From positions 1,612,001 through 1,676,000 of the forward strand of contig NZ_LT629777.1 of the NCBI RefSeq assembly GCF_900105475.1: 64,000 nt of DNA, given 5' to 3'. The notes beneath the pieces are model-generated. The model was given only the letters and a program-made list of their open reading frames with translations. It did not search any database and was not told where the DNA came from. The position numbers and the translations under genes were made by a program. Source of the DNA: Pseudomonas asplenii. Lineage in GTDB: Bacteria > Pseudomonadota > Gammaproteobacteria > Pseudomonadales > Pseudomonadaceae. Shown piece after piece: positions 1-64,000 of this stretch (within the stretch, counting starts at the first letter, position 1; every line of letters starts with the position of its first letter).

Positions 1-704
1 TTCGGGTTCTTCTTCAACAGGTGGTTACCCACAGCGTGCATCAAGTGGGTTTTACCCAGGCCGACGCCGCCATAAAGGAACAACGGGTTGTAGCCATGCT
101 TGGGGTTATCCGCCACCTGCCAGGCCGCAGCGCGAGCCAGTTGGTTGGACTTACCTTCGACGAAGTTCTCGAAGGTGAAGGTACGGTTCAGGTAACTGGT
201 GTGCTTGAGAGCACCCTCGACCTGGACCGTACGCTGTTCGGCACGTACGGGAGCCTGTTGCGAACCGGCGCCAGCCATCGGGTCGAAGCTGTCGCGGGAT
301 GGCTCTTCGCTGACCTCGGCCACTTCCTTCGGTAAGGAGGCTGACGCTGCCGGGGCGACCGCAGGTACGGTTGGCACCGCCGCTGTAGCGCTGGCGGCCA
401 AGGCCTGGGAGGCGGCGGCCGCCAGAGGCGCGTTGGGTGCAGCACGTGGAGCCGAACTGCGTTTGCTGCCTATTAATAAGGAAAGGGCAGGCGCCAGACC
501 ATTGCCATGCTCGTTCAACAGTTCGAGCAAACGTCCCAGGTACTTTTCATTCACCCAGTCGAGCACAAAACGGTTCGGTGCATAGACACGCAACTCGTCG
601 CCTTCGGCTTCGACCTGTAGTGGACGGATCCAGGTGTTGAATTGCTGGGCAGGCAGCTCATCACGCAGAAGCTCCACGCACTGCTGCCAAAGTTCCACTG
701 ACAC
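1..704 (-). CDS. dnaA: Chromosomal replication initiator DnaA (partial, N-terminal part)
   Basis: DnaA binds DnaA boxes, melts oriC and loads DnaB. Reading from a GTG at 704, the protein begins [20 protein letters not shown], the Pseudomonas DnaA N-terminus (domain I, DnaB interaction and oligomerisation). An Ala/Pro-rich linker (domain II) follows, and then the start of the AAA+ domain III with Walker A GGVGLGKT near the window edge. The gene continues past position 1, so its 3' part is absent. The frame is open with no defect. It diverges from rpmH across oriC, and DnaA boxes lie directly upstream, as expected for an autoregulated gene. Confidence 0.97.
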
Positions 705-749
705 GGATATCCCCTAAGTTGAAAGCCGGTGAGGCAAAAACAAGCGGCC

Positions 750-780
750 ATTGTACCGGCAGGCCGAGCACTTATCCACA
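750..780 (-). promoter_or_regulatory. Candidate dnaA promoter overlapped by a DnaA box
   Basis: On the minus strand a -10-like TACAAT lies at 755-750, about 46 bp before the GTG start. With a 17 bp spacer the -35 hexamer falls at 778-773, inside the perfect DnaA box 772-780. The -35 itself is a poor match, so DnaA repression at this site is an inference. Confidence 0.4.
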
Positions 781-1044
781 TGTCGATTGCAGGGAGCACC
801 CGGAGAATCAACCGCTTATCTGTGAACAAGGCGACCAGCGGTATGTGAATAAGCCCTGTGGATAACCGCCCTTGAGGTCGTTGCACAAGTGGGGGCGAAA
901 GTCTGTGGGTAACCACGCTGTGGATAAAAGCCCTTTTCACCCACACCTTATACGCCTGCGCAGCACAGGCAGAGCACCGTTTCCCCACCGTGTTGTCATT
1001 CTCTGTACAGTAGGTGTTTTATGGCCTACAGGTACTTATCCACA

Positions 1045-1114
1045 GATAATGGCTGCCTAAGCTTCTATAAGCTTTACAGAAAAGCTTTAAATAACTTCGC
1101 TTCTTTATTTCTAT
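1045..1114. other. AT-rich DNA unwinding element of oriC
   Basis: Directly after the box at 1036-1044 comes a stretch rich in A and T with three AAGCTT/AGCTTT repeats (about 1060-1090), ending in ATTTCTAT at 1107-1114. Its position and composition fit the duplex-unwinding element. Functional proof cannot be read from sequence. Confidence 0.7.
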
Positions 1115-1181
1115 ATCTGGACGTCGAGTGGATCAAGCACAGGGGGTCGAATACCTGTAGGAAGGAAAAGCTGGTTGGAAA

Positions 1182-1210
1182 TTGACCTGAGGGCTTGCTT
1201 TCTCTAGAAT
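1182..1210 (+). promoter_or_regulatory. Sigma-70 promoter of rpmH
   Basis: TTGACC at 1182-1187 and TAGAAT at 1205-1210 are separated by exactly 17 bp. They lie about 60 bp before the rpmH ATG. This is a near-consensus housekeeping promoter and likely drives rpmH-rnpA and the genes behind them. Confidence 0.8.
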
Positions 1211-1270
1211 CGCCGGTCTCTTAAAACGGGGGCCATTCCGGCCCGTTGTGACGAACCAGGTAGCAACGCC

Positions 1271-1405
1271 ATGAAACGTACTTTCCAACCCAGCACTATC
1301 AAACGCGCCCGCACCCACGGTTTCCGTGCTCGCATGGCAACCAAAAACGGTCGTGCCGTCCTGTCGCGTCGCCGCGCCAAAGGCCGTGCCCGTCTGGCAG
1401 TTTGA
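1271..1405 (+). CDS. rpmH: 50S ribosomal protein L34
   Basis: This is a 44-residue, very basic protein starting [18 protein letters not shown] and ending [12 protein letters not shown], the complete L34 sequence. It is a structural protein of the large ribosomal subunit. The gene is just downstream of oriC with a strong promoter at 1182-1210. It is followed after 13 bp by rnpA, the conserved rpmH-rnpA pairing. Length is normal and there is no anomaly. Confidence 0.99.
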
Positions 1406-1418
1406 TACTCCGGCACTG

Positions 1419-1823
1419 GTGGTGAGTCAGGACTTCAGTCGGGAAAAGCGTCTGCTTACTCCACGACACTTCAAGGCAGTCTTTGACTCCCCCACCGGCA
1501 AGGTTCCGGGGAAAAATCTCCTGCTCCTTGCGCGCAACAACGACCTCGATCATCCCCGCCTGGGGCTGGTTATTGGTAAAAAGAGCGTCAAGCTCTCCGT
1601 TGAGCGCAATCGCCTCAAACGTCTGATGCGTGAATCGTTCCGTCTGCACCAGGATCTACTGGCGGGCTGGGACATCGTTATCGTCGCGCGCAAAGGTTTG
1701 GGGGACGTAGAAAGTCCCGAACTGATTCAGCATTTCGGCAAACTGTGGAAACGCCTGGCCCGTAACACGCCTGCGGCCGCAGTCAAAACCGAACCTGCGG
1801 GGGTAGACAGTCCTGATGCGTAA
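1419..1823 (+). CDS. rnpA: Ribonuclease P protein component
   Basis: The protein subunit of RNase P helps the RNA subunit remove 5' leaders from pre-tRNAs. The sequence has the conserved RNR motif region ([14 protein letters not shown]) and the P. fluorescens-like start [18 protein letters not shown]. The frame is open upstream to 1326, but homology begins at tandem GTG codons at 1419 and 1422; I use 1419 (134 residues). A start at 1422 is equally possible. The 3' end overlaps yidD by 8 bp, which implies coupled translation. Confidence 0.96.
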
Positions 1824-2061
1824 ACTGGCACTCGTTCCGATCCAGTTTTATCGCTATGCCATCAGTCCCCTGATGGCCAGTCACTGTCGTTTCTACCCCA
1901 GTTGTTCCTGCTACGCGTACGAAGCCATCGAAAATCATGGACTTCTGCGCGGTGGCTGGCTGGCCTTTCGTCGTTTAGGTCGCTGTCATCCGTGGAATGC
2001 CGGTGGTTATGACCCGGTTCCACCTCTTCCTACCTCCCGTTCTTCTTCGATGGCCGAGTAA
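1816..2061 (+). CDS. yidD: Membrane protein insertion efficiency factor YidD
   Basis: This 81-residue protein has the YidD core: an [24 protein letters not shown] segment with three Cys, then [28 protein letters not shown] and a GGYDPVP end. YidD is a small peripheral inner-membrane protein that assists YidC-dependent insertion. The start codon lies inside rnpA (8 bp overlap), and yidC follows 2 bp after the stop, so rnpA-yidD-yidC are translationally linked. Confidence 0.96.
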
Positions 2062-2063
2062 TC

Positions 2064-3743
2064 ATGGATATCAAACGCACGATCCTGATCGTCGCCCTGG
2101 CAATCGTGACCTATGTCGGGGTCCTGAAATGGAACCAGGACTACGGTCAGGCTGCCCTGCCGACTCAGAATGTTGCCAGCACCACCGTTTCTGGCTTGCC
2201 GGATAACGCAACCGGCAGCAATGCCGCCGCCAGTGATGACATTCCACGAGCTACCAATGACACCAGCGTTCCTGCCGAAGCGCCGCTGGCCGTCAGCAAG
2301 GACCTCATCCAGATCAAGACGGATGTGCTCGAACTGGCCATCGATCCGAAAGGCGGTGACGTTGCGCAACTGAAGTTGCCGCTGTACCCACGTCGCCAGG
2401 ATCATCCGGAAATCCCGTTCCAGCTGTTCGATAACGGTGGTGAGCGTACCTATCTGGCACAGAGTGGCCTGATCGGTGCCAACGGCCCAGACGCCAATGC
2501 CGCTGGTCGTCCGTTGTACACCTCCGAACAGAAAAGTTATCAACTGGCCCCTGGTCAGGACCAACTGGTCGTCGACCTGAAGTACAGCGCCAATGGTGTC
2601 AACTACATCAAGCGTTTCACCCTGAAACGCGGGCTGTATGACGTCACTGTTTCCTACCTGATCGACAACGAAAGCGCCCAGCCATGGTCGGGTGCGATGT
2701 TCGCTCAGCTCAAGCGTGACGCCAGCGCCGATCCTTCTTCCAGCACCGCCACCGGCACCGCGACTTATCTGGGCGCCGCCCTGTGGACAAAGTCCGAGCC
2801 GTACAAGAAAGTGTCGATGAAAGATATCGACAAGGGCTCGCTGAAAGAAACCGTCCAGGGTGGCTGGGTTGCGTGGTTGCAACACTACTTCGTTACCGCG
2901 TGGGTTCCCGCCAAGGGCGATAGCAATGTCGTGACCACCCGCAAGGACAGCCAAGGCAACTACATCATTGGCTACACCGGCCCTTCGATGACCGTCGCGC
3001 CAGGCCAGAAAGCTGAAACCAGCGCAATCCTGTATGCCGGTCCGAAGAGCCAGGCAGTGCTCAAGCAGTTGTCCCCAGGCCTGGAACTGACGGTCGACTA
3101 CGGCATCCTGTGGTTCATTGCCCAGCCGATCTTCTGGCTGCTGCAACATATCCACAGCCTGCTGGGTAACTGGGGCTTCTCGATCATCGTCCTGACGATG
3201 CTGATCAAGGGCCTGTTCTTCCCGCTGTCGGCGGCCAGCTACAGGTCGATGGCACGCATGCGCGCAGTTGCCCCGAAACTGGCGGCACTGAAAGAGCAGC
3301 ATGGTGATGATCGGCAGAAAATGTCGCAGGCCATGATGGAGCTGTACAAGAAAGAGAAGATCAATCCGCTGGGTGGCTGCTTGCCAATCCTCGTGCAGAT
3401 GCCGGTTTTCCTCTCGCTGTACTGGGTGTTGCTGGAAAGCGTGGAAATGCGCCAGGCACCGTTCATCCTGTGGATTACCGACCTGTCGATCAAGGATCCG
3501 TTCTTCATCCTGCCGATCATCATGGGCGCCACCATGTTCATCCAGCAGCGTCTGAACCCGACTCCGCCGGATCCGATGCAGGCCAAGGTGATGAAGCTGA
3601 TGCCGATCATCTTCACCTTCTTCTTCCTGTGGTTCCCTGCCGGTCTGGTACTGTACTGGGTCGTGAACAACTGCCTGTCGATCGCACAGCAGTGGTACAT
3701 CACCAGCCGTATCGAAGCTGCGAGCAAAAAAGCCGCTGCCTGA
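2064..3743 (+). CDS. yidC: Membrane protein insertase YidC (Oxa1 family)
   Basis: This 559-residue inner-membrane insertase has an N-terminal membrane segment (residues about 5-23, RTILIVALAIVTYVGVL). A large periplasmic domain extends to about residue 340. The C-terminal five-helix insertase core contains the NPLGGCLPILVQMPVF loop and a FFLWFPAGLVLYWVVNN helix. It inserts and folds inner-membrane proteins alone or with SecYEG; ATP synthase subunit c is a classic client, and its gene is nearby. A terminator follows at 3766-3792. Confidence 0.98.
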   Translation: MDIKRTILIVALAIVTYVGVLKWNQDYGQAALPTQNVASTTVSGLPDNATGSNAAASDDIPRATNDTSVPAEAPLAVSKDLIQIKTDVLELAIDPKGGDVAQLKLPLYPRRQDHPEIPFQLFDNGGERTYLAQSGLIGANGPDANAAGRPLYTSEQKSYQLAPGQDQLVVDLKYSANGVNYIKRFTLKRGLYDVTVSYLIDNESAQPWSGAMFAQLKRDASADPSSSTATGTATYLGAALWTKSEPYKKVSMKDIDKGSLKETVQGGWVAWLQHYFVTAWVPAKGDSNVVTTRKDSQGNYIIGYTGPSMTVAPGQKAETSAILYAGPKSQAVLKQLSPGLELTVDYGILWFIAQPIFWLLQHIHSLLGNWGFSIIVLTMLIKGLFFPLSAASYRSMARMRAVAPKLAALKEQHGDDRQKMSQAMMELYKKEKINPLGGCLPILVQMPVFLSLYWVLLESVEMRQAPFILWITDLSIKDPFFILPIIMGATMFIQQRLNPTPPDPMQAKVMKLMPIIFTFFFLWFPAGLVLYWVVNNCLSIAQQWYITSRIEAASKKAAA

Positions 3744-3750
3744 TCTACGC

Positions 3751-3792
3751 TGTGGATAAACACTCAAGACGCCCCCTAGTGGGGCGTTTTGC
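3751..3792 (+). terminator. Rho-independent terminator after yidC (with a DnaA box)
   Basis: A 7-bp GC-rich stem pairs 3769-3775 with 3781-3787 around a 5-nt loop and is followed by a short T run. A perfect DnaA box (TGTGGATAA, 3751-3759) lies between the yidC stop and the stem. Confidence 0.85.
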
Positions 3793-3824
3793 TATCTGTC
3801 ACTTTCTGTTTTGAGGCCCGCTCC

Positions 3825-5195
3825 ATGAACGTCCCTCGGGAAACCATCGCCGCCGTCGCCACCGCCCAGGGTCGTGGTGGTGTCGGTATCGTCCGTATTT
3901 CCGGGCCTCTGGCACAAGCCGCAGCGCTGGCCATCAGTGGTCGAGAACTGAAACCACGTTATGCCCACTATGGTCCGTTCATGGGTGAAACCGGCGAAGT
4001 GCTGGACGAAGGCCTGGCCCTGTATTTCCCCGGGCCGAATTCGTTCACGGGCGAAGATGTCCTGGAACTGCAGGGACATGGCGGTCCGATCGTCCTCGAC
4101 ATGTTGCTGCAGCGCTGCCTGCAACTGGGTTGCCGGTTGGCACGTCCTGGAGAATTCAGTGAGCGCGCGTTCCTCAACGACAAGCTCGACCTGGCCCAGG
4201 CCGAAGCGATTGCCGACCTGATCGAGGCCAGTTCCACCCAGGCCGCGCGCAATGCCTTGCGCTCGCTGCAGGGGGCGTTTTCACAGCGTGTGCATCACCT
4301 CACGGAACAATTGATCAGCCTGCGAATTTACGTCGAGGCTGCCATCGACTTTCCCGAAGAGGAAATCGACTTCCTTGCCGATGGTCATGTACTGGCGATG
4401 CTCGATGCCGTGCGCGACGAGTTGTCCACAGTCATCCGTGAGGCCGGGCAGGGGGCGTTGTTACGCGATGGCATGACCGTGGTGATCGCCGGCCGACCGA
4501 ATGCCGGCAAATCGAGCCTGCTCAATGCCCTGGCCGGACGTGAAGCGGCCATCGTCACTGAGATCGCCGGCACTACCCGGGATATTCTGCGCGAACATAT
4601 CCACATCGATGGCATGCCGCTACACGTGGTTGATACCGCCGGCTTGCGGGATACCGACGACCATGTGGAAAAAATCGGTGTGGAACGCGCGCTCAAGGCC
4701 ATTGGCGAAGCTGATCGCGTGCTCCTGGTGGTAGATGCCACCGCCCCCGAGGCTGTGGATCCTTTTGCCTTGTGGCCGGAGTTCCTCGAACAGCGGCCGG
4801 ATCCGGCCAAGGTGACGTTGATCCGCAACAAGGCTGACCTCACGGGCGAGCAGATCGCTCTGCAAGTCAGTGAGGATGGCCATGTCACCATCAGCCTCAG
4901 CGCCAAGTCCGCAGGGGAGGGCCTGGAGTTGCTGCGTGACCATCTCAAGGCCTGCATGGGCTATGAGCAGACCTCGGAGAGCAGCTTCAGTGCCCGTCGT
5001 CGGCATCTGGAGGCGTTGCGTTTCGCCAGTTCGGCCCTCGAACATGGTCATGCACAACTGACCTTGGCAGGGGCAGGCGAGTTGTTGGCGGAAGATTTGC
5101 GCCAGGCACAGCAGTTCCTCGGCGAAATTACGGGTGCATTCAGCTCCGATGACCTGCTGGGAAGAATCTTTTCCAGCTTCTGCATCGGTAAATAG
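3825..5195 (+). CDS. mnmE: tRNA modification GTPase MnmE
   Basis: MnmE (TrmE) works with MnmG to make 5-carboxymethylaminomethyluridine at the tRNA wobble position. The N-terminal tetrahydrofolate-binding domain starts [24 protein letters not shown]. The G domain has Walker [10 protein letters not shown], the switch region AGTTRD, DTAG and NKAD motifs. The C-terminus ends FCIGK, carrying the Cys of the family's C-[IL]-G-K signature. The frame is open from 3789, but family homology starts at the ATG at 3825 (456 residues). Confidence 0.98.
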
Positions 5196-5223
5196 CCCTC
5201 CCGGCAGCCACCGCATCCCCTGG

Positions 5224-5297
5224 CAGGAACAGGGCTTGCCCGCGAAAGCGTCTTTGAGACCGGCAAAAGCTTCGCTGGCAAGCAAGGCTTCCTACAG
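5224..5297. repeat. Degenerate REP-like palindrome (CTTGCCCGCGAA family)
   Basis: The left arm (caggaacagggcttgcccgc, from 5224) is mirrored imperfectly by an arm ending near 5297. It matches the better-preserved copy at 28981-29052. Two changes in the right arm (ggcaagcaaggc) break the symmetry. Confidence 0.75.
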
Positions 5298-5449
5298 GTT
5301 TTAGGGTGTTCTCACGATCTAATGCCGCTACGTCAGGTATCGCGGCGTCCCAAGATCGCACTCATGTCTACATTTCGTTGCTGGCCGGATGATTTCAATC
5401 GTCCCGGCGGCTTTCGGCTGCCTGCGATTTATCCCCTCAGGCCTTTTTC

Positions 5450-5738
5450 TGTGGATTAAGCCCTGTGAATAACCCTGCCTCAGCTCGGTTGATAACCGGG
5501 CCTGAAAACTGAGGATGAACCGCTCTGTGGATAAACACCTCTTTCATCCACAGGCTTATGCCGGTTATCCCAACCCCTCATGGCCACATGACCACAGAGT
5601 TATGAATCTCTGTACATCATTAAAAACATGGCCTGTAGAGTGTTATCCACAGATAGGAGGGTGTCTAAGAATAAACATAAAAACAAAGCTTTAATAAATT
5701 TCTTCTCTTTTAATTTCTATTGTCCGTGATTATCCACA
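5450..5738. other. Second origin-like module between mnmE and mnmG
   Basis: Perfect TTATCCACA boxes lie at 5526-5534 (-), 5643-5651 (+) and 5730-5738 (+). TTATTCACA is at 5464-5472 (-), with one-mismatch boxes at 5450-5458 (-) and 5544-5552 (+). An AT-rich stretch runs from 5666 to 5720. Box spacings of 62 and 117 bp match those in oriC (857 to 919 to 1036), and a shared CTCTGTACA lies at 5608 and at 1001. As I recall, P. aeruginosa has a second putative origin at a comparable place. Whether it fires here is unknown. Confidence 0.8.
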
Positions 5739-5762
5739 GCTGGTTAAATTTTGTGCAAAGGG

Positions 5763-5791
5763 TTCTTTAGGAAGGGCGAATTCCCTATACT
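5763..5791 (+). promoter_or_regulatory. Candidate mnmG promoter
   Basis: A -10 TATACT at 5786-5791 has a weak -35-like TTCTTT at 5763-5768, 17 bp upstream. It lies between the origin-like module and the mnmG start. Confidence 0.45.
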
Positions 5792-5847
5792 TGGTCATTC
5801 AGTCCAAATTTTTCTTATTTACCTACCTGGAAGCAGGCACGAGGTGC

Positions 5848-7743
5848 GTGGTGGATTTCCCTTCCCGTTTTGAAGTGATCGTCATCGGCGGCGGTCATGC
5901 CGGTACCGAGGCAGCACTAGCATCAGCACGCATGGGTGCAAAAACCCTGTTGCTGACGCATAACGTGGAAACCCTCGGTGCCATGAGCTGCAACCCGGCC
6001 ATTGGTGGTATCGGTAAAAGCCACCTGGTCAAGGAAATCGACGCCCTAGGCGGCGCGATGGCCATCGCCACCGATAAGGGCGGCATCCAGTTTCGTGTCC
6101 TCAACAGCCGTAAAGGTCCCGCCGTGCGCGCCACTCGTGCACAGGCCGACCGCGTGCTGTACAAGGCGGCCGTCCGGGAAATCCTGGAAAACCAACCGAA
6201 CCTGTGGATATTTCAGCAGGCCGCTGACGATCTGATCGTCGAGCAGGAGCAGGTCCGTGGTGTCGTCACCCAGATGGGTCTGCGTTTCTTCGCCGATTCG
6301 GTGGTGTTGACCACCGGCACCTTCCTCGGTGGACTTATCCACATCGGGATGCAGAACTATTCCGGCGGTCGTGCCGGCGATCCACCGTCGATTGCCCTGG
6401 CCCATCGTCTGCGTGAGCTGCCACTGCGTGTCGGCCGATTGAAAACCGGTACGCCGCCGCGAATCGACGCGCGTTCCGTGGATTTCTCGGTCATGACCGA
6501 GCAACCGGGCGATACGCCGATTCCGGTGATGTCGTTCTTGGGCTCGAAAGAACAACATCCGCAGCAGGTCAGTTGCTGGATTACCCACACCAACGCCCGA
6601 ACTCACGAAATCATCGCCGCCAACCTCGACCGTTCGCCGATGTATTCCGGTGTGATCGAAGGCATTGGCCCGCGCTATTGCCCGTCGATCGAAGACAAGA
6701 TCCATCGTTTCGCCGACAAGCAGAGCCACCAGGTGTTCATCGAGCCGGAAGGCCTGACCACCAACGAGCTGTACCCGAACGGGATATCCACATCCCTGCC
6801 GTTTGACGTGCAGTTGCAGATCGTCCAGTCGATCCGCGGTATGGAAAACGCCCATATCGTCCGGCCGGGCTACGCCATCGAATACGATTACTTCGACCCG
6901 CGCGATCTCAAATACAGCCTGGAAACCAAGGTGATCGCGGGTCTGTTCTTCGCCGGACAGATCAACGGCACCACCGGTTACGAAGAAGCCGGTGCCCAGG
7001 GTCTGCTCGCCGGTGCCAACGCTGCACTGCGCGCCCAGGGCAAGGACAGCTGGTGCCCGCGTCGCGATGAGGCGTACATCGGGGTGCTGGTCGACGACCT
7101 GATTACCCTGGGGACCCAAGAGCCCTACCGGATGTTCACCTCCCGTGCCGAATACCGTCTGATCTTGCGTGAAGACAACGCCGACCTGCGTCTGACCGAA
7201 AAAGGTCGTGAGCTTGGGCTTGTGGATGACATCCGTTGGGCGGCTTTCTGCAAGAAGCGCGAAGCGATCGAGCAGGAAGAACAACGCCTGAAAAGCACCT
7301 GGGTTCGCCCGGGTACTGAACAGGGCGATGCGATTGCCGAGAAATTCGGCACGCCACTGACCCATGAATACAACCTGCTGAATCTGCTGAGTCGTCCGGA
7401 AATCGACTACGCTGGCCTGGTCGAAGTGACTGGACAGGGCGCAGAAAATCCACAGGTCGCCGAGCAGGTCGAGATCAAGACCAAGTACGCCGGCTACATC
7501 GATCGCCAGCAGGACGAAATCGCTCGCCTGCGGGCCAGTGAAGATACCCGCCTGCCTGTGGATATCGATTACACGACCATTTCCGGACTGTCGAAGGAAA
7601 TCCAGAGCAAGCTCGGCGCCACCCGCCCCGAGACCCTGGGCCAGGCTTCGCGTATCCCGGGCGTCACGCCGGCGGCGATTTCCCTGTTGATGATCCATTT
7701 GAAAAAACGCGGCGCCGGCCGTCAGTTGGAGCAAAGCGCTTGA
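5848..7743 (+). CDS. mnmG: tRNA uridine-5-carboxymethylaminomethyl synthase MnmG
   Basis: MnmG (GidA) is the FAD-dependent partner of MnmE in wobble-uridine modification. The N-terminus has the FAD-binding [10 protein letters not shown] motif (residues about 12-21) and the conserved [24 protein letters not shown] block. A C-terminal tRNA/MnmE-binding domain ends [15 protein letters not shown]. The frame is open to a TTG at 5791, but family homology begins [16 protein letters not shown] use the GTG at 5848 (631 residues); a GTG at 5851, 6 nt after GAGG, is a close alternative. The last codons overlap rsmG. Confidence 0.98.
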
Positions 7744-8384
7744 GTTCGTTGGTCACCTCGCAACACGCCGAAGAGTTATCCACAGGTGCTCGCCAGCTCG
7801 GTGTCAGCCTGAGCGCAGCCCAGCACGAGCAGTTGCTGGGTTACCTGTCTCTGTTGATCAAGTGGAACAAGGCCTACAACCTGACCGCCGTGCGGGATCC
7901 GGACGAAATGGTCTCGCGACACCTGCTCGACAGTCTGAGCGTGATGTCCTTCATCGAAGACGGACGCTGGCTCGATGTGGGCAGCGGTGGCGGCATGCCA
8001 GGTATTCCCCTGGCGATCCTGTTTCCGGGCTCGCAAGTGACCTGCCTGGACAGCAATGGCAAGAAGACCCGCTTCCTGACCCAGGTCAAACTCGAACTCA
8101 AGCTGGATAACCTGCAAGTTATCCACAGCCGCGTTGAGGCCTTCCAGCCCGAACAGCCCTTCAACGGCATCATTTCCCGGGCGTTCAGCAGCATGGAAAA
8201 TTTCACCCAGTGGACGCGTCACCTGGGCGACCGCGATACACGCTGGCTGGCAATGAAGGGCGTCCATCCTGCGGATGAGCTGGTAGCATTGCCGGCAGAC
8301 TTCCACCTCGATAGCGAACACGCCTTGGCCGTACCCGGTTGCCAAGGCCAACGTCATCTGCTGATACTGCGCCGCACGGCATGA
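7740..8384 (+). CDS. rsmG: 16S rRNA (guanine527-N7)-methyltransferase RsmG
   Basis: RsmG (GidB) methylates G527 of 16S rRNA using S-adenosylmethionine. The Rossmann motif [15 protein letters not shown] sits near residue 80, and the [10 protein letters not shown] region forms part of the catalytic core. The start is a TTG at 7740 that overlaps the mnmG stop by 4 bp, matching the family N-terminus; no better start is in frame. It belongs to the conserved mnmG-rsmG-parA-parB order. Two perfect DnaA boxes (7776-7784 and 8119-8127) lie inside the gene. Confidence 0.96.
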
Positions 8385-8402
8385 TTGGGAACACAAGCAA
8401 GA

Positions 8403-9197
8403 ATGGCTAAGGTATTCGCGATAGCGAACCAGAAAGGTGGTGTGGGCAAGACCACCACCTGCATCAACCTCGCAGCATCCCTGGTCGCGACCAAGCGCCG
8501 GGTGCTGCTGATCGATCTCGATCCACAGGGCAACGCCACCATGGGTAGCGGTGTGGATAAGCACGGCCTGGAAAACTCCATCTACGATGTGCTGATCGGC
8601 GAATGCGATCTGGCGCAGGCCATGCACTTCTCCGAACATGGCGGTTATCAACTGCTGCCGGCCAACCGTGACCTGACGGCCGCCGAAGTGGTACTGCTGG
8701 AAATGCAGATGAAGGAAAGCCGTCTGCGCAGCGCCCTGGCGCCGATTCGCGAGAATTACGACTACATCCTCATCGACTGCCCGCCGTCGCTGTCGATGCT
8801 GACCCTCAATGCCCTGGTCGCCGCCGATGGGGTGATTATTCCCATGCAGTGCGAGTATTACGCGCTCGAAGGCTTGAGTGACCTTGTGGATAACATCAAG
8901 CGCATCGGTGAGTTGCTCAACCCCGAGTTGAAAATCGAAGGCTTGCTGCGCACGATGTACGACCCACGTCTGAGTTTGATGAACGACGTTTCTGCACAGC
9001 TCAAGGAACATTTCGGCGAGCAGTTGTACGACACCGTGATTCCACGCAACATCCGTCTGGCCGAAGCCCCGAGCTACGGCATGCCGGCTCTGGCCTACGA
9101 CAAACAATCGCGTGGCGCGCTGGCCTACCTGGCCCTGGCGGGTGAGATGGTTCGTCGCCAACGCAAAAATTCACGCGTCGCCGCCCCGGCAACCTAA
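8403..9197 (+). CDS. parA: Chromosome partitioning ATPase ParA (Soj family)
   Basis: ParA forms ATP-dependent nucleoid-bound dimers that move ParB-parS complexes apart. The deviant Walker A KGGVGKTTT is at residues about 11-19, with the IDLDPQGN and IDCPPSL motifs after it. There is no N-terminal DNA-binding domain, so it is a chromosomal (small) ParA of 264 residues. The ATG at 8403 is preferred over the in-frame TTG at 8385. Two perfect DnaA boxes (8552-8560 and 8885-8893) lie in the gene. parB follows after 9 bp. Confidence 0.97.
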   Translation: MAKVFAIANQKGGVGKTTTCINLAASLVATKRRVLLIDLDPQGNATMGSGVDKHGLENSIYDVLIGECDLAQAMHFSEHGGYQLLPANRDLTAAEVVLLEMQMKESRLRSALAPIRENYDYILIDCPPSLSMLTLNALVAADGVIIPMQCEYYALEGLSDLVDNIKRIGELLNPELKIEGLLRTMYDPRLSLMNDVSAQLKEHFGEQLYDTVIPRNIRLAEAPSYGMPALAYDKQSRGALAYLALAGEMVRRQRKNSRVAAPAT

Positions 9198-9206
9198 GGA
9201 GTCCCC

Positions 9207-10079
9207 ATGGCCGTCAAGAAACGAGGACTCGGACGTGGACTGGACGCTCTGCTGAGTGGTCCGACCGTCAGTTCGCTGGAAGAGCAGGCTGTCCAGGCCG
9301 ATGAACGCGAGCTGCAGCACCTGCCGCTGGACCTGATCCAGCGCGGCAAATACCAGCCGCGCCGCGACATGGACCCGCAGGCGCTGGAAGAACTGGCGAA
9401 CTCGATCAAGGCCCAGGGCGTCATGCAGCCGATCGTGGTCCGTCCGATCGGCAGCGGGCGTTTTGAAATCATTGCCGGCGAACGTCGCTGGCGTGCCAGC
9501 CAGCAGGCAGGTCAGGAAACCATTCCGGCCATGGTCCGTGATGTGCCGGATGAAACCGCCATTGCCATGGCATTGATCGAGAACATCCAGCGCGAAGACC
9601 TCAATCCGATCGAGGAGGCTCTGGCCCTGCAGCGTCTGCAGCAGGAATTCCAGTTGACCCAGCAGCAGGTCGCCGAGGCTGTGGGTAAGTCTCGCGTGAC
9701 CGTGGCCAACCTGCTGCGTCTGATTGCATTGCCGGAAGTCATCAAGACCATGCTGTCCCACGGTGATCTGGAAATGGGCCACGCACGTGCCCTGCTCGGA
9801 TTGCCGGATGATCGGCAGGTTGAAGGGGCGCGACATGTTGTCGCACGTGGCCTCACCGTACGTCAGACCGAAGCGCTGGTTCGCCAGTGGCTGAGCGGTA
9901 AACCGGCACCGGTCGAACCGCCCAAGGCCGACCCGGACATCAGTCGTCTCGAGCAGCGCCTGGCCGAGCGTCTAGGCTCTGCGGTGCAGATCCGCCACGG
10001 GCAGAAGGGAAAAGGCCAACTGGTGATCCGCTACAACTCGCTCGACGAGTTGCAAGGTGTCCTTGCCCACATCCGCTGA
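9207..10079 (+). CDS. parB: Chromosome partitioning protein ParB
   Basis: ParB is a CTP-dependent clamp that loads at parS and spreads. The N-terminus KKRGLGRGLDALL is the ParA-stimulating peptide. The CTPase domain has the GERRWRAS motif near residue 93 and a LIENIQREDLNPIEEA box. A helix-turn-helix follows (LTQQQVAEAVGKSRVTVANLLRL), and a C-terminal dimerisation domain ends the protein. AAGGAG precedes the ATG. Two near-perfect parS sequences lie in this window at 27748-27763 and 55432-55447. Confidence 0.97.
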   Translation: MAVKKRGLGRGLDALLSGPTVSSLEEQAVQADERELQHLPLDLIQRGKYQPRRDMDPQALEELANSIKAQGVMQPIVVRPIGSGRFEIIAGERRWRASQQAGQETIPAMVRDVPDETAIAMALIENIQREDLNPIEEALALQRLQQEFQLTQQQVAEAVGKSRVTVANLLRLIALPEVIKTMLSHGDLEMGHARALLGLPDDRQVEGARHVVARGLTVRQTEALVRQWLSGKPAPVEPPKADPDISRLEQRLAERLGSAVQIRHGQKGKGQLVIRYNSLDELQGVLAHIR

Positions 10080-10124
10080 AACATTTCCTCATGTAGCGCG
10101 CAGTCGGAAAAGACTACCCGGCAG

Positions 10125-10153
10125 TTGAATAGGGGCTGAACCGCCCCTATACT
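10125..10153 (+). promoter_or_regulatory. Promoter of the atp operon with inverted repeat in the spacer
   Basis: TTGAAT at 10125-10130 and TATACT at 10148-10153 are 17 bp apart. An 8-bp perfect inverted repeat (ATAGGGGC at 10129-10136, GCCCCTAT at 10143-10150) fills the spacer and overlaps both hexamers. It could be an operator or the end signal for parB. Confidence 0.65.
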
Positions 10154-10227
10154 CTGCGCGCATTTTGTCGGCACAATTTATGCCAAGTTATTGATTTGTG
10201 GCAGCCGACCCTGGAGGAGCGCAAGTG

Positions 10228-11524
<1,297 letters not shown>

Positions 11525-11548
11525 GACCGGCTTCGGCCTGTCTGATGT

Positions 11549-11570
11549 CTCTCCCGGTCAAACGGGAGAG
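11549..11570 (+). promoter_or_regulatory. Hairpin in the atpB-atpE spacer
   Basis: An 8-bp perfect stem (CTCTCCCG 11549-11556, CGGGAGAG 11563-11570) closes a 6-nt loop and has no T run. It may protect the downstream message or mark a processing point that favours atpE expression; this is inference. Confidence 0.5.
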
Positions 11571-11656
11571 GGCCTGGACTGGGAAACCACGTCAGGCCCG
11601 CTGAAACGATTTGTTTTACCGCTTTAAATTAAAAAAACCTAAACCATACGACGTAA

Positions 11657-11929
<273 letters not shown>

Positions 11930-11981
11930 TCACTCGAATTTTCGAGTTGATTGATGGACAACGAACGAGCGAGGTGTTGGC

Positions 11982-12452
11982 GTGAACATTAATGCAACCC
12001 TGATTGGCCAGTCCGTTGCGTTCTTCATTTTTGTACTGTTTTGCATGAAGTTCGTGTGGCCTCCGGTCATCACGGCGCTGCACGAACGTCAGAAGAAGAT
12101 CGCGGATGGATTGGACGCTGCCACCCGTGCAGCTCGCGACCTGGAGTTGGCCCAAGAGAAAGTGGGTAACCAACTGCGTGAAGCGAAAGCACAGGCAGCC
12201 GAAATCATTGAGCAAGCCAAGAAACGCAGCAATCAGATCGTCGAAGAGGCTGTTGAAAAAGCCCGCGTCGAAGCTGAACGCGTGAAGGCTTCGGCTCATG
12301 CCGAGATCGAGCAGGAACTGAACAGCGTCAAAGACGCGCTGCGCGCCCAACTGGGTAGCCTGGCAGTCGGCGGTGCCGAGAAGATCCTGGGTGCCACAAT
12401 CGATCAAAACGCGCACGCGGAGCTGGTTAACAAACTGGCTGCTGAAATCTAA
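11982..12452 (+). CDS. atpF: ATP synthase F0 subunit b
   Basis: Subunit b is the peripheral stalk: an N-terminal membrane helix (residues about 5-26) followed by a long charged coiled coil rich in Ala, Glu and Lys. At 156 residues it has the usual length. It begins at GTG 11982 after GAGGTGTTGGC. It holds F1 against rotation together with subunit delta, encoded 12 bp downstream. Confidence 0.97.
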
Positions 12453-12464
12453 GCGAGGGCGATC

Positions 12465-13001
12465 ATGGCAGAACTGACCACGTTGGCCCGACCTTACGCT
12501 AAGGCGGCCTTCGAGCACGCTCAGGCCCACCAGCAACTGGCCAATTGGTCAGCCATGCTCGGCCTGGCAGCAGCGGTGTCGCAAGACGACACCATGCAGC
12601 GTGTGCTCAAGGCCCCGCGACTGACGAGCGCAAATAAGGCCGCCGCGTTTATCGACGTGTGCGGCGACAAGTTTGATGCCCAGGCACAGAATTTCATCCA
12701 TGTCGTTGCCGAAAACGACCGTCTCCCGCTGTTGCCGGAGATTGCCGCCCTGTTCGACCTGTACAAGGCCGAGCGGGAGAAGTCGGTAGACGTGGAAGTC
12801 ACCAGTGCTTTTGCATTGAACCAAGAACAGCAAGACAAACTCGCCAAGGTTCTCAGTGCACGACTCGACCGGGAAGTGCGCCTGCAAGTTGCGGAAGATG
12901 CATCCCTCATCGGGGGTGTTGTCATTCGCGCCGGCGACCTGGTTATCGATGGCTCAGTACGCGGCAAACTCGCGAAACTGGCCGAAGCATTGAAATCTTG
13001 A
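12465..13001 (+). CDS. atpH: ATP synthase F1 subunit delta
   Basis: Delta links the alpha3beta3 head to the b stalk. The 178-residue product begins [19 protein letters not shown] and ends with the [27 protein letters not shown] segment characteristic of the OSCP/delta family. It sits between atpF and atpA with short spacers in the standard order. Confidence 0.97.
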
Positions 13002-13022
13002 GTTTGAAGGGGCAGCAGAGCA

Positions 13023-14567
13023 ATGCAGCAACTCAATCCTTCCGAAATAAGTGAAATTATCAAGGGCCGCATCGAGAAACTCGATGTGTCCTCCCAAGCC
13101 CGTAACGAAGGTACCGTTGTCAGCGTTTCTGACGGTATCGTACGGATTCACGGTCTGGCCGACGCTATGTACGGCGAAATGATCGAGTTCCCGGGCGGCG
13201 TCTACGGTATGGCTCTCAACCTGGAGCAAGACTCCGTGGGTGCCGTGGTACTGGGCGCGTACACGACTCTGGCTGAAGGCATGAGTGCCAAGTGCACCGG
13301 CCGCATCCTGGAAGTTCCGGTTGGTAAGGAACTGCTGGGTCGCGTTGTCGACGCACTGGGTAACCCTGTCGACGGCAAAGGTCCGCTGAACAACACCGAG
13401 ACCGACGCGGTCGAGAAAGTTGCTCCAGGCGTGATCTGGCGTAAGTCGGTAGACCAGCCTGTACAGACTGGCTACAAGGCTGTCGATGCCATGATCCCGG
13501 TCGGCCGTGGCCAGCGTGAGCTGATCATCGGTGACCGTCAGATCGGTAAGACGGCTCTGGCGATCGACGCGATCATCAACCAGAAAGACAGCGGCATTTT
13601 CTGCGTCTACGTGGCTATCGGTCAGAAGCAATCGACCATCGCCAACGTGGTTCGCAAGCTGGAAGAAAACGGCGCCCTGGCCAACACCATCATCGTTGCC
13701 GCCAGTGCTTCGGAATCGGCTGCCCTGCAGTTCCTGGCTCCGTACTCCGGTTGCACCATGGGCGAATACTTCCGCGACCGCGGTGAAGACGCGCTGATCG
13801 TTTATGACGATCTGTCCAAGCAGGCTGTGGCTTACCGCCAGATCTCCCTGCTGCTGCGTCGTCCACCAGGACGTGAAGCGTACCCAGGTGACGTGTTCTA
13901 TCTCCACTCCCGTCTGCTGGAGCGTGCATCGCGCGTTTCGGAAGAGTACGTCGAGAAGTTCACCAACGGCGCAGTGACCGGCAAAACCGGCTCCCTGACC
14001 GCTCTGCCGATCATCGAAACCCAGGCTGGCGACGTTTCCGCGTTCGTTCCGACCAACGTGATTTCCATCACCGACGGTCAGATCTTCCTGGAATCGGCCA
14101 TGTTCAACTCGGGCATCCGTCCTGCAGTGAACGCCGGTGTTTCGGTATCCCGTGTAGGTGGTGCCGCTCAGACCAAGATCATCAAGAAGCTGTCCGGTGG
14201 TATCCGTACCGCTCTGGCTCAGTACCGTGAACTGGCGGCATTCGCCCAGTTCGCTTCTGACCTGGACGAAGCGACCCGCAAGCAACTTGAGCATGGTCAG
14301 CGCGTTACCGAGCTGATGAAGCAGAAGCAATACGCGCCAATGTCGATCGCTGACATGTCGCTGTCGCTGTATGCCGCTGAGCGTGGGTTCCTGACCGACG
14401 TTGAAATCGCCAAGATCGGCAGCTTCGAGCAAGCGCTGATTGCTTACTTCAACCGCGATCACGCCGATTTGATGGCAAAGATCAACGTGAAGGGTGACTT
14501 CAATGACGAAATCGACGCTGGCCTGAAGGCTGGTATCGAGAAGTTCAAGGCCACCCAAACCTGGTAA
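13023..14567 (+). CDS. atpA: ATP synthase F1 subunit alpha
   Basis: Alpha is the non-catalytic nucleotide-binding subunit of F1. The P-loop GDRQIGKTA is near residue 170, and the family signature [13 protein letters not shown] is near residue 366. It starts [17 protein letters not shown] and has the usual 514 residues. A strongly biased, even codon use reflects high expression and also creates a long antisense open frame, which is not a gene. Confidence 0.98.
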
Positions 14568-14617
14568 GCCGCAGCGGGAGCCGCAAGGCTCCCGCTTGCT
14601 AACCTGATAGGTGTTAC

Positions 14618-15478
14618 ATGGCAGGCGCAAAAGAGATTCGCAGTAAGATTGCGAGCATCAAAAGCACGCAAAAAATTACCAGCGCCATGGAAAAAGTGGC
14701 GGTCAGCAAAATGCGCAAGGCACAAATGCGCATGGCTGCTAGCCGTCCTTATGCGGAGCGTATCCGCCAGGTAATTGGGCATCTGGCCAACGCCAACCCG
14801 GAATACCGCCACCCATTCATGATCGACCGCGCCATCAAGCGCGTCGGTTACGTTGTGGTGAGCAGTGACCGTGGTCTGTGCGGCGGCTTGAACACCAACC
14901 TGTTCAAGGCCCTGGTCAAGGACATGGCGGTAAACCGCGAAAACGGCGTCGAGATCGATCTGTGTGTCGTGGGTAGCAAGGGTGCGGCGTTTTTCCGCAA
15001 CTTCGGCGGTAACGTCGTTGCAGCTATCAGCCACCTGGGTGAAGAGCCGTCGATCAACGACTTGATCGGCAGCGTCAAGGTGATGCTGGATGCCTACCTG
15101 GATGGCCGTATTGACCGCCTGTCCGTGGTGTCCAACAAGTTCATCAACACCATGACGCAGCAGCCTACCGTGGAGCAGTTGATTCCACTGGTGGCAACCC
15201 CGGATCAGAAACTCAAGCACCACTGGGACTATCTGTACGAACCGGACGCCAAAGAGCTGCTTGACGGCCTGATGGTGCGCTATGTGGAGTCGCAGGTGTA
15301 CCAGGCGGTGGTCGAGAACAACGCAGCTGAACAAGCGGCGCGGATGATCGCGATGAAGAACGCTACCGACAACGCCGGTGATCTGATCAGCGATTTGCAG
15401 CTGATCTACAACAAGGCGCGTCAGGCTGCGATCACCCAAGAGATCTCGGAAATCGTCGGCGGCGCTGCCGCGGTTTAA
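14618..15478 (+). CDS. atpG: ATP synthase F1 subunit gamma
   Basis: Gamma is the central shaft that couples c-ring rotation to catalysis. The N-terminal helix [20 protein letters not shown] and the C-terminal helix ([33 protein letters not shown]) form its coiled coil. The 286-residue length is normal. A short hairpin (gggagccgcaaggctccc, 14576-14593) sits in the 50-bp spacer before it. Confidence 0.97.
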
Positions 15479-16882
<1,404 letters not shown>

Positions 16883-16927
16883 TCCCGGCGCCCGGCAACG
16901 GGCGCTAATTTAGGTTGAGGCAATCAG

Positions 16928-17353
16928 ATGGCTATGACAGTCCATTGCGATATCGTCAGCGCGGAAGGGGAAATTTTCTCCGGTCTGGTCGAGATGGTGA
17001 TTGCACACGGTGCGCTGGGTGACCTGGGTATTGCCCTGGGCCACGCGCCGTTGATCACCAATCTCAAGCCGGGTCCGATCCGCTTGATCAAGCAGGGCGG
17101 GGAAGCCGAGGTGTTCTACATCTCCGGTGGTTTCCTCGAGGTTCAGCCGAACATGGTCAAGGTCCTTGCCGACACCGTGCAACGTGCTGCCGACCTGGAC
17201 GAAGCCTCCGCTCAGGAAGCCGTCAAGGCTGCCGAGAAGGCCCTGAACGAAAAAGGCGCGGACTTCGACTACGGTTCCGCTGCTGCACGTCTGGCCGAGG
17301 CCGCAGCCCAGCTGCGCACCGTCCAGCAGATCCGCAAGAAGTTCGGCGGTTAA
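16928..17353 (+). CDS. atpC: ATP synthase F1 subunit epsilon
   Basis: Epsilon binds gamma and can inhibit ATP hydrolysis. The N-terminal beta-sandwich includes [14 protein letters not shown], and the C-terminal part (about residues 90-141) is the regulatory helical hairpin. It is the last gene of the operon, closed by a strong terminator at 17379-17412. Confidence 0.97.
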
Positions 17354-17378
17354 GCCAGCACTTGTTGCGTGATTGATT

Positions 17379-17412
17379 AAAAAGGGTAGCCTCGGCTACC
17401 CTTTTTTCTTTT
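17379..17412 (+). terminator. Rho-independent terminator of the atp operon
   Basis: A 10-bp perfect stem (17381-17390 with 17395-17404) around a CTCG loop is followed by TTTTTTCTTTT. Confidence 0.95.
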
Positions 17413-17466
17413 CCGATATTCATCACCTGGTCACAACCGCTGACCACCCAGGATTGGTAGCCAGTC

Positions 17467-18834
17467 ATGTCTCTCGAAATCGTTATTCTCGCGGCCGGCC
17501 AAGGCACCCGCATGCGTTCGGCGTTGCCGAAGGTTCTTCATCCTGTCGCCGGCAACTCGATGCTTGGACATGTTATCCACAGCGCCCGGCAATTGAATCC
17601 ACAGCGCATCCACGTGGTGATCGGCCATGGTGCGGACCAGGTGCGCGAACGACTGGCCGCCGACGACCTGAACTTCGTCCTGCAGGACAAACAACTGGGT
17701 ACCGGCCATGCCGTGGCCCAGGCGGTACCGTTCATTACCGCCGACACCGTGCTGGTGCTCTACGGTGACGTACCGCTGATCGAAGTGGAAACCCTGCAGC
17801 GGCTGTTGCAGCACGCGACGCCAGAGCAGGTGGCACTGCTGACCGTCGAACTGGCAGACCCGACCGGCTACGGCCGCATTGTGCGTAACGCCGAAGGCAA
17901 GGCTTGTGCGATCGTCGAGCAGAAGGACGCCAACGAGGCACAGCGGGCCATAACCGAAGGCAACACCGGCATTCTCGCGTTGCCGGCCCAGCGCCTTGGC
18001 GACTGGATGAGCCGCCTGTCGAACAACAATGCCCAGGGTGAGTACTACCTCACCGACGTGATCGCCATGGCGGTCAGCGATGGCCTGGTGGTGGAAACCG
18101 AGCAACCCCACGACGCCATGGAAGTGCAGGGCGCCAACGACCGTCGGCAACTGGCCGAACTCGAGCGGCATTACCAGAAGCGCGCCGCCTTGCGTCTGAT
18201 GGCCCAGGGCGTAACCCTGCGCGATCCGGCGCGTTTCGACGTGCGTGGCGAGGTCACCGTGGGCCGTGATGTGCTGATCGACATCAACGTGATCCTCGAA
18301 GGTCGTGTGGTGATCGAGGATGACGTGGTGATCGGTCCGAACTGCGTGATCAAGGACAGCACCCTGCGCAAGGGCGCGGTGCTCAAGGCCAACACGCACC
18401 TCGACGGTGCGATCATGGGCGAGGGCAGCGATGCTGGTCCGTTCGCCCGCTTGCGTCCTGGCAGCGTGTTGGGCGCGCGGGCCCATGTGGGTAACTTCGT
18501 CGAGCTGAAGAACGCCGTGCTCGGCAATGACGCCAAGGCCGGACACCTGGCCTACCTGGGCGATGCCGAGATCGGTGAACGGACCAACATCGGCGCCGGT
18601 ACCATCACCTGCAACTACGATGGCGCCAACAAGCACAAGACAGTGTTGGGTGATGATGTCTTCATCGGCACCAACAACTCCCTGGTGGCCCCTGTGGATA
18701 TCTCCCATGGCGCGACCACCGCTGCGGGTTCGACCATCACCCAGAACGTCGACCCAGGCCAACTGGGAGTCGCCCGTGCACGCCAGCGCAATATCGATGG
18801 TTGGAAACGGCCGGTGAAGATCAAGAAGAGCTGA
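17467..18834 (+). CDS. glmU: Bifunctional GlcN-1-P acetyltransferase / UDP-GlcNAc pyrophosphorylase
   Basis: GlmU makes UDP-GlcNAc for peptidoglycan and LPS. The N-terminal uridylyltransferase domain has [21 protein letters not shown] (residues about 8-28, given here for its LxxGxGTRM signature) and a YGDVPL motif. The C-terminal half is a left-handed beta-helix of hexapeptide repeats with the acetyltransferase site [10 protein letters not shown]. It has 455 residues. glmS, which makes its precursor GlcN-6-P, lies nearby, separated by a DeoR-type regulator. Confidence 0.98.
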
Positions 18835-18868
18835 ATTATCCACAGCCTTTTTCACGGCAGCGCAAAGG

Positions 18869-18891
18869 GAGGGCCACCGAGGGTGGCCCTC
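18869..18891 (+). terminator. Hairpin after glmU flanked by two DnaA boxes
   Basis: A 10-bp stem (18869-18878 with 18882-18891) has a 3-nt loop but a poor T tail. Perfect TTATCCACA boxes flank it at 18836-18844 (+) and 18898-18906 (-), forming an outer inverted repeat. Confidence 0.6.
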
Positions 18892-18939
18892 TGTGCTTGT
18901 GGATAAAAATTCCCATTCCTTTTATTTGAAAACCTTCAC

Positions 18940-18994
18940 TTGACGACATTTCGATTTCAGGTTTTGATTGCGACCATTATCTTTCGAATCGAAA
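18940..18994 (+). promoter_or_regulatory. Promoter and palindromic operator of the DeoR-glmS unit
   Basis: TTGACG (18940-18945) and TTTGAT (18963-18968) are spaced by 17 bp. Just downstream, the palindrome TTTCGAATCGAAA (18982-18994) ends 11 bp before the regulator ATG, and a half-match (TTTCGATTTC) lies at about 18950. DeoR-family proteins often bind such repeats, so autoregulation is plausible. Confidence 0.5.
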
Positions 18995-19005
18995 CATAGC
19001 GCCCC

Positions 19006-19773
19006 ATGTCGAAACGCAATACACCTCAACGTCGTCACAGCATCCTCGCCTTGCTTACCGAACAGGGTGAAGTGAGTGTGGATGAACTGGCCAGGCGCTT
19101 CGAAACTTCCGAGGTTACGGTTCGAAAGGATCTGGCCGCACTCGAAAGCAATGGTCTGCTGCTGCGCCGTTATGGCGGCGCGATCAGCATGCCTCATGAA
19201 CTGGTCAGCGATCCCGTTCATTCGATATCGAAATACAAGCAGGCCATCGCCCGTGCTGCGGTCGGGCGTCTGCGCGAACATGCGCGGATCATCATCGACA
19301 GTGGCAGCACCACGGCCTCGATGATTCCCGAGCTGGGGCTGCAACCCGGCCTGGTGGTGATGACCAACTCCCTGAACGTCGCCCGCGCCCTGAGCGAACT
19401 CGAGCACGAACCCGTACTGCTGATGACCGGCGGCACCTGGGACCCGCATTCCGAGTCGTTCCAGGGCCAGGTTGCCGAACAGGTGCTGCGCTCCTACGAC
19501 TTCGACCAGCTCTTCATCGGCGCTGATGGCATTGATCTCGAGCGCGGTACCACCACCTTCAACGAATTGCTCGGCCTCAGCCGTGTGATGGCCGAAGTGT
19601 CCCGTGAAGTGGTGGTGATGGTCGAGTCCGACAAGATCGGGAGACGCATTCCCAACCTGGAACTGCCCTGGAGCAGTGTCCACACCCTTATTACCGATGA
19701 GCGCTTGCCTCTGGAGGCACGCGAACAGATTCAGGCCCGCGGTATTCACTTGATTTGCGCGGCCGTCAGCTAG
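19006..19773 (+). CDS. DeoR/GlpR-family transcriptional regulator
   Basis: This is a 255-residue repressor-type protein. An N-terminal winged helix-turn-helix ([39 protein letters not shown], about residues 10-48) precedes a DeoR C-terminal sugar-phosphate sensor domain with DSGSTT and GADGID motifs. It lies between glmU and glmS, 11 bp before the latter, so it is co-transcribed with glmS. An amino-sugar phosphate signal is a reasonable inference. The palindrome at 18982-18994 is a candidate binding site. Confidence 0.93.
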
Positions 19774-19784
19774 GAGAAAAAAGC

Positions 19785-21620
19785 ATGTGCGGAATTGTCG
19801 GTGCAGTTGCTGAACGTAATATCACGGCCATTCTGGTCGAGGGTCTGAAGCGCCTGGAATACCGTGGCTACGACAGCGCCGGTGTGGCCGTCTTCACCCA
19901 TAACGGCACGCTGGAACGTACTCGCCGGACCGGCAAGGTCAGCGAGCTGGACCAGGCCCTGGCCGGTCAGCCACTGGTCGGCCGCCTGGGCATTGCCCAC
20001 ACCCGCTGGGCCACCCACGGTGCGCCGTGCGAGCGTAACGCTCACCCGCATTTCTCCGGTTCCGATATCGCCGTGGTGCATAACGGCATCATCGAAAACC
20101 ACGAGGTCCTGCGCGAACAGCTCAAGGGCCTGGGCTACGTCTTTACGTCGGACACCGACACCGAAGTGATCGCCCACCTGTTGAACCACAAGCTCAAGGA
20201 CCTCGGTGATCTGACCAAGGCCCTCAAGGCCACGGTCAAGGAACTGCACGGTGCCTATGGCCTGGCGGTGATCAACGCCCAGCAGCCCGACCGCCTGCTG
20301 GCCGCCCGCAGTGGCAGCCCGCTGGTGATCGGCCTTGGGCTTGGCGAAAACTTCCTCGCGTCCGACCAACTGGCCCTGCGTCAGGTGACCGACCGCTTCA
20401 TGTACCTGGAGGAGGGCGACATCGCCGAGATCCGCCGTGACAGCGTGCAGATCTGGAATGTCGATGGCCAGGCCGTCGAGCGCGAAGCCGTGCAGTATCG
20501 CGATGGCGCCGAAGCTGCCGACAAGGGCGAGTTCCGCCACTTCATGCTCAAGGAAATCCACGAGCAGCCTTCGGTGGTGCAGCGCACCCTGGAAGGCCGC
20601 CTGAGCCAGAACCAGGTGCTGGTCCAGGCGTTCGGCCCACAGGCCGCCGAGTTGTTCGCCAAGGTGCGCAATGTGCAGATCGTCGCCTGCGGCACCAGCT
20701 ACCACGCCGGGATGGTCGCGCGTTACTGGCTCGAAAGCCTGGCGGGTATTCCGTGCCAGGTCGAAGTCGCCAGTGAGTTCCGCTACCGCAAGGTCGTCGT
20801 GCAGCCGGATACCCTGTTCGTCTCTATCTCCCAGTCCGGCGAAACCGCCGACACCCTGGCCGCCCTGCGTAACGCCAAAGAGCTGGGTTTCCTCGGCAGC
20901 CTGGCAATCTGCAACGTCAGCATCAGCTCGCTGGTGCGTGAGTCGGACCTGACCCTGCTGACCCAGGCCGGTCGCGAAATCGGTGTGGCGTCGACCAAGG
21001 CGTTCACCACTCAACTGGTTGGCTTGCTGCTGCTGACCCTGGCTCTGGGCCAGGTCCGTGGCACCCTGGCCGAAGGGGTCGAGGCCGAACTGGTGGAAGA
21101 ACTGCGTCGTTTGCCGACTCGTCTGGGCGAGGCTCTGGCGATGGACACCAAGGTCGAGAAGATCGCCGAGCTGTTCGCCGACAAACACCACACCCTGTTC
21201 CTAGGGCGTGGAGCGCAATATCCGGTTGCGATGGAAGGTTCGCTCAAGCTCAAGGAGATCTCCTACATCCACGCCGAAGCCTATCCGGCTGGCGAACTCA
21301 AGCATGGCCCACTGGCCCTGGTCGACAACGACATGCCGATCGTCACCGTGGCGCCGAACAACGAGTTGCTGGAGAAGCTCAAGTCCAACCTGCAGGAAGT
21401 CCGTGCCCGTGGCGGTGAGCTGATCGTCTTCGCCGACGAGCAGGCCGGCATGAGCAATGGCGAGGGCACCCATGTCATCAGCATGCCGCACATCCACGAT
21501 ACCCTGGCGCCGATCCTTTACACCCTCCCGCTGCAACTGCTGTCGTACTACGTGGCAGTGCTCAAGGGCACCGACGTCGACCAGCCGCGCAACCTGGCGA
21601 AGTCGGTGACGGTGGAGTAA
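19785..21620 (+). CDS. glmS: Glutamine:fructose-6-phosphate aminotransferase (isomerising)
   Basis: GlmS makes glucosamine-6-phosphate from fructose-6-phosphate and glutamine. After Met removal, Cys2 (MCGIVGAV) is the glutaminase nucleophile. Two SIS domains follow, with [11 protein letters not shown] and the C-terminal SVTVE end. The ATG at 19785 is required for the N-terminal Cys, so the longer frame from 19755 is wrong. It has 611 residues. The region just past the stop is the usual Tn7 attachment neighbourhood in bacteria; no insertion is present. Confidence 0.98.
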
Positions 21621-21657
21621 GTCGAGCTGGCTGGAATGGCTGCGATGGTTTCAGCTC

Positions 21658-21684
21658 AAAGCCCGTCTCGTACGGGCTTTGTTG
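21658..21684 (+). terminator. Rho-independent terminator after glmS
   Basis: An 8-bp stem AAAGCCCG (21658-21665) with CGGGCTTT (21673-21680) is followed by a short T-rich stretch. Confidence 0.85.
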
Positions 21685-21718
21685 TAGTAGCCGTTGAATT
21701 CATCATTCCGGATGAGCG

Positions 21719-22132
21719 CTAGCGCCCCACAGACCACCCACCACAACCGTGGTAGTCCCGATCCCCGACCTTGAGCAGCACGGTGGCCTCGAACTGCTTG
21801 CCGCTCATGTCGTCGGTGCAGGTGCTCCTGTCGATCAGTACCTGGATTTCGGTACCATCCGCGGCATTGCCGAAAAAGCCATCCGGGGTTGATTCGGTTT
21901 TGGCCACTGCGGTTTTCTGTTGGCCGTAGTTCATTTCCAGATGCACCGGCGGCGTTTCTCCTGCACCCACTTCAACGACCCAGCCCGGCTCATTGCCGGT
22001 CGCCCGAAAACCGCCCTTGAGGGTGTGGGCATCGGTAGCCGTTTCGGAAACCAGGCTGCTCGAAGGTGCTGACTGTTCGCATCCGGTGAGCGACAACAGC
22101 AGGGCAGTGCAGAGAAGTCCTGAGTAGTTCAT
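21719..22132 (-). CDS. Small lipoprotein (COG3650-like)
   Basis: This 137-residue protein has a lipoprotein signal peptide: MNYSGLLCTALLLSLTGC, with lipobox LTGC and Cys18. The mature part has GGFRATGNEPGWVVEV and ends DYHGCGGW. The pattern NEPGW...GCG is that of the COG3650 group of envelope proteins of unknown function. It is convergent with glmS. Two further Cys (in STCTDDMSGK and HGCGG) may form a disulfide. The function is unknown. Confidence 0.8.
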   Translation of the reverse strand: MNYSGLLCTALLLSLTGCEQSAPSSSLVSETATDAHTLKGGFRATGNEPGWVVEVGAGETPPVHLEMNYGQQKTAVAKTESTPDGFFGNAADGTEIQVLIDRSTCTDDMSGKQFEATVLLKVGDRDYHGCGGWSVGR

Positions 22133-22452
22133 GTAGGCAATTTCGGTGCTGGAAAGCCACGAGGTTAGCGCAGCCGATCAGTCAGGGCTGAAAACGAAGG
22201 TTTCAAAGTGTTAATGGATCACGGCTGGCTGCTCGGCAGGCTTATCCACAGTTCGTCGGTCGGCCTACTGATTTGGCTGGCTTGTGCCTACAATGCCGTC
22301 GGCTTTGGCTGACTTGTTGATCAAGTCACCCTCCCTTTAGGCTCTGGTTCTCGTTGCAAAATCAACGAGCGGGTTTGACGATCCGAACGAATCAGAGCGC
22401 CTTGGCGCCAACATGTCCACCCAGAGTTCATCCTCTGAATGGAATGCTTTAT
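22133..22452. other. Non-coding stretch upstream of the leader
   Basis: There is one perfect DnaA-box sequence at 22242-22250 (+). The frame of the downstream gene is open from 22354, but nothing in it before the ATG at 22582 looks coding. No other feature is seen. Confidence 0.5.
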
Positions 22453-22553
22453 GGCGGCTGTGCGCGGGAGACCTTAGGGTCTGCCGGTTCCTTGGTTCCC
22501 GGTTCGTCAACCTGCGTACAGCTGCCACCTTATTGTTTGACGACGGTAGGTGG
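22453..22553 (+). promoter_or_regulatory. Structured 5' leader of a small Pseudomonas gene
   Basis: A 13-bp stem (22453-22465 with 22514-22526, two G-U pairs) encloses an inner hairpin (22469-22473 with 22478-22482, loop TTAG) and a CCGG-rich segment. A competing 6-bp stem (22525-22530 with 22548-22553) shares two bases with the long stem and ends about 13 nt before the ribosome-binding site CAGGAG. The design suggests an RNA switch or a conserved leader. I believe similar leaders precede related short Pseudomonas genes, but I could not check this. Confidence 0.6.
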
Positions 22554-22581
22554 TGGTGACTCGAACCAGGAGCTGACTTCC

Positions 22582-22986
22582 ATGAAAACCAAGATCGTTC
22601 CAGACCCGCCCCATACCTCCATACTGGATGAAAAATGCGCCGTGGTACGCGATGTTATCGGCCGTTGCATCGACTATCTTGCCCCCGATTCCGATCCGAC
22701 AAAGCCCCCGCGTTTTGGTGTGATCGACACAACCGCCGCACCTCCCACGGATTACCTCAACGCCCACAAACTGCCGGTTTTCACTGTCCGTGAAGGCATC
22801 GATGTGGAGGTGGCGCTGCAGCACGTTTCATTCCTGCTCAAGGCCGCTGAATACGTTGCCGATGACCTCGGTTCTTCCGCCCGCGACTTGGCCCGTGATC
22901 AGATCTGGTCGATCACCCACTCGGTCGAGATGGCCCGGGCTGTGGTGGAAGCATTGCTATGTGGCGCACACCGGTCAGACACCTGA
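22582..22986 (+). CDS. Small Pseudomonas protein, DUF3077/DUF6124-like
   Basis: This is a 134-residue soluble protein starting MKTKIVPDPPHTS. Its C-terminal half (LPVFTVREGIDVEVALQHVSFLLKAAEYVADDL) resembles the short helical DUF3077-type domain frequent in Pseudomonas. CAGGAG lies 10 nt before the ATG at 22582, so the in-frame extension to 22354 is rejected as leader sequence. Function is unknown. Base composition is close to the genome average, unlike the AT-richer gene after it. Confidence 0.7.
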   Translation: MKTKIVPDPPHTSILDEKCAVVRDVIGRCIDYLAPDSDPTKPPRFGVIDTTAAPPTDYLNAHKLPVFTVREGIDVEVALQHVSFLLKAAEYVADDLGSSARDLARDQIWSITHSVEMARAVVEALLCGAHRSDT

Positions 22987-23214
22987 ACGCTTGCCGTCTT
23001 TTGTCAGAAAATTCTCTGATGAAATTACGCGTTAGAAATACACCGGATTATTTCTTTTATAAGCACGAAGAGTTCGGAGTAATCATACGGGGAACGCAGA
23101 TAAGGACGCCTGCAATGGCATGGTGGATAAATCGAAAATACTGCCTCAATCCAGCCGGCTTTCGTTCGAGAAGCTGGCTGATTCTAAGTTGCCTTTATTG
23201 GCGCAAGGGAATCA

Positions 23215-23838
23215 GTGGTGCAAGGAAAGTATTGGTCGGACCACCAAAAGGCGCAGCATATTGAAATTGGAGGTGTCTGCTGGCTGCTTGGCCACTTGCA
23301 GGGCGGCACCCAGACCTTGGTTATCCCCGCGGCCTCAGGGAATCCTGCCGTTACTCTTACCTTGAGTATTGAATTCAGTTCCCACTGTATTAGCCGCGGC
23401 CCGAAGCAAAATCAGCCTATCGATTTCCAGGTTTTGGGCCATGAATATTTGGTGATTGACCATCGCAATGTACGTCGCGCTTTTCATCCAGAACGACATG
23501 CGTTGTCTTTTCTGCTTCCAGACGTCATTGCGTCGTTTTCTGAACGCAGATGCTTTTTTACCGGACGAGAAAACTTTCTGACGCTTGAGCTGAGTAGTTC
23601 GATGCAAGGCTACGCGGCGGGCGCTCACTATGAGATCTACTTCAACGTACGCAAGGGAGAAGTGAAAAACACCCTGATAGTGTTCATTGAAAGTGCGTAC
23701 GTCAGGGATGGTATGGCGGACAATCAGCCGATCAATTTCAAGAAAGCCGACAAAATCAAAGCCTGGAAACTTTTTTTGAATAAAAGCCGAGGAAAATCGA
23801 TCAAGGCTGCTCGCAATAGCGCATTTAAGCCAAGCTAG
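23215..23838 (+). CDS. Unknown protein, possibly 5'-truncated by a frameshift
   Basis: The open frame gives 207 residues from a GTG at 23215 (MVQGKYWSDHQKAQHIEIGG). AAGGGA lies 4 nt upstream. No domain is recognised with certainty; mixed polar sequence with no signal peptide or membrane helix suggests a soluble protein. A different frame directly upstream (23120-23218: MVDKSKILPQSS... LPLLAQGNQWCK) looks coding. One extra G near 23224 would join the two into a protein of about 239 residues. The gene is AT-richer than its neighbours, so recent acquisition and decay are possible. I recall similar Pseudomonas proteins being labelled stationary phase growth adaptation protein, but this is weak. 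Confidence 0.55.
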   Translation: MVQGKYWSDHQKAQHIEIGGVCWLLGHLQGGTQTLVIPAASGNPAVTLTLSIEFSSHCISRGPKQNQPIDFQVLGHEYLVIDHRNVRRAFHPERHALSFLLPDVIASFSERRCFFTGRENFLTLELSSSMQGYAAGAHYEIYFNVRKGEVKNTLIVFIESAYVRDGMADNQPINFKKADKIKAWKLFLNKSRGKSIKAARNSAFKPS

Positions 23839-23866
23839 GTAAAGAAGGAGAGGGGATATAAAAAAC

Positions 23867-23888
23867 AAACCCCCAATCAAGGGGGTTT
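23867..23888 (+). terminator. Hairpin terminator after the unknown gene
   Basis: An 8-bp stem AAACCCCC (23867-23874) with GGGGGTTT (23881-23888) around a 6-nt loop; the T run is short. Confidence 0.7.
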
Positions 23889-24240
23889 CGCGGAAGCCCT
23901 TAGGGATGGGACCCCATCAACCGGCACGGCCGAGAACCAATGGCGGCATCTGAACACTTTGGCTTTAAGGGCTCAAAGCTCCGTATACATTCAGACCCGT
24001 TCAGGCTAATGAAAAACAGCAAAATCGTCAACAAGGCTCATTTTTGGACACAAATTTCTTGAGCACAGTGGCGAGTAACCGCAGCGATGGTACGAGCTTT
24101 CGTTGCACGATGATTTCCATTACAAATCAGCCTTGCTACCCATTGAACTCAGGTAGCCAACGATGTCCCATCCCTGCAACATCCACTTACTGCATGCCGT
24201 TCAGGCATTTGTCGGCTTATCCACACCCAAGGAGGATTCC
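23889..24240. other. Non-coding stretch before the hydrolase gene
   Basis: No gene is supported here. It holds an interrupted inverted repeat GCTACC/GGTAGC (24135-24140 and 24152-24157) and a DnaA-box sequence (24217-24225). An AAGGAGG ribosome-binding site belongs to the next gene (24229-24235). Confidence 0.5.
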
Positions 24241-25056
24241 ATGCCAGTTGTGACTATCGATGGGCAACCGCTCCATTACCTGGATCAGGGGGAGGGCGAG
24301 GTGGTCGTCCTGGGTTCCAGTTATCTGTGGGACAGCGCCATGTGGGCTGCGCAGATCAGCGTACTCTCTCAGCGCTATCGGGTGATCGTGCCGGAGCTGT
24401 GGGGCCATGGGCAATCCGGGCGACTGCCGGAAAACACCCGCAGCCTGGATGACCTCGCCAACCAGGTGCTGACCTTGCTCGATCGGCTGGATATCCAGCG
24501 TTTCAGCCTGGTTGGCCTGTCGGTGGGCGGCATGTGGGGGGCACGCCTGGCATTGGCTGCGCCGCAACGTATTCGCGGGCTGGTGTTGATGGACACCTAT
24601 GCCGGCGCCGAGCCGGAAGCCACCCGGCAGTATTATTTCTCGATGCTGAAGATGATCGAGGACGCGGGCAGCATTCCGCCGCCGTTGCTGGATGCCATCG
24701 TGCCGATCTTCTTCAAGTCTGGCATCGATCCCCAGACGCCGTTCTACCAGGCTTTCCGTCACTCACTGAGCCGCTACTCCCGCGAGCAACTGCTCGACAG
24801 CATCGTGCCGCTTGGGCGGCTGATCTTCGGCCGTGATGACCGCCTCGCGGCGTTGGCGGCGCTGCCGGCCGAAACCACGCTGGTGCTGTGCGGCGAGCAG
24901 GACAAACCACGGCCACCGAGCGAAGCGCGGGAAATGGCCGAGATCATCGGTTGCGCGTACATCGGCATCCCCGAGGCCGGGCATATTTCCAGCGTCGAGA
25001 ATCCGGCCTGCGTGAACCAGGCGCTGCTGGCGTTCCTGGATAAACTCCCCGGGTAA
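24241..25056 (+). CDS. Alpha/beta-fold hydrolase
   Basis: This 271-residue hydrolase of the alpha/beta superfamily has the nucleophile motif GLSVGG (about residues 97-102). The oxyanion strand is VVVLGSSYLWDSAMW, and the likely acid and base residues lie in CGEQDKP and EAGHISS. No signal peptide is seen. AAGGAGG precedes the ATG at 24241; the longer frame from 24163 lacks homology. Close relatives are usually annotated as esterases or enol-lactone/haloperoxidase-type hydrolases, and the substrate is unknown. Confidence 0.88.
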   Translation: MPVVTIDGQPLHYLDQGEGEVVVLGSSYLWDSAMWAAQISVLSQRYRVIVPELWGHGQSGRLPENTRSLDDLANQVLTLLDRLDIQRFSLVGLSVGGMWGARLALAAPQRIRGLVLMDTYAGAEPEATRQYYFSMLKMIEDAGSIPPPLLDAIVPIFFKSGIDPQTPFYQAFRHSLSRYSREQLLDSIVPLGRLIFGRDDRLAALAALPAETTLVLCGEQDKPRPPSEAREMAEIIGCAYIGIPEAGHISSVENPACVNQALLAFLDKLPG

Positions 25057-25080
25057 TCCCGCCGGGTTTTCGATACGCTG

Positions 25081-25110
25081 AAAAGGGCTGCCGATGCGGC
25101 TCTTTTCTTT
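25081..25110 (+). terminator. Terminator after the hydrolase gene
   Basis: An 11-bp stem with two G-U pairs (25081-25091 with 25096-25106) around CGAT is followed by TCTTT. Confidence 0.8.
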
Positions 25111-25131
25111 GCCATGTGTAGCGGGGGCGCT

Positions 25132-26034
25132 GTGGACAGATTCCAGGAAATGCAGGTGTTCCTTGCCGTGGCCCAGGAGCAGGGGTTCTCGGCGGCGGCG
25201 CGACGTCTGAATCTGTCGGCGCCCAGTGTGACCCGGGCAGTGGCGGCACTGGAGCAACGCATCGGCGCGCAGTTGCTGATCCGCACCACGCGCAGTGTGT
25301 ATCTGACCGAGCCGGGCCAGCGCTATTTCGAAGACTGCCGACGGATTCTCGCCGAGCTGGAAGAAGCCGAAGCCTGCGCCGCCGACAGCCATGCCCAACC
25401 CAGCGGGCAACTGACCATGACCGCGCCGGTGCTGTTTGGCGAGTTGTACGTCACGCCGGTGATGGTGCGTTATCTGGAACAGTATCCGGCGGTGAGTATC
25501 AATGCCCTGCTGGTCGACCGGGTGGTCCGTATGGTCGAGGACGGTATCGATGTGGCCGTGCGGATTGGCGAGTTGGCGGACAGCGGTCATCACGCGGTGC
25601 GGGTAGGGCAGGTGCGTCGGGTGGTGTGTGCCTCGCCCGGGTATCTGGCCAGGCATGGCCGGCCCAGGCATCCGGATGAGTTGCGCCAGGCGCGCATCAT
25701 CATGACGTCGGGGGCTTCCCCGATTCGCAGTTGGCAGTTCGTCGAGGGCGACAAGCTGCTTAATGTTCGGCTGGAGCCGCGCATGGCCGTTACCGCGAAC
25801 CAGGCGGCGATTCGGGCGGCGTGCCTGGGAGCGGGGTTGACTCGGGTGTTGTCCTACCAGGTGGCCGACCCGCTGGCCTCGGGAGCGCTGGAGGTGGTGC
25901 TGGAAGACTTCGAGTTGCCGCCGCTGCCGATCCATGTGGTGTATCAGGGCGGCCGCACGGCGCCGGTGCGGGTACGCAGCTTTGTCGATTTCATGGTGGC
26001 GGCCTTGCGGGAAAATCTGGTGTTGAGGGGCTGA
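25132..26034 (+). CDS. LysR-family transcriptional regulator
   Basis: This is a 300-residue LysR protein. The N-terminal helix-turn-helix is MDRFQEMQVFLAVAQEQGFSAAARRLNLSAPSVTRAVAALE, followed by a substrate-sensing domain (about residues 90-295). The start is taken as GTG 25132, giving the usual LysR N-terminus; an ATG at 25114 would add six residues. It lies upstream of a GST gene and a fused reductase in the same direction. The palindrome at 26141-26155 has T-N11-A geometry, so it is a plausible local target. Confidence 0.92.
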   Translation: MDRFQEMQVFLAVAQEQGFSAAARRLNLSAPSVTRAVAALEQRIGAQLLIRTTRSVYLTEPGQRYFEDCRRILAELEEAEACAADSHAQPSGQLTMTAPVLFGELYVTPVMVRYLEQYPAVSINALLVDRVVRMVEDGIDVAVRIGELADSGHHAVRVGQVRRVVCASPGYLARHGRPRHPDELRQARIIMTSGASPIRSWQFVEGDKLLNVRLEPRMAVTANQAAIRAACLGAGLTRVLSYQVADPLASGALEVVLEDFELPPLPIHVVYQGGRTAPVRVRSFVDFMVAALRENLVLRG

Positions 26035-26067
26035 ACACGCTCAAATCCGCAGTCGCTTGGGCGGGCG

Positions 26068-26095
26068 CTATCGACAGCAAGCCGGCTCCCATCAG
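26068..26095. repeat. Half copy of the CCGGCTTGCTG REP-like palindrome
   Basis: The sequence ctatcgacagcaagccggct (from 26068) matches one arm of the palindromes at 45022-45115 and 48547-48637, with one change in the gccag core. The partner arm is missing. Confidence 0.65.
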
Positions 26096-26140
26096 TAGGT
26101 GGGCGGACGCTGATCGTGGGTCCATCTCGGCCAGGGTTTG

Positions 26141-26155
26141 TTTCATCAGATGAAA
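26141..26155 (+). promoter_or_regulatory. Candidate LysR operator
   Basis: TTTCATCAGATGAAA is a perfect 15-bp palindrome with a central A and T-N11-A geometry, about 100 bp before the GST start. Confidence 0.5.
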
Positions 26156-26258
26156 TAACGGATTGCCGTTTCTGGTGATTCTGTTGTTTTCGCCAGAAGC
26201 GGAAGATGACTCCACCGCGCGATTCATCCCGGATCGTTCAGCGTTTCTGGAGTGCACC

Positions 26259-26888
26259 ATGTCCCAGCCTGCCATCAAACTCTACAACTTCTCCCGCTCC
26301 GGCCATGCCCACCGTGCCGAGCTGATGCTCTCCCTGCTCGGCCTGCCGGTCGAACTGATCCATGTCGATCTTCCCAGCGGTGCCCACAAGAAACCCGAGT
26401 ACCTGGCGCTGAACGCTTTTGGTCAGGTTCCGGTGATTGACGACCAGGGCGTGATCCTCGCCGACTCCAACGCGATTCTGGTGTACCTGGCACAGAAATA
26501 TGGCAACGGTCGCTGGCTGCCGAGCGATCCGCTGGGTGCTGCTCAGGTGCAGCGCTGGCTGTCGGTGGCGGCCGGAGCGATTGCCTTCGGTCCGGCGCGG
26601 GCGAGGCTGATCACCGTGTTCGGCGCCGCTTTCGATGCCGAGGAGGCGATCAGTCGCTCCCACGCGTTGCTCAAGGTGGTCGAGCAGGAACTGAGCCATA
26701 GGCCGTATCTGGTGGGCAGTGAACCGACCATCGCTGATGTGGCCTGCTACAGCTACATCGCCCATGCGCCGGAGGGCAACGTCTCGCTGGCGGACTACCC
26801 TGACGTGCGGGCATGGCTGGCACGTATCGAGGCCTTGCCTGGTTTCGTACCGATGCCACGCACCCTGGTCGGTTTACAGACGGCCTGA
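26259..26888 (+). CDS. Glutathione S-transferase family protein
   Basis: This 209-residue protein has an N-terminal thioredoxin-like domain ([44 protein letters not shown], with the cis-Pro and the Ser of the glutathione site). The C-terminal domain is helical ([18 protein letters not shown]). The start is the ATG at 26259 after GGAG. The fused reductase gene follows 21 bp later, so the two are co-expressed, probably under the LysR regulator upstream. The substrate is unknown. Confidence 0.92.
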
Positions 26889-26909
26889 GGCCTTGCGGGA
26901 GAGATCGCG

Positions 26910-28955
26910 ATGAACAAGTCCGGCGTTTCACCCTGGCATGCAGGCGAACGGCAAATGCAGGCGCGAGTCGGCGTTGCCGAGCGGATGGCTGAATTGGGCT
27001 CCCGTGTGGTCCGAGATTATATGCCGGACCAGCATCGCGAGTTCTTCCGGCAGTTGCCGTTCATGCTGTTTGGTGCGGTCGATGAGGCCGGACGACCCTG
27101 GGCCAGTCTGTTCGAGGGCGAACCTGGTTTCGCCTTTTCTCCTGATCCCCAGCATCTACGGATCGACAGTTTTCCTCAACTCGAGGACCCGGCATCGGCT
27201 GCCCTGGAGGCGGGTGCTGCTCTGGGGCTGCTGGGTATCGAGCTGCACACGCGGCGGCGCAACCGGCTCAATGGGCATATTCGCGGCCTGGGGGAGCAGG
27301 GGCTGGAGATCGTCGTGGAACACAGCTTCGGCAATTGCCCGCAGTACATTCAATTGCGCCAGTTCGAACGGGTGACGCCGGTCGATCCGACACAACGGAT
27401 CGTTCAGCGTGGCAACACCCTGGACCCACAGGCCACCGCGATGATTCGGGGCGCCGACACCTTCTTCGTCGCCAGCTATGTCGAGGTGGAGGGTGTCCGC
27501 TCGGTAGACGTTTCCCATCGCGGCGGGCAAAGCGGGTTCGTCCAGGTGGAGGGCGACTGCCTGACCATTCCGGACTTTGCCGGCAATCTGTTTTTCAACA
27601 CCTTGGGCAATCTGTTGGTCAATCCGCGAGCCGGCTTGCTGTTCATCGATTTCAACACCGGCGACCTGCTGCAACTGAGTGGTCGTACTGAAATCATTCT
27701 CGACGGTCGGCAGGTGAAAGCCTTCCAGGGCGCCGAGCGGCTGTGGACGTTCCACGTGGAACATTTCGTGCGTCGGCCAGCCGGTTCGACCTTGCGCTGG
27801 AAGTTCGAAGGTTTCTCCCCCAACAGCCTGATGACCGGCAATTGGCAGCAAGCCGCTGCCCGTTTGCAGGCCGAAGCCTTGGGCAATAGCTGGCGGCCGT
27901 TGCGGATCGAACGGATTGTGGAGGAAAGCCGGAATATCCGTTCGCTTTACCTGGGGCCGGCCGATGGTGCGGGGAGCCCGTTGTTTCAGGCCGGGCAGCA
28001 TCTGCCCTTGCGATTCAACGTCGCCGGGCAAACCCATATTCGTACCTACAGTCTGTCCAGCGCGCCGTCGGATTCATTTCTGCGGATCAGTGTGAAACGG
28101 GACGGCTTGGTGTCGTCGCATGTCCACGACCATTTGCAGGTGGGTGATGTGCTCGAAGCGCGTGCGCCGCAAGGGCACTTCACGGTTGCGCCGAGTGCGC
28201 CGCGTCCGTTGGTATTGCTTGCGGCGGGTGTGGGTATCACGCCGTTGCTGTCGATGCTGCGGGAGGTTGTGTATCAGGGCAAGCGCACGCGGCGGATGCG
28301 CCCAGCGGTGCTGTTTCTCAGTGCCCGCTCGCTGGCGGAATTGCCGTTCACCGACGAACTGGCTGAGCTGGTGGCGGACGCCGGGGAAACGGTGCAGGTG
28401 CTGCGCTTGCTGAGTCAGCCGGAAACCCAGGCGGTGCAGGGGAAGGATTACGATGTTCGCGGCCGCCTGAGTGCCGAGGTCATGCAGCAGCTGTTGCTGA
28501 TCGACGACTACGATGCCGTGGATTTCGTGCTCTGCGGACCGCGTGGTTTCACCCAGGGTTTGTACGATCAACTGCGTGACAGGGACATCCGTGACGAACA
28601 GATCCATGCCGAGACGTTTGGGCCTTCGACACTCCGTCGGCAGTTGGATCCCGGGGTTGAGCCGATCGAACAGCCGCCGATCGCCACGGTTGCCGTGCCG
28701 GTGCTGTTCAACCAGTCGGCGAAGGAAGCCCGTTGGCAGCCGCAGGGCGCCAGCCTGCTGGAGCTGGCGGAAAGCCGTGGCTTGCGTCCGGAATTCAGTT
28801 GCCGGGGTGGCTCATGCGGGACCTGCAGTACGCGCCTGATCAGTGGGCAGGTGCATTATCCGCATCCACCGGCGCAGTTGCCGGGGGAAGGGCAGGTGTT
28901 GATCTGTTGCGCAGTACCGGCTCAGAGCGAGGAACCGTTGGTGCTGGATCTCTGA
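26910..28955 (+). CDS. Fused PNPOx-like / ferredoxin reductase / 2Fe-2S ferredoxin protein
   Basis: This 681-residue fusion has three parts. Residues about 1-320 are a pyridoxamine-phosphate-oxidase-like flavin-binding domain (FMLFGAVDEAGRPWASLFEG; FIDFNTGDLLQLSGR). Residues about 325-560 form a ferredoxin-NADP reductase module with RTYSLSS (flavin) and AAGVGITPLLSML (nucleotide). The C-terminus is a plant-type 2Fe-2S domain with C631, C636 and C639 (CRGGSCGTC) and a Cys at 666 or 667. An electron path NAD(P)H to flavin to iron-sulfur to the PNPOx-like flavin is inferred. A parS-like site lies at 27748-27763. Confidence 0.92.
   Translation: MNKSGVSPWHAGERQMQARVGVAERMAELGSRVVRDYMPDQHREFFRQLPFMLFGAVDEAGRPWASLFEGEPGFAFSPDPQHLRIDSFPQLEDPASAALEAGAALGLLGIELHTRRRNRLNGHIRGLGEQGLEIVVEHSFGNCPQYIQLRQFERVTPVDPTQRIVQRGNTLDPQATAMIRGADTFFVASYVEVEGVRSVDVSHRGGQSGFVQVEGDCLTIPDFAGNLFFNTLGNLLVNPRAGLLFIDFNTGDLLQLSGRTEIILDGRQVKAFQGAERLWTFHVEHFVRRPAGSTLRWKFEGFSPNSLMTGNWQQAAARLQAEALGNSWRPLRIERIVEESRNIRSLYLGPADGAGSPLFQAGQHLPLRFNVAGQTHIRTYSLSSAPSDSFLRISVKRDGLVSSHVHDHLQVGDVLEARAPQGHFTVAPSAPRPLVLLAAGVGITPLLSMLREVVYQGKRTRRMRPAVLFLSARSLAELPFTDELAELVADAGETVQVLRLLSQPETQAVQGKDYDVRGRLSAEVMQQLLLIDDYDAVDFVLCGPRGFTQGLYDQLRDRDIRDEQIHAETFGPSTLRRQLDPGVEPIEQPPIATVAVPVLFNQSAKEARWQPQGASLLELAESRGLRPEFSCRGGSCGTCSTRLISGQVHYPHPPAQLPGEGQVLICCAVPAQSEEPLVLDL
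27748..27763. other. Near-perfect parS site inside the fused reductase gene
   Basis: The sequence CGTTCCACGTGGAACA matches the parS 16-mer TGTTCCACGTGGAACA at 15 of 16 positions, with the 14-bp palindromic core intact. Confidence 0.75.
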
Positions 28956-28980
28956 ACCATAGGGTTGTAGGTGGTGCCCT

Positions 28981-29052
28981 GCAGGAGCGGACTTGCCCGC
29001 GAAAGCGTGCTCAGGGCCGGCAAAAGCTTCGCGGGCAAGCCCGCTCCTACAG
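28981..29052. repeat. REP-like palindrome (CTTGCCCGCGAA family)
   Basis: Arms gcaggagcggacttgcccgc (from 28981) and the complementary gcgggcaagcccgctcctac (ending 29050) enclose about 25 bp. It lies in the convergent space between the reductase and the ProA-like gene. Confidence 0.9.
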
Positions 29053-29104
29053 GTGGGTAAACCCTGCGAACAGGGTCATCCCATTCGCAGCAACCTGATC
29101 CATC

Positions 29105-30607
29105 TTAGCGGCGCAGGCTGGTGTCGACCTGGCTCATCCGGCTGCGCAGGGTGAACACACCGTCACCCGACAGAATCGCGCCACGGGCGAACAGGCGGCC
29201 GTTCTCCCAGTTTGAGAGGCCCAGCTCCGGCTTGTTCAGCGCGTATTGCCCATCGACCCAGCGGGTGAATCCGTCACCGACGAAGGGCGCATTGATGCTG
29301 TTGTAAAAGTAGTCATGCGCCTGGCGATCAGCGCTGAGCAGTGACACGGTGAACTGCGGGCTGTAACGATTGAACAGGGCGATGGCCTGATCCAGATCGT
29401 CGACGATCTTCAGGCTGACTTCCGGCGTGTCTTCCCATTCCCACTCGCGTCCCAGTTGCTCTTCAGGCAGGACCTCGGTCTGGGCTTCCTGTTGATCGCC
29501 CTCGGCACGACGAACCTGTACCCGCGCCTGCAACCACTGTTCGGGCAGCACGCCTTCGTCGCCGCTGACGATATGCAGCTTGCAGCTCTGGCCTCGGGCC
29601 TTGCCGGCCTGGGTCAGGGCCTCCAGAAATACCGGCACCAGCTCTACCGCCCGTTGGCGGTGGATCACGCAGACGTTCAGCGTGTTGCACACCTTGCGGT
29701 CGAGGGAGTGGCGCACCACCTCGGCAAAACGCGCCGTGTCGGCATCCTGGTGAGCGACCAGCCAGGCACCGCCGGTGCCGTGCAGGCTGACGACCGTACC
29801 GGCCTGTTGGGCGATGCCGCCGAGTTGTTTCACCGCATGGCCCGAACCGCGCGCCACGGCCAGGGACAGACGACGGTCGGCGAACATGGCCCAGCCCGCC
29901 GCGCGGTCGAGGCTTTCCACCAGCGACACCGCACCCGCCGGCAAGCCGGCTTCACGCAGCGCCGGTTGTAGGGCGTGCCTGACGATCGCCTGGGCGGTAC
30001 CGAGGGCATCGCTGCCGATGCGCAGCACCGCAGTATTGCCGGTGCGCAGAACGCCGGCGGCATCGGCGAAGACGTTGGGTCGGCCCTCGAAAACGAAGGC
30101 CACAACCCCGAGCGGCGCAACCACCTGTTCGACTTTCCAACCTTCATGTTCCACGGATTCACGCACCCGGCCACGAATCAGCGGCGCATCGCGCCAGGCC
30201 CGCAGCCCGGCAATCATGTCGCGGCGCATGGCTTGGCTGGTGGCCAGCCGCGTGGTGGAGCGGCCCAGCGCCTGGGCCCGGGCCAGGTCCGACTGGTTCG
30301 CCGCCTCGATCAAGGCCCAGGATTCTTCGGCCTCCAGGTACCCGGCGAACAGATCGAAGAAGCGGCTGATGGCCTCGTCCGAAACCTGTGCCAGGGCGGT
30401 GAAGGCGCTTTGGGCCGCATCGATGGCGCCTGCGGCGAGCTGCTGCACCGATTGCGGGATCAGCAGCAATTCGCCGCTGCTCTGATCGACCAGCAGGTGA
30501 TCACCCGGCTGGAAACGCTCGGCCAATTCCGGCGGCACCGGGGAAACCCGATTACCCGCATAGAGAATGGGAGTGCCGGCGATAAGACGATCGAGCGTGC
30601 TGGTCAT
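29105..30607 (-). CDS. ProA-like aldehyde dehydrogenase family protein
   Basis: This 500-residue member of the aldehyde dehydrogenase superfamily is closest to glutamate-5-semialdehyde dehydrogenase. It contains PLGVVAFVFEGRPNVFADAAG, GNTAVLRIGSDA, RGSGHAVKQL and the catalytic Cys region DRKVCNTLNVCVIH. It is longer than ProA (about 420 residues). The start is ATG 30607 (MTSTLDRLIAGTP); the frame extends to 30670 without homology. Whether it acts in proline synthesis or on another semialdehyde cannot be told. Confidence 0.85.
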   Translation of the reverse strand: MTSTLDRLIAGTPILYAGNRVSPVPPELAERFQPGDHLLVDQSSGELLLIPQSVQQLAAGAIDAAQSAFTALAQVSDEAISRFFDLFAGYLEAEESWALIEAANQSDLARAQALGRSTTRLATSQAMRRDMIAGLRAWRDAPLIRGRVRESVEHEGWKVEQVVAPLGVVAFVFEGRPNVFADAAGVLRTGNTAVLRIGSDALGTAQAIVRHALQPALREAGLPAGAVSLVESLDRAAGWAMFADRRLSLAVARGSGHAVKQLGGIAQQAGTVVSLHGTGGAWLVAHQDADTARFAEVVRHSLDRKVCNTLNVCVIHRQRAVELVPVFLEALTQAGKARGQSCKLHIVSGDEGVLPEQWLQARVQVRRAEGDQQEAQTEVLPEEQLGREWEWEDTPEVSLKIVDDLDQAIALFNRYSPQFTVSLLSADRQAHDYFYNSINAPFVGDGFTRWVDGQYALNKPELGLSNWENGRLFARGAILSGDGVFTLRSRMSQVDTSLRR

Positions 30608-30653
30608 GGTGACTGAACTTGCCTGAATAAATGAGGAATGAAATGTATAAGAA

Positions 30654-30685
30654 AAACGCCGTCGTCTCACCTGCTAACGGCGTTT
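30654..30685 (-). terminator. Terminator between the LysE-family and ProA-like genes
   Basis: A 9-bp stem (30654-30662 with 30677-30685, AAACGCCGT/ACGGCGTTT) with a 14-nt loop has A/T runs on both sides. It ends the LysE-family transcript. Confidence 0.8.
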
Positions 30686-30700
30686 GTCATGAACGAAGCT

Positions 30701-31327
30701 TCAGGCTTGCTGGATGAAGGCCAGGCGCGCGGCAAAGCCGATCAGCAGGCCGCCGAACAGCCATTGCTGCAGGCGCTGCGCCCGCGGGTTGCTGTCCAGC
30801 CAGCGGCCGATCCAGGCGCCTGTCAGGGCATAGGCGCTGTCGAACAGCAGACCGACCACCACCAGCGTCGTACCCAGTGCGAGGAACTGGGCGCCGACGG
30901 CGCCAGCCTGGGCATCAATGAACTGCGGCAGCAGCACCGAACAGAACAGCAGCGCTTTGGGGTTGAGCAGATTGGTCAGCAGCCCCTGGCGAAAGGCGCC
31001 ACGCCAACCCAGTCGAAGGGCGCTTGCGGCCTGGGCGTCGCCCCCCAGGCTGGCGAGCGTGCCGGGGCGCAGCATGCGGATACCGATCCACAGCAGGTAG
31101 GTGGCGCCTGCCAGGCGCACCAGGTCGAAGGTCCACGGGGCCGCCTTGAAAAGCGCCGCCAGGCCCAGGGCAGCGAGGCCGATATGGCAGGCGCGGGCGA
31201 TGGCCAGGCCCAGTGCAGTGGTGAGCGCCAGGGTGCGCCCATGACGGGCGCCGGTTTGCAGCAGCAGGATCATGTCGGGGCCGGGAAGCAGATAGACCAT
31301 CGCCAGCGCGAGCAGGTAGAGGAACAT
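30701..31327 (-). CDS. LysE/RhtB-family amino acid exporter
   Basis: This 208-residue inner-membrane protein has about six hydrophobic segments and the family signatures LPGPDMILLLQTGARHGR and LLNPKALLFCSVLLPQF. Such proteins export amino acids or homoserine lactone-like compounds. The start is ATG 31327; the upstream extension to 31441 is not conserved-looking. It diverges from an Lrp-type regulator (31466), the usual arrangement in which the regulator senses an amino acid and induces the exporter. Confidence 0.92.
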   Translation of the reverse strand: MFLYLLALAMVYLLPGPDMILLLQTGARHGRTLALTTALGLAIARACHIGLAALGLAALFKAAPWTFDLVRLAGATYLLWIGIRMLRPGTLASLGGDAQAASALRLGWRGAFRQGLLTNLLNPKALLFCSVLLPQFIDAQAGAVGAQFLALGTTLVVVGLLFDSAYALTGAWIGRWLDSNPRAQRLQQWLFGGLLIGFAARLAFIQQA

Positions 31328-31465
31328 CGTGGCTGTTCTCCTGGTTGAGTGGGGGGACAGGCAAAAGTCTATGCTGGAAGGCCGGGACAGGTGCTTGCGT
31401 ATTCGACCCGGAATAGGCTTAGACTTGGCACAAAATACCAACAGTGAATATTCCGGTAGTCAGAT

Positions 31466-31948
31466 ATGCCAAAACTGAAACTCGATGCCTACGACCGGAA
31501 AATTCTCGCCGCGCTGCAACGCGATGGCCGCCTGAGTAATGTCGAACTGGCCGATGAGATTGGCCTGTCGGCTTCGCCGTGCCTGCGTCGGGTGCGCATG
31601 CTCGAAGAAGCCGGGGTGATTCGCGGTTACCAGGTGAGCCTGGACCGGGATGAAGTCGGACTGGGGCTGACGGTGTTCGTTGGGGTCAAGGTCGAGCGGC
31701 ACCACGAGGCTGACGCCGAAGCCTTTCGGCTGGCGGTCACGGCCTTGCCCCAGGTGATCTCGGCGTTCCTGGTGTCCGGCGAGTCGGACTTCCTGCTACA
31801 GGTGGTGGTCCCTGACCTGCGTGCCTACGAACGTTTTCTTACCGGCGAACTGCTACGCCTGCCAGGTGTGCGGGACATTCGCAGCAATTTCGCGATCCAG
31901 GCGGTGAAGACGCCCGGACCGCTGCCGCTCGATCACCTTCCCACCTGA
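31466..31948 (+). CDS. Lrp/AsnC-family transcriptional regulator
   Basis: This 160-residue protein has an N-terminal helix-turn-helix (LDAYDRKILAALQRDGRLSNVELADEIGLSASPCLRRVRMLE) and a C-terminal RAM effector domain (VSGESDFLLQVVVPDL). It diverges from the LysE-type exporter gene with a 138-bp shared promoter region, so it likely controls it in response to an amino acid. The protein ends 16 bp from the convergent CdsA-like gene. Confidence 0.95.
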   Translation: MPKLKLDAYDRKILAALQRDGRLSNVELADEIGLSASPCLRRVRMLEEAGVIRGYQVSLDRDEVGLGLTVFVGVKVERHHEADAEAFRLAVTALPQVISAFLVSGESDFLLQVVVPDLRAYERFLTGELLRLPGVRDIRSNFAIQAVKTPGPLPLDHLPT

Positions 31949-31964
31949 GCCTAGGCCTGGTCCC

Positions 31965-32897
31965 TCAGGTCCACCAGTAGCGCACCAGGTGGAAGAAGAT
32001 CGGTGCGGCGAAGCACACCGAGTCCAGGCGATCGAGCATGCCGCCATGGCCTTCGATCATGTGGCCCCAGTCCTTGACCCCGCGATCACGCTTGATCGCC
32101 GACATGACGATGCCGCCAGCGAAGCCCAACAGGTTGATCAACAGAGCGATCAGCAACGCCTGCCAGGGCTTGAACGGGGTGATCCAGAACAGCGCACAGC
32201 CGATCAGCGAGGCCAGGGCGATACCGCCGACGAAGCCTTCGACGGTCTTCGAGGGCGACAGGTTGGGGGCGATCTTGCGCTTGCCGAACAGCTTGCCGCA
32301 GACGTACTGCAGCACGTCCGACAGTTGCACCACGATCACCAGGTAAGCGATCAGCAGCAGGTTGCGGCCTTCGTAGCCGGCAATGTCGAGGGTCAGCAGC
32401 GCCGGCACGAACGACACGCAGAACACCGCGATCATCAGGCCCCATTGCACCTTCGAGGCGCGTTCCAGGAAGTGCGTGCTGTCGCCGCCCAGCGACGCGA
32501 GGATCGGCAGCAGCAGGAACACATAGACCGGGATGAAGATCGAGAACAGGCCGTACCAGTCGGAATAGATCAGCAGGTACTGCAACGGCAGCGCCAGATA
32601 GAACGCCGCCACCAGCGCCGGGTAGTCGCTGCGCCGCGTCGGCGTCAGGGTGAGGAACTCGCGCAAGGCATAGAACGACACCGCGTAGAACAACAGGATC
32701 ACCGCGCCGGTACCGAGCCAGAAGGCGGTGCCGATCACCAGCACCATCACCCACCAGGCGTTGATCCGCGCGTTGAGGTTGTCGATGACCGCGTTCGGGG
32801 TGTCGCCGGCGCGCCGTTTCAGGACAAAGCCGATCAGCGAAGCCAGGACCAGGATCATGCCGATCCCGGCGAACAACATCAGGGTCTGCCTATCCAT
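31965..32897 (-). CDS. Phosphatidate cytidylyltransferase (CdsA/YnbB-like)
   Basis: CdsA-type enzymes make CDP-diacylglycerol from phosphatidate and CTP in the inner membrane. This 310-residue protein has eight or so membrane helices and the family signature near its end: SAIKRDRGVKDWG, then GHGGMLDRLDS. It is the last gene of a six-gene minus-strand operon, 1 bp after the acyltransferase gene. The local partners (CDP-alcohol phosphatidyltransferase, PAP2 phosphatase) suggest it is a dedicated paralogue (YnbB type) rather than the housekeeping CdsA. Confidence 0.92.
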   Translation of the reverse strand: MDRQTLMLFAGIGMILVLASLIGFVLKRRAGDTPNAVIDNLNARINAWWVMVLVIGTAFWLGTGAVILLFYAVSFYALREFLTLTPTRRSDYPALVAAFYLALPLQYLLIYSDWYGLFSIFIPVYVFLLLPILASLGGDSTHFLERASKVQWGLMIAVFCVSFVPALLTLDIAGYEGRNLLLIAYLVIVVQLSDVLQYVCGKLFGKRKIAPNLSPSKTVEGFVGGIALASLIGCALFWITPFKPWQALLIALLINLLGFAGGIVMSAIKRDRGVKDWGHMIEGHGGMLDRLDSVCFAAPIFFHLVRYWWT

Positions 32898-32898
32898 T

Positions 32899-33519
32899 TC
32901 AGTGTTGCTCCGGTGCCAGGGTCAGCAGCGCGTCGCGGCTGCGTTGCAGGAAATATTCTTTGCTTTCGTCGTCTTCCAATTGCAGCGGAGCGCCAAAGCT
33001 GGTGGTGCACAACAGTGGCAGCGGCAAGACCCGGCCCTTGGGCATGACCCGGTTGAGGTTGGCGATCCACACCGGAATCAGTTGCGCCTGTGGATAAGTC
33101 CGCGCCAAGTGGAAAATCCCGCTCTTGAACGGCAGCAGGCCCTCGTCCTGATTGCGCGTGCCTTCAGGAAAGATGATCAGCGAGTGACCTTGTTCCAGGG
33201 CATCGAGCATCGGTTGCAGAGGGTTATCCCCAGGCTCCTTGCGTTCGCGGTCGATCAGCACGCCATTGAAGACCCGGCGGATGATGTAGCGGCGCAGCAG
33301 GCTTTTATTCCAGTAATCGGCGCCGGCAACCGGCCGGGTGAGTTTGCGCAGCTCCCGCGGCAACGAGGCCCAGAGCAGCACGAAGTCGCCATGGCTGCTG
33401 TGATTGGCGAAGTAGATCCGTTGCACCGGGTCGGGTCCGCAACCTATCCACAGGCTGCGGGCGCCGGTGATCAGACGCGCGGCGGAAGTGATGAGGGTGG
33501 CTACCACGGGTTCGAGCAT
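32899..33519 (-). CDS. Lysophospholipid acyltransferase (PlsC-like)
   Basis: This 206-residue acyltransferase has the catalytic motif NHSSHGD (NHxxxxD, about residues 39-45) and the acceptor motif FPEGTR (about 118-123). It would acylate a lysophospholipid such as lysophosphatidate. It sits 1 bp before the CdsA-like gene and 9 bp after the small membrane protein gene. An acyltransferase feeding phosphatidate to the neighbouring cytidylyltransferase is a natural reading. Confidence 0.92.
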   Translation of the reverse strand: MLEPVVATLITSAARLITGARSLWIGCGPDPVQRIYFANHSSHGDFVLLWASLPRELRKLTRPVAGADYWNKSLLRRYIIRRVFNGVLIDRERKEPGDNPLQPMLDALEQGHSLIIFPEGTRNQDEGLLPFKSGIFHLARTYPQAQLIPVWIANLNRVMPKGRVLPLPLLCTTSFGAPLQLEDDESKEYFLQRSRDALLTLAPEQH

Positions 33520-33528
33520 GACGATTCC

Positions 33529-33984
33529 TTATCCGGCGAAAGGCAGCCAGGGGCTGGCCAGGATGACGATCAAGGGTGCAACTATTTGCAGCACCAGCCA
33601 CAGGACCTGACGCTTGAGCAGGCGCAGCGCACCGCGGCTGCGTTCGTGCCAGGGCCGGTTGAGCGATTGTCGCGGTTGCAGGCCCAGGCCCTGCAACGCG
33701 GTATCCAGGGCCTCGGTGCGGTCGCCCAGGGCACTCGGGTCGCCGGCCATCAACTGGAACAGGTCGGCGTCGAAGGCGACCCTGAACGCCCAGTATTTCT
33801 GCAGCAGCCCCGACAGCAGCAGCCACAGGCCGAGCCCCAGGCACCACAGACTGAGTGTGCCGATCAGCAGCGGGGCCAGGCCCAGCAGCACGCCGAGCAG
33901 CGTCAGCCCTGTGGATAACTGATCCAGCGAGCGACCCCGGCGCAACAGGCTGGCGACGACTTGCAGGGGCATATCAGCGGACAT
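33529..33984 (-). CDS. Small membrane protein of the lipid operon
   Basis: This 151-residue protein has hydrophobic segments at about residues 24-60 (two helices) and 128-148 (one helix), with a polar middle part. No family is recognised. It overlaps the end of the PAP2/phosphatase gene by 11 bp and lies 9 bp before the acyltransferase gene. This points to co-translation and a role with the lipid enzymes, possibly as a scaffold. Confidence 0.8.
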   Translation of the reverse strand: MSADMPLQVVASLLRRGRSLDQLSTGLTLLGVLLGLAPLLIGTLSLWCLGLGLWLLLSGLLQKYWAFRVAFDADLFQLMAGDPSALGDRTEALDTALQGLGLQPRQSLNRPWHERSRGALRLLKRQVLWLVLQIVAPLIVILASPWLPFAG

Positions 33985-35335
33985 CGGCGATCCTCGGGTG
34001 GGCGGGTGCCGCAGCCGGTTGCAGGTGGATCATCGCTTCCAACGCCTGCCGGTGTGTCGGCTGCAGAACCACGCCAGGGCGTGCCGCGCGGATCAGCGCC
34101 AGGGCCTCGTCGAGATCTTTGACCCGGCCACTGTGCAGCAGCCAGGCCGCGACGGCCGTGGCACTGCGCGAATAACCCAAGGCACAGCAGACCAGCAGCG
34201 GCCCGTGCTCGCGCAGTTGTTCGATGCTCAGCGCGGCCTCCCGGCATTGTTCGGCAGAAGGCGCGACCAGATCCAGTACCGGAATGTGGCGATAGGCTTG
34301 GCCCTGCGGGTGCAGGGGCAGTTCAGCGCAGAGGTCGACAATCGCCTTGAACGGGCCGGCCTTCAGTTCAGCCCGGTTTGGCAGGCGTCCGAGCCAAAGG
34401 TTATCCACAACCGGGTCGGGTTGTGGATGAGATCTTGTCCACAGCCGGGAATTGATCCAGGCCGCAGCCCGGTAGGGTGCGAACAGCCAGCGCGCAGCCG
34501 GGCTCAGGCTGCCATCGGCGCGTTTCTGGAAACCCGCTGCGCCGAACAGCGCGTAGTTGAGGGCCACCAGCGCCACGGCCAGCGCCGGCCAGAACAGCCA
34601 CAATGCGGTGCCGGCGAAGTAGCCCGCGAACGCCGCCAGCAGCAGCGCCGCCAGCCCGTAGCGGGTCGCCAGTCGCAGGCGTTGTCCGTCGCCGGCCAGG
34701 CGCGCCATCGCCAGTGGGTTGGGGCGATCGTCCGGCCACAGCCAGACGCACAGCCAGCCGGCCAGCGCGCCGGTCGGCACGTCGATGAAGTGGTGTTGAT
34801 AAGTGGTCAGCACCGACACGCCGATCAACGCGAACCAGCCGTGCACCAGCCAGCGCCCGGCACCGTTGAAATGCCGGCGGTACATGACCCACAGGATCAC
34901 CAGCAGGGCGATATGCAGCGACGGCGCCTGGTTGAACGGCTTGTCGAACCCCGCCAGCACGGCGAACAGCCAGCCGAACACGCCATCCAGTGGTGGCCGG
35001 GCGAAGGTGAAGGTCAGTGGCCAGAGCAGGAAGCACGACACCGCGATGACCTGCGCCGTCAGCAGACGCAGGGCGTGCCGGTCCAGTTCGCGCTTGCTGC
35101 GCGGCAGCAGCAGCGACAGGCCATACAGCAGGTCGATGGACCAGTAGGGCACGATGGTCCAGGCCCAGAACGGTATCTGGTGTTCCCAGCCAAACACATA
35201 GGTGCCGACGTCAGTGCGCTGGGCCGTGTACCAGGTGGCGAAGCCGTAACTGCTGAAGAACAACGGCGCCAGCAGCAATAGCCAGAGCACGGCGCGCTTG
35301 AGCAGACCGGCTTCGCGCGCGGTGGTGTCCATCAT
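33974..35335 (-). CDS. Fused PAP2 / dual-specificity phosphatase (YnbD-like)
   Basis: This 453-residue fusion has an N-terminal PAP2 lipid phosphatase-like membrane domain with FARPPLDG (111-118), PSLH (138-141) and HHFID (181-185). Further membrane helices follow. A C-terminal soluble phosphatase has the Cys-x5-Arg loop C384-ALGYS-R390. This is the architecture of E. coli YnbD. The start ATG at 35335 overlaps the preceding stop (ATGA); an ATG at 35332 is also possible. It may dephosphorylate a lipid phosphate made in this pathway. Confidence 0.88.
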   Translation of the reverse strand: MMDTTAREAGLLKRAVLWLLLLAPLFFSSYGFATWYTAQRTDVGTYVFGWEHQIPFWAWTIVPYWSIDLLYGLSLLLPRSKRELDRHALRLLTAQVIAVSCFLLWPLTFTFARPPLDGVFGWLFAVLAGFDKPFNQAPSLHIALLVILWVMYRRHFNGAGRWLVHGWFALIGVSVLTTYQHHFIDVPTGALAGWLCVWLWPDDRPNPLAMARLAGDGQRLRLATRYGLAALLLAAFAGYFAGTALWLFWPALAVALVALNYALFGAAGFQKRADGSLSPAARWLFAPYRAAAWINSRLWTRSHPQPDPVVDNLWLGRLPNRAELKAGPFKAIVDLCAELPLHPQGQAYRHIPVLDLVAPSAEQCREAALSIEQLREHGPLLVCCALGYSRSATAVAAWLLHSGRVKDLDEALALIRAARPGVVLQPTHRQALEAMIHLQPAAAPAHPRIADVR

Positions 35336-37089
35336 TGCACCCGTTGCGCCAGGGAGACGCTGAAGATCCCCCACTCATCGACCCGTTGGGTGATCTTGCG
35401 GAAACCGGCGGCTTCCACCAGCTGGTCCATCTCCGCCTGGCTGCGCCGGCGCATGACCCAGGCCTGGCCCTGGCGGTGACTGGTCAGGGCACGGGCGATC
35501 AGTTCCAACTGCGGGTGCCAGGGTTGCCCGGTGTAGACCAGGTAGGCGCCCGGTTCGCAGGCTTCGGCCAACCCGGCGAGGGAATTGCCGACCATGCCGT
35601 TGTCGGTGAACAGTTCATACAGCCCCGACACCACCGCCAGGCTCGGCTTGGGGTCCAGCGCGGCGAGGTCGGCGCGGTCGAAGGCGTCGCCCTTGACGAA
35701 GCGGGCGATGTCGCCCAATCCCTTTTCGGCGATCAGCGCGCTACCGTCGCGCACGTTGATATCGCTGTAGTCGCGCAGCAGGATCGACTCCGGCAGTGGC
35801 GTGACCCCTTGCAGGGCTTCGAGGATGTAGCGCCCATGGCCAGCGGCGATGTCGACGATGCGCACTTCGCGGCCCTGTTCGCGCAATTGCGCCATGGCCT
35901 GGCGCAGCAGCTCCTCGACGTGCAGCTTGCGTTGGCGGATGCCGCGCCAGCCGATGGAGTTCAGGTAGTTCTGGTCGATCATCCGGCCCAGCGCCGTCTG
36001 CCCGGTCGGCTGGTTGCGATAGACGTAGTCCAGGGTGCTGCCGGAGTCGAAACCGGTGTCGAAACCAAGCTTGACCCCGGCCGACAATTTGCCGCCCACC
36101 GCCATGCTGGCGCGGGTCAGGCGCCAGTACAGGTCGCGTGGCGAGTTGTGCGGCAGTGGCGCGGACAGCGCTTCCGACTCGGCGCAGGTTTCACCGATGC
36201 GGTCGGCATCGAGCAGGTTGGGGCGGTTGACCGGCGTCAGGAAGCCCTGCTCGATGAAGCGCCGGGCGCGGCTGACTGCCAGGTGCCGGTCGCGTTCGCC
36301 GAGGGTGTCGTGGAAGAACCCCGGCAACACGTGCAGTTCCTTTTTCAGGCTGCCCAGGCGCTGGAAGAACTGCTCCTGCGGTTTACGATGGACCACGAAG
36401 TCGGCACCGGAAATCAGCAGTTGGGTCGGTACCTGGATCGCATTGGCATCGGCCACCACCCGTTCGGCGGCTTCATAGAGGCCGAGCAGCACATTCACCG
36501 AGATCGCCTTGGTGATCAGCGGGTCGCTGTCGTAGGACGCAATACGTTGCGGGTCATGGCTGAGAAACTTGGCCTTGACGTAGCTGTTGACGAAGAAGTT
36601 GCCGCGAAAGCGCCGCATCAGCGCCAGCCCCGGCCGGGCGAACGGTACGTAGAGCTTGACCTTGAACGCAGGCGAGGCGAGCACCAGCGCGCGGATCTTC
36701 GGGGCGTAGTCGTGGACCCAGGTGGCGACGATCACCGCGCCGACACTCTGGGCGACTACCGCGATATTTTCCTCGGCGATGCCGAAGGTGGCGCCCAGGT
36801 GATCGCAGAAGGTCTGCACGTCGCGCACGCTGGTGGCGAAGCTCGGGCTGTCGCCGCGCGCGCCGGGTGACTGGCCGTGGCCTCGGGCATCCCAGGCGAA
36901 GAAATCGAATTCCGGCAGATTCAGTTCATCCACCAGGTGGGCAATCCGTCCGGAGTGCTCGTGGCCACGGTGGAACAGCAGGATGGCCTTGCGCGGCTCG
37001 CCGGCGACCGGCGCGCTGGCCGGCCAGTGGCGATAAAACAGCTCGACGCCATCGTGGGTGCTGAAGGTCTGGTTGTGTTCGTCGCGCAT
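35332..37089 (-). CDS. Fused alpha/beta hydrolase and SAM methyltransferase (YnbC-like)
   Basis: This is a 585-residue two-domain protein. Residues about 1-285 are a monoglyceride-lipase-type hydrolase with FHRGHEHSGR (39-48), nucleophile AQSVG with S115, and likely D230 and H260. Residues about 320-585 form a class I methyltransferase with VDIAAGHGR (412-420). As I recall E. coli YnbC has the same length and layout. It is the second gene of the operon and is coupled to the YnbD-like gene by ATGA. Lipid deacylation plus methylation is the inferred chemistry; no substrate is known to me. Confidence 0.88.
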   Translation of the reverse strand: MRDEHNQTFSTHDGVELFYRHWPASAPVAGEPRKAILLFHRGHEHSGRIAHLVDELNLPEFDFFAWDARGHGQSPGARGDSPSFATSVRDVQTFCDHLGATFGIAEENIAVVAQSVGAVIVATWVHDYAPKIRALVLASPAFKVKLYVPFARPGLALMRRFRGNFFVNSYVKAKFLSHDPQRIASYDSDPLITKAISVNVLLGLYEAAERVVADANAIQVPTQLLISGADFVVHRKPQEQFFQRLGSLKKELHVLPGFFHDTLGERDRHLAVSRARRFIEQGFLTPVNRPNLLDADRIGETCAESEALSAPLPHNSPRDLYWRLTRASMAVGGKLSAGVKLGFDTGFDSGSTLDYVYRNQPTGQTALGRMIDQNYLNSIGWRGIRQRKLHVEELLRQAMAQLREQGREVRIVDIAAGHGRYILEALQGVTPLPESILLRDYSDINVRDGSALIAEKGLGDIARFVKGDAFDRADLAALDPKPSLAVVSGLYELFTDNGMVGNSLAGLAEACEPGAYLVYTGQPWHPQLELIARALTSHRQGQAWVMRRRSQAEMDQLVEAAGFRKITQRVDEWGIFSVSLAQRVQ

Positions 37090-37165
37090 CGCTATGTCCT
37101 TTTGCCGTGTCGCAGATCTGGAGAGAGCCCGTAGGGAGCGGGTCCGGGGTTGCGGATCAGTAGGT

Positions 37166-37771
37166 TCAGCCGGCTTCTTTCAGACCCTGGCGGACACGAT
37201 TGATCAGTGTGACCACCAGTAATGCCGCCATCAGCAGGAACAGGCCGTTTATCCACAGGGCGTTGAGCAGCCCGAGGGCGACGCCGGTGGCGACCACGCC
37301 AAGGGCAAAGGCCCGGTCACTCTTGCCCATCGGGCCGTCATAACGGCGCGAAACGCCGACCAGCGGCCCCATCACGCCAGCGTATTCACTGAACAGCGCG
37401 AACAGGGTCACCAGCAGCACCGCTGGCAGGCTGACCCCGGGTAACAAGGCAAAAGGCAGGATCAACGCGCTGTCGGCGATGATGTCGCACAATTCGTTCA
37501 AGTAGGCGCCGAGCTTCGACTGCTGGCCGAACTCGCGGGCCAGCATGCCGTCGATGGCGTTCAGCGCCATGCGCAGGATCATCCACAACGGGATGATCGC
37601 GAATACCCAGGCGTGGCTGGCGAAGGTGGCAACCAGCGCGCCGACCAGCAGGGAGATCAATGCCGCGCTGAGAGTGACCTGGTTGGCGGTGGTGCCATTG
37701 TCGAAAAGACGCTGGACCACGGGCCGCAACAGGTTCTGAAAGCGGGGTTTGAGCTGGTAGATCGAAGGCAT
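37166..37771 (-). CDS. CDP-alcohol phosphatidyltransferase family protein (YnbA-like)
   Basis: Members replace CMP of CDP-diacylglycerol with an alcohol. This 201-residue membrane protein has D74-G75-x2-A78-R79-x8-G88-x3-N92-x3-D96. The canonical motif has Asp where N92 stands. From memory E. coli YnbA, also 201 residues, has the same Asn, so this marks the subfamily rather than a random mutation. The start is ATG 37771 (MPSIYQLKPRFQ); the frame reaches 37828. It is the first gene of the operon. Confidence 0.88.
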   Translation of the reverse strand: MPSIYQLKPRFQNLLRPVVQRLFDNGTTANQVTLSAALISLLVGALVATFASHAWVFAIIPLWMILRMALNAIDGMLAREFGQQSKLGAYLNELCDIIADSALILPFALLPGVSLPAVLLVTLFALFSEYAGVMGPLVGVSRRYDGPMGKSDRAFALGVVATGVALGLLNALWINGLFLLMAALLVVTLINRVRQGLKEAG

Positions 37772-38010
37772 GGAAGCGACGGTCCTTGTCTGAGAGGGCG
37801 AGGGTCCGGAAGGGGCGGATTCAGGCACTGCCGTTTATCGGCGAAGTGGATGGATTATTGCCACAAATGCTTAACGCTGACATTAGCTTCGGAATAAAAA
37901 TCCGTGCAGTCATGCACATTCAAGAAACAAACTTTGCAGGGGCGGGGTAAAAGGCGGCTGGCTGCAGCCTGAATCCAGTCGTAAGCCGCTGGATTCAGGT
38001 GCTGGAGTGA

Positions 38011-38349
38011 TTAGACTGATATCTTATTGCCACTATTGCTCAGTGCGGGATCTTCCAGGTACGTGACCTGGGGATGGCGCGCGTCGCTATGGAAGCTGAT
38101 ACGCGGACCTCGAACCGTAATCAGGTTGGCGTCGACTTTTATGCAAAGTGTCTGGCCGCTCTTGAAGGTCAGGCGATGGACGTTCTCATTGTCTTCCTGG
38201 CGTATTTCATGACTGATGACATCCAGCAGGTTATTCAGTGCCAGGCGTGAACCGGGTTGATTGATGGTCAGGCAACTGATCCCGCTGTGATTGCCGAAAG
38301 ACCCGGAAGGCGGTTGGAAGAAACAATACTGATTCAGATCACGACTCAT
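38011..38349 (-). CDS. Hypothetical protein
   Basis: This 112-residue protein starts MSRDLNQYCFFQPPSGSF after GGAG. It has no signal peptide, membrane helix or recognised domain; alternating hydrophobic residues in the middle suggest beta structure. It stands alone between the lipid operon and the SPFH operon, in AT-richer DNA. Expression and function are unknown. Confidence 0.6.
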   Translation of the reverse strand: MSRDLNQYCFFQPPSGSFGNHSGISCLTINQPGSRLALNNLLDVISHEIRQEDNENVHRLTFKSGQTLCIKVDANLITVRGPRISFHSDARHPQVTYLEDPALSNSGNKISV

Positions 38350-39038
38350 GGCAGCTCCGTCGTTGGGGTGCGGGCTGAGTGTTGGCGATATTATGGTTCA
38401 CCAGCACGCACAATGGGGTGTCAAGTGTGTTTGCCGTTTGGCATATAGTTATAAATTATTGCAACTCATCGGTTTTACCTCATTGTTATCCACAATGGAC
38501 ATCGTGCCGGGATGTGCCGTGGATAATCGTTTGCAGGCTTGTGTTGCCGGGTCTCCGGGGTCTTCCGACGTTGCGGTTTTAGTGGGGTGGGGTATGAAAG
38601 TCCCGACAAATATCGTCCGGATGTTCGGATGTTAGTCACTGAGGATTGACCAATCAAGCTGCTCTCTTGTTGGATTTTGTTACATTGCGCTGGGCTTTAG
38701 TTTATAGGCTCGGTTTTATCTGTAGGACTTATATATTGTGAGTGTAAGTAATGTCTGGGGAGATGAATCAGTATTAAGGAAATTTCCTTTTTATGCGGGG
38801 TTCATCCGCTTCTGGACGATTCTCGTCATGGGGTTTCATTCATAACAGTGCTGGAGCACTACGGGATGGCGCAGGGCGCATAAAAACCGGTTCTTGGACG
38901 GAAAATTCATCTTTTCTGTTATAAGGTAACTAAATATTTCAAAGGTGCCTGCTGGCGCAGCGACCTGACGTCAGCGTCGGGTCGCCGGCTATTTGGACGA
39001 TGGATGACCTCGGTGCTGGCATCGGGTCTGGAGTGGAC
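38350..39038. other. AT-rich non-coding stretch before the SPFH operon
   Basis: No convincing gene is present. The region is poorer in GC than its surroundings. It has a DnaA-box sequence (38486-38494) and an inverted repeat GCGACC/GGTCGC (38960-38965 and 38980-38985) around TGACGTCA. Promoters for the flanking genes must lie here, but none is clear. Confidence 0.5.
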
Positions 39039-41000
39039 ATGCAAGTGGATCTTGAAGCATCGCGGGCCGGTTTGCAGGGCCTGCCGCGCTTCCAACGGGC
39101 GGGTGTGCAGGTCCGCCAACTGCGCCGCCTGAGCATGGGCCTGGCGGGACTGGCGCTCAGTGGCCTGGTGCTGGGGTTCTTTGTCGGGCTGTTTGCGCCG
39201 GTGTCGATCTGGCCGACATTGTTGAACAACAACGCGGCGGCCTTGCTGGTGCTGGTCGCGGCCTTGCAGTCGGCGGCCGGCGTGGCGCGCTGGCGCGAGC
39301 AGGCCAGCGCCCCCGCAGACGTTGCGCCTGGCGATGCTGCGGGCATGGCACCGATGGAGCCCCTGGGCGCCTACGAGCGCCTGCTCGTCCGCCTGGAGGG
39401 CCTGTGGCGCAACGCTTTGGCGCAGATCGGCGCGGCGACGTTGTGGCTGGCCGGTTGGGCCTTGTTGGCGCTGGTGAGTGTCGAACAGACCTGGAACCTG
39501 ACGCTGGCTGGCGCGAATATGGGCCTGAGCGGCTCCGTGGCGGCGGCCCTGGGGTTGCTGCTGGCGTTTGCCCTGCTGGTGCTGGAGCGCCAGTTTGCCC
39601 AGGCCCCTGCGGTTGAGTGGCCGGAAGCCGGGGCTCTGGCCCGGCTCGTCAGGGTGGCGATCGTCGTTCAGGTGCTCAGTGCCCTCTGCCTGTTGTTCAG
39701 CGGCCCGCAAAGCCTGTGGCCAGCCCGCCTGCTGACGCTGCTCGGGCTGTTGCCAGCACTGGTCGCGGCAGAGCTGCTGTTGCGGGCGCTATTGTCGCTG
39801 TTCAGCCCCCGGCGTGACAGCCTGGAACCGCGTCTGGTGGCAATCAGCTTCATTGCCGGCCTGCTGCGCTGGCCGCCACAACCGCTGCTGGCGTTGCAGG
39901 ACGAATTACATAACCGCTTCGGCATCGACCTGCGCCAGATCTGGGCTTTCAGCTATATGCGCCGGGCGTTCGCGCCAGTGCTGCTGGTGGTGCTGGCGGT
40001 GGGTTGGTTGTTGAGCGGGGTCAGTGAGGTACCACTGCAGGGACGGGGCATCTACGAACGTTTCGGCAAGCCGGTGGAGGTTTTCGGCCCCGGGTTGCAT
40101 GTTGGCCTGCCCTGGCCGTTGGGCCGGGTGCTGGCGGTGGAGAACGGTGTCGTGCATGAGTTGGCCACCAGCGTCGATGCCGCCGCTGGCGCCGAGCCCG
40201 AACCGGCCGAAGGTCTGCCACCGGCCAGCGCCAACCGTCTGTGGGACGCCAGTCACGTGAACGAAAAATCTCAGGTGATCGCCAGCAGCAGTGGCGACCG
40301 ACAGGGTTTCCAAGTGGTCAACATGGACGTGCGCTTCGTCTATCGCATCGGCCTGAGCGACCAGGCGGCGCTGGCCGCCACCTACAACAGTGCCGACGTT
40401 CCCACGCTGATCCGCAGCACTGCCAGCCGGGTGCTGGTGCATGATTTCGCCTCGCGGACCCTCGATGGCCTGCTCGGTGAGCAGCGCACGGCATTGGCCG
40501 AGGATATCGGTCGGGCGGTGCAGGCCGACCTGCAGCGCCTGGACAGCGGCGTGGAGATCCTCGCCACGGTGGTCGAGGCGATCCATCCGCCGGCGGGGGC
40601 GGCGAACGCCTATCACGCGGTGCAGGCGGCGCAGATCAGCGCCCAGGCATTGATTTCCCGCGAGCGCGGCGCCGCCAGCGAACAGGCCAACCAGGCGCAA
40701 CTGCAGGCCAGTGTCGTCCAGGACCAGGCCCTGGCCAGTGCCCAGGAGATACAGGCCGGTGCCCGTGCGGCGGACCTGCGCTTCAGCGCCGAACGCCAGG
40801 CTTATGCCCAGGCCGGCCGGGCCTTCGTGCTGGAGCAGTACCTGGCACAACTGAGCCAGGGGCTGGCCAGGGCCAAGTTGCTGGTGCTCGATCACCGTCT
40901 GGGCGGCAACAGTGCGCCCACCCTCGATCTGCGTTCATTCACGCTGCCGGCCGACCCGATGCCTGCGCGTAAAGCCGTTCAGCAAGGAGTCACCCCGTGA
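39039..41000 (+). CDS. SPFH/band-7 protein with a multi-helix membrane domain
   Basis: This 653-residue protein starts with a membrane domain of about six helices. A seventh helix (FAPVLLVVLAVGWLLSGV) leads into an SPFH (HflK/stomatin-type) domain containing GIYERFGKPVEVFGPGLHVGLPWP, followed by an Ala/Gln-rich coiled coil. Ordinary HflK has only one membrane helix. I prefer the ATG at 39039, 5 nt after GGAG; an in-frame ATG at 39000 is possible. It is the first gene of a four-gene operon and overlaps the next by GTGA. Confidence 0.85.
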   Translation: MQVDLEASRAGLQGLPRFQRAGVQVRQLRRLSMGLAGLALSGLVLGFFVGLFAPVSIWPTLLNNNAAALLVLVAALQSAAGVARWREQASAPADVAPGDAAGMAPMEPLGAYERLLVRLEGLWRNALAQIGAATLWLAGWALLALVSVEQTWNLTLAGANMGLSGSVAAALGLLLAFALLVLERQFAQAPAVEWPEAGALARLVRVAIVVQVLSALCLLFSGPQSLWPARLLTLLGLLPALVAAELLLRALLSLFSPRRDSLEPRLVAISFIAGLLRWPPQPLLALQDELHNRFGIDLRQIWAFSYMRRAFAPVLLVVLAVGWLLSGVSEVPLQGRGIYERFGKPVEVFGPGLHVGLPWPLGRVLAVENGVVHELATSVDAAAGAEPEPAEGLPPASANRLWDASHVNEKSQVIASSSGDRQGFQVVNMDVRFVYRIGLSDQAALAATYNSADVPTLIRSTASRVLVHDFASRTLDGLLGEQRTALAEDIGRAVQADLQRLDSGVEILATVVEAIHPPAGAANAYHAVQAAQISAQALISRERGAASEQANQAQLQASVVQDQALASAQEIQAGARAADLRFSAERQAYAQAGRAFVLEQYLAQLSQGLARAKLLVLDHRLGGNSAPTLDLRSFTLPADPMPARKAVQQGVTP

Positions 41001-42052
41001 GCCTGTCCCACTCCCATTCCCACGAGTCGCATGCTCATCACGATCATGCCGGTCACCCTCACGGGCATCACCATCACGGCCACCATCACCACGGTGATGC
41101 CGGCAGCGGCGGGCCCTTTCCGTGGCGCCGCATGGGCTGGGCGCTGCTGCTGATCCTGTTCGCGGTCGCCGCGGCGAGCCTGGTGCAGGTGCGTTCCGGC
41201 GAGGCCACGGTGATCACCCGTTTTGGCAACCCGTCGCGGGTGCTGCTCGAACCCGGCCTCGGCTGGCGCTGGCCGGCACCGTTCGAAGCGGCGATTCCGG
41301 TTGACCTGCGTCTGCGCACCACCTCCAGTGGCCTGCAGGATGTCGGAACCCGCGACGGCCTGCGGATCATCATCCAGGCCTACGTGGCCTGGCAGGTCCA
41401 GGGCGACCGGCAGAACGTCGAGCGCTTCATGCGTGCGGTGCAGAACCAGCCGGACGAAGCGGCGCGGCAGATCCGTACGTTCGTCGGCTCGGCACTGGAA
41501 ACCACTGCCGCCAGTTTCGACCTGTCGAGCCTGGTCAACACCGACGCCAGCCAGGTCCGCATTGCCGATTTCGAGGCGCAGTTGCGCCAGCAGATCGACC
41601 AGCAACTGCTGTCGACTTATGGTGTGCGGGTCTTGCAGGTCGGGATCGAGCGCCTGACGCTGCCTTCGGTGACGCTGACGGCGACGGTCGACCGGATGCG
41701 CGCGGAACGGGAAACCATCGCCACCGAGCGTACGGCGATCGGCAAGCGCGAGGCCGCGCAGATCCGCTCTGCCGCCGAGCGCGATGCGCGCATTTTGCAG
41801 GCCGAGGCGACGGTCAAGGCCGCCGATATCGAGGCGCAATCACGGGTCGAGGCGGCGCAGATCTATGGCCGGGCCTACGCTGGCTCGCCGCAGTTGTACA
41901 ACCTGCTGCGTTCGCTGGACACCCTTGGCACGATCGTCACGCCGGGCACCCGGTTGATCCTGCGCACCGACGCCGCGCCGTTCCGGGTGCTGGTCGATGG
42001 GCCGCCCACAGCGCTCGACAAGGCTGAAGGCAAGGCCGGGTCGCAACCATGA
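40997..42052 (+). CDS. HflC-like SPFH protein with a His-rich N-terminus
   Basis: This 351-residue protein begins with a cytoplasmic-type tail holding 17 His among the first 32 residues. One membrane helix follows (about 45-63), then an SPFH domain (ATVITRFGNPSRVLLEPGLGWRWPAP) and a long coiled coil with AERDARILQAEATVKAADIEAQ. The His tail strongly suggests Zn, Ni or Co binding. It starts at GTG 40997 and is coupled on both sides by 4-bp overlaps. HflC-like proteins normally form large membrane cages. Confidence 0.88.
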   Translation: MSLSHSHSHESHAHHDHAGHPHGHHHHGHHHHGDAGSGGPFPWRRMGWALLLILFAVAAASLVQVRSGEATVITRFGNPSRVLLEPGLGWRWPAPFEAAIPVDLRLRTTSSGLQDVGTRDGLRIIIQAYVAWQVQGDRQNVERFMRAVQNQPDEAARQIRTFVGSALETTAASFDLSSLVNTDASQVRIADFEAQLRQQIDQQLLSTYGVRVLQVGIERLTLPSVTLTATVDRMRAERETIATERTAIGKREAAQIRSAAERDARILQAEATVKAADIEAQSRVEAAQIYGRAYAGSPQLYNLLRSLDTLGTIVTPGTRLILRTDAAPFRVLVDGPPTALDKAEGKAGSQP

Positions 42053-43107
42053 GTGAGCACCCACAGCAACCGAGAGGCCTCGACAGCCCGTGGATCCAGG
42101 CAGGACGCCTGGCGTTTCTCGGCCTGTACGCGGTGACCGTGCTGGCGGCGCTGGCCTGGGCTTTTTCCAATGTCCGGCAGATCGACCCGCAGGAGCGTGC
42201 GGTGGTCCTGCGCCTCGGTGCGCTGGAGCGCATCCAGAATGCCGGGTTGCTGCTGGCCTGGCCGCGTCCGTTCGAACAGGTGGTGATCCTGCCGGCGGCC
42301 GACCGGGTGATCGAACGCCGCGTCGAGGGTCTGCTGCGCTCCGATGCCGCGTTGCAGGCTGATCGTCAGGCGACCCCGACGGTGCCGGTCACCGATGCCC
42401 TGGCCGGCTCCGGTTACCTGCTGACGGGCGACGCTGGCGTGGTGCAACTGGATGTCCGGGTGTTCTACAAGGTGACCGACCCCTATGCCTTTGTGTTGCA
42501 GGCCGACCACGTGCTGCCGGCTCTGGACCGGATCGTCACCCGCAGCGCGGTGGCCCTGACCGCTGCGCGGGACCTGGACACCATCCTGGTGGCCCGTCCC
42601 GAGCTGATCGGCAGCGACAGTCAGGCCGCCGAACGACGCGAGCGCCTGCGCGGCGATCTGCTGCAAGCGGTCAATCGGCGCCTGGCCGAGCTGGCGGCCA
42701 GCGGGCAGGGGATTGGTCTTGAAGTGGCGCGGGTCGATGTTCAGTCGAGCCTGCCGGGCCCTGCGGTGAACGCGTTCAATGCCGTGCTGACCGCCAGCCA
42801 GCAAGCCGACAAGGCCGTAGCCAACGCCCGTAACGAAGCGGCCAAGCTCAACCAGTCGGCGACCCAGGACGCCGACCGCCTGGTCCGGGTCGCCGAAGCC
42901 CAGGCCAGCGAGCGTCTGGCCAAGGCCCAGGCTGACACGGCGACGGTGGCAAGCCTCGCCAAGGCGCAACAGAACGGCAGCGATCCGGGCCTGTTGTTGC
43001 GGCTCTACCGCGAACGCCTGCCGAAGATTCTCCAACAGGCCGGGTCGGTGACCACGGTCGACCCTCGGGACGATTCCCGCCTGATCATCCAGGGAGCTGA
43101 ACAATGA
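42049..43107 (+). CDS. HflK-like SPFH protein
   Basis: This 352-residue protein has one N-terminal membrane helix (about residues 21-40) and an SPFH domain with DPQERAVVLRLGALERIQNAGLLLAWPRPFE. A coiled coil rich in Ala and Asn follows (ANARNEAAKLNQSATQDADRLVRVAEAQA). It pairs with the HflC-like protein before it, as HflK pairs with HflC. The 4-bp ATGA overlaps with both neighbours show tight coupling to the metal ATPase gene. Confidence 0.88.
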   Translation: MSEHPQQPRGLDSPWIQAGRLAFLGLYAVTVLAALAWAFSNVRQIDPQERAVVLRLGALERIQNAGLLLAWPRPFEQVVILPAADRVIERRVEGLLRSDAALQADRQATPTVPVTDALAGSGYLLTGDAGVVQLDVRVFYKVTDPYAFVLQADHVLPALDRIVTRSAVALTAARDLDTILVARPELIGSDSQAAERRERLRGDLLQAVNRRLAELAASGQGIGLEVARVDVQSSLPGPAVNAFNAVLTASQQADKAVANARNEAAKLNQSATQDADRLVRVAEAQASERLAKAQADTATVASLAKAQQNGSDPGLLLRLYRERLPKILQQAGSVTTVDPRDDSRLIIQGAEQ

Positions 43108-45080
43108 GTGCGACCCTCGCGGCCAATCCGCCGGCCAGCCTGCTCAGCAGCGCCGAACAACGCAACGCGGCCCGCCAACTGCTGCTGGCGATGCTCGCCC
43201 TCGGCTTGCTGGGGCTCGGCCTGGTATGGCGCTGGCTGGCGCCCGGGCAGGTCGGAGTCAGCCAGCTGTTGCTCGGTTTCGCCTCGATCCTGGTGGCGGT
43301 GCCGGTGATGCGCTCGGCCTGGTACAGCCTGCGTTATCCGAGCCTGCACGGCATTACCGACCAACTGATCGCCCTGGCGATGCTTGGCGCCTGGGCCACC
43401 GGCGACCTGCTGACTGCCGCGCTGCTGCCGATCATCATGATTTTCGGCCACGTGCTCGAGGAGCGCAGCGTCATCGGTTCCCAGGAAGCCATCGATGCCC
43501 TGGGCCGACTGACCCGCAGCCAGGCGCGGCAGGTACAGGCCGACGGCAGCGTGCTTGAGGTGGATAACAGCCGCCTCAAGGCCGGCGACCGGGTGGAAGT
43601 GCGCGCCGGTGACCGGGTCCCGGCCGACGGCGTGGTGCTGTCGGGCCAGGCGAGTCTCGACACTGCGCCGATCACTGGTGAGTCGGTACCGTTGGAGGCG
43701 AGTGTTGGCGTCCAGGTGTTCGGCGGGGCGATCAACCTCGACGGCCTGCTGCGCATCGAGGTGACCCGCACCGGCCATGAGTCGACCCTGGGCAAGGTGA
43801 TTGCGCTGATGCAGAGCGCCGAACGGGCGAAGCCGCCGATCACCCGCCTGCTGGAGCGTTATGCCGGGAGTTATCTGGTGCTGGTCCTGATGATCGCTGC
43901 GGTCACCTGGTTCATCACCCAGGATGCCCAGGCGATGCTGGCCGTACTGGTTGCGGCTTGTCCCTGTGCGCTGGTGCTGTCGGCGCCGGCCACGGCGATT
44001 GCCGGGATCGCCGTGGCGGCGCGGCATGGCATCCTGATTCGCAGCTCGGCGTTTCTCGAAGAGCTGGCCGACCTGACTTCGCTGGTGGTGGACAAGACCG
44101 GCACCCTGACCTACGGCAGCCTGCGTTTGCAGTCGCTGCAGACGACGGTCGAGGACCATGAACCATTGCTGCGCCTGGCGGCGAGTCTCGGATCGGCCAG
44201 CAGTCACCCGGTCAGCCGGGCGCTGGCCGGCCTGGTGGAGTCGGTCGAGCCTGTCGCCTTGAGCGAGGTGCAGGAGCGCCAGGGGTTGGGTGTGGTCGCC
44301 ACCACTGCCCAGGGGCAGGCCGCGTTGGGGCGGCCGGAGTTGTTCAGCCAACTGTCGATCGCCACCGCGCCGGTGCCCGCGCACGACGGGCCGATTGCCG
44401 GGCTGGCCCTCGACGGCGAGTTCCTCGGCTGGCTGTTGCTCGCCGACAGCACCAAACCCGAGGCCCGCCATGCTCTGGCCGAGCTGCGTGAGCTGGGCCT
44501 GGGCCGGCAGCTGCTGCTGACCGGCGACCGCCAGAGCGTGGCCGACAGCCTGGCCCGGGAGGTCGGTATCAGCGATGTCGCCGCCCAGGCGCTGCCCGAA
44601 GACAAGCTCAAGCGGGTGCTTGGCGAGATCGACAGCGGCTTTCGGCCGATGGTGGTGGGGGATGGCATCAACGACTCGCTGGCGCTCAAGGCCGGGGTGG
44701 TCGGCGTGGCGATGGGGGCTGGCGGGGCGGATATCGCCCTGGCCTCGGCCGACGTGGTGCTGATCGGCAGCGACCTGCGCCGCCTGGGCACCTGCGTGCG
44801 CCTGAGTCGCCAGTGCCGGCGGACCTTGCAGGTCAATGTGGTGATCGGTCTGGGCTGGACCCTGGCGATCGTCGCTGCGGCGGCTTTCGGTTGGCTGGGC
44901 GTGGCGGGGGCGATGATCGCGGCGCTGCTGCACAACCTCAGCACCTTGCTGGTACTGGGCAATGCGGGGCGGTTGCTGCGCTTCCAGGAGCCGTTGCTCA
45001 AGCTGCCGGAGTCATCCCCATCCTGTAGGAGCCGGCTTGCTGGCGATAACCATTATTCAGTCGACAACGTGGCTGGCTGA
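43104..45080 (+). CDS. P1B-type metal-transporting ATPase
   Basis: This 658-residue ATPase has about eight helices and no N-terminal metal-binding domain. Key motifs are TGES (191-194), CPC (286-288) in the transport helix, phosphorylated D330 in DKTGTLT, H368-P369 and GDGIND (519-524). The last helix has H610-N611-LST. The HP dipeptide and CPC make it a heavy-metal ATPase; the ion is not settled by the motifs. Residues 640-658 are encoded by a REP-like palindrome that carries the frame past the ancestral end. It is the last gene of the SPFH operon. Confidence 0.93.
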   Translation: MSATLAANPPASLLSSAEQRNAARQLLLAMLALGLLGLGLVWRWLAPGQVGVSQLLLGFASILVAVPVMRSAWYSLRYPSLHGITDQLIALAMLGAWATGDLLTAALLPIIMIFGHVLEERSVIGSQEAIDALGRLTRSQARQVQADGSVLEVDNSRLKAGDRVEVRAGDRVPADGVVLSGQASLDTAPITGESVPLEASVGVQVFGGAINLDGLLRIEVTRTGHESTLGKVIALMQSAERAKPPITRLLERYAGSYLVLVLMIAAVTWFITQDAQAMLAVLVAACPCALVLSAPATAIAGIAVAARHGILIRSSAFLEELADLTSLVVDKTGTLTYGSLRLQSLQTTVEDHEPLLRLAASLGSASSHPVSRALAGLVESVEPVALSEVQERQGLGVVATTAQGQAALGRPELFSQLSIATAPVPAHDGPIAGLALDGEFLGWLLLADSTKPEARHALAELRELGLGRQLLLTGDRQSVADSLAREVGISDVAAQALPEDKLKRVLGEIDSGFRPMVVGDGINDSLALKAGVVGVAMGAGGADIALASADVVLIGSDLRRLGTCVRLSRQCRRTLQVNVVIGLGWTLAIVAAAAFGWLGVAGAMIAALLHNLSTLLVLGNAGRLLRFQEPLLKLPESSPSCRSRLAGDNHYSVDNVAG

Positions 45081-45115
45081 TACATCGCTATCGCCAGCAA
45101 GCCGGCTCCTGCAGG
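45022..45115. repeat. REP-like palindrome (CCGGCTTGCTGGCGAT family)
   Basis: Arms of about 26 bp (45022-45047 and 45090-45115) are nearly perfectly complementary. The left part overlaps the 3' end of the ATPase gene. The same arms recur at 48547-48637. Confidence 0.93.
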
Positions 45116-45215
45116 CCTTTTCGCCTACAGGTTCGCATTTCTTGCAGGCCAGCAGGCGAACCTCATCAATCGGGTCTATCATCCCGATAGGATGACAGTT
45201 TTCACACATGGGCTA

Positions 45216-45246
45216 CCCTTTGTTCAGACGTCTGAAACAAGGGGGG
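45216..45246 (+). promoter_or_regulatory. Hairpin over the cfa ribosome-binding site
   Basis: Bases 45216-45227 pair with 45232-45243 in a 12-bp stem with two bulges, centred on the palindrome CAGACGTCTG (45225-45234). The 3' arm includes the first Gs of the GGGGGG Shine-Dalgarno run (45241-45246) before the ATG at 45254. It could restrict translation or serve as a protein operator in DNA. Confidence 0.6.
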
Positions 45247-45253
45247 ATTACTC

Positions 45254-46438
45254 ATGCTCGCGCAACTTCCACCGGCCTTACAGAATCTACAGCTACCGCT
45301 GCGTCTTAAACTCTGGGATGGCCATCAGTTCGACCTCGGGCCGCAACCTCGTATCACGATCATCGTGAAGGACCCACAACTCGTCGCGCAATTCAGCCAT
45401 CCGACCCTGGACCTGCTCGGCAGTGCCTTCGTCGAAGGCCAGCTGGAACTCGAAGGATCGGTCAGCGAAGTCGTGCGAATCTGCGATGAGTTGAGCCAGG
45501 CCCTGCTGAACGACGAAGACGACCACCAGGTGCCGCGCCAGTCCCACGACAAGGCCACCGACGCGGCGTCGATTTCCTACCACTACGACCTGTCCAACGC
45601 CTTCTACCAGCTCTGGCTGGACCGCGACATGGTCTACTCCTGCGCCTACTTCGAAACCGCCAACGCCAGCCTGGAGGCGGCCCAGCAAGCCAAGTTCCGC
45701 CACCTGTGCCGCAAGCTGCGCCTGCAGCCGGGCGACTATCTGCTGGACGTCGGCTGCGGCTGGGGTGGTCTGGCGCGCTTCGCCGCGCGCGAATTCGGGG
45801 CCAAGGTGTTTGGTATCACCTTGAGCAAGGAACAACTGGCGCTGGCGCGGGAACGGGTGGTCGCCGAAGGTCTGCAGGACCAGGTCGACCTGCAGTTGCT
45901 CGACTATCGCGACTTGCCGCAGGATGCTCGCTTCGACAAGGTGGTCAGTGTCGGCATGTTCGAACACGTCGGCCACGCGAATCTGCGGTCGTACAGCAAC
46001 ATCCTGTTCGGCGCGGTGCGCGAGGGTGGGCTGGTGCTGAACCACGGCATCACCGCCAAGCACACCGACGGGCGTCCGGTCGGGCGTGGGGCCGGGGACT
46101 TCATCGACCGCTACGTCTTTCCCAATGGCGAGCTGCCGCACCTGTCGATGATCTCGGCCGCCGTCAGCGAGGTCGGGCTGGAGGTGGTCGATGTCGAGAG
46201 CCTGCGCCTGCACTACGCCAAGACCCTGAACCAGTGGAGTCAGCGCCTGGAGAACAACCTGGACGCCGCTGCCCGGCTGGTGCCGGAAAAGGCCCTGCGG
46301 ATCTGGCGGCTGTACCTGGCCGGGTGTGCCTACGCGTTCGAGAAAGGCTGGATCAACCTGCATCAGATTCTCGCGGTGAAGCCGTTCGCCAATGGCAGCC
46401 ATGACCTGCCCTGGACCCGCGCCGACCTGTATCGCTGA
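45254..46438 (+). CDS. cfa: Cyclopropane-fatty-acyl-phospholipid synthase
   Basis: Cfa adds a methylene from S-adenosylmethionine across double bonds of membrane phospholipid chains. The 394-residue protein has an N-terminal lipid-binding domain and a methyltransferase domain with SYHYDLSNAFYQLWLD, the VGCGWGGLARFAA motif and SVGMFEHVGH with the bicarbonate-binding Glu. It is convergent with the cardiolipin synthase gene (2-bp gap). CTATCAT at 45176 resembles an RpoS-type -10, in line with stationary-phase control known for this gene. Confidence 0.95.
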   Translation: MLAQLPPALQNLQLPLRLKLWDGHQFDLGPQPRITIIVKDPQLVAQFSHPTLDLLGSAFVEGQLELEGSVSEVVRICDELSQALLNDEDDHQVPRQSHDKATDAASISYHYDLSNAFYQLWLDRDMVYSCAYFETANASLEAAQQAKFRHLCRKLRLQPGDYLLDVGCGWGGLARFAAREFGAKVFGITLSKEQLALARERVVAEGLQDQVDLQLLDYRDLPQDARFDKVVSVGMFEHVGHANLRSYSNILFGAVREGGLVLNHGITAKHTDGRPVGRGAGDFIDRYVFPNGELPHLSMISAAVSEVGLEVVDVESLRLHYAKTLNQWSQRLENNLDAAARLVPEKALRIWRLYLAGCAYAFEKGWINLHQILAVKPFANGSHDLPWTRADLYR

Positions 46439-46440
46439 GG

Positions 46441-47880
46441 TCAGAGAATCGGCGAGATCAGCCGCGCGACCCGCATGCCCAGTTGTTGCAGGCGGTGGGT
46501 TTCCCGGCTGTCTTCGCGGGTGACTTCGTGGGCCAGGTCGAAGTCCTTCTCGAGCATCGTCTGCACCTCGCGGGCGAAGGCTTCGTCCACGGTCAGCAGC
46601 ATCAACTCGAAATTCAGCCGGAACGAGCGATTGTCCAGGTTGGCGCTGCCGATTGCGCTGATTTCGTTGTCCACCAGCACCACTTTCTGGTGCAGGAAAC
46701 CTGGCCCGTAGCGGAACACCCGGACGCCGGCACGCACCGCCTCGAAGGCATAGAGACTGGATGCGGCGTAGACGATCCGGTGATCGGGCCGTGACGGCAA
46801 TAGCAGACGCACGTCGACGCCGCGCAGGACCGCCAGGCGCAGGGCGGCGAACACCGCTTCGTCGGGGATGAAGTACGGGCTGGTGATCCAGATCCGTTCG
46901 CGGGCGGCGTGAATGGCCTCGACGAAAAACAGCGAACAGGTTTCGAACGGGTCGGCCGGGCCGCTGGCGAGCAGTTGGCAGAGTATGCCGTCATCGGGGT
47001 AGGTGTCTGGCAGGATCAGCGGCGGTAGCTGGCGCGCGGCCCAGAACCAGTCTTCGGCGAACGACTCCTGCAGGCAGGCCACCACCGGACCACTGACTTG
47101 CACGTGGGTATCACGCCAGGGCGACAGTGGCGGTTTGGCACCGAGGTATTCGTCGCCGACGTTGTGGCCGCCGAGGAACCCGGTGAGCCCATCGACCACC
47201 ACCACCTTGCGATGGTTGCGAAAGTTGACCTGGAAACGGTTGAGCCAACCGCTGCGGGTGGCGAACGCCTTCACCCGCACACCGCTTTCGCGCAGGCTGT
47301 CGACGTAGCCGTGGGGCAGGGCATGGCTGCCGATGCCGTCATACAGCAGGTAGACCTCGACCCCTTCGGCGGCCTTTTTTTTCAGCAGCGCCTGCAGGCG
47401 CCGGCCGAGGCGGTCGTCGTGGACGATAAAAAATTGCACCAGCACGGCATGACGAGCCTGCTCGATGGCCTGGAAAATCGCCTCGAAGGTGGCCTCGCCG
47501 TTGACCAGCAGGCGCACCTGATTATTGGCCAGGCACGGCATGCGGCCGAGCTTGGGCATTGCCCGCAGCGCGGCATAGGCCTGCGAGTTGCGCGCGGCCA
47601 GCGCTTCCTCGACCCAGGGGCGCCAGTTCAGGTCGGTGATGGCCTTGCGCATTTCCACGTTGGCCTGGCGGCGTGCCTGGATGTAGGCGTCGAAGGTGCT
47701 GCGGCCGAAGACCAGGTAGGGAATCAGCGTGAGGTAAGGCATGAAAATCAGCGACAGCGCCCAGGCGATCGAGCCCTGGGCGGTGCGTACGGTCAACACG
47801 GCGTGAATCGCCGCGAGGGTGCCGAGTGAGTGAATAAGGGCTATCAGATAGCCGAAGACATGGGGGCCGAAATAATCCAT
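46441..47880 (-). CDS. cls: Cardiolipin synthase A
   Basis: This 479-residue phospholipase-D family enzyme makes cardiolipin from two phosphatidylglycerols. Two N-terminal membrane helices (about residues 8-60) precede two HKD motifs: [11 protein letters not shown] and [25 protein letters not shown]. The start is [12 protein letters not shown] at 47880. The same frame stays open to 48588, but that part is antisense to the DUF3617 gene and is rejected. It is convergent with cfa. Confidence 0.96.
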
Positions 47881-48009
47881 GGGGTCCTGATCCTGGAATC
47901 CTTGACGTCTAACAGACCATGTTCCGGCGCGATTGTCGCTATTTAATTCCTTACGCAACCCAAGCATGATTCTGACGTCTAAGCAGGACCATTTCTTAGG
48001 AGCTATACG

Positions 48010-48525
48010 ATGAACCTTCGTCTGCCGGGTCTGGCCATTGCCTGTGCCTTTGTGATTCCCGTCGCCCAGGCGCAAGTGTTGCAGCCCGGCCTGTGGGAAC
48101 TGACCTCCAGCAATGTGCAGGTGGAAAACCAGTCGCTGGATGTCGGCATGCTGTTGGGCGTGCTCAAGCAGAACACCACACCGGAGCAGCGGGCGGCCCT
48201 GGAAAAGCAGGGGATCAATCTGGGCGGGCAGGGCGTGCGGGTTTGCCTGACGCAACAACAGGTGGCGTCCGAATCGATTCCGTTGACCGATCCGCAATCC
48301 GGTTGCCAGCAGCAGGTCACCGAGCGCAACGGCCCGGACTGGAAATTCCGCTTCAGTTGTCCGAAAGCCCAAGGGGCGGGCACGGCGCATTTCGTCAGTG
48401 ACCGCGAGTTCAACACCAAGGTCAGCGGTACTTTCAATGCCACCGGCGTCCAGCAGAATGGCAGCATGGACACCAAGGCGGTCTGGCTGGGGCAGGACTG
48501 CGGGGCGGTGAAGCCGCGTTCCTGA
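48010..48525 (+). CDS. DUF3617-family exported protein
   Basis: This 171-residue protein has a signal peptide ([21 protein letters not shown], cut after AQA). The mature part starts [14 protein letters not shown], the typical PGLWE motif of DUF3617, and carries four Cys (VCLT, SGCQQQ, FSCP, QDCG). It likely acts in the periplasm; no function is established for the family. The upstream AGGAG and isolated position point to a monocistronic gene. Confidence 0.85.
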
Positions 48526-48546
48526 TGACCGCAGGAACACGGACAC

Positions 48547-48637
48547 CTTGTGGGAGCCGGCTTGCTGGCGATTACGATCTTTTAGCAACCTTCGCTGACT
48601 GATCCACCGCTATCGCCAGCAAGCCGGCTCCCACAGG
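48547..48637. repeat. REP-like palindrome (CCGGCTTGCTGGCGAT family)
   Basis: Arms cttgtgggagccggcttgct (from 48547) and a complementary arm ending at 48637 enclose about 38 bp. It sits in the convergent space between DUF3617 and the threonyl-tRNA synthetase gene. Confidence 0.93.
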
Positions 48638-48662
48638 TTTTGCTCCTGCAAGATGCGTGGCG

Positions 48663-50555
48663 TCAGGAAGAGAGGTTTTGCAGCAGGTCTTCGATATCCA
48701 TCGTTCCCAGGTCCTCCCCCGTGCGGCGGCGCACACTGACCACGCCCGCCGCCTTTTCCTTCTCGCCGACCACCAGCAGATACGGCACCTTCTGCAGGCT
48801 GTGCTCGCGAATCTTGTACCCGACCTTCTCGTTACGCAGGTCCGCCACCGCTCGCAGACCCTGGGCCTTGAGCTGCTGGGCAATGCTGCGGGCATAGTCG
48901 GCCTGGCCCTCGCTGATATTCAGTACCACCGCCTGGCACGGTGACAGCCACAGCGGCAGGGCGCCGCTGTAGTGCTCGATGAGGATACCGATGAAGCGCT
49001 CCAGCGAACCGAACAGCGCCCGATGCAGCATCACCGGTCGCTGGCGTTCGCCGTTTTCGCCGATGTAGCCGATATCGAAGCGCTCCGGCAGGTTGAGGTC
49101 GACCTGCAAGGTCCCGCATTGCCAGTCGCGGCCGATGGCGTCGCGCAGCACGAATTCCAGTTTCGGCCCGTAGAAGGCGCCTTCACCGGGATTGACCCGG
49201 TAATCGATGCCCATCCGGCCCAGGGCGCCGATCAAGGCGCCTTCGAGCTGGTCCCAGGTGTCGTCGCTGCCGATGCGGTTGAGGGGGCGGGTCGAGAGTT
49301 TCACCACGACCTCGTTGAAGCCGAATTCGCGATAGATATCGAACACCAGCGCCATCGCCGTTTCACATTCGGCCTGCATCTGCGCCGGCGTGCAGAAGAT
49401 ATGCGCGTCGTCCTGGGTGAAGTGGCGCACCCGCAGCAGCCCATGCAAGGCGCCGGACGGTTCGTAGCGGTGCACCTTGCCGAACTCGGCGATCCGCAGT
49501 GGCAGGTCGCGGTAGCTCTTGAGACCGTGGCCGAAGATCGACACCGCGCCCGGGCAGTTCATCGGTTTGAGGGCGAAAACCCGCTGGTCCTCGGTCGTGG
49601 TGGTGAACATGTGGTCACAGTAGTTCTGCCAGTGCCCGGAGGTTTCCCACAGACCGCGGTCCATCACGTCCGGGGTATTCACTTCGACATAGCCGGCCTG
49701 TTCCTGGCGCTGGCGCAGGTAGCTGATCAACTGCTGGAACAGCGTCCAGCCCTTGGCATGCCAGAACACCGAGCCCGGTGCGCAGTCGTCGAAGTGGAAC
49801 AGGTCCAGTTGCGTGCCGAGCTTGCGGTGATCGCGCTTGCCGGCTTCTTCCTGGCGGGTGAGGTAGGCGTCGAGGTCTTGGATGTTGGCCCAGCAGGTGC
49901 CATAGATCCGCTGCAGCGGCGCTTGGCTGGCGTCGCCGCGCCAGTAGGCACCGGCCACCTTGGTCAGCTTGAACGCCTTCAGGATGCCGGTCGACGGTAC
50001 GTGAGGGCCGCGACACAGGTCCTCGAAGTCGCCCTGGCGGTACAGTGACAGCGTTTCGCCTTCAGGAATGGCGTGGATCAGCTCGGCCTTGTAGTGCTCG
50101 CCCAGTCCCTCGAAATGGGCGATGGCTTCGTTGCGCGGCAGGGTGCGGCGGCGCATCGAGTGGTTGGTTGCGGCGAGGGCCTGCATCCGGCTCTCGATCA
50201 GCTCCAGATCCTTGGGGGTGAAGGGTCGCTCGTAGGCGAAGTCGTAGAAGAAGCCATCCTCGATCACCGGGCCGATAGTGACCTGGGCCGAGGGATAGAG
50301 CTGCTTGACCGCCATGGCCAGCAGGTGCGCGCAGGAGTGGCGCAGGATCTGCAGCCCTTCGTCGTCACGCGGGGTGACGAGAGTCACCGTCGCGTCCCGT
50401 TCGATGAGGGTTGTGCAGTCGACCAGGACGCCGTCGACCCAACCTGCCACTGTCGCGCGGGCCAGGCCGGCACCGATGCTGGCGGCCACTTCGAAGACCG
50501 AGAGCGGCTGGTCATACTCGCGTTGCGAGCCGTCGGGCAAAGTGATGCGGATCAT
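48663..50555 (-). CDS. thrS2: Threonyl-tRNA synthetase, second (zinc-starvation) copy
   Basis: This 630-residue synthetase has a TGS domain, an editing domain with H73, H77, C181 and H185, and a class II catalytic domain. The three zinc ligands of the E. coli enzyme are all present at identical positions (C334, H385, H511), so it is not a zinc-free version. It is the last gene of the seven-gene operon that starts at folE2. The copy status is inferred from context: the housekeeping thrS is normally next to infC. Confidence 0.93.
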
Positions 50556-50585
50556 CGATGAGGTCCTTGGTCGAATAGGGGCATA

Positions 50586-51923
50586 TCAGCGAAGAAACTG
50601 CAGGGGCAGGCCCTGGCAGCCGTCCTGAATCTGGCCGGCATGCCAGGCGATCTGCCCGGAGACCACTGTGGTGCCGACGTGATGACGGAAACTGCGTTCG
50701 GCGAAGGGCGTCCAGCCGCACTCATAGAGAATCCGTTCGCTGTTGACCGGCCTTCTCAGGGGCTGGCGATTGAGCAACACCAGGTCGGCCCAGTAACCCT
50801 CACGCAGATAACCGCGCTCGGCGATGGCGAACAGGTCGGCGACCCGGTGGCTGGTCTTGGCCACCAGCGTGGTCAGTGGCAGAACATGGTCCGCCACCAG
50901 TTCCATCAGTGCCGGCAGCGCGTGTTGTACCAGTGGCAGGCCGGAGGGGGCCTCTTCGTAGGGCCGCTGCTTTTCTTCCCAGGTATGCGGCGCGTGATCG
51001 CTGCCGATCACATCCAGTCGGTCGCTCAACAAGGCCTGGCGCAGGGCGTCGCGGTCCGAGCGTTGCTTGATCGCCGGGTTGCATTTGATCTGGTTGCCCA
51101 GGCGCGGGTAGTCGTTTTCATCGAACAGCAGGTGATGCAGGCAGACTTCGGCGCTGATGTGCTTTTCGCCGAGCGGTTTGTTTTCGAACAGTTCCAGTTC
51201 GCGCTCGGTGGTCAGGTGCAGCACATGCAGGCGGGTGCCATGCTTTTTCGCCAGTTCGACCGCCAGCGACGAGGAGCGGTAGCAGGCTTCGGCATTGCGG
51301 ATCAGCGGGTGGGCGGTCGGTGGAACCGTGCCACCCAACAGGTCCTTCAGATTCTTCAGGCGGGTGTCGATGGTCGGCGTGTGTTCGCAGTGGGCCAACA
51401 GGATGGTCGGCACTTCGGCGAACAGCCGCTCGAGGATGTGTGGGTCGTCCACCAGCATGTTGCCGGTGGAGGCGCCCATGAACACTTTGACTCCGGCCAC
51501 CTGGCGCGGATCGAGGGCCGCCACGGTGTCGAGGTTGTCGTTGCTGACCCCGAAGTGGAAAGCGTAGTTGGCCACCGAGGCGGTTGCCGCCCGGCGTTTC
51601 TTGTCGGCCAGAGCATCGAGGGTCAGGGTTGCCGGACGGGTGTTGGGCATGTCCATGTAGCTGGTGATGCCGCCGGCCACTGCGGCCCGCGACTCACTGT
51701 GGAAACTGCCCTTGGCCGGCGACCCCGGATCGCGGAAGTGCACCTGGTCGTCGATCATTCCCGGCAGCAGCCAGTCGCCAGCGGCGTCGATTTCCACGTC
51801 GGCGCTGGCGTTGCTGATCTCTGGGGCGATGGTGTCGATGCGGCCGTTGATCACCCGGATATCGGCGTCGAACTGACGGCCCTCGTTCACCACGCGGGCA
51901 TTGCGGATCAGCAGGCTGCTCAT
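50586..51923 (-). CDS. pyrC2: Dihydroorotase paralogue
   Basis: This 445-residue amidohydrolase is of the dihydroorotase type. The metal-site motif is DDQVHFRDPG, so the first His of the usual HxH is Q60. H62, carboxylatable K146, H178 and H181, H233 or H236, and D309 in GSDHAPH are present. It lies in the zinc-starvation operon, 2 bp before the carbonic anhydrase-like gene upstream and 30 bp from thrS2. It likely backs up pyrimidine synthesis when zinc is scarce. Confidence 0.88.
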   Translation of the reverse strand: MSSLLIRNARVVNEGRQFDADIRVINGRIDTIAPEISNASADVEIDAAGDWLLPGMIDDQVHFRDPGSPAKGSFHSESRAAVAGGITSYMDMPNTRPATLTLDALADKKRRAATASVANYAFHFGVSNDNLDTVAALDPRQVAGVKVFMGASTGNMLVDDPHILERLFAEVPTILLAHCEHTPTIDTRLKNLKDLLGGTVPPTAHPLIRNAEACYRSSSLAVELAKKHGTRLHVLHLTTERELELFENKPLGEKHISAEVCLHHLLFDENDYPRLGNQIKCNPAIKQRSDRDALRQALLSDRLDVIGSDHAPHTWEEKQRPYEEAPSGLPLVQHALPALMELVADHVLPLTTLVAKTSHRVADLFAIAERGYLREGYWADLVLLNRQPLRRPVNSERILYECGWTPFAERSFRHHVGTTVVSGQIAWHAGQIQDGCQGLPLQFLR

Positions 51924-51925
51924 GC

Positions 51926-52486
51926 TCAGAACTCGTTTTGCAGGGCTTTGTAGCCCCGCACCAGGTCGACGTTGGTGCGCGCCACGTCCTCGGAAAACTC
52001 CGAGGCGCTGACGCTGACCGGTGGGAATTGCGACAGGTCGGTGTTGGGACCGATACGGGTGGTGGAGGGCACGTAGAACCCCGGCGGCAGATCGCGACCG
52101 TCGACCACCGAGTTGTGCCGCACTACGCTGCCGTCGCCGACCGCGCAGTTGAACAGCACGCTGTTGAAGCCGATGAACACCCGATTACCGACCGTGCAGG
52201 GGCCATGGACGATCGAACGGTGGGCGATGGAGCTGAACTCGCCGATGGTCACCGCCGCACCGGACTTGGAGTGGATGACCACCCCGTCCTGGATGTTGGA
52301 GTTGGCGCCGATGATGATCGGGTCCATATCGCCGCGTTCGTTGACCTCGTCGGCACGGATCACCGCGTAGGGGCCGACGAAGACGTTTTCACCGATCACC
52401 ACCTTGCCGCAGATGATCGCGGTCTTGTCCACATAGGCGGATTCGGCGATCACCGGCAGGTCACCGGAAGGGTTCTTGCGAATCAT
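51926..52486 (-). CDS. Gamma-class carbonic anhydrase-like hexapeptide protein
   Basis: This 186-residue protein forms a left-handed beta-helix (repeats such as VVIGENVFVGPYAVIRAD and CTVGNRVFIGFNSVLFN). His residues in VVIHSKSG and SIAHRSIVHG match the three metal ligands of the gamma-carbonic anhydrase family. That family can use Fe or Co instead of Zn, which would suit this operon. Hydration of CO2 is inferred, not shown. Confidence 0.87.
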   Translation of the reverse strand: MIRKNPSGDLPVIAESAYVDKTAIICGKVVIGENVFVGPYAVIRADEVNERGDMDPIIIGANSNIQDGVVIHSKSGAAVTIGEFSSIAHRSIVHGPCTVGNRVFIGFNSVLFNCAVGDGSVVRHNSVVDGRDLPPGFYVPSTTRIGPNTDLSQFPPVSVSASEFSEDVARTNVDLVRGYKALQNEF

Positions 52487-52520
52487 GCTGGAGTCTCCCG
52501 AAGGGCCCTGTGGTGGGCGA

Positions 52521-53408
52521 TCACTGGCTCAAGGCGGCGTGCAGGGTGTTCATGTTGTATTCGAACAGGCCAAGGAAGGTGCTGGCCGGGCCTTCGGCGG
52601 CGAGGGCGTCGGAGTACAGCGTGCCGCCGATCTTCGCGCCGCTTTCGTCGGCGATCTGTTGCAGCAGGCGCGAGTCCTTGATGTTCTCCATGAACACGGC
52701 CTTGACCTTGTCCTTGCGGATCTGCTGGATCAGGCTGGCCACTTCGGCCGCCGACGGTTCACGCTCGGTGGACAGGCCCTGGGGCGCCATGAACTGGATG
52801 CCATAGGCCTGGCCCAGATAACCGAAGGCGTCATGGGAGGTGACGATACGGCGGTTGCCGGCCGGCAGGTTGCCGAGCTTGACCTTGGCTTCGGCCAGCA
52901 GGCGGTAGATCTGTTTCAGGTAGGCCTGGCTGTTGCGGGTGTAATCGGCCTTGTTGGCCGGGTCGACCTGAATCAGTGCCTTGGTGATGTTGTTCACATA
53001 CAGCTCGGCGTTTGCCAGGTTGTGCCAGGCGTGCGGATCGGGAACGGTTTCGCCGTCCTCTTCCATGGTGTGCGAGATCACGCCCTTGCTGGCGGTGACC
53101 ACCGGGGCCTTGGTTTCGGTACTGGTGACCAGGCGGTCGAGCCAGGGTTCGAACTCCAGGCCGTTCTTGACGATCAGCTTGGCCTTGAGCAGTGCTTGGG
53201 CGTCATCCGGGGTGGGTTCGTAGGTGTGGGCGTCGGCGTCCGGGCCGACCATCGCGGTGACCTGGATATGGTCGCCGCCGATCTGTTGGGTGATGTCCCT
53301 GAGAATACTGAAGCTTGCGACCACGGGCAGCTTGTCCGCCGCCTGGGCGCTGGACAGGGGCAACGACAAGGCCAGCATGGAGCTGAACAACACGAGTAAA
53401 GCGCGCAT
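52521..53408 (-). CDS. znuA: Zinc-type ABC transporter substrate-binding protein
   Basis: This cluster A-I periplasmic binding protein has 295 residues from ATG 53408. It has a signal peptide (ending SSAQA). Candidate metal ligands are the His in DADAHTYEP, the His in DPHAWHN, the His in TSHDAFGY and the Asp in YSDAL. The His-rich loop of E. coli ZnuA is absent. An upstream ATG at 53423 overlaps the permease stop by ATGA and may be used. It belongs to the seven-gene operon; zinc specificity is inferred from context. Confidence 0.9.
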   Translation of the reverse strand: MRALLVLFSSMLALSLPLSSAQAADKLPVVASFSILRDITQQIGGDHIQVTAMVGPDADAHTYEPTPDDAQALLKAKLIVKNGLEFEPWLDRLVTSTETKAPVVTASKGVISHTMEEDGETVPDPHAWHNLANAELYVNNITKALIQVDPANKADYTRNSQAYLKQIYRLLAEAKVKLGNLPAGNRRIVTSHDAFGYLGQAYGIQFMAPQGLSTEREPSAAEVASLIQQIRKDKVKAVFMENIKDSRLLQQIADESGAKIGGTLYSDALAAEGPASTFLGLFEYNMNTLHAALSQ

Positions 53409-53419
53409 CAGGTGACACC

Positions 53420-54286
53420 TCATTGGGATGGCAGGGGCGGGCGGCGCAGCAGACCGTGCACCGGACCGAAGACCACGGACAGCAGGTACAGGCAGCCGGC
53501 GACCAGCACGATGGCCGGGCCGCTGGGTTGCGAGTAGTAGAACGACAGCAATAATCCGGCGGCCACCGAGACGCAGCCGAGCAGCGCGGCGATCAGCATC
53601 AGTACCGGCAGGCGGCGGCTCCAGAAGCGTGAAGCGATCGCCGGTAGCATCATCAGGCCGACCACCATCAGGGCGCCGATGGCCTGGAAACCGATCACCA
53701 GGTTGAGCACCACCAGCGTCAGGAACACACCATGGGCCAGCGGGCCGAGGCGGCTGACGGTCTGCAGGAACAGCGGGTCGAGGGTGTCCAGCAGCAGTGG
53801 CCGGTAGATCGCCGCGAGCAGCACCAGGCTGATGCTGCAGACCCAGAGCATGCCGGTCAGGGTCGGCCCATCCACCGCCAGCGCTGAGCCGAACAGCAGG
53901 TGCAGCAGGTCCAGGCGCTTGCCGGCGATGCCGAGCAGCATCACGCCGCTGGCCAGCGAGATCGGATAGATCGCCGCCAGGCTGGCGTCCTCACGCAGGC
54001 CGGTTTTACGGGTGATCCAGGCCGAGAGGCCGGCCATGCCCATGCCGGCGCCGAGGCCGCCGAGGGTCAGTGCCGGCAGGCTCAGGCCGGCGATCCAGAA
54101 ACCGATGGCGGCACCGGGCAAGATGCCGTGGGCCACCGCGTCACCGATCAGGCTCATGCGCCGCAGAATCAGGAATACCCCCAGTGGCGCCGTGCTGCAG
54201 GCCAGGACCAGGCCACCGAGCAGGGCCCGGCGCATGAAGACGAAATCGTGGAACGGCTGCCACAGGTGCTGGACGAACATCAGCAT
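53420..54286 (-). CDS. znuB: Zinc-type ABC transporter permease
   Basis: This 288-residue ABC-3 family permease has about eight helices and the cytoplasmic coupling segment MSLIGDAVAHGILPG. It pairs with the ATPase upstream (1-bp overlap) and the binding protein downstream. It imports metal across the inner membrane; zinc is inferred from the Zur-type operator of the operon. Confidence 0.92.
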   Translation of the reverse strand: MLMFVQHLWQPFHDFVFMRRALLGGLVLACSTAPLGVFLILRRMSLIGDAVAHGILPGAAIGFWIAGLSLPALTLGGLGAGMGMAGLSAWITRKTGLREDASLAAIYPISLASGVMLLGIAGKRLDLLHLLFGSALAVDGPTLTGMLWVCSISLVLLAAIYRPLLLDTLDPLFLQTVSRLGPLAHGVFLTLVVLNLVIGFQAIGALMVVGLMMLPAIASRFWSRRLPVLMLIAALLGCVSVAAGLLLSFYYSQPSGPAIVLVAGCLYLLSVVFGPVHGLLRRPPLPSQ

Positions 54287-54954
54287 CAGGCCACCTGCGT
54301 GATCGGTTGTTGCACGATCAACTCGTGGCTCGGCGCCAGGACACAGCCACTGTCCTTGATCCGCAGGGCATCGGGGATGTGCAGGCGTACGGCGGCGAGG
54401 TCATGGCAGACCACCACCAGGGTCCGACCGGCCGCATGCCAGGCGTGGATATGTTTCCACAGCAGTGCCTGGCCTTCTTCGTCGAGAGCGGCGTGGGGCT
54501 CGTCGAGCAACAGTACGGGGGCTTCAGCCAGGCTCAGACGGGCGAGCAGCGCACGTTGCAGTTGGCCACCGGACAAGGCCATCAGTGGGCGCTGCTCCAA
54601 GCCTTCGAGATCCCAGTCGGCGATCACCGCCTGCAGGCGTTCGTTGCGTTGTTGCGGGGTCTGCTTGATCCCCCACAGGCCGGCCGCCACCAGCTCCTGC
54701 AGGCTGATGGGAAACTGCCGGTCGAGGTGTTGCTGTTGCGGCAGGAACGACAGGCCGCCACGGCGTGGAACGTCCAGATGGACCTTGCCGGCCAGCGGCT
54801 TCTGCAAGCCGGCGAGGACTTTCAGCAGGCTGCTCTTGCCGGTGCCGTTGGCGCCGATCACTGCGGTCAGGCTGCCGGCTGCCAGGTTGAAATCCACGGC
54901 GGGGGTCAGTGGTTGGCCCGGTGCGCCCCAGCGCAGGCCTTGGCAGCGGATCAT
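54286..54954 (-). CDS. znuC: Zinc-type ABC transporter ATP-binding protein
   Basis: This 222-residue ATPase has Walker A GANGTGKSS (about residues 34-42), the signature LSGGQLQRALLARL and Walker B LLLDEP. There is no C-terminal extension. It overlaps folE2 by 4 bp upstream and the permease gene by 1 bp downstream, so all three transport genes are translationally linked. Confidence 0.93.
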   Translation of the reverse strand: MIRCQGLRWGAPGQPLTPAVDFNLAAGSLTAVIGANGTGKSSLLKVLAGLQKPLAGKVHLDVPRRGGLSFLPQQQHLDRQFPISLQELVAAGLWGIKQTPQQRNERLQAVIADWDLEGLEQRPLMALSGGQLQRALLARLSLAEAPVLLLDEPHAALDEEGQALLWKHIHAWHAAGRTLVVVCHDLAAVRLHIPDALRIKDSGCVLAPSHELIVQQPITQVA

Positions 54955-55847
54955 GCCTGACTCCAGTTCCAGCGGCTTTCAGCCACGGCGTCATGGGCGT
55001 GCAGGCTTTCGGCATGCACTACCCGCAGGTGGAAACCCTGTACCGCGTCGGAATCCTTGAGCGCCGTGTTCAGGCGCCGTGCCGCGTCTTCGCAAAACAT
55101 CAGGTTCTGGCCGTTGGCGAGGGCGAAGGCTTGCTCGTCGGCACGTTTCACGGCGGTCTGTACGGCGGTGCCGAGGGCCGACTCGGCAGCATTGATCAGG
55201 TCCTCGAAGGCAAACCTGTACGTTGTTTCATCAAGTCGGATGTGCAGGTGTGCCATGCTGCGCTGGCTGTGGGGCGTAGCGACGATGCCTTGGCTGCTAC
55301 CGAGCCAGTTGAAGACCTGGTCATGTTCCAGCGGTTGGTTGGCGAAGTCTTTCTTGAACTGTTGCTGGATCAGTTGCCGGGCGAGTGCCGCCGAGCAGGG
55401 GCAGGTGGATGAGTAGGCCACGTCAATTTTCAGTTCCACGTGGAACACTCCGCCTTTCAGTTCGGCTAACACACTGACGGGATAGGTTTTCCAGCCGGCC
55501 AACGGGCTGACCAATGCCGGACGCTTGAGTAGCAGTTCGGTATGCAGACGCAGGTAGGCGTTGTGGGAGAGACCGTCGTGACTGTCGAGGAACTGTTGCA
55601 GCACGTCGCGCAGCAGCGTCGGCGTCAGGTCCTGTTGCTCCAGTCGCTCCAGGGCCAGGTACAGCCGTGACATGTGAATGCCCCGTGCTTCGCCATCGTT
55701 GAGACTGACCCCTGCGTCGGCTTTGGCGCTGAGGCGCTGGCCTTCGATGGTCACGGGCAGAGCAATGCCGCACATGCCAACCCACTCAAGGGACAAGGCT
55801 TGGCGGGATGACTGCGCGGCGATATCCGGCAGCGTCAACGCATTCAT
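54951..55847 (-). CDS. folE2: GTP cyclohydrolase IB (FolE2)
   Basis: FolE2 makes 7,8-dihydroneopterin triphosphate for folate with Fe or Mn, replacing zinc-dependent FolE. The protein starts MNALTLPDIAAQ at 55847 (298 residues). It contains the catalytic Cys region STCPCSAALARQ and SHNAYLRLH. It is the first gene of the seven-gene minus-strand operon, directly behind the Zur-type palindrome at 55880-55892. A near-perfect parS site lies at 55432-55447. Confidence 0.95.
   Translation of the reverse strand: MNALTLPDIAAQSSRQALSLEWVGMCGIALPVTIEGQRLSAKADAGVSLNDGEARGIHMSRLYLALERLEQQDLTPTLLRDVLQQFLDSHDGLSHNAYLRLHTELLLKRPALVSPLAGWKTYPVSVLAELKGGVFHVELKIDVAYSSTCPCSAALARQLIQQQFKKDFANQPLEHDQVFNWLGSSQGIVATPHSQRSMAHLHIRLDETTYRFAFEDLINAAESALGTAVQTAVKRADEQAFALANGQNLMFCEDAARRLNTALKDSDAVQGFHLRVVHAESLHAHDAVAESRWNWSQA
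55432..55447. other. Near-perfect parS site inside folE2
   Basis: AGTTCCACGTGGAACA differs from the parS 16-mer only at the first base; the 14-bp core is perfect. Confidence 0.75.
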
Positions 55848-55879
55848 GAACAGGCCCATCGTTTGAAATAAAATGACAT

Positions 55880-55892
55880 GTTATATTATAAC
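55880..55892. promoter_or_regulatory. Zur-type operator between folE2 and the amidase gene
   Basis: GTTATATTATAAC is a perfect palindrome with the form of the Zur box core. It lies 33 bp before folE2 and 52 bp before the divergent amidase gene, so one site may control both. Its exact reverse complement occurs at 57759-57771. Confidence 0.88.
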
Positions 55893-55943
55893 GATTAGCT
55901 AGACGAAGCCTTTTTTTCAGGGCTCTACACCGCCATATCGAGC

Positions 55944-57206
55944 ATGGACGCTCCCTTGATTCGTGGTTATCGGTTCATGCATAGACGTCAATTGCTTAAT
56001 TTTCTGTTGGCCAGCGCGGCCTTTATTCCACTGGGTGTGTCGGCAGCACAGATCCAGAACGCCCGACTATGGCGTTCCGCTGACAAGCTGCGGCTGGTGC
56101 TCGATCTCAGTGGCCCGGTGCAGTACAAGACGTTTTCCCTGACCGCGCCCGAGCGCCTGATCATCGATCTGAGTGGGGCCAAGCTGACCGGGGATTTCAG
56201 TCAGTTGGCCCTGAAGAACACGGTGATCCGCTCGATTCGCTCGGGGCATTTCGGTCAGGGCGACACGCGGATCGTTCTCGACCTGAGCAACCCGGTGCAG
56301 TTGACCAGCTTCCTGCTACCGCCCGGCGACGGTCAGGGGCATCGGCTGGTGCTCGACCTGGCCAGCAACGGCAGCGCTGCCGTGGCGCCTCAGGCCCTGG
56401 CCGCGGCAGCAGCGCCGCAGGTCAGTCATGAGCCGGCGTCGGGCAAGGCCCATCCCAAGCGCGACATCATGGTGGTGGTCGACCCCGGGCACGGCGGCAA
56501 GGATCCCGGTGCGCTGGGCTCCAAGGGGCAGCGCGAGAAAGATGTGGTGCTGTCGATCGCCCAACTGCTGGCCAAACGGCTCAAGCGCGAAAAAGGCTTC
56601 GATGTGCGCCTGGTGCGCAACGACGATTTCTTCGTGCCGCTGCGCAAGCGTGTGGAGTTCTCACGCAAGCACAACGCCGACATGTTCATCTCGGTGCATG
56701 CCGACGCGGCGCCGCGGATCACTGCCTCGGGGGCTTCGGTGTACTGCCTGTCCGAAGGCGGCGCAACCTCGACCACTGCGCGTTTCATGGCCCAGCGCGA
56801 GAACGGTGCCGACCTGATCGGCGCGCAGAGCCTGCTCAATCTCAAGGACAAGGACCCGATGCTGGCCGGGGTGATTCTCGACATGTCGATGAACGCCACC
56901 ATCGCTGCCAGCCTGCAACTGGGGCATACCGTGCTGGGCAGCCTGGAAGGCATCACCACCCTGCACCAGAAGCGCGTGGAACAGGCTGGGTTCGCGGTGC
57001 TCAAGTCACCGGACGTGCCGTCGATTCTGGTCGAGACCGGCTTCATTTCCAACGTCCGCGACAGCGAGCGGCTGGTGACGGCCCGGCATCAACAGGCGAT
57101 TGCCGATGGGTTGTTCCGGGGCCTGAAGACCTACTTCGAGAAGAACCCGCCGCAGGACAGCTACATTGCCTGGCGGCAGCAGCAGGCGAGTGAGGTGCTG
57201 GTCTAG
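55944..57206 (+). CDS. N-acetylmuramoyl-L-alanine amidase (AmiC type, Tat signal)
   Basis: This periplasmic amidase cleaves septal peptidoglycan. The N-terminus has a twin-arginine type signal (HRRQLLNFLLASAAF). An AMIN domain (about residues 38-140) precedes an Amidase_3 domain with zinc ligands H183, E197 and H251 and catalytic E363. It has 420 residues from ATG 55944 (GAG at 5 nt); ATG 55977 is an alternative. It diverges from folE2 at a Zur-type box, so it is likely induced when zinc is low, although its own site binds zinc. Confidence 0.92.
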   Translation: MDAPLIRGYRFMHRRQLLNFLLASAAFIPLGVSAAQIQNARLWRSADKLRLVLDLSGPVQYKTFSLTAPERLIIDLSGAKLTGDFSQLALKNTVIRSIRSGHFGQGDTRIVLDLSNPVQLTSFLLPPGDGQGHRLVLDLASNGSAAVAPQALAAAAAPQVSHEPASGKAHPKRDIMVVVDPGHGGKDPGALGSKGQREKDVVLSIAQLLAKRLKREKGFDVRLVRNDDFFVPLRKRVEFSRKHNADMFISVHADAAPRITASGASVYCLSEGGATSTTARFMAQRENGADLIGAQSLLNLKDKDPMLAGVILDMSMNATIAASLQLGHTVLGSLEGITTLHQKRVEQAGFAVLKSPDVPSILVETGFISNVRDSERLVTARHQQAIADGLFRGLKTYFEKNPPQDSYIAWRQQQASEVLV

Positions 57207-57233
57207 CGCCTCTTTGGGGTGAGTGCAGACTCT

Positions 57234-57264
57234 CTTTGTGGTGAATAGGCTCGCCACAACAAAG
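57234..57264. terminator. Hairpin between convergent genes
   Basis: CTTTG and TGGTGA on the left pair with TCGCCA and CAAAG on the right, with a small bulge. It may end the amidase and the convergent small gene. Confidence 0.45.
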
Positions 57265-57301
57265 TGTCTCCTCACTTCATCGGGCAGCCTCAGGCCTTTG
57301 C

Positions 57302-57685
57302 TCAGCAGCCCACCAACCGATCACAGGTGAACTTCTTGCTCAGCCCGCCGGAGCTGGAGAAGCGGTTCACCGTGGTCCAGCCGACCCGTCGGCTATAGCC
57401 CACCCAGGCCTCGCCATCCGAGGCGATGCCGGTAAAGAAGGTCAGTTGCCCATAACGGCTGCTGGCCTGCGCCCAGTAGCGTTTGCCGATCACTTCGAAT
57501 CCCTGCAGGTAAATCGTCTTGCCCACCGTGGCGACGCCATAGGCGTTGCCGGCGGCGTCCTTGCACGCCAGCAGAGTGGCGCTGCGGGTGCAATTGGCCA
57601 GTGGGCCGGGAACCTGCGCCGAGGCGCCGGCGGCACACAGCAACAGGCTCAGCAACGAGTATTTCAGGGCAGGGCGCATCGGCAT
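57302..57685 (-). CDS. Small exported Cys-containing protein in the zinc cluster
   Basis: This 127-residue protein starts at ATG 57685 (57679 is possible). A signal peptide ends near GASAQ. The mature part has four Cys (NCTRS, ACKDA, TCDRLVGC) and many aromatic residues. No family is recognised. It diverges from dksA2 at the second Zur-type box (57759-57771), which suggests a periplasmic role under zinc limitation; this is inference. Confidence 0.7.
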   Translation of the reverse strand: MPMRPALKYSLLSLLLCAAGASAQVPGPLANCTRSATLLACKDAAGNAYGVATVGKTIYLQGFEVIGKRYWAQASSRYGQLTFFTGIASDGEAWVGYSRRVGWTTVNRFSSSGGLSKKFTCDRLVGC

Positions 57686-57758
57686 TCTCAAGGCAGGGTC
57701 GGGTTCAGCATCACCCCCTTCGTCGCTGGGAGCAAGGGGGGATTGGCTAAAATGCACT

Positions 57759-57771
57759 GTTATAATATAAC
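57759..57771. promoter_or_regulatory. Zur-type operator before dksA2
   Basis: GTTATAATATAAC is a perfect palindrome, the reverse complement of the site at 55880-55892. It lies 30 bp before dksA2 and about 73 bp before the divergent small exported protein. Confidence 0.9.
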
Positions 57772-57801
57772 ATTAAATAAATCCCCGGCAGCTGACTCAC
57801 C

Positions 57802-58206
57802 ATGACCGAAGAAGAACTGCTCGCTCAGCCTGAGACGGACTACATGAATGATGCACAGCTGGCGTTCTTCCGTGAGCGTCTGCTGCAGCAGCGTCGTGAG
57901 TTGCAGGAGCGCATCAGCGGTGAGTTCGTGGTGCTGCGCGAACAGGAACCCAGCAGCGATCCGGCGGATATCGGCAGCGCCGAAGAACAGCGCCAGTGGC
58001 AACTGCGGCTGCTGGAGCGGGAAAAGAAGCTGCTGGACAAGATCGACCAGACCCTCGATTGCCTGGCCCGTGGTGAATACGGCTGGTGCCGCGAGACCGG
58101 TGAACCCATCGGCCTCAAACGCCTGCTGCTGCGGCCTACCGCGAGCCTGTGCATCGAAGCCAAAGAACGTGAAGAGCTGCGCGAGCGCCACAAACGGGCG
58201 CTTTGA
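57802..58206 (+). CDS. dksA2: DksA paralogue lacking the zinc-finger Cys pair (DksA2)
   Basis: DksA binds the RNA polymerase secondary channel and acts with ppGpp. This 134-residue paralogue has the coiled-coil tip DPADIGSAEE (Asp53 and Asp56). Of the four zinc-finger Cys positions only C96 and C117 remain; the others are T99 and A120. The loss is the hallmark of DksA2, which works without zinc. It stands behind a Zur-type box and precedes the COG0523 GTPase gene by 27 bp. Confidence 0.95.
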   Translation: MTEEELLAQPETDYMNDAQLAFFRERLLQQRRELQERISGEFVVLREQEPSSDPADIGSAEEQRQWQLRLLEREKKLLDKIDQTLDCLARGEYGWCRETGEPIGLKRLLLRPTASLCIEAKEREELRERHKRAL

Positions 58207-58233
58207 CTCGGCCGACCTGATGAGGAACCCATC

Positions 58234-59444
<1,211 letters not shown>

Positions 59445-59445
<1 letters not shown>

Positions 59446-60095
59446 TGCTGGCGCCACGTTTGCAGATGCGACCACCGATTCGTCAGGTTCAGGGCGAGAT
59501 GCCGACCGTGCTCGGGGAGATTCTCGAGGACGGGGTGAACCTGGCGGTCTGGCAACGCCGGTTGCCCAGCCATATCGCCGACTTTGCCCACTTGCTGCTG
59601 TCGCTGGGCGAGCCGCTGGCGGAATCGCTGAGCCTGGAGATGGCCGACGATGAGGCCATCCCGAACCTGCAGGGGTTGGCTTCAGGGTTCAGTGACCTGG
59701 AAGGTTACGAGGGTTTTATCAGCGACGTGTCCTGGCTGGTCAGCGCCTACACTTGCCTGCTGGGCGCGCGCCGGGTCGGCTTGCGCCTGCGGGTGCTGGA
59801 CAAGGCGATGTGCCCCAGATTTCACGTCGACCATGTGCCGGTCAGGCTGATCACCACCTATGCCGGTGTAGGCAGCGAGTGGTTGGCGGAAGGCGCGATG
59901 GATCGGCGACAACTGGGCAGCCCAACAGCGGAGCCGATGGATGCGCAAGCAATCCGGCAGATCGACAGTGGCGCGGTGGCCCTGCTCAAGGGCGAGCGCT
60001 GGCATGGTAATGAAGGGGCTGGCCTGGTGCATCGTTCGCCGCAGGTGGCAGCGGGCGAACGGCGGTTGATCCTGACATTGGACTGGTTGGCTTGA
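59445..60095 (+). CDS. DUF1826-family protein
   Basis: This 216-residue protein starts at an ATG overlapping the zigA stop (TGATG). The segment CPRFHVDHVPVRLITTYAGVGSEW (H, D and H close together) looks like a metal-binding site. DUF1826 is repeatedly found in zinc-starvation loci. No signal peptide is seen and the function is unknown. It ends the dksA2-zigA operon. Confidence 0.85.
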
Positions 60096-60113
60096 GTTGA
60101 GAGGCAGACCTGC

Positions 60114-60473
60114 TCAAGGTGTCTGCCACTGGCCGGCACTCTGGCCCTCGCAAAACGGCTTGAGATACGCCGCATCCGTCGCCACGCCGTAATAGTGAAT
60201 ATTCTGCCGGTAGGGCATATTGGCAACCTGGGCGTTCCGGCAGACCCCGAACGAACCGCCCGGGCACTGTTCGACGTATTCGACCTCGACCTTCTGGCCC
60301 GCCAGGCTCGGTTGGCAGAAACCGTCGTTGAACAGCTTGTCCGGGATATTGACGTTCTCCTGGCAAACCTTCACGTCGAGCCGCTCGCCATGGCTGTGGA
60401 CCACACAGGCTTGCGCCAGGACCTGGTTCGAACCCAGCGCCGTCAGCAGCGCCAGGCCAATCGACCGCATCAT
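60114..60473 (-). CDS. Small exported Cys-rich protein
   Basis: This 119-residue protein has a signal peptide (MMRSIGLALLTALGSNQVLAQ). The mature part has six Cys (ACVV, VCQE, FCQP, QCPG, VCRN, FCEG) that could form three disulfides. No family is recognised. It lies opposite the two COG0523 genes, convergent with DUF1826 and divergent from the second COG0523 gene by 32 bp. ATG 60473 or 60470 may start it. Confidence 0.7.
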   Translation of the reverse strand: MMRSIGLALLTALGSNQVLAQACVVHSHGERLDVKVCQENVNIPDKLFNDGFCQPSLAGQKVEVEYVEQCPGGSFGVCRNAQVANMPYRQNIHYYGVATDAAYLKPFCEGQSAGQWQTP

Positions 60474-60505
60474 TCACCCACCTCTTCAGACCTATCGGCC
60501 CGCTT

Positions 60506-61480
60506 ATGTTGCAGAACATTCCCACGCATGTCATCGCCGGTCCCCTTGGCGCCGGCAAGACCAGCCTGATCCGTCACCTGCTGGCGCAAAAACCGTCAGG
60601 CGAGCGCTGGGCCGTGTTGATCAACGAGTTCGGCCAGATCGGCCTGGATGCCGCGCTGCTGACCCAAGCGGAGGATGGTATCGCACTGGGCGAGGTGGCT
60701 GGCGGCTGTGTCTGTTGCGTCAACGGCGCGCCGTTCCAGATCGGATTGGCTCGGCTGCTGCGCAAGGCCCGGCCCGATCGGCTGTTCATCGAGCCTTCCG
60801 GTCTTGGGCATCCGGTGCAGATTCTCCGACAACTGGGCGCGGCGCCCTGGCTCGGTGTGTTGGCGTTGCAGCCCTGCGTCGTGGTGCTCGATGCTGCGGC
60901 GCTGGCCGCCGGCAAACCGCTGCCGGCGTCGCAGCAGGAAGCATTGGCGCAAGCCGGGCTGCTGTTGTTGAACAAGTCGCAGGGGCTGAGCGAGGCCGAG
61001 CGCACGCAGGTGCTGGCGCGGATGCCGGCTTGCCCGTTGCGCTGGACCGAACAGGGTGGGTTGGCCCTGGAGCAATTGCTGGCGCTGGCCGTGCCTGCGC
61101 CGGTTGAGCCTGCCACGCCGGGCGTACTGCCTGCGGCTTCGGCGCCAGCGGTGCTGCCGGCGATCTGGACCGATCCGACCCAGCCGATCTGTCAGACACA
61201 CGCCGAGGACGGCAACTGGAGCATCGGCTGGCGCTGGCATCCGAGTCAGCAACTGGACCCGCAACGCATCGCTCAATGGCTGTCCAGCCTGGACTGGCTG
61301 CGGGCCAAGCTGGTTATCCGCAGCCCAGGGGGCTGGCTTTCGAGCAACGCTGTGGATAACTCGCCGCTGGACTGGCAGCCCAGCGCATGGCGACGGGATT
61401 CGCGGCTGGAACTGATCTTCAGCCAGCCCGGCAATGCCGAGCGACTACAGGCCGGCATGCAGGCCTGCCGGTTGGGCTAG
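60506..61480 (+). CDS. COG0523-family GTPase, second copy
   Basis: This 324-residue protein has Walker A GPLGAGKTS (12-20) and CxCC at C68-C70-C71, followed by NKSQ for the G4 motif and a reduced C-terminal domain. It belongs to a different COG0523 subgroup from the protein encoded at 58234-59445, judged by low visible identity outside motifs. It likely acts as a metal chaperone or insertase. Its end overlaps the convergent DUF3301 gene by 4 bp. Confidence 0.9.
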   Translation: MLQNIPTHVIAGPLGAGKTSLIRHLLAQKPSGERWAVLINEFGQIGLDAALLTQAEDGIALGEVAGGCVCCVNGAPFQIGLARLLRKARPDRLFIEPSGLGHPVQILRQLGAAPWLGVLALQPCVVVLDAAALAAGKPLPASQQEALAQAGLLLLNKSQGLSEAERTQVLARMPACPLRWTEQGGLALEQLLALAVPAPVEPATPGVLPAASAPAVLPAIWTDPTQPICQTHAEDGNWSIGWRWHPSQQLDPQRIAQWLSSLDWLRAKLVIRSPGGWLSSNAVDNSPLDWQPSAWRRDSRLELIFSQPGNAERLQAGMQACRLG

Positions 61481-61881
61481 TGACGCGACTGGCTGTGGTC
61501 CTTGGGGTGATCCTGGCGCCACCGGCTCAGTTCGATGACCTCGGCACTCGGCAGCTCGGCCTTGGCTTCGAACGGATAGGGCGGCAGTTCGATCTGTGCG
61601 CTGTGGGCGCCGAACTGGGTGATGGTGCCGACGTGCCGCTGCTCGCCGGTGACGGTGAATTCGAAGTGGTAGATCCGCGCCAGGCGCCGCCGGCCGTTGG
61701 CATCGCGCACGAAACCGATGCGCTTGAGGGCCACGGCGCCATCGAGCAACTCCAGGTCGAGCCTGGCGCAATGCTGCTTGACCCGCTCCAGGGCCCGTTC
61801 GCGCAGGCCATGGTTGTGCCAGAGCCAGGCAGCGCCGGTTGCCAGCAACATCAGCACGAACATATTTCCCAGGGTCAGCAT
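61477..61881 (-). CDS. DUF3301-family membrane-anchored protein
   Basis: This 134-residue protein has one N-terminal membrane helix (LGNMFVLMLLATGAAWLW). The soluble part, HGLRERALERVKQHCARLDLELLDG, then RRRLARIYHFEFT, is the DUF3301 pattern. The function is unknown. The start is ATG 61881; the same frame stays open to 62829 but that is antisense to pdxY and is rejected. Confidence 0.88.
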   Translation of the reverse strand: MLTLGNMFVLMLLATGAAWLWHNHGLRERALERVKQHCARLDLELLDGAVALKRIGFVRDANGRRRLARIYHFEFTVTGEQRHVGTITQFGAHSAQIELPPYPFEAKAELPSAEVIELSRWRQDHPKDHSQSRH

Positions 61882-61995
61882 GAGCGCCACTCCAACAAGT
61901 TGAGAGCAGCTTAACTGTCTCGCCGGTCTGTCGTACAGGCTCCGTTTAGTCGCATACTGCGTGGCTTGAATCTTTCTGCCTTGCTGGAATTCGGA

Positions 61996-62868
61996 ATGAA
62001 ACGTACTCCCCATCTGCTTGCCATCCAATCCCATGTGGTTTTTGGCCATGCCGGCAACGGCGCGGCGGTTTTTCCCATGCAACGGGTCGGGGTGAATGTC
62101 TGGCCGTTGAACACCGTTCAGTTCTCCAACCACACCCAATATGGCCAGTGGGCGGGAGAAGTGCTGTCCCCTCATCGGATCCCGGAACTGGTGGAAGGCA
62201 TTGCCGCCATCGGCGAACTGGGCAACTGTGACGCGGTGCTGTCCGGCTATCTGGGCAGCGCGGCCCAGGGCCGGGCGATCCTCAGTGGCGTGGCGCGGAT
62301 CAAGGCGGCCAATCCCAAGGCCCTGTACCTGTGCGACCCGGTGATGGGGCATCCGGAGAAGGGCTGCAGCGTGCCGGTGGAGGTCAGCGATTTCCTGCTG
62401 CAGGAGGCCGTGGCACAGGCCGATATTCTCTGTCCCAACCAGTTGGAACTGGACAGTTTCTGTGGCCGTTCGCCGCAATCGCTGTTCGATTGCCTGGCGA
62501 TGGCCCGCAGCCTGCTGACGCGTGGACCGAAGGTGGTGCTGGTCAAGCACCTGTCCTACCCGGGCAAGGCCGCTGACAGTTTCGAAATGCTCCTGGTGAC
62601 TGCCGACGGCAGTTGGCACCTGCGCCGCCCGTTGCTGGCGTTTCCGCGTCAGCCGGTCGGGGTGGGCGATCTGACTTCCGGGTTGTTCCTGGCCCGCATG
62701 CTGCTGGGCGACAGCCTGGTGGCGGCATTCGAGTTCACGGCGGCGGCGGTGCATGAAGTGCTGCTGGAAACCCAGGCCTGCGCCAGCTACGAGTTGGAAC
62801 TGGTGCGGGCCCAGGATCGCATCGCCCATCCGCGGGTACGCTTCGAGGCGTTGCCGATCACGCTGTAG
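61996..62868 (+). CDS. pdxY: Pyridoxal kinase PdxY
   Basis: This 290-residue ribokinase-fold kinase phosphorylates pyridoxal in vitamin B6 salvage. It has [25 protein letters not shown] at the N-terminus, [16 protein letters not shown] in the middle and the anion-hole/catalytic motif [11 protein letters not shown] near residue 222. The start is the ATG at 61996; the upstream in-frame extension from 61966 is not conserved. Confidence 0.96.
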
Positions 62869-62870
62869 GC

Positions 62871-63356
62871 TTACGGCGCGTCGGCCTTGATGTCCTGATA
62901 GCGTTTTTCCAGCTCCTGACGGAGCTGCCGGCGCTGCTGCGCCTGGGCGTAGCGGCGCTTGCCCTCGCTGGTTTCCGGCTGCAGTGGCGGTACCGACGCC
63001 GGCTTGCGCTGGTCGTCGATCGCGACCATGGTGAAGAAGCAGCTGTTGGTGTGGCGCACCGAGCGCTCGCGGATGTTCTCCGTCACCACCTTGATACCGA
63101 CTTCCATCGAAGTATTGCCGGTGTAGTTGACCGAAGCGAGAAAGGTCACCAACTCGCCGACATGCACCGGTTCGCGAAAAATCACCTGGTCCACCGACAG
63201 GGTCACCACGTAGCGCCCGGCATAACGGGCGGCGCAGGCATAGGCCACTTCATCGAGGTACTTGAGCAGGGTGCCGCCGTGGACATTGCCAGAAAAGTTG
63301 GCCATATCCGGGGTCATCAAAACGGTCATCGACAGCTGGGCATTTCCGGGTTCCAT
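62871..63356 (-). CDS. Acyl-CoA thioesterase (hotdog fold, YciA/BFIT type)
   Basis: This 161-residue hotdog protein has the active-site segment NFSGNVHGGTLLKYLDEVAY and the second strand VTLSVDQVIFREPVHVGELV. A charged C-terminal tail (KRRYAQAQQRRQLRQELEKRY) extends beyond the fold. It hydrolyses acyl-CoA; chain-length preference is not visible. It is convergent with pdxY (2 bp apart). Confidence 0.93.
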   Translation of the reverse strand: MEPGNAQLSMTVLMTPDMANFSGNVHGGTLLKYLDEVAYACAARYAGRYVVTLSVDQVIFREPVHVGELVTFLASVNYTGNTSMEVGIKVVTENIRERSVRHTNSCFFTMVAIDDQRKPASVPPLQPETSEGKRRYAQAQQRRQLRQELEKRYQDIKADAP

Positions 63357-63631
63357 AGCACGCTCACGGTAGGGTAGGCAGGGACAGGTTCACGCACCTC
63401 TGCGGGCGCTTTGCGTATTTTCTCAAACACGCGATAACGGGACGCCAGGGACGGATGCATCGTCACGCAACCAGCGATCTGTTTCTACATATTGCATCGG
63501 CTTTTTGTCGGAAGTCCCGGTGTTAATCTGCAAAAAACCATGCCATAGAAAATTCTTACATCTGGAGCGGTGATCGCTGACGGCTCATTGGAGTCGTGGG
63601 CGCGTCCGCACGACACAAGGAGCGTCCCGCC

Positions 63632-64000
63632 ATGCATGCCATCAGTTTTATTCAGGACCTGGCCGTGATCATGCTGGTGGCGGGCGTAGTCACCATCCTG
63701 TTCCACCGCTTCAAGCAGCCGGTGGTCCTCGGCTACATCATTGCCGGGTTCATCATTGGCCCGCACACCCCGCCGTTCGGCCTGATCCACGACGAAGGCA
63801 CCATCAAGACCCTGGCCGAACTCGGGGTGATCTTCCTGATGTTCTGCCTTGGGTTGGAGTTCAGCCTGGGCAAGTTGTTCAAGGTCGGGGCGACGGCGTT
63901 CATCGCCGCGTTCCTGGAAATCGTGCTGATGATCTGGATCGGCTACGAGATCGGCCGCTGGTTTGACTGGAACACCATGGACTCGCTGTTCCTCGGCGCG
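63632..64000 (+). CDS. CPA2-family cation:proton antiporter (partial, N-terminal part)
   Basis: The first 123 codons encode a polytopic membrane protein: MHAISFIQDLAVIMLVAGVV, QPVVLGYIIAGFIIGP and AELGVIFLMFCLGLEFSLGKL, typical of the Kef/YbaL group of CPA2 antiporters. AAGGAG precedes the ATG. The gene runs off the window, so a C-terminal TrkA-type regulatory domain can be neither confirmed nor excluded. Confidence 0.93.
   Translation, partial: MHAISFIQDLAVIMLVAGVVTILFHRFKQPVVLGYIIAGFIIGPHTPPFGLIHDEGTIKTLAELGVIFLMFCLGLEFSLGKLFKVGATAFIAAFLEIVLMIWIGYEIGRWFDWNTMDSLFLGA

Follow-up and report, generated by a model that had tools for sequence, protein, structure and literature searches.

Three SPFH proteins and an HmtA-type P1B ATPase form a conserved operon downstream of a Zur-type box in Pseudomonas

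Why should three SPFH proteins be encoded together with one P1B-type metal ATPase, and would such a set serve a cell with too much metal or one with too little? The question is raised by a locus of Pseudomonas asplenii, in a 64,000-nucleotide stretch of contig NZ_LT629777.1 that was analysed as a whole and is called the window below. Bacterial SPFH proteins with a known client are few, and here three are tied to one metal pump, in many Pseudomonas species and beyond. Our preferred answer, to which we give a probability of just under one half, is that the locus encodes a platform for zinc acquisition under the control of Zur, with a mixed SPFH scaffold that would hold an HmtA-type pump.

The three SPFH genes and the CPC-type P1B ATPase gene form a single operon with 4-bp overlaps at all joints, where the shared letters, read directly in the sequence, are GTGA, ATGA and ATGA. 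The features of the operon are as follows:

39039..41000, + strand: SPFH1, 653 aa; Pfam Band_7 E 7e-21; AF2 models; homologues aligned down to 42% identity
39090..39815, + strand: CDF-like six-helix domain of SPFH1, residues 18-259
40997..42052, + strand: SPFH2, 351 aa, GTG start; HflC-like; Band_7 E 5e-31; TIGR01932 95.8 bits
40997..41119, + strand: His-rich tail of SPFH2, 17 His in 41 residues; predicted cytosolic
42049..43107, + strand: SPFH3, 352 aa; HflK-like; Band_7 E 9e-20; TIGR01933 99.9 bits
43104..45080, + strand: HmtA-type P1B ATPase, 658 aa; CPC, plus HNLST near the C-terminus; TIGR01525 521.6 bits
45028..45109, no strand assigned: inverted pair of what we take to be REP-type elements, at the operon end and overlapping the last ATPase codons

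We placed the start of SPFH1 at the ATG at 39039 rather than at 39000, since its homologues begin with MRVDL there. At the other end of the operon, exact copies of a repeat lie on opposite strands (45028-45045 and 45092-45109), and the last ~18 residues of the ATPase frame extend into the repeat element. A promoter scan of 38300-45300, itself uninformative, returned no sigma-70-like site. The initial annotation had described an operon of three SPFH proteins and a P1B ATPase linked by 4-bp overlaps, one of them a multi-helix SPFH protein, one an HflC-like protein with a His tail. The gene calls, domain matches and overlaps bear out the operon, and the multi-helix protein is SPFH1, with seven predicted transmembrane helices arranged as an N-terminal six-helix domain and a seventh helix, followed by the SPFH domain and a long helical C-terminus. 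The His tail is likewise present, at the N-terminus of SPFH2.

All three SPFH proteins exceed the gathering cut-off of Band_7/SPFH (PF01145; 75.4, 108.5 and 71.9 bits against 23.6), and none reaches the canonical families with which it was compared, namely, HflK for SPFH1 and SPFH3 (TIGR01933; 57.9 and 99.9 against 159.4) and HflC for SPFH2 (TIGR01932; 95.8 against 134.4). HflC and HflK are the nearest families, and provide the nearest solved structures, for SPFH2 and SPFH3, with HflC 7vhp nearest to SPFH2. This kinship speaks for a rather unlikely alternative, namely, that in zinc starvation the trio acts as a modulator of the FtsH protease and shares with the ATPase only a promoter and a chromosomal place. 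Indeed, the literature describes PA2437-39 of P. aeruginosa as modulating FtsH, which is a zinc protease, and a study of the response to NAC, a zinc-chelating drug, reported these three SPFH genes as increased and left PA2435 (hmtA) unnamed. However, the scores below the hflK/hflC cut-offs argue against this alternative, as does the presence in the same genome of three more SPFH genes, of which two are adjacent and, by our own reading, hflKC-like. The SPFH proteins of the operon likely act as a scaffold, and their charge pattern predicts that the N-terminus lies inside and the SPFH domain in the periplasm.

The six-helix domain of SPFH1 may have a CDF-like fold, but Foldseek gave only E 0.2 and HHalign a probability of 0.15 against a weak profile built from only two CDFs of the same genome. 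The AF2 model of full-length SPFH1 has low confidence in its SPFH part. None of 8 SPFH1 N-domains matched Pfam Cation_efflux (PF01545), even with E allowed to rise to 10, and, with this search and the HHalign comparison both negative, CDF homology by sequence was dropped. In CDF proteins, the metal ligands are Asp and His residues in helices 2 and 5. Among 90 SPFH1 sequences, no H, C, D, E or M is conserved (at 97% or more) at residues 57-90 or 197-219, which were taken as these two helices by helix order.

The His-rich tail of SPFH2 stands immediately before an RR and the single transmembrane helix, and is kept in 93/93 loci, with 8-20 His and a mean His content of 40%, while the whole open frames of the genome's three other SPFH proteins contain 5, 2 and 2 His. 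As the initial annotation had stated, the ATPase of the window lacks a metal-binding domain by domain matches, and its N-tail contains no His. The lack of a metal-binding tail is not a general rule, since 17 of the 93 ATPases carry at least five His in the N-tail. The His counts of the two tails are negatively correlated in the raw data (Spearman -0.35); the correlation is lost on correction for kinship by independent contrasts (r -0.07, p 0.51), so we do not claim compensation between them.

The ATPase itself belongs to the P1B family (TIGR01525, 521.6 bits against a cut-off of 346.25) and contains E1-E2_ATPase and Hydrolase domains. Across the loci, CPC and DKTGT are found in 93/93 and the HNxST pattern in 91/93; two of the ATPases (L062 and L104) are cut by contig ends. 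It falls outside the ZntA (P1B-2) class, scoring 270.6 against the NF033775 cut-off of 1240, and in the alignment with ZntA 4umv a Thr and a His occupy the positions of the last-helix lysine and aspartate. The P1B-4 (sCoaT type) class does not fit either, as these ATPases lack SPC and HEGxT and carry CPC and HNxST instead. Another P1B ATPase in the same genome has a His-rich N-terminal region and looks ZntA/CadA-like by our own reading.

The four genes stay together in the samples examined. Their order is kept in 93/93 fetched loci, in 79/80 named loci (80 of the 389 loci of a scan of genome contigs, P. chlororaphis among them and none titled P. aeruginosa, the exception being a 3.3-kb contig) and in 3/3 loci belonging to another family and to another class; thus, the module moves as a unit. 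SPFH1 and the ATPase are both present in the same 88 of 149 genus genomes, the P. asplenii genome included, and neither occurs alone in any of the 149 at the thresholds used (E 1e-20 for SPFH1, E 1e-150 for the ATPase); neither was found in a sample of 368 other genomes of the class. Homologues with the genes routinely separate, which the initial annotation had named as a refutation of its proposal, were looked for and not found in these samples. A shared promoter alone does not have the power to explain why SPFH1 and the ATPase are never apart in 149 genus genomes and three loci outside the family, which further weakens the reading in which the trio serves FtsH. However, co-inheritance is no proof of contact, and the genomes sampled are related.

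The surroundings of the operon bear on when it is used:

38918..38930, no strand assigned: Zur-type box GTTATAAGGTAAC, 108 bp upstream of the SPFH1 start codon, 9/10 consensus positions
48663..59445, no strand assigned: neighbouring zinc-starvation cluster, by NCBIfam/Pfam matches, with perfect boxes at 55880 and 57759

The pattern GTTATNNNRTAAC occurs at 4 places in the 6.5-Mb genome, 3 of them inside the window. As the genome-wide count is not above that of the reversed-pattern control (3+3 observed, 4+4 in the control), only the placement and conservation of the box carry weight, and the consensus was written after the boxes of this window had been inspected. A score of at least 8/10 is reached upstream of 92/93 loci, in 6/91 downstream controls and in 10.3% of shuffles; a score of 9/10 is found in 81/93, 2/91 and 0.7%, respectively. 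The cluster, correctly recognized in the initial annotation as related to zinc starvation, contains a thrS paralogue, dihydroorotase, a gamma-carbonic anhydrase-like protein, an Azt/Znu-type ABC transporter, folE2, an amiC-like amidase and zigA, and one perfect box lies between folE2 and the amidase gene. The operon appears to be switched on under zinc scarcity.

Gene order and published data match the operon to the hmtA locus of P. aeruginosa (PA2439-PA2435), which was known earlier at gene-list level. In a znuA mutant of that species, PA2435 is up 5.6x and PA2437-39 are up 9.0-14.4x, Zur bound the PA2439 promoter in vitro in a Zn-dependent manner in a gel shift, and proteins of the locus are more abundant under zinc depletion. 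The published expression data on hmtA itself are mixed: the rise of the PA2435 protein in zinc depletion is not significant (p 0.052 and 0.121), hmtA mRNA is steadily low with no repression by added zinc, and a review exempts hmtA from the Zur-bound zinc-uptake genes, in conflict with the gel shift at PA2439. Deletion of PaFlo5-7 causes no growth defect in LB, where zinc is probably not limiting.

These data decide against an efflux operon as the main reading. The initial annotation had proposed a membrane microdomain whose His tail collects metal and hands it to the ATPase, comparable in idea to PacL1-CtpC; on the efflux reading, the metal would be toxic and the ATPase would export it. The single unit, the conserved His-rich tail on the HflC-like protein, the zinc link and the likely scaffold stand, and the efflux or resistance setting is probably wrong, because of the conserved Zur-type box and the depletion response in P. 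aeruginosa. The genome's other, apparently ZntA/CadA-like ATPase argues in the same direction. Although the zinc motif DLHDHDH of PacL1 resembles the HDHDH-type tails in composition, a tailed membrane protein has a P1B ATPase as its partner in each of the two systems, and hmtA is not repressed by added zinc, we consider disposal of toxic metal highly improbable.

Under the zinc-acquisition platform that we prefer, Zur would leave the promoter box when zinc is scarce and the four membrane proteins would be made. In the inner membrane, the three SPFH proteins may then form a mixed ring or cage like that of HflK and HflC, to which SPFH1 would contribute a CDF-like six-helix domain without the conserved CDF metal ligands, and the HmtA-type ATPase, in or against this scaffold, would transport zinc and possibly copper, in most likelihood into the cell. 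The His tails at the cytosolic face, present on SPFH2 at every locus examined and on the ATPase in some lineages, may bind metal there and so buffer it locally or hand it over. Direction is where an unlikely competitor departs, in which the ATPase exports, scarce zinc or copper is collected by the cytosolic tails, and the periplasmic SPFH cage is where exported metalloenzymes such as the co-clustered amidase are loaded. Pumps of this kind usually export, and a review calls import by a P1B ATPase unusual and wants it confirmed; the charge pattern puts the tails and the SPFH domains on the sides that this competitor needs; and the cluster includes the AmiC-like amidase, with a perfect box between its gene and folE2, the AmiA of the like P. 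aeruginosa cluster being called strictly zinc-dependent. However, zinc export is costly for starved cells, and HmtA is reported to import Zn and Cu, its overexpression raising cell zinc and copper according to the review.

A bolder reading, which we regard as doubtful, is a caged pump: a mixed SPFH ring, one subunit of which has a degenerate CDF-type membrane domain, would surround the HmtA-type ATPase, with a closed periplasmic chamber opposite a dense ring of His tails, so that scarce zinc would cross without becoming free. If so, SPFH assemblies would be dedicated transporter cages too, beyond protease cages. The link between SPFH proteins and a pump makes the service of an SPFH assembly to one given membrane protein directly testable, and might help explain the atypical look of HmtA in earlier work. 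Among the open-licence papers listed on this subject, none treats SPFH proteins and HmtA as one complex.

Several known systems share parts of this design. Mycobacterial PacL1-CtpC also combines a His/Asp-tailed membrane protein and a P1B ATPase in one operon, with the idea of a scaffold plus metallochaperone, but PacL1 is a flotillin-independent DUF1490 protein with its role in zinc excess, and an N-terminal MBD is described for CtpC, whereas the operon here has three SPFH proteins, a promoter box of the zinc-starvation type and no DUF1490 match among its four products (Pfam scan, E 0.001). CDF zinc transporters such as YiiP and ZnT differ from the SPFH1 N-domain: no sequence similarity between the two was found, helices 2 and 5 of the domain lack conserved acidic and His residues, and the domain is followed by one more helix, the seventh, and then by the SPFH domain. 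The overall pump is like sCoaT and ZntA (4umv), and the lack of a classical metal-binding domain and the GHxLE motif are common with 7qbz, which we take to be sCoaT; the window ATPase departs from sCoaT in having CPC rather than SPC and HNxST rather than HEGxT, and from ZntA in its Thr and His in place of lysine and aspartate. In the E. coli HflK-HflC cage around FtsH, as in SPFH2 and SPFH3, the SPFH domain follows one transmembrane helix, but here the scores stay under the curated hflK/hflC cut-offs, and there are a third member with six extra transmembrane helices, a His tail and an ATPase gene as partner. The closest counterpart is the PA2439-PA2434 locus of P. aeruginosa, whose SPFH genes are paFlo5-7 (PA14_33070/33080/33110): it likewise has an HflK-like first gene, two HflC-type genes and a P1B ATPase, which here lie on one strand, and Zur binds at its first gene just as a Zur-type box precedes that of the window. 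It differs in the gene number PA2436 in between, which the window lacks, while two of our loci (L132 and L133) have a gap of 607-641 bp that contains an open frame.

The window lies on a single 6.53-Mb contig of a Pseudomonas that, judged from its nearest named proteins, is close to P. asplenii, and its four-gene operon is arranged as follows.

Features of the operon (window positions)
39039-41000, + strand, SPFH1, Band_7 domain
40997-42052, + strand, SPFH2, Band_7 domain
42049-43107, + strand, SPFH3, Band_7 domain
43104-45080, + strand, P1B ATPase, fourth gene of the operon
45028-45109, operon end, inverted pair of an 18-bp REP-type element overlapping the end of the ATPase gene

As the initial annotation had proposed, the four genes are joined by 4-bp overlaps, which we read at every junction in the window sequence. 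All three upstream products matched SPFH/Band_7 above the Pfam cut-off and missed the curated HflK and HflC cut-offs. The same genome has three more SPFH places, two of them side by side, which on our reading of the sequence would be the ordinary hflK/hflC pair. The element at the operon end, which we presume to be REP, is present in the window in four exact and two near copies, with a second inverted pair at 48553-48631; the window ATPase product, whose gene end the first pair overlaps, is longer than in many relatives.

SPFH1 and the ATPase were each found in 88 of the 149 genus genomes, own genome included, and the two genome lists are identical; since the weakest ATPase match, clipped by a contig end, still reaches an E-value of 2.8e-246, the outcome does not hinge on the 1e-150 threshold. 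SPFH1 was present in 11/119 genomes and 3/19 genera of a family sample, and neither protein was found in a sample of 368 further genomes of the class (E 1e-15 and 1e-100). A protein search also listed relatives of SPFH1 from Entomomonas, Utexia and Sodalis. Screening 378 phylum genomes with a profile yielded 11 matches, the own genome among them; of the three that lie beyond the family, two belong to a single other family of the class and one to another class. Homologues in which the genes are routinely separate had been named at the outset as an observation that would speak against the proposal, and we found the four genes colinear in 93 of 93 fetched loci (the window, 87 others from the genus and five from other genera of the family), in 79 of the 80 named loci retained out of 389 in a second collection, which shares some members with the first, and in all three out-of-family loci, where SPFH2 also bears a His-rich tail. 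The one exception among the 80 is a 3.3-kb contig bearing SPFH1 alone. As colinearity is kept both within and outside the family, the module moves as a unit, although the genomes are related and the locus counts are thus not independent events. The -1 overlap, as counted from starts chosen by our script, occurs at the SPFH1/SPFH2, SPFH2/SPFH3 and SPFH3/ATPase junctions in 57/93, 80/93 and 84/93 loci, respectively.

Individual loci depart from this layout. One SPFH gene is broken in single genomes, by decay or assembly error: a stop interrupts the SPFH2 frame in locus L230, and SPFH1 is split into two matches in G034/L069. The ATPase is clipped at a contig end in loci L062 and L104. Loci L132 and L133 have SPFH3 separated from the ATPase by 607 and 641 bp; where PA2436 would lie, this gap contains an open frame encoding a small protein whose N-terminus is signal-like. 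The window has no such gene. Downstream of the operon, at 45254-46438, lies a gene for a CfaB-type cyclopropane fatty acid synthase, which was also found downstream, inside the fetched stretch, in 58 of the 80 named loci; whether it matters that an enzyme of membrane lipids sits next to a membrane scaffold could go either way. It lies more than 1 kb past the ATPase match in nine of the 58 (L190, L191, L197, L200, L202, L207, L211, L214 and L215), so an extra gene may follow the operon there.

SPFH2 begins with a 41-residue tail containing 17 His, followed by RR and a single TM helix; SPFH3 has one TM helix and SPFH1 seven predicted ones. Since the Lys/Arg residues of SPFH1 are confined to segments that would be cytosolic under an N-in orientation, the three SPFH domains are predicted to be periplasmic. 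The SPFH2 tail is present in 93/93 loci with 8-20 His (mean 40% His) in a sequence otherwise free to vary. For three further SPFH proteins encoded by this genome, the count over the whole open frame is 2-5 His. The description of the ATPase as lacking a metal-binding domain of its own holds for the window, where the N-terminal tail has no His, but for only part of the family: 56 of the 93 tails have none, 20 have 1-4 and 17 have at least five. An apparent trade-off between SPFH2 and ATPase tails among the 93 loci was lost after kinship correction. Some SPFH2 or ATPase tails (loci L062-L068, L229 and L230) have Cys beside His, which may mean that these lineages prefer another metal.

The ATPase orthologues carry CPC and DKTGT in 93/93 cases and the HNxST pattern in 91/93, the other two frames ending at contig ends. 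The closest solved structure to the window ATPase is 7qbz, which we take to be the P1B-4 pump sCoaT. Members of that class are described as carrying the SPC and HEGxT motifs and lacking a classical metal-binding domain (PMC8880997), whereas the window ATPase has CPC and HNxST; it also has Thr and His where ZntA has the lysine and aspartate named in that source. Another P1B ATPase of the same genome (contig positions 1993742-1998406), which has Lys and Asp in its last helices and a long N-terminal region rich in His and Asp, is on our reading the probable ZntA/CadA-type exporter.

A Zur-type box, GTTATAAGGTAAC, lies 108 bp upstream of SPFH1, and two perfect boxes occur in the neighbouring zinc cluster, in the folE2-amidase interval and about 460 bp upstream of zigA. 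GTTATNNNRTAAC is found at four places in the genome, three of them inside the window; as a reversed-pattern control gave 4+4 genome matches, only position and conservation of the box carry weight. Upstream of SPFH1, a box matching 8 or 9 of 10 consensus positions was found in 92 of the 93 loci (9 in 81), the lone locus without one being Entomomonas, compared with 6 of 91 downstream control stretches (9 in two); shuffled sequences had a box in 10.3% and a score of 9 in 0.7%. Two gammaproteobacterial loci outside the family score 9 and 10 at -61, and the locus from another class scores 8. At least one zinc-cluster gene lies within 9 kb in 47 of the 80 named loci, or 30 excluding AmiC-only loci.

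At the level of a gene list, the locus, as matched by gene order, is already known in P. aeruginosa, where Lewinson 2009 is reportedly the source of the claim that HmtA is an importer. Two reviews relate HmtA import, one wanting confirmation (PMC8456098, PMC10393844). PA2434-PA2439, which include hmtA (PA2435), one gene of the HflK family, two of the HflC family and a weak Zur site, rose by a factor of 5.6 to 14.4 when znuA was mutated (Pederick 2015, PMC4542158). Zur binds in a Zn-dependent manner to the promoter of PA2439, with which the locus begins, with hmtA mRNA low throughout and not repressed by added zinc (Ducret 2021, PMC8531726). A 2025 zinc-depletion proteome has PA2435 and PA2437-39 higher, PA2435 not significantly and PA2438 significantly in one method (PMC11761036). 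We consider a Zur-controlled zinc-acquisition platform the best explanation, at a probability of slightly under one half. A rather unlikely alternative is that the SPFH trio modulates FtsH during zinc starvation, the ATPase sharing only promoter and place. NAC raises PA2437-39 (PA14_33110/33080/33070), termed FtsH modulators of the Zur regulon in a report that, in the portion available, does not name PA2435 (PMC9431628), and one review excludes hmtA from the Zur-bound uptake genes (PMC10393844); both points slightly lower our confidence in the platform and slightly raise that in FtsH control. The same three tags are paFlo5-7 of another study, in which their joint deletion left growth in LB unaffected, and whose accessible text mentions neither an ATPase nor hmtA (PMC13086221). 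It places the trio in just 2/10 other reference Pseudomonas species, fewer than our genus sample suggests.

Under the zinc-acquisition platform, zinc starvation would release Zur, the overlapping genes would lead to production of the four proteins together, and the SPFH trio would form a mixed ring holding the ATPase, with His tails crowding the cytosolic mouth to take up or hand over metal; transport direction is the least certain step. Among the matches listed from the open-licence literature, we did not find the four genes described as one inseparable module, the retention of the SPFH2 tail throughout, or a CDF-like domain on SPFH1. The comparison with mycobacterial PacL1-CtpC made initially stands in part: it is the nearest working analogy, pairing a tailed scaffold that bears a DLHDHDH zinc motif with a P1B pump, but it works in metal excess and without a flotillin (PMC9374683, PMC13043812).
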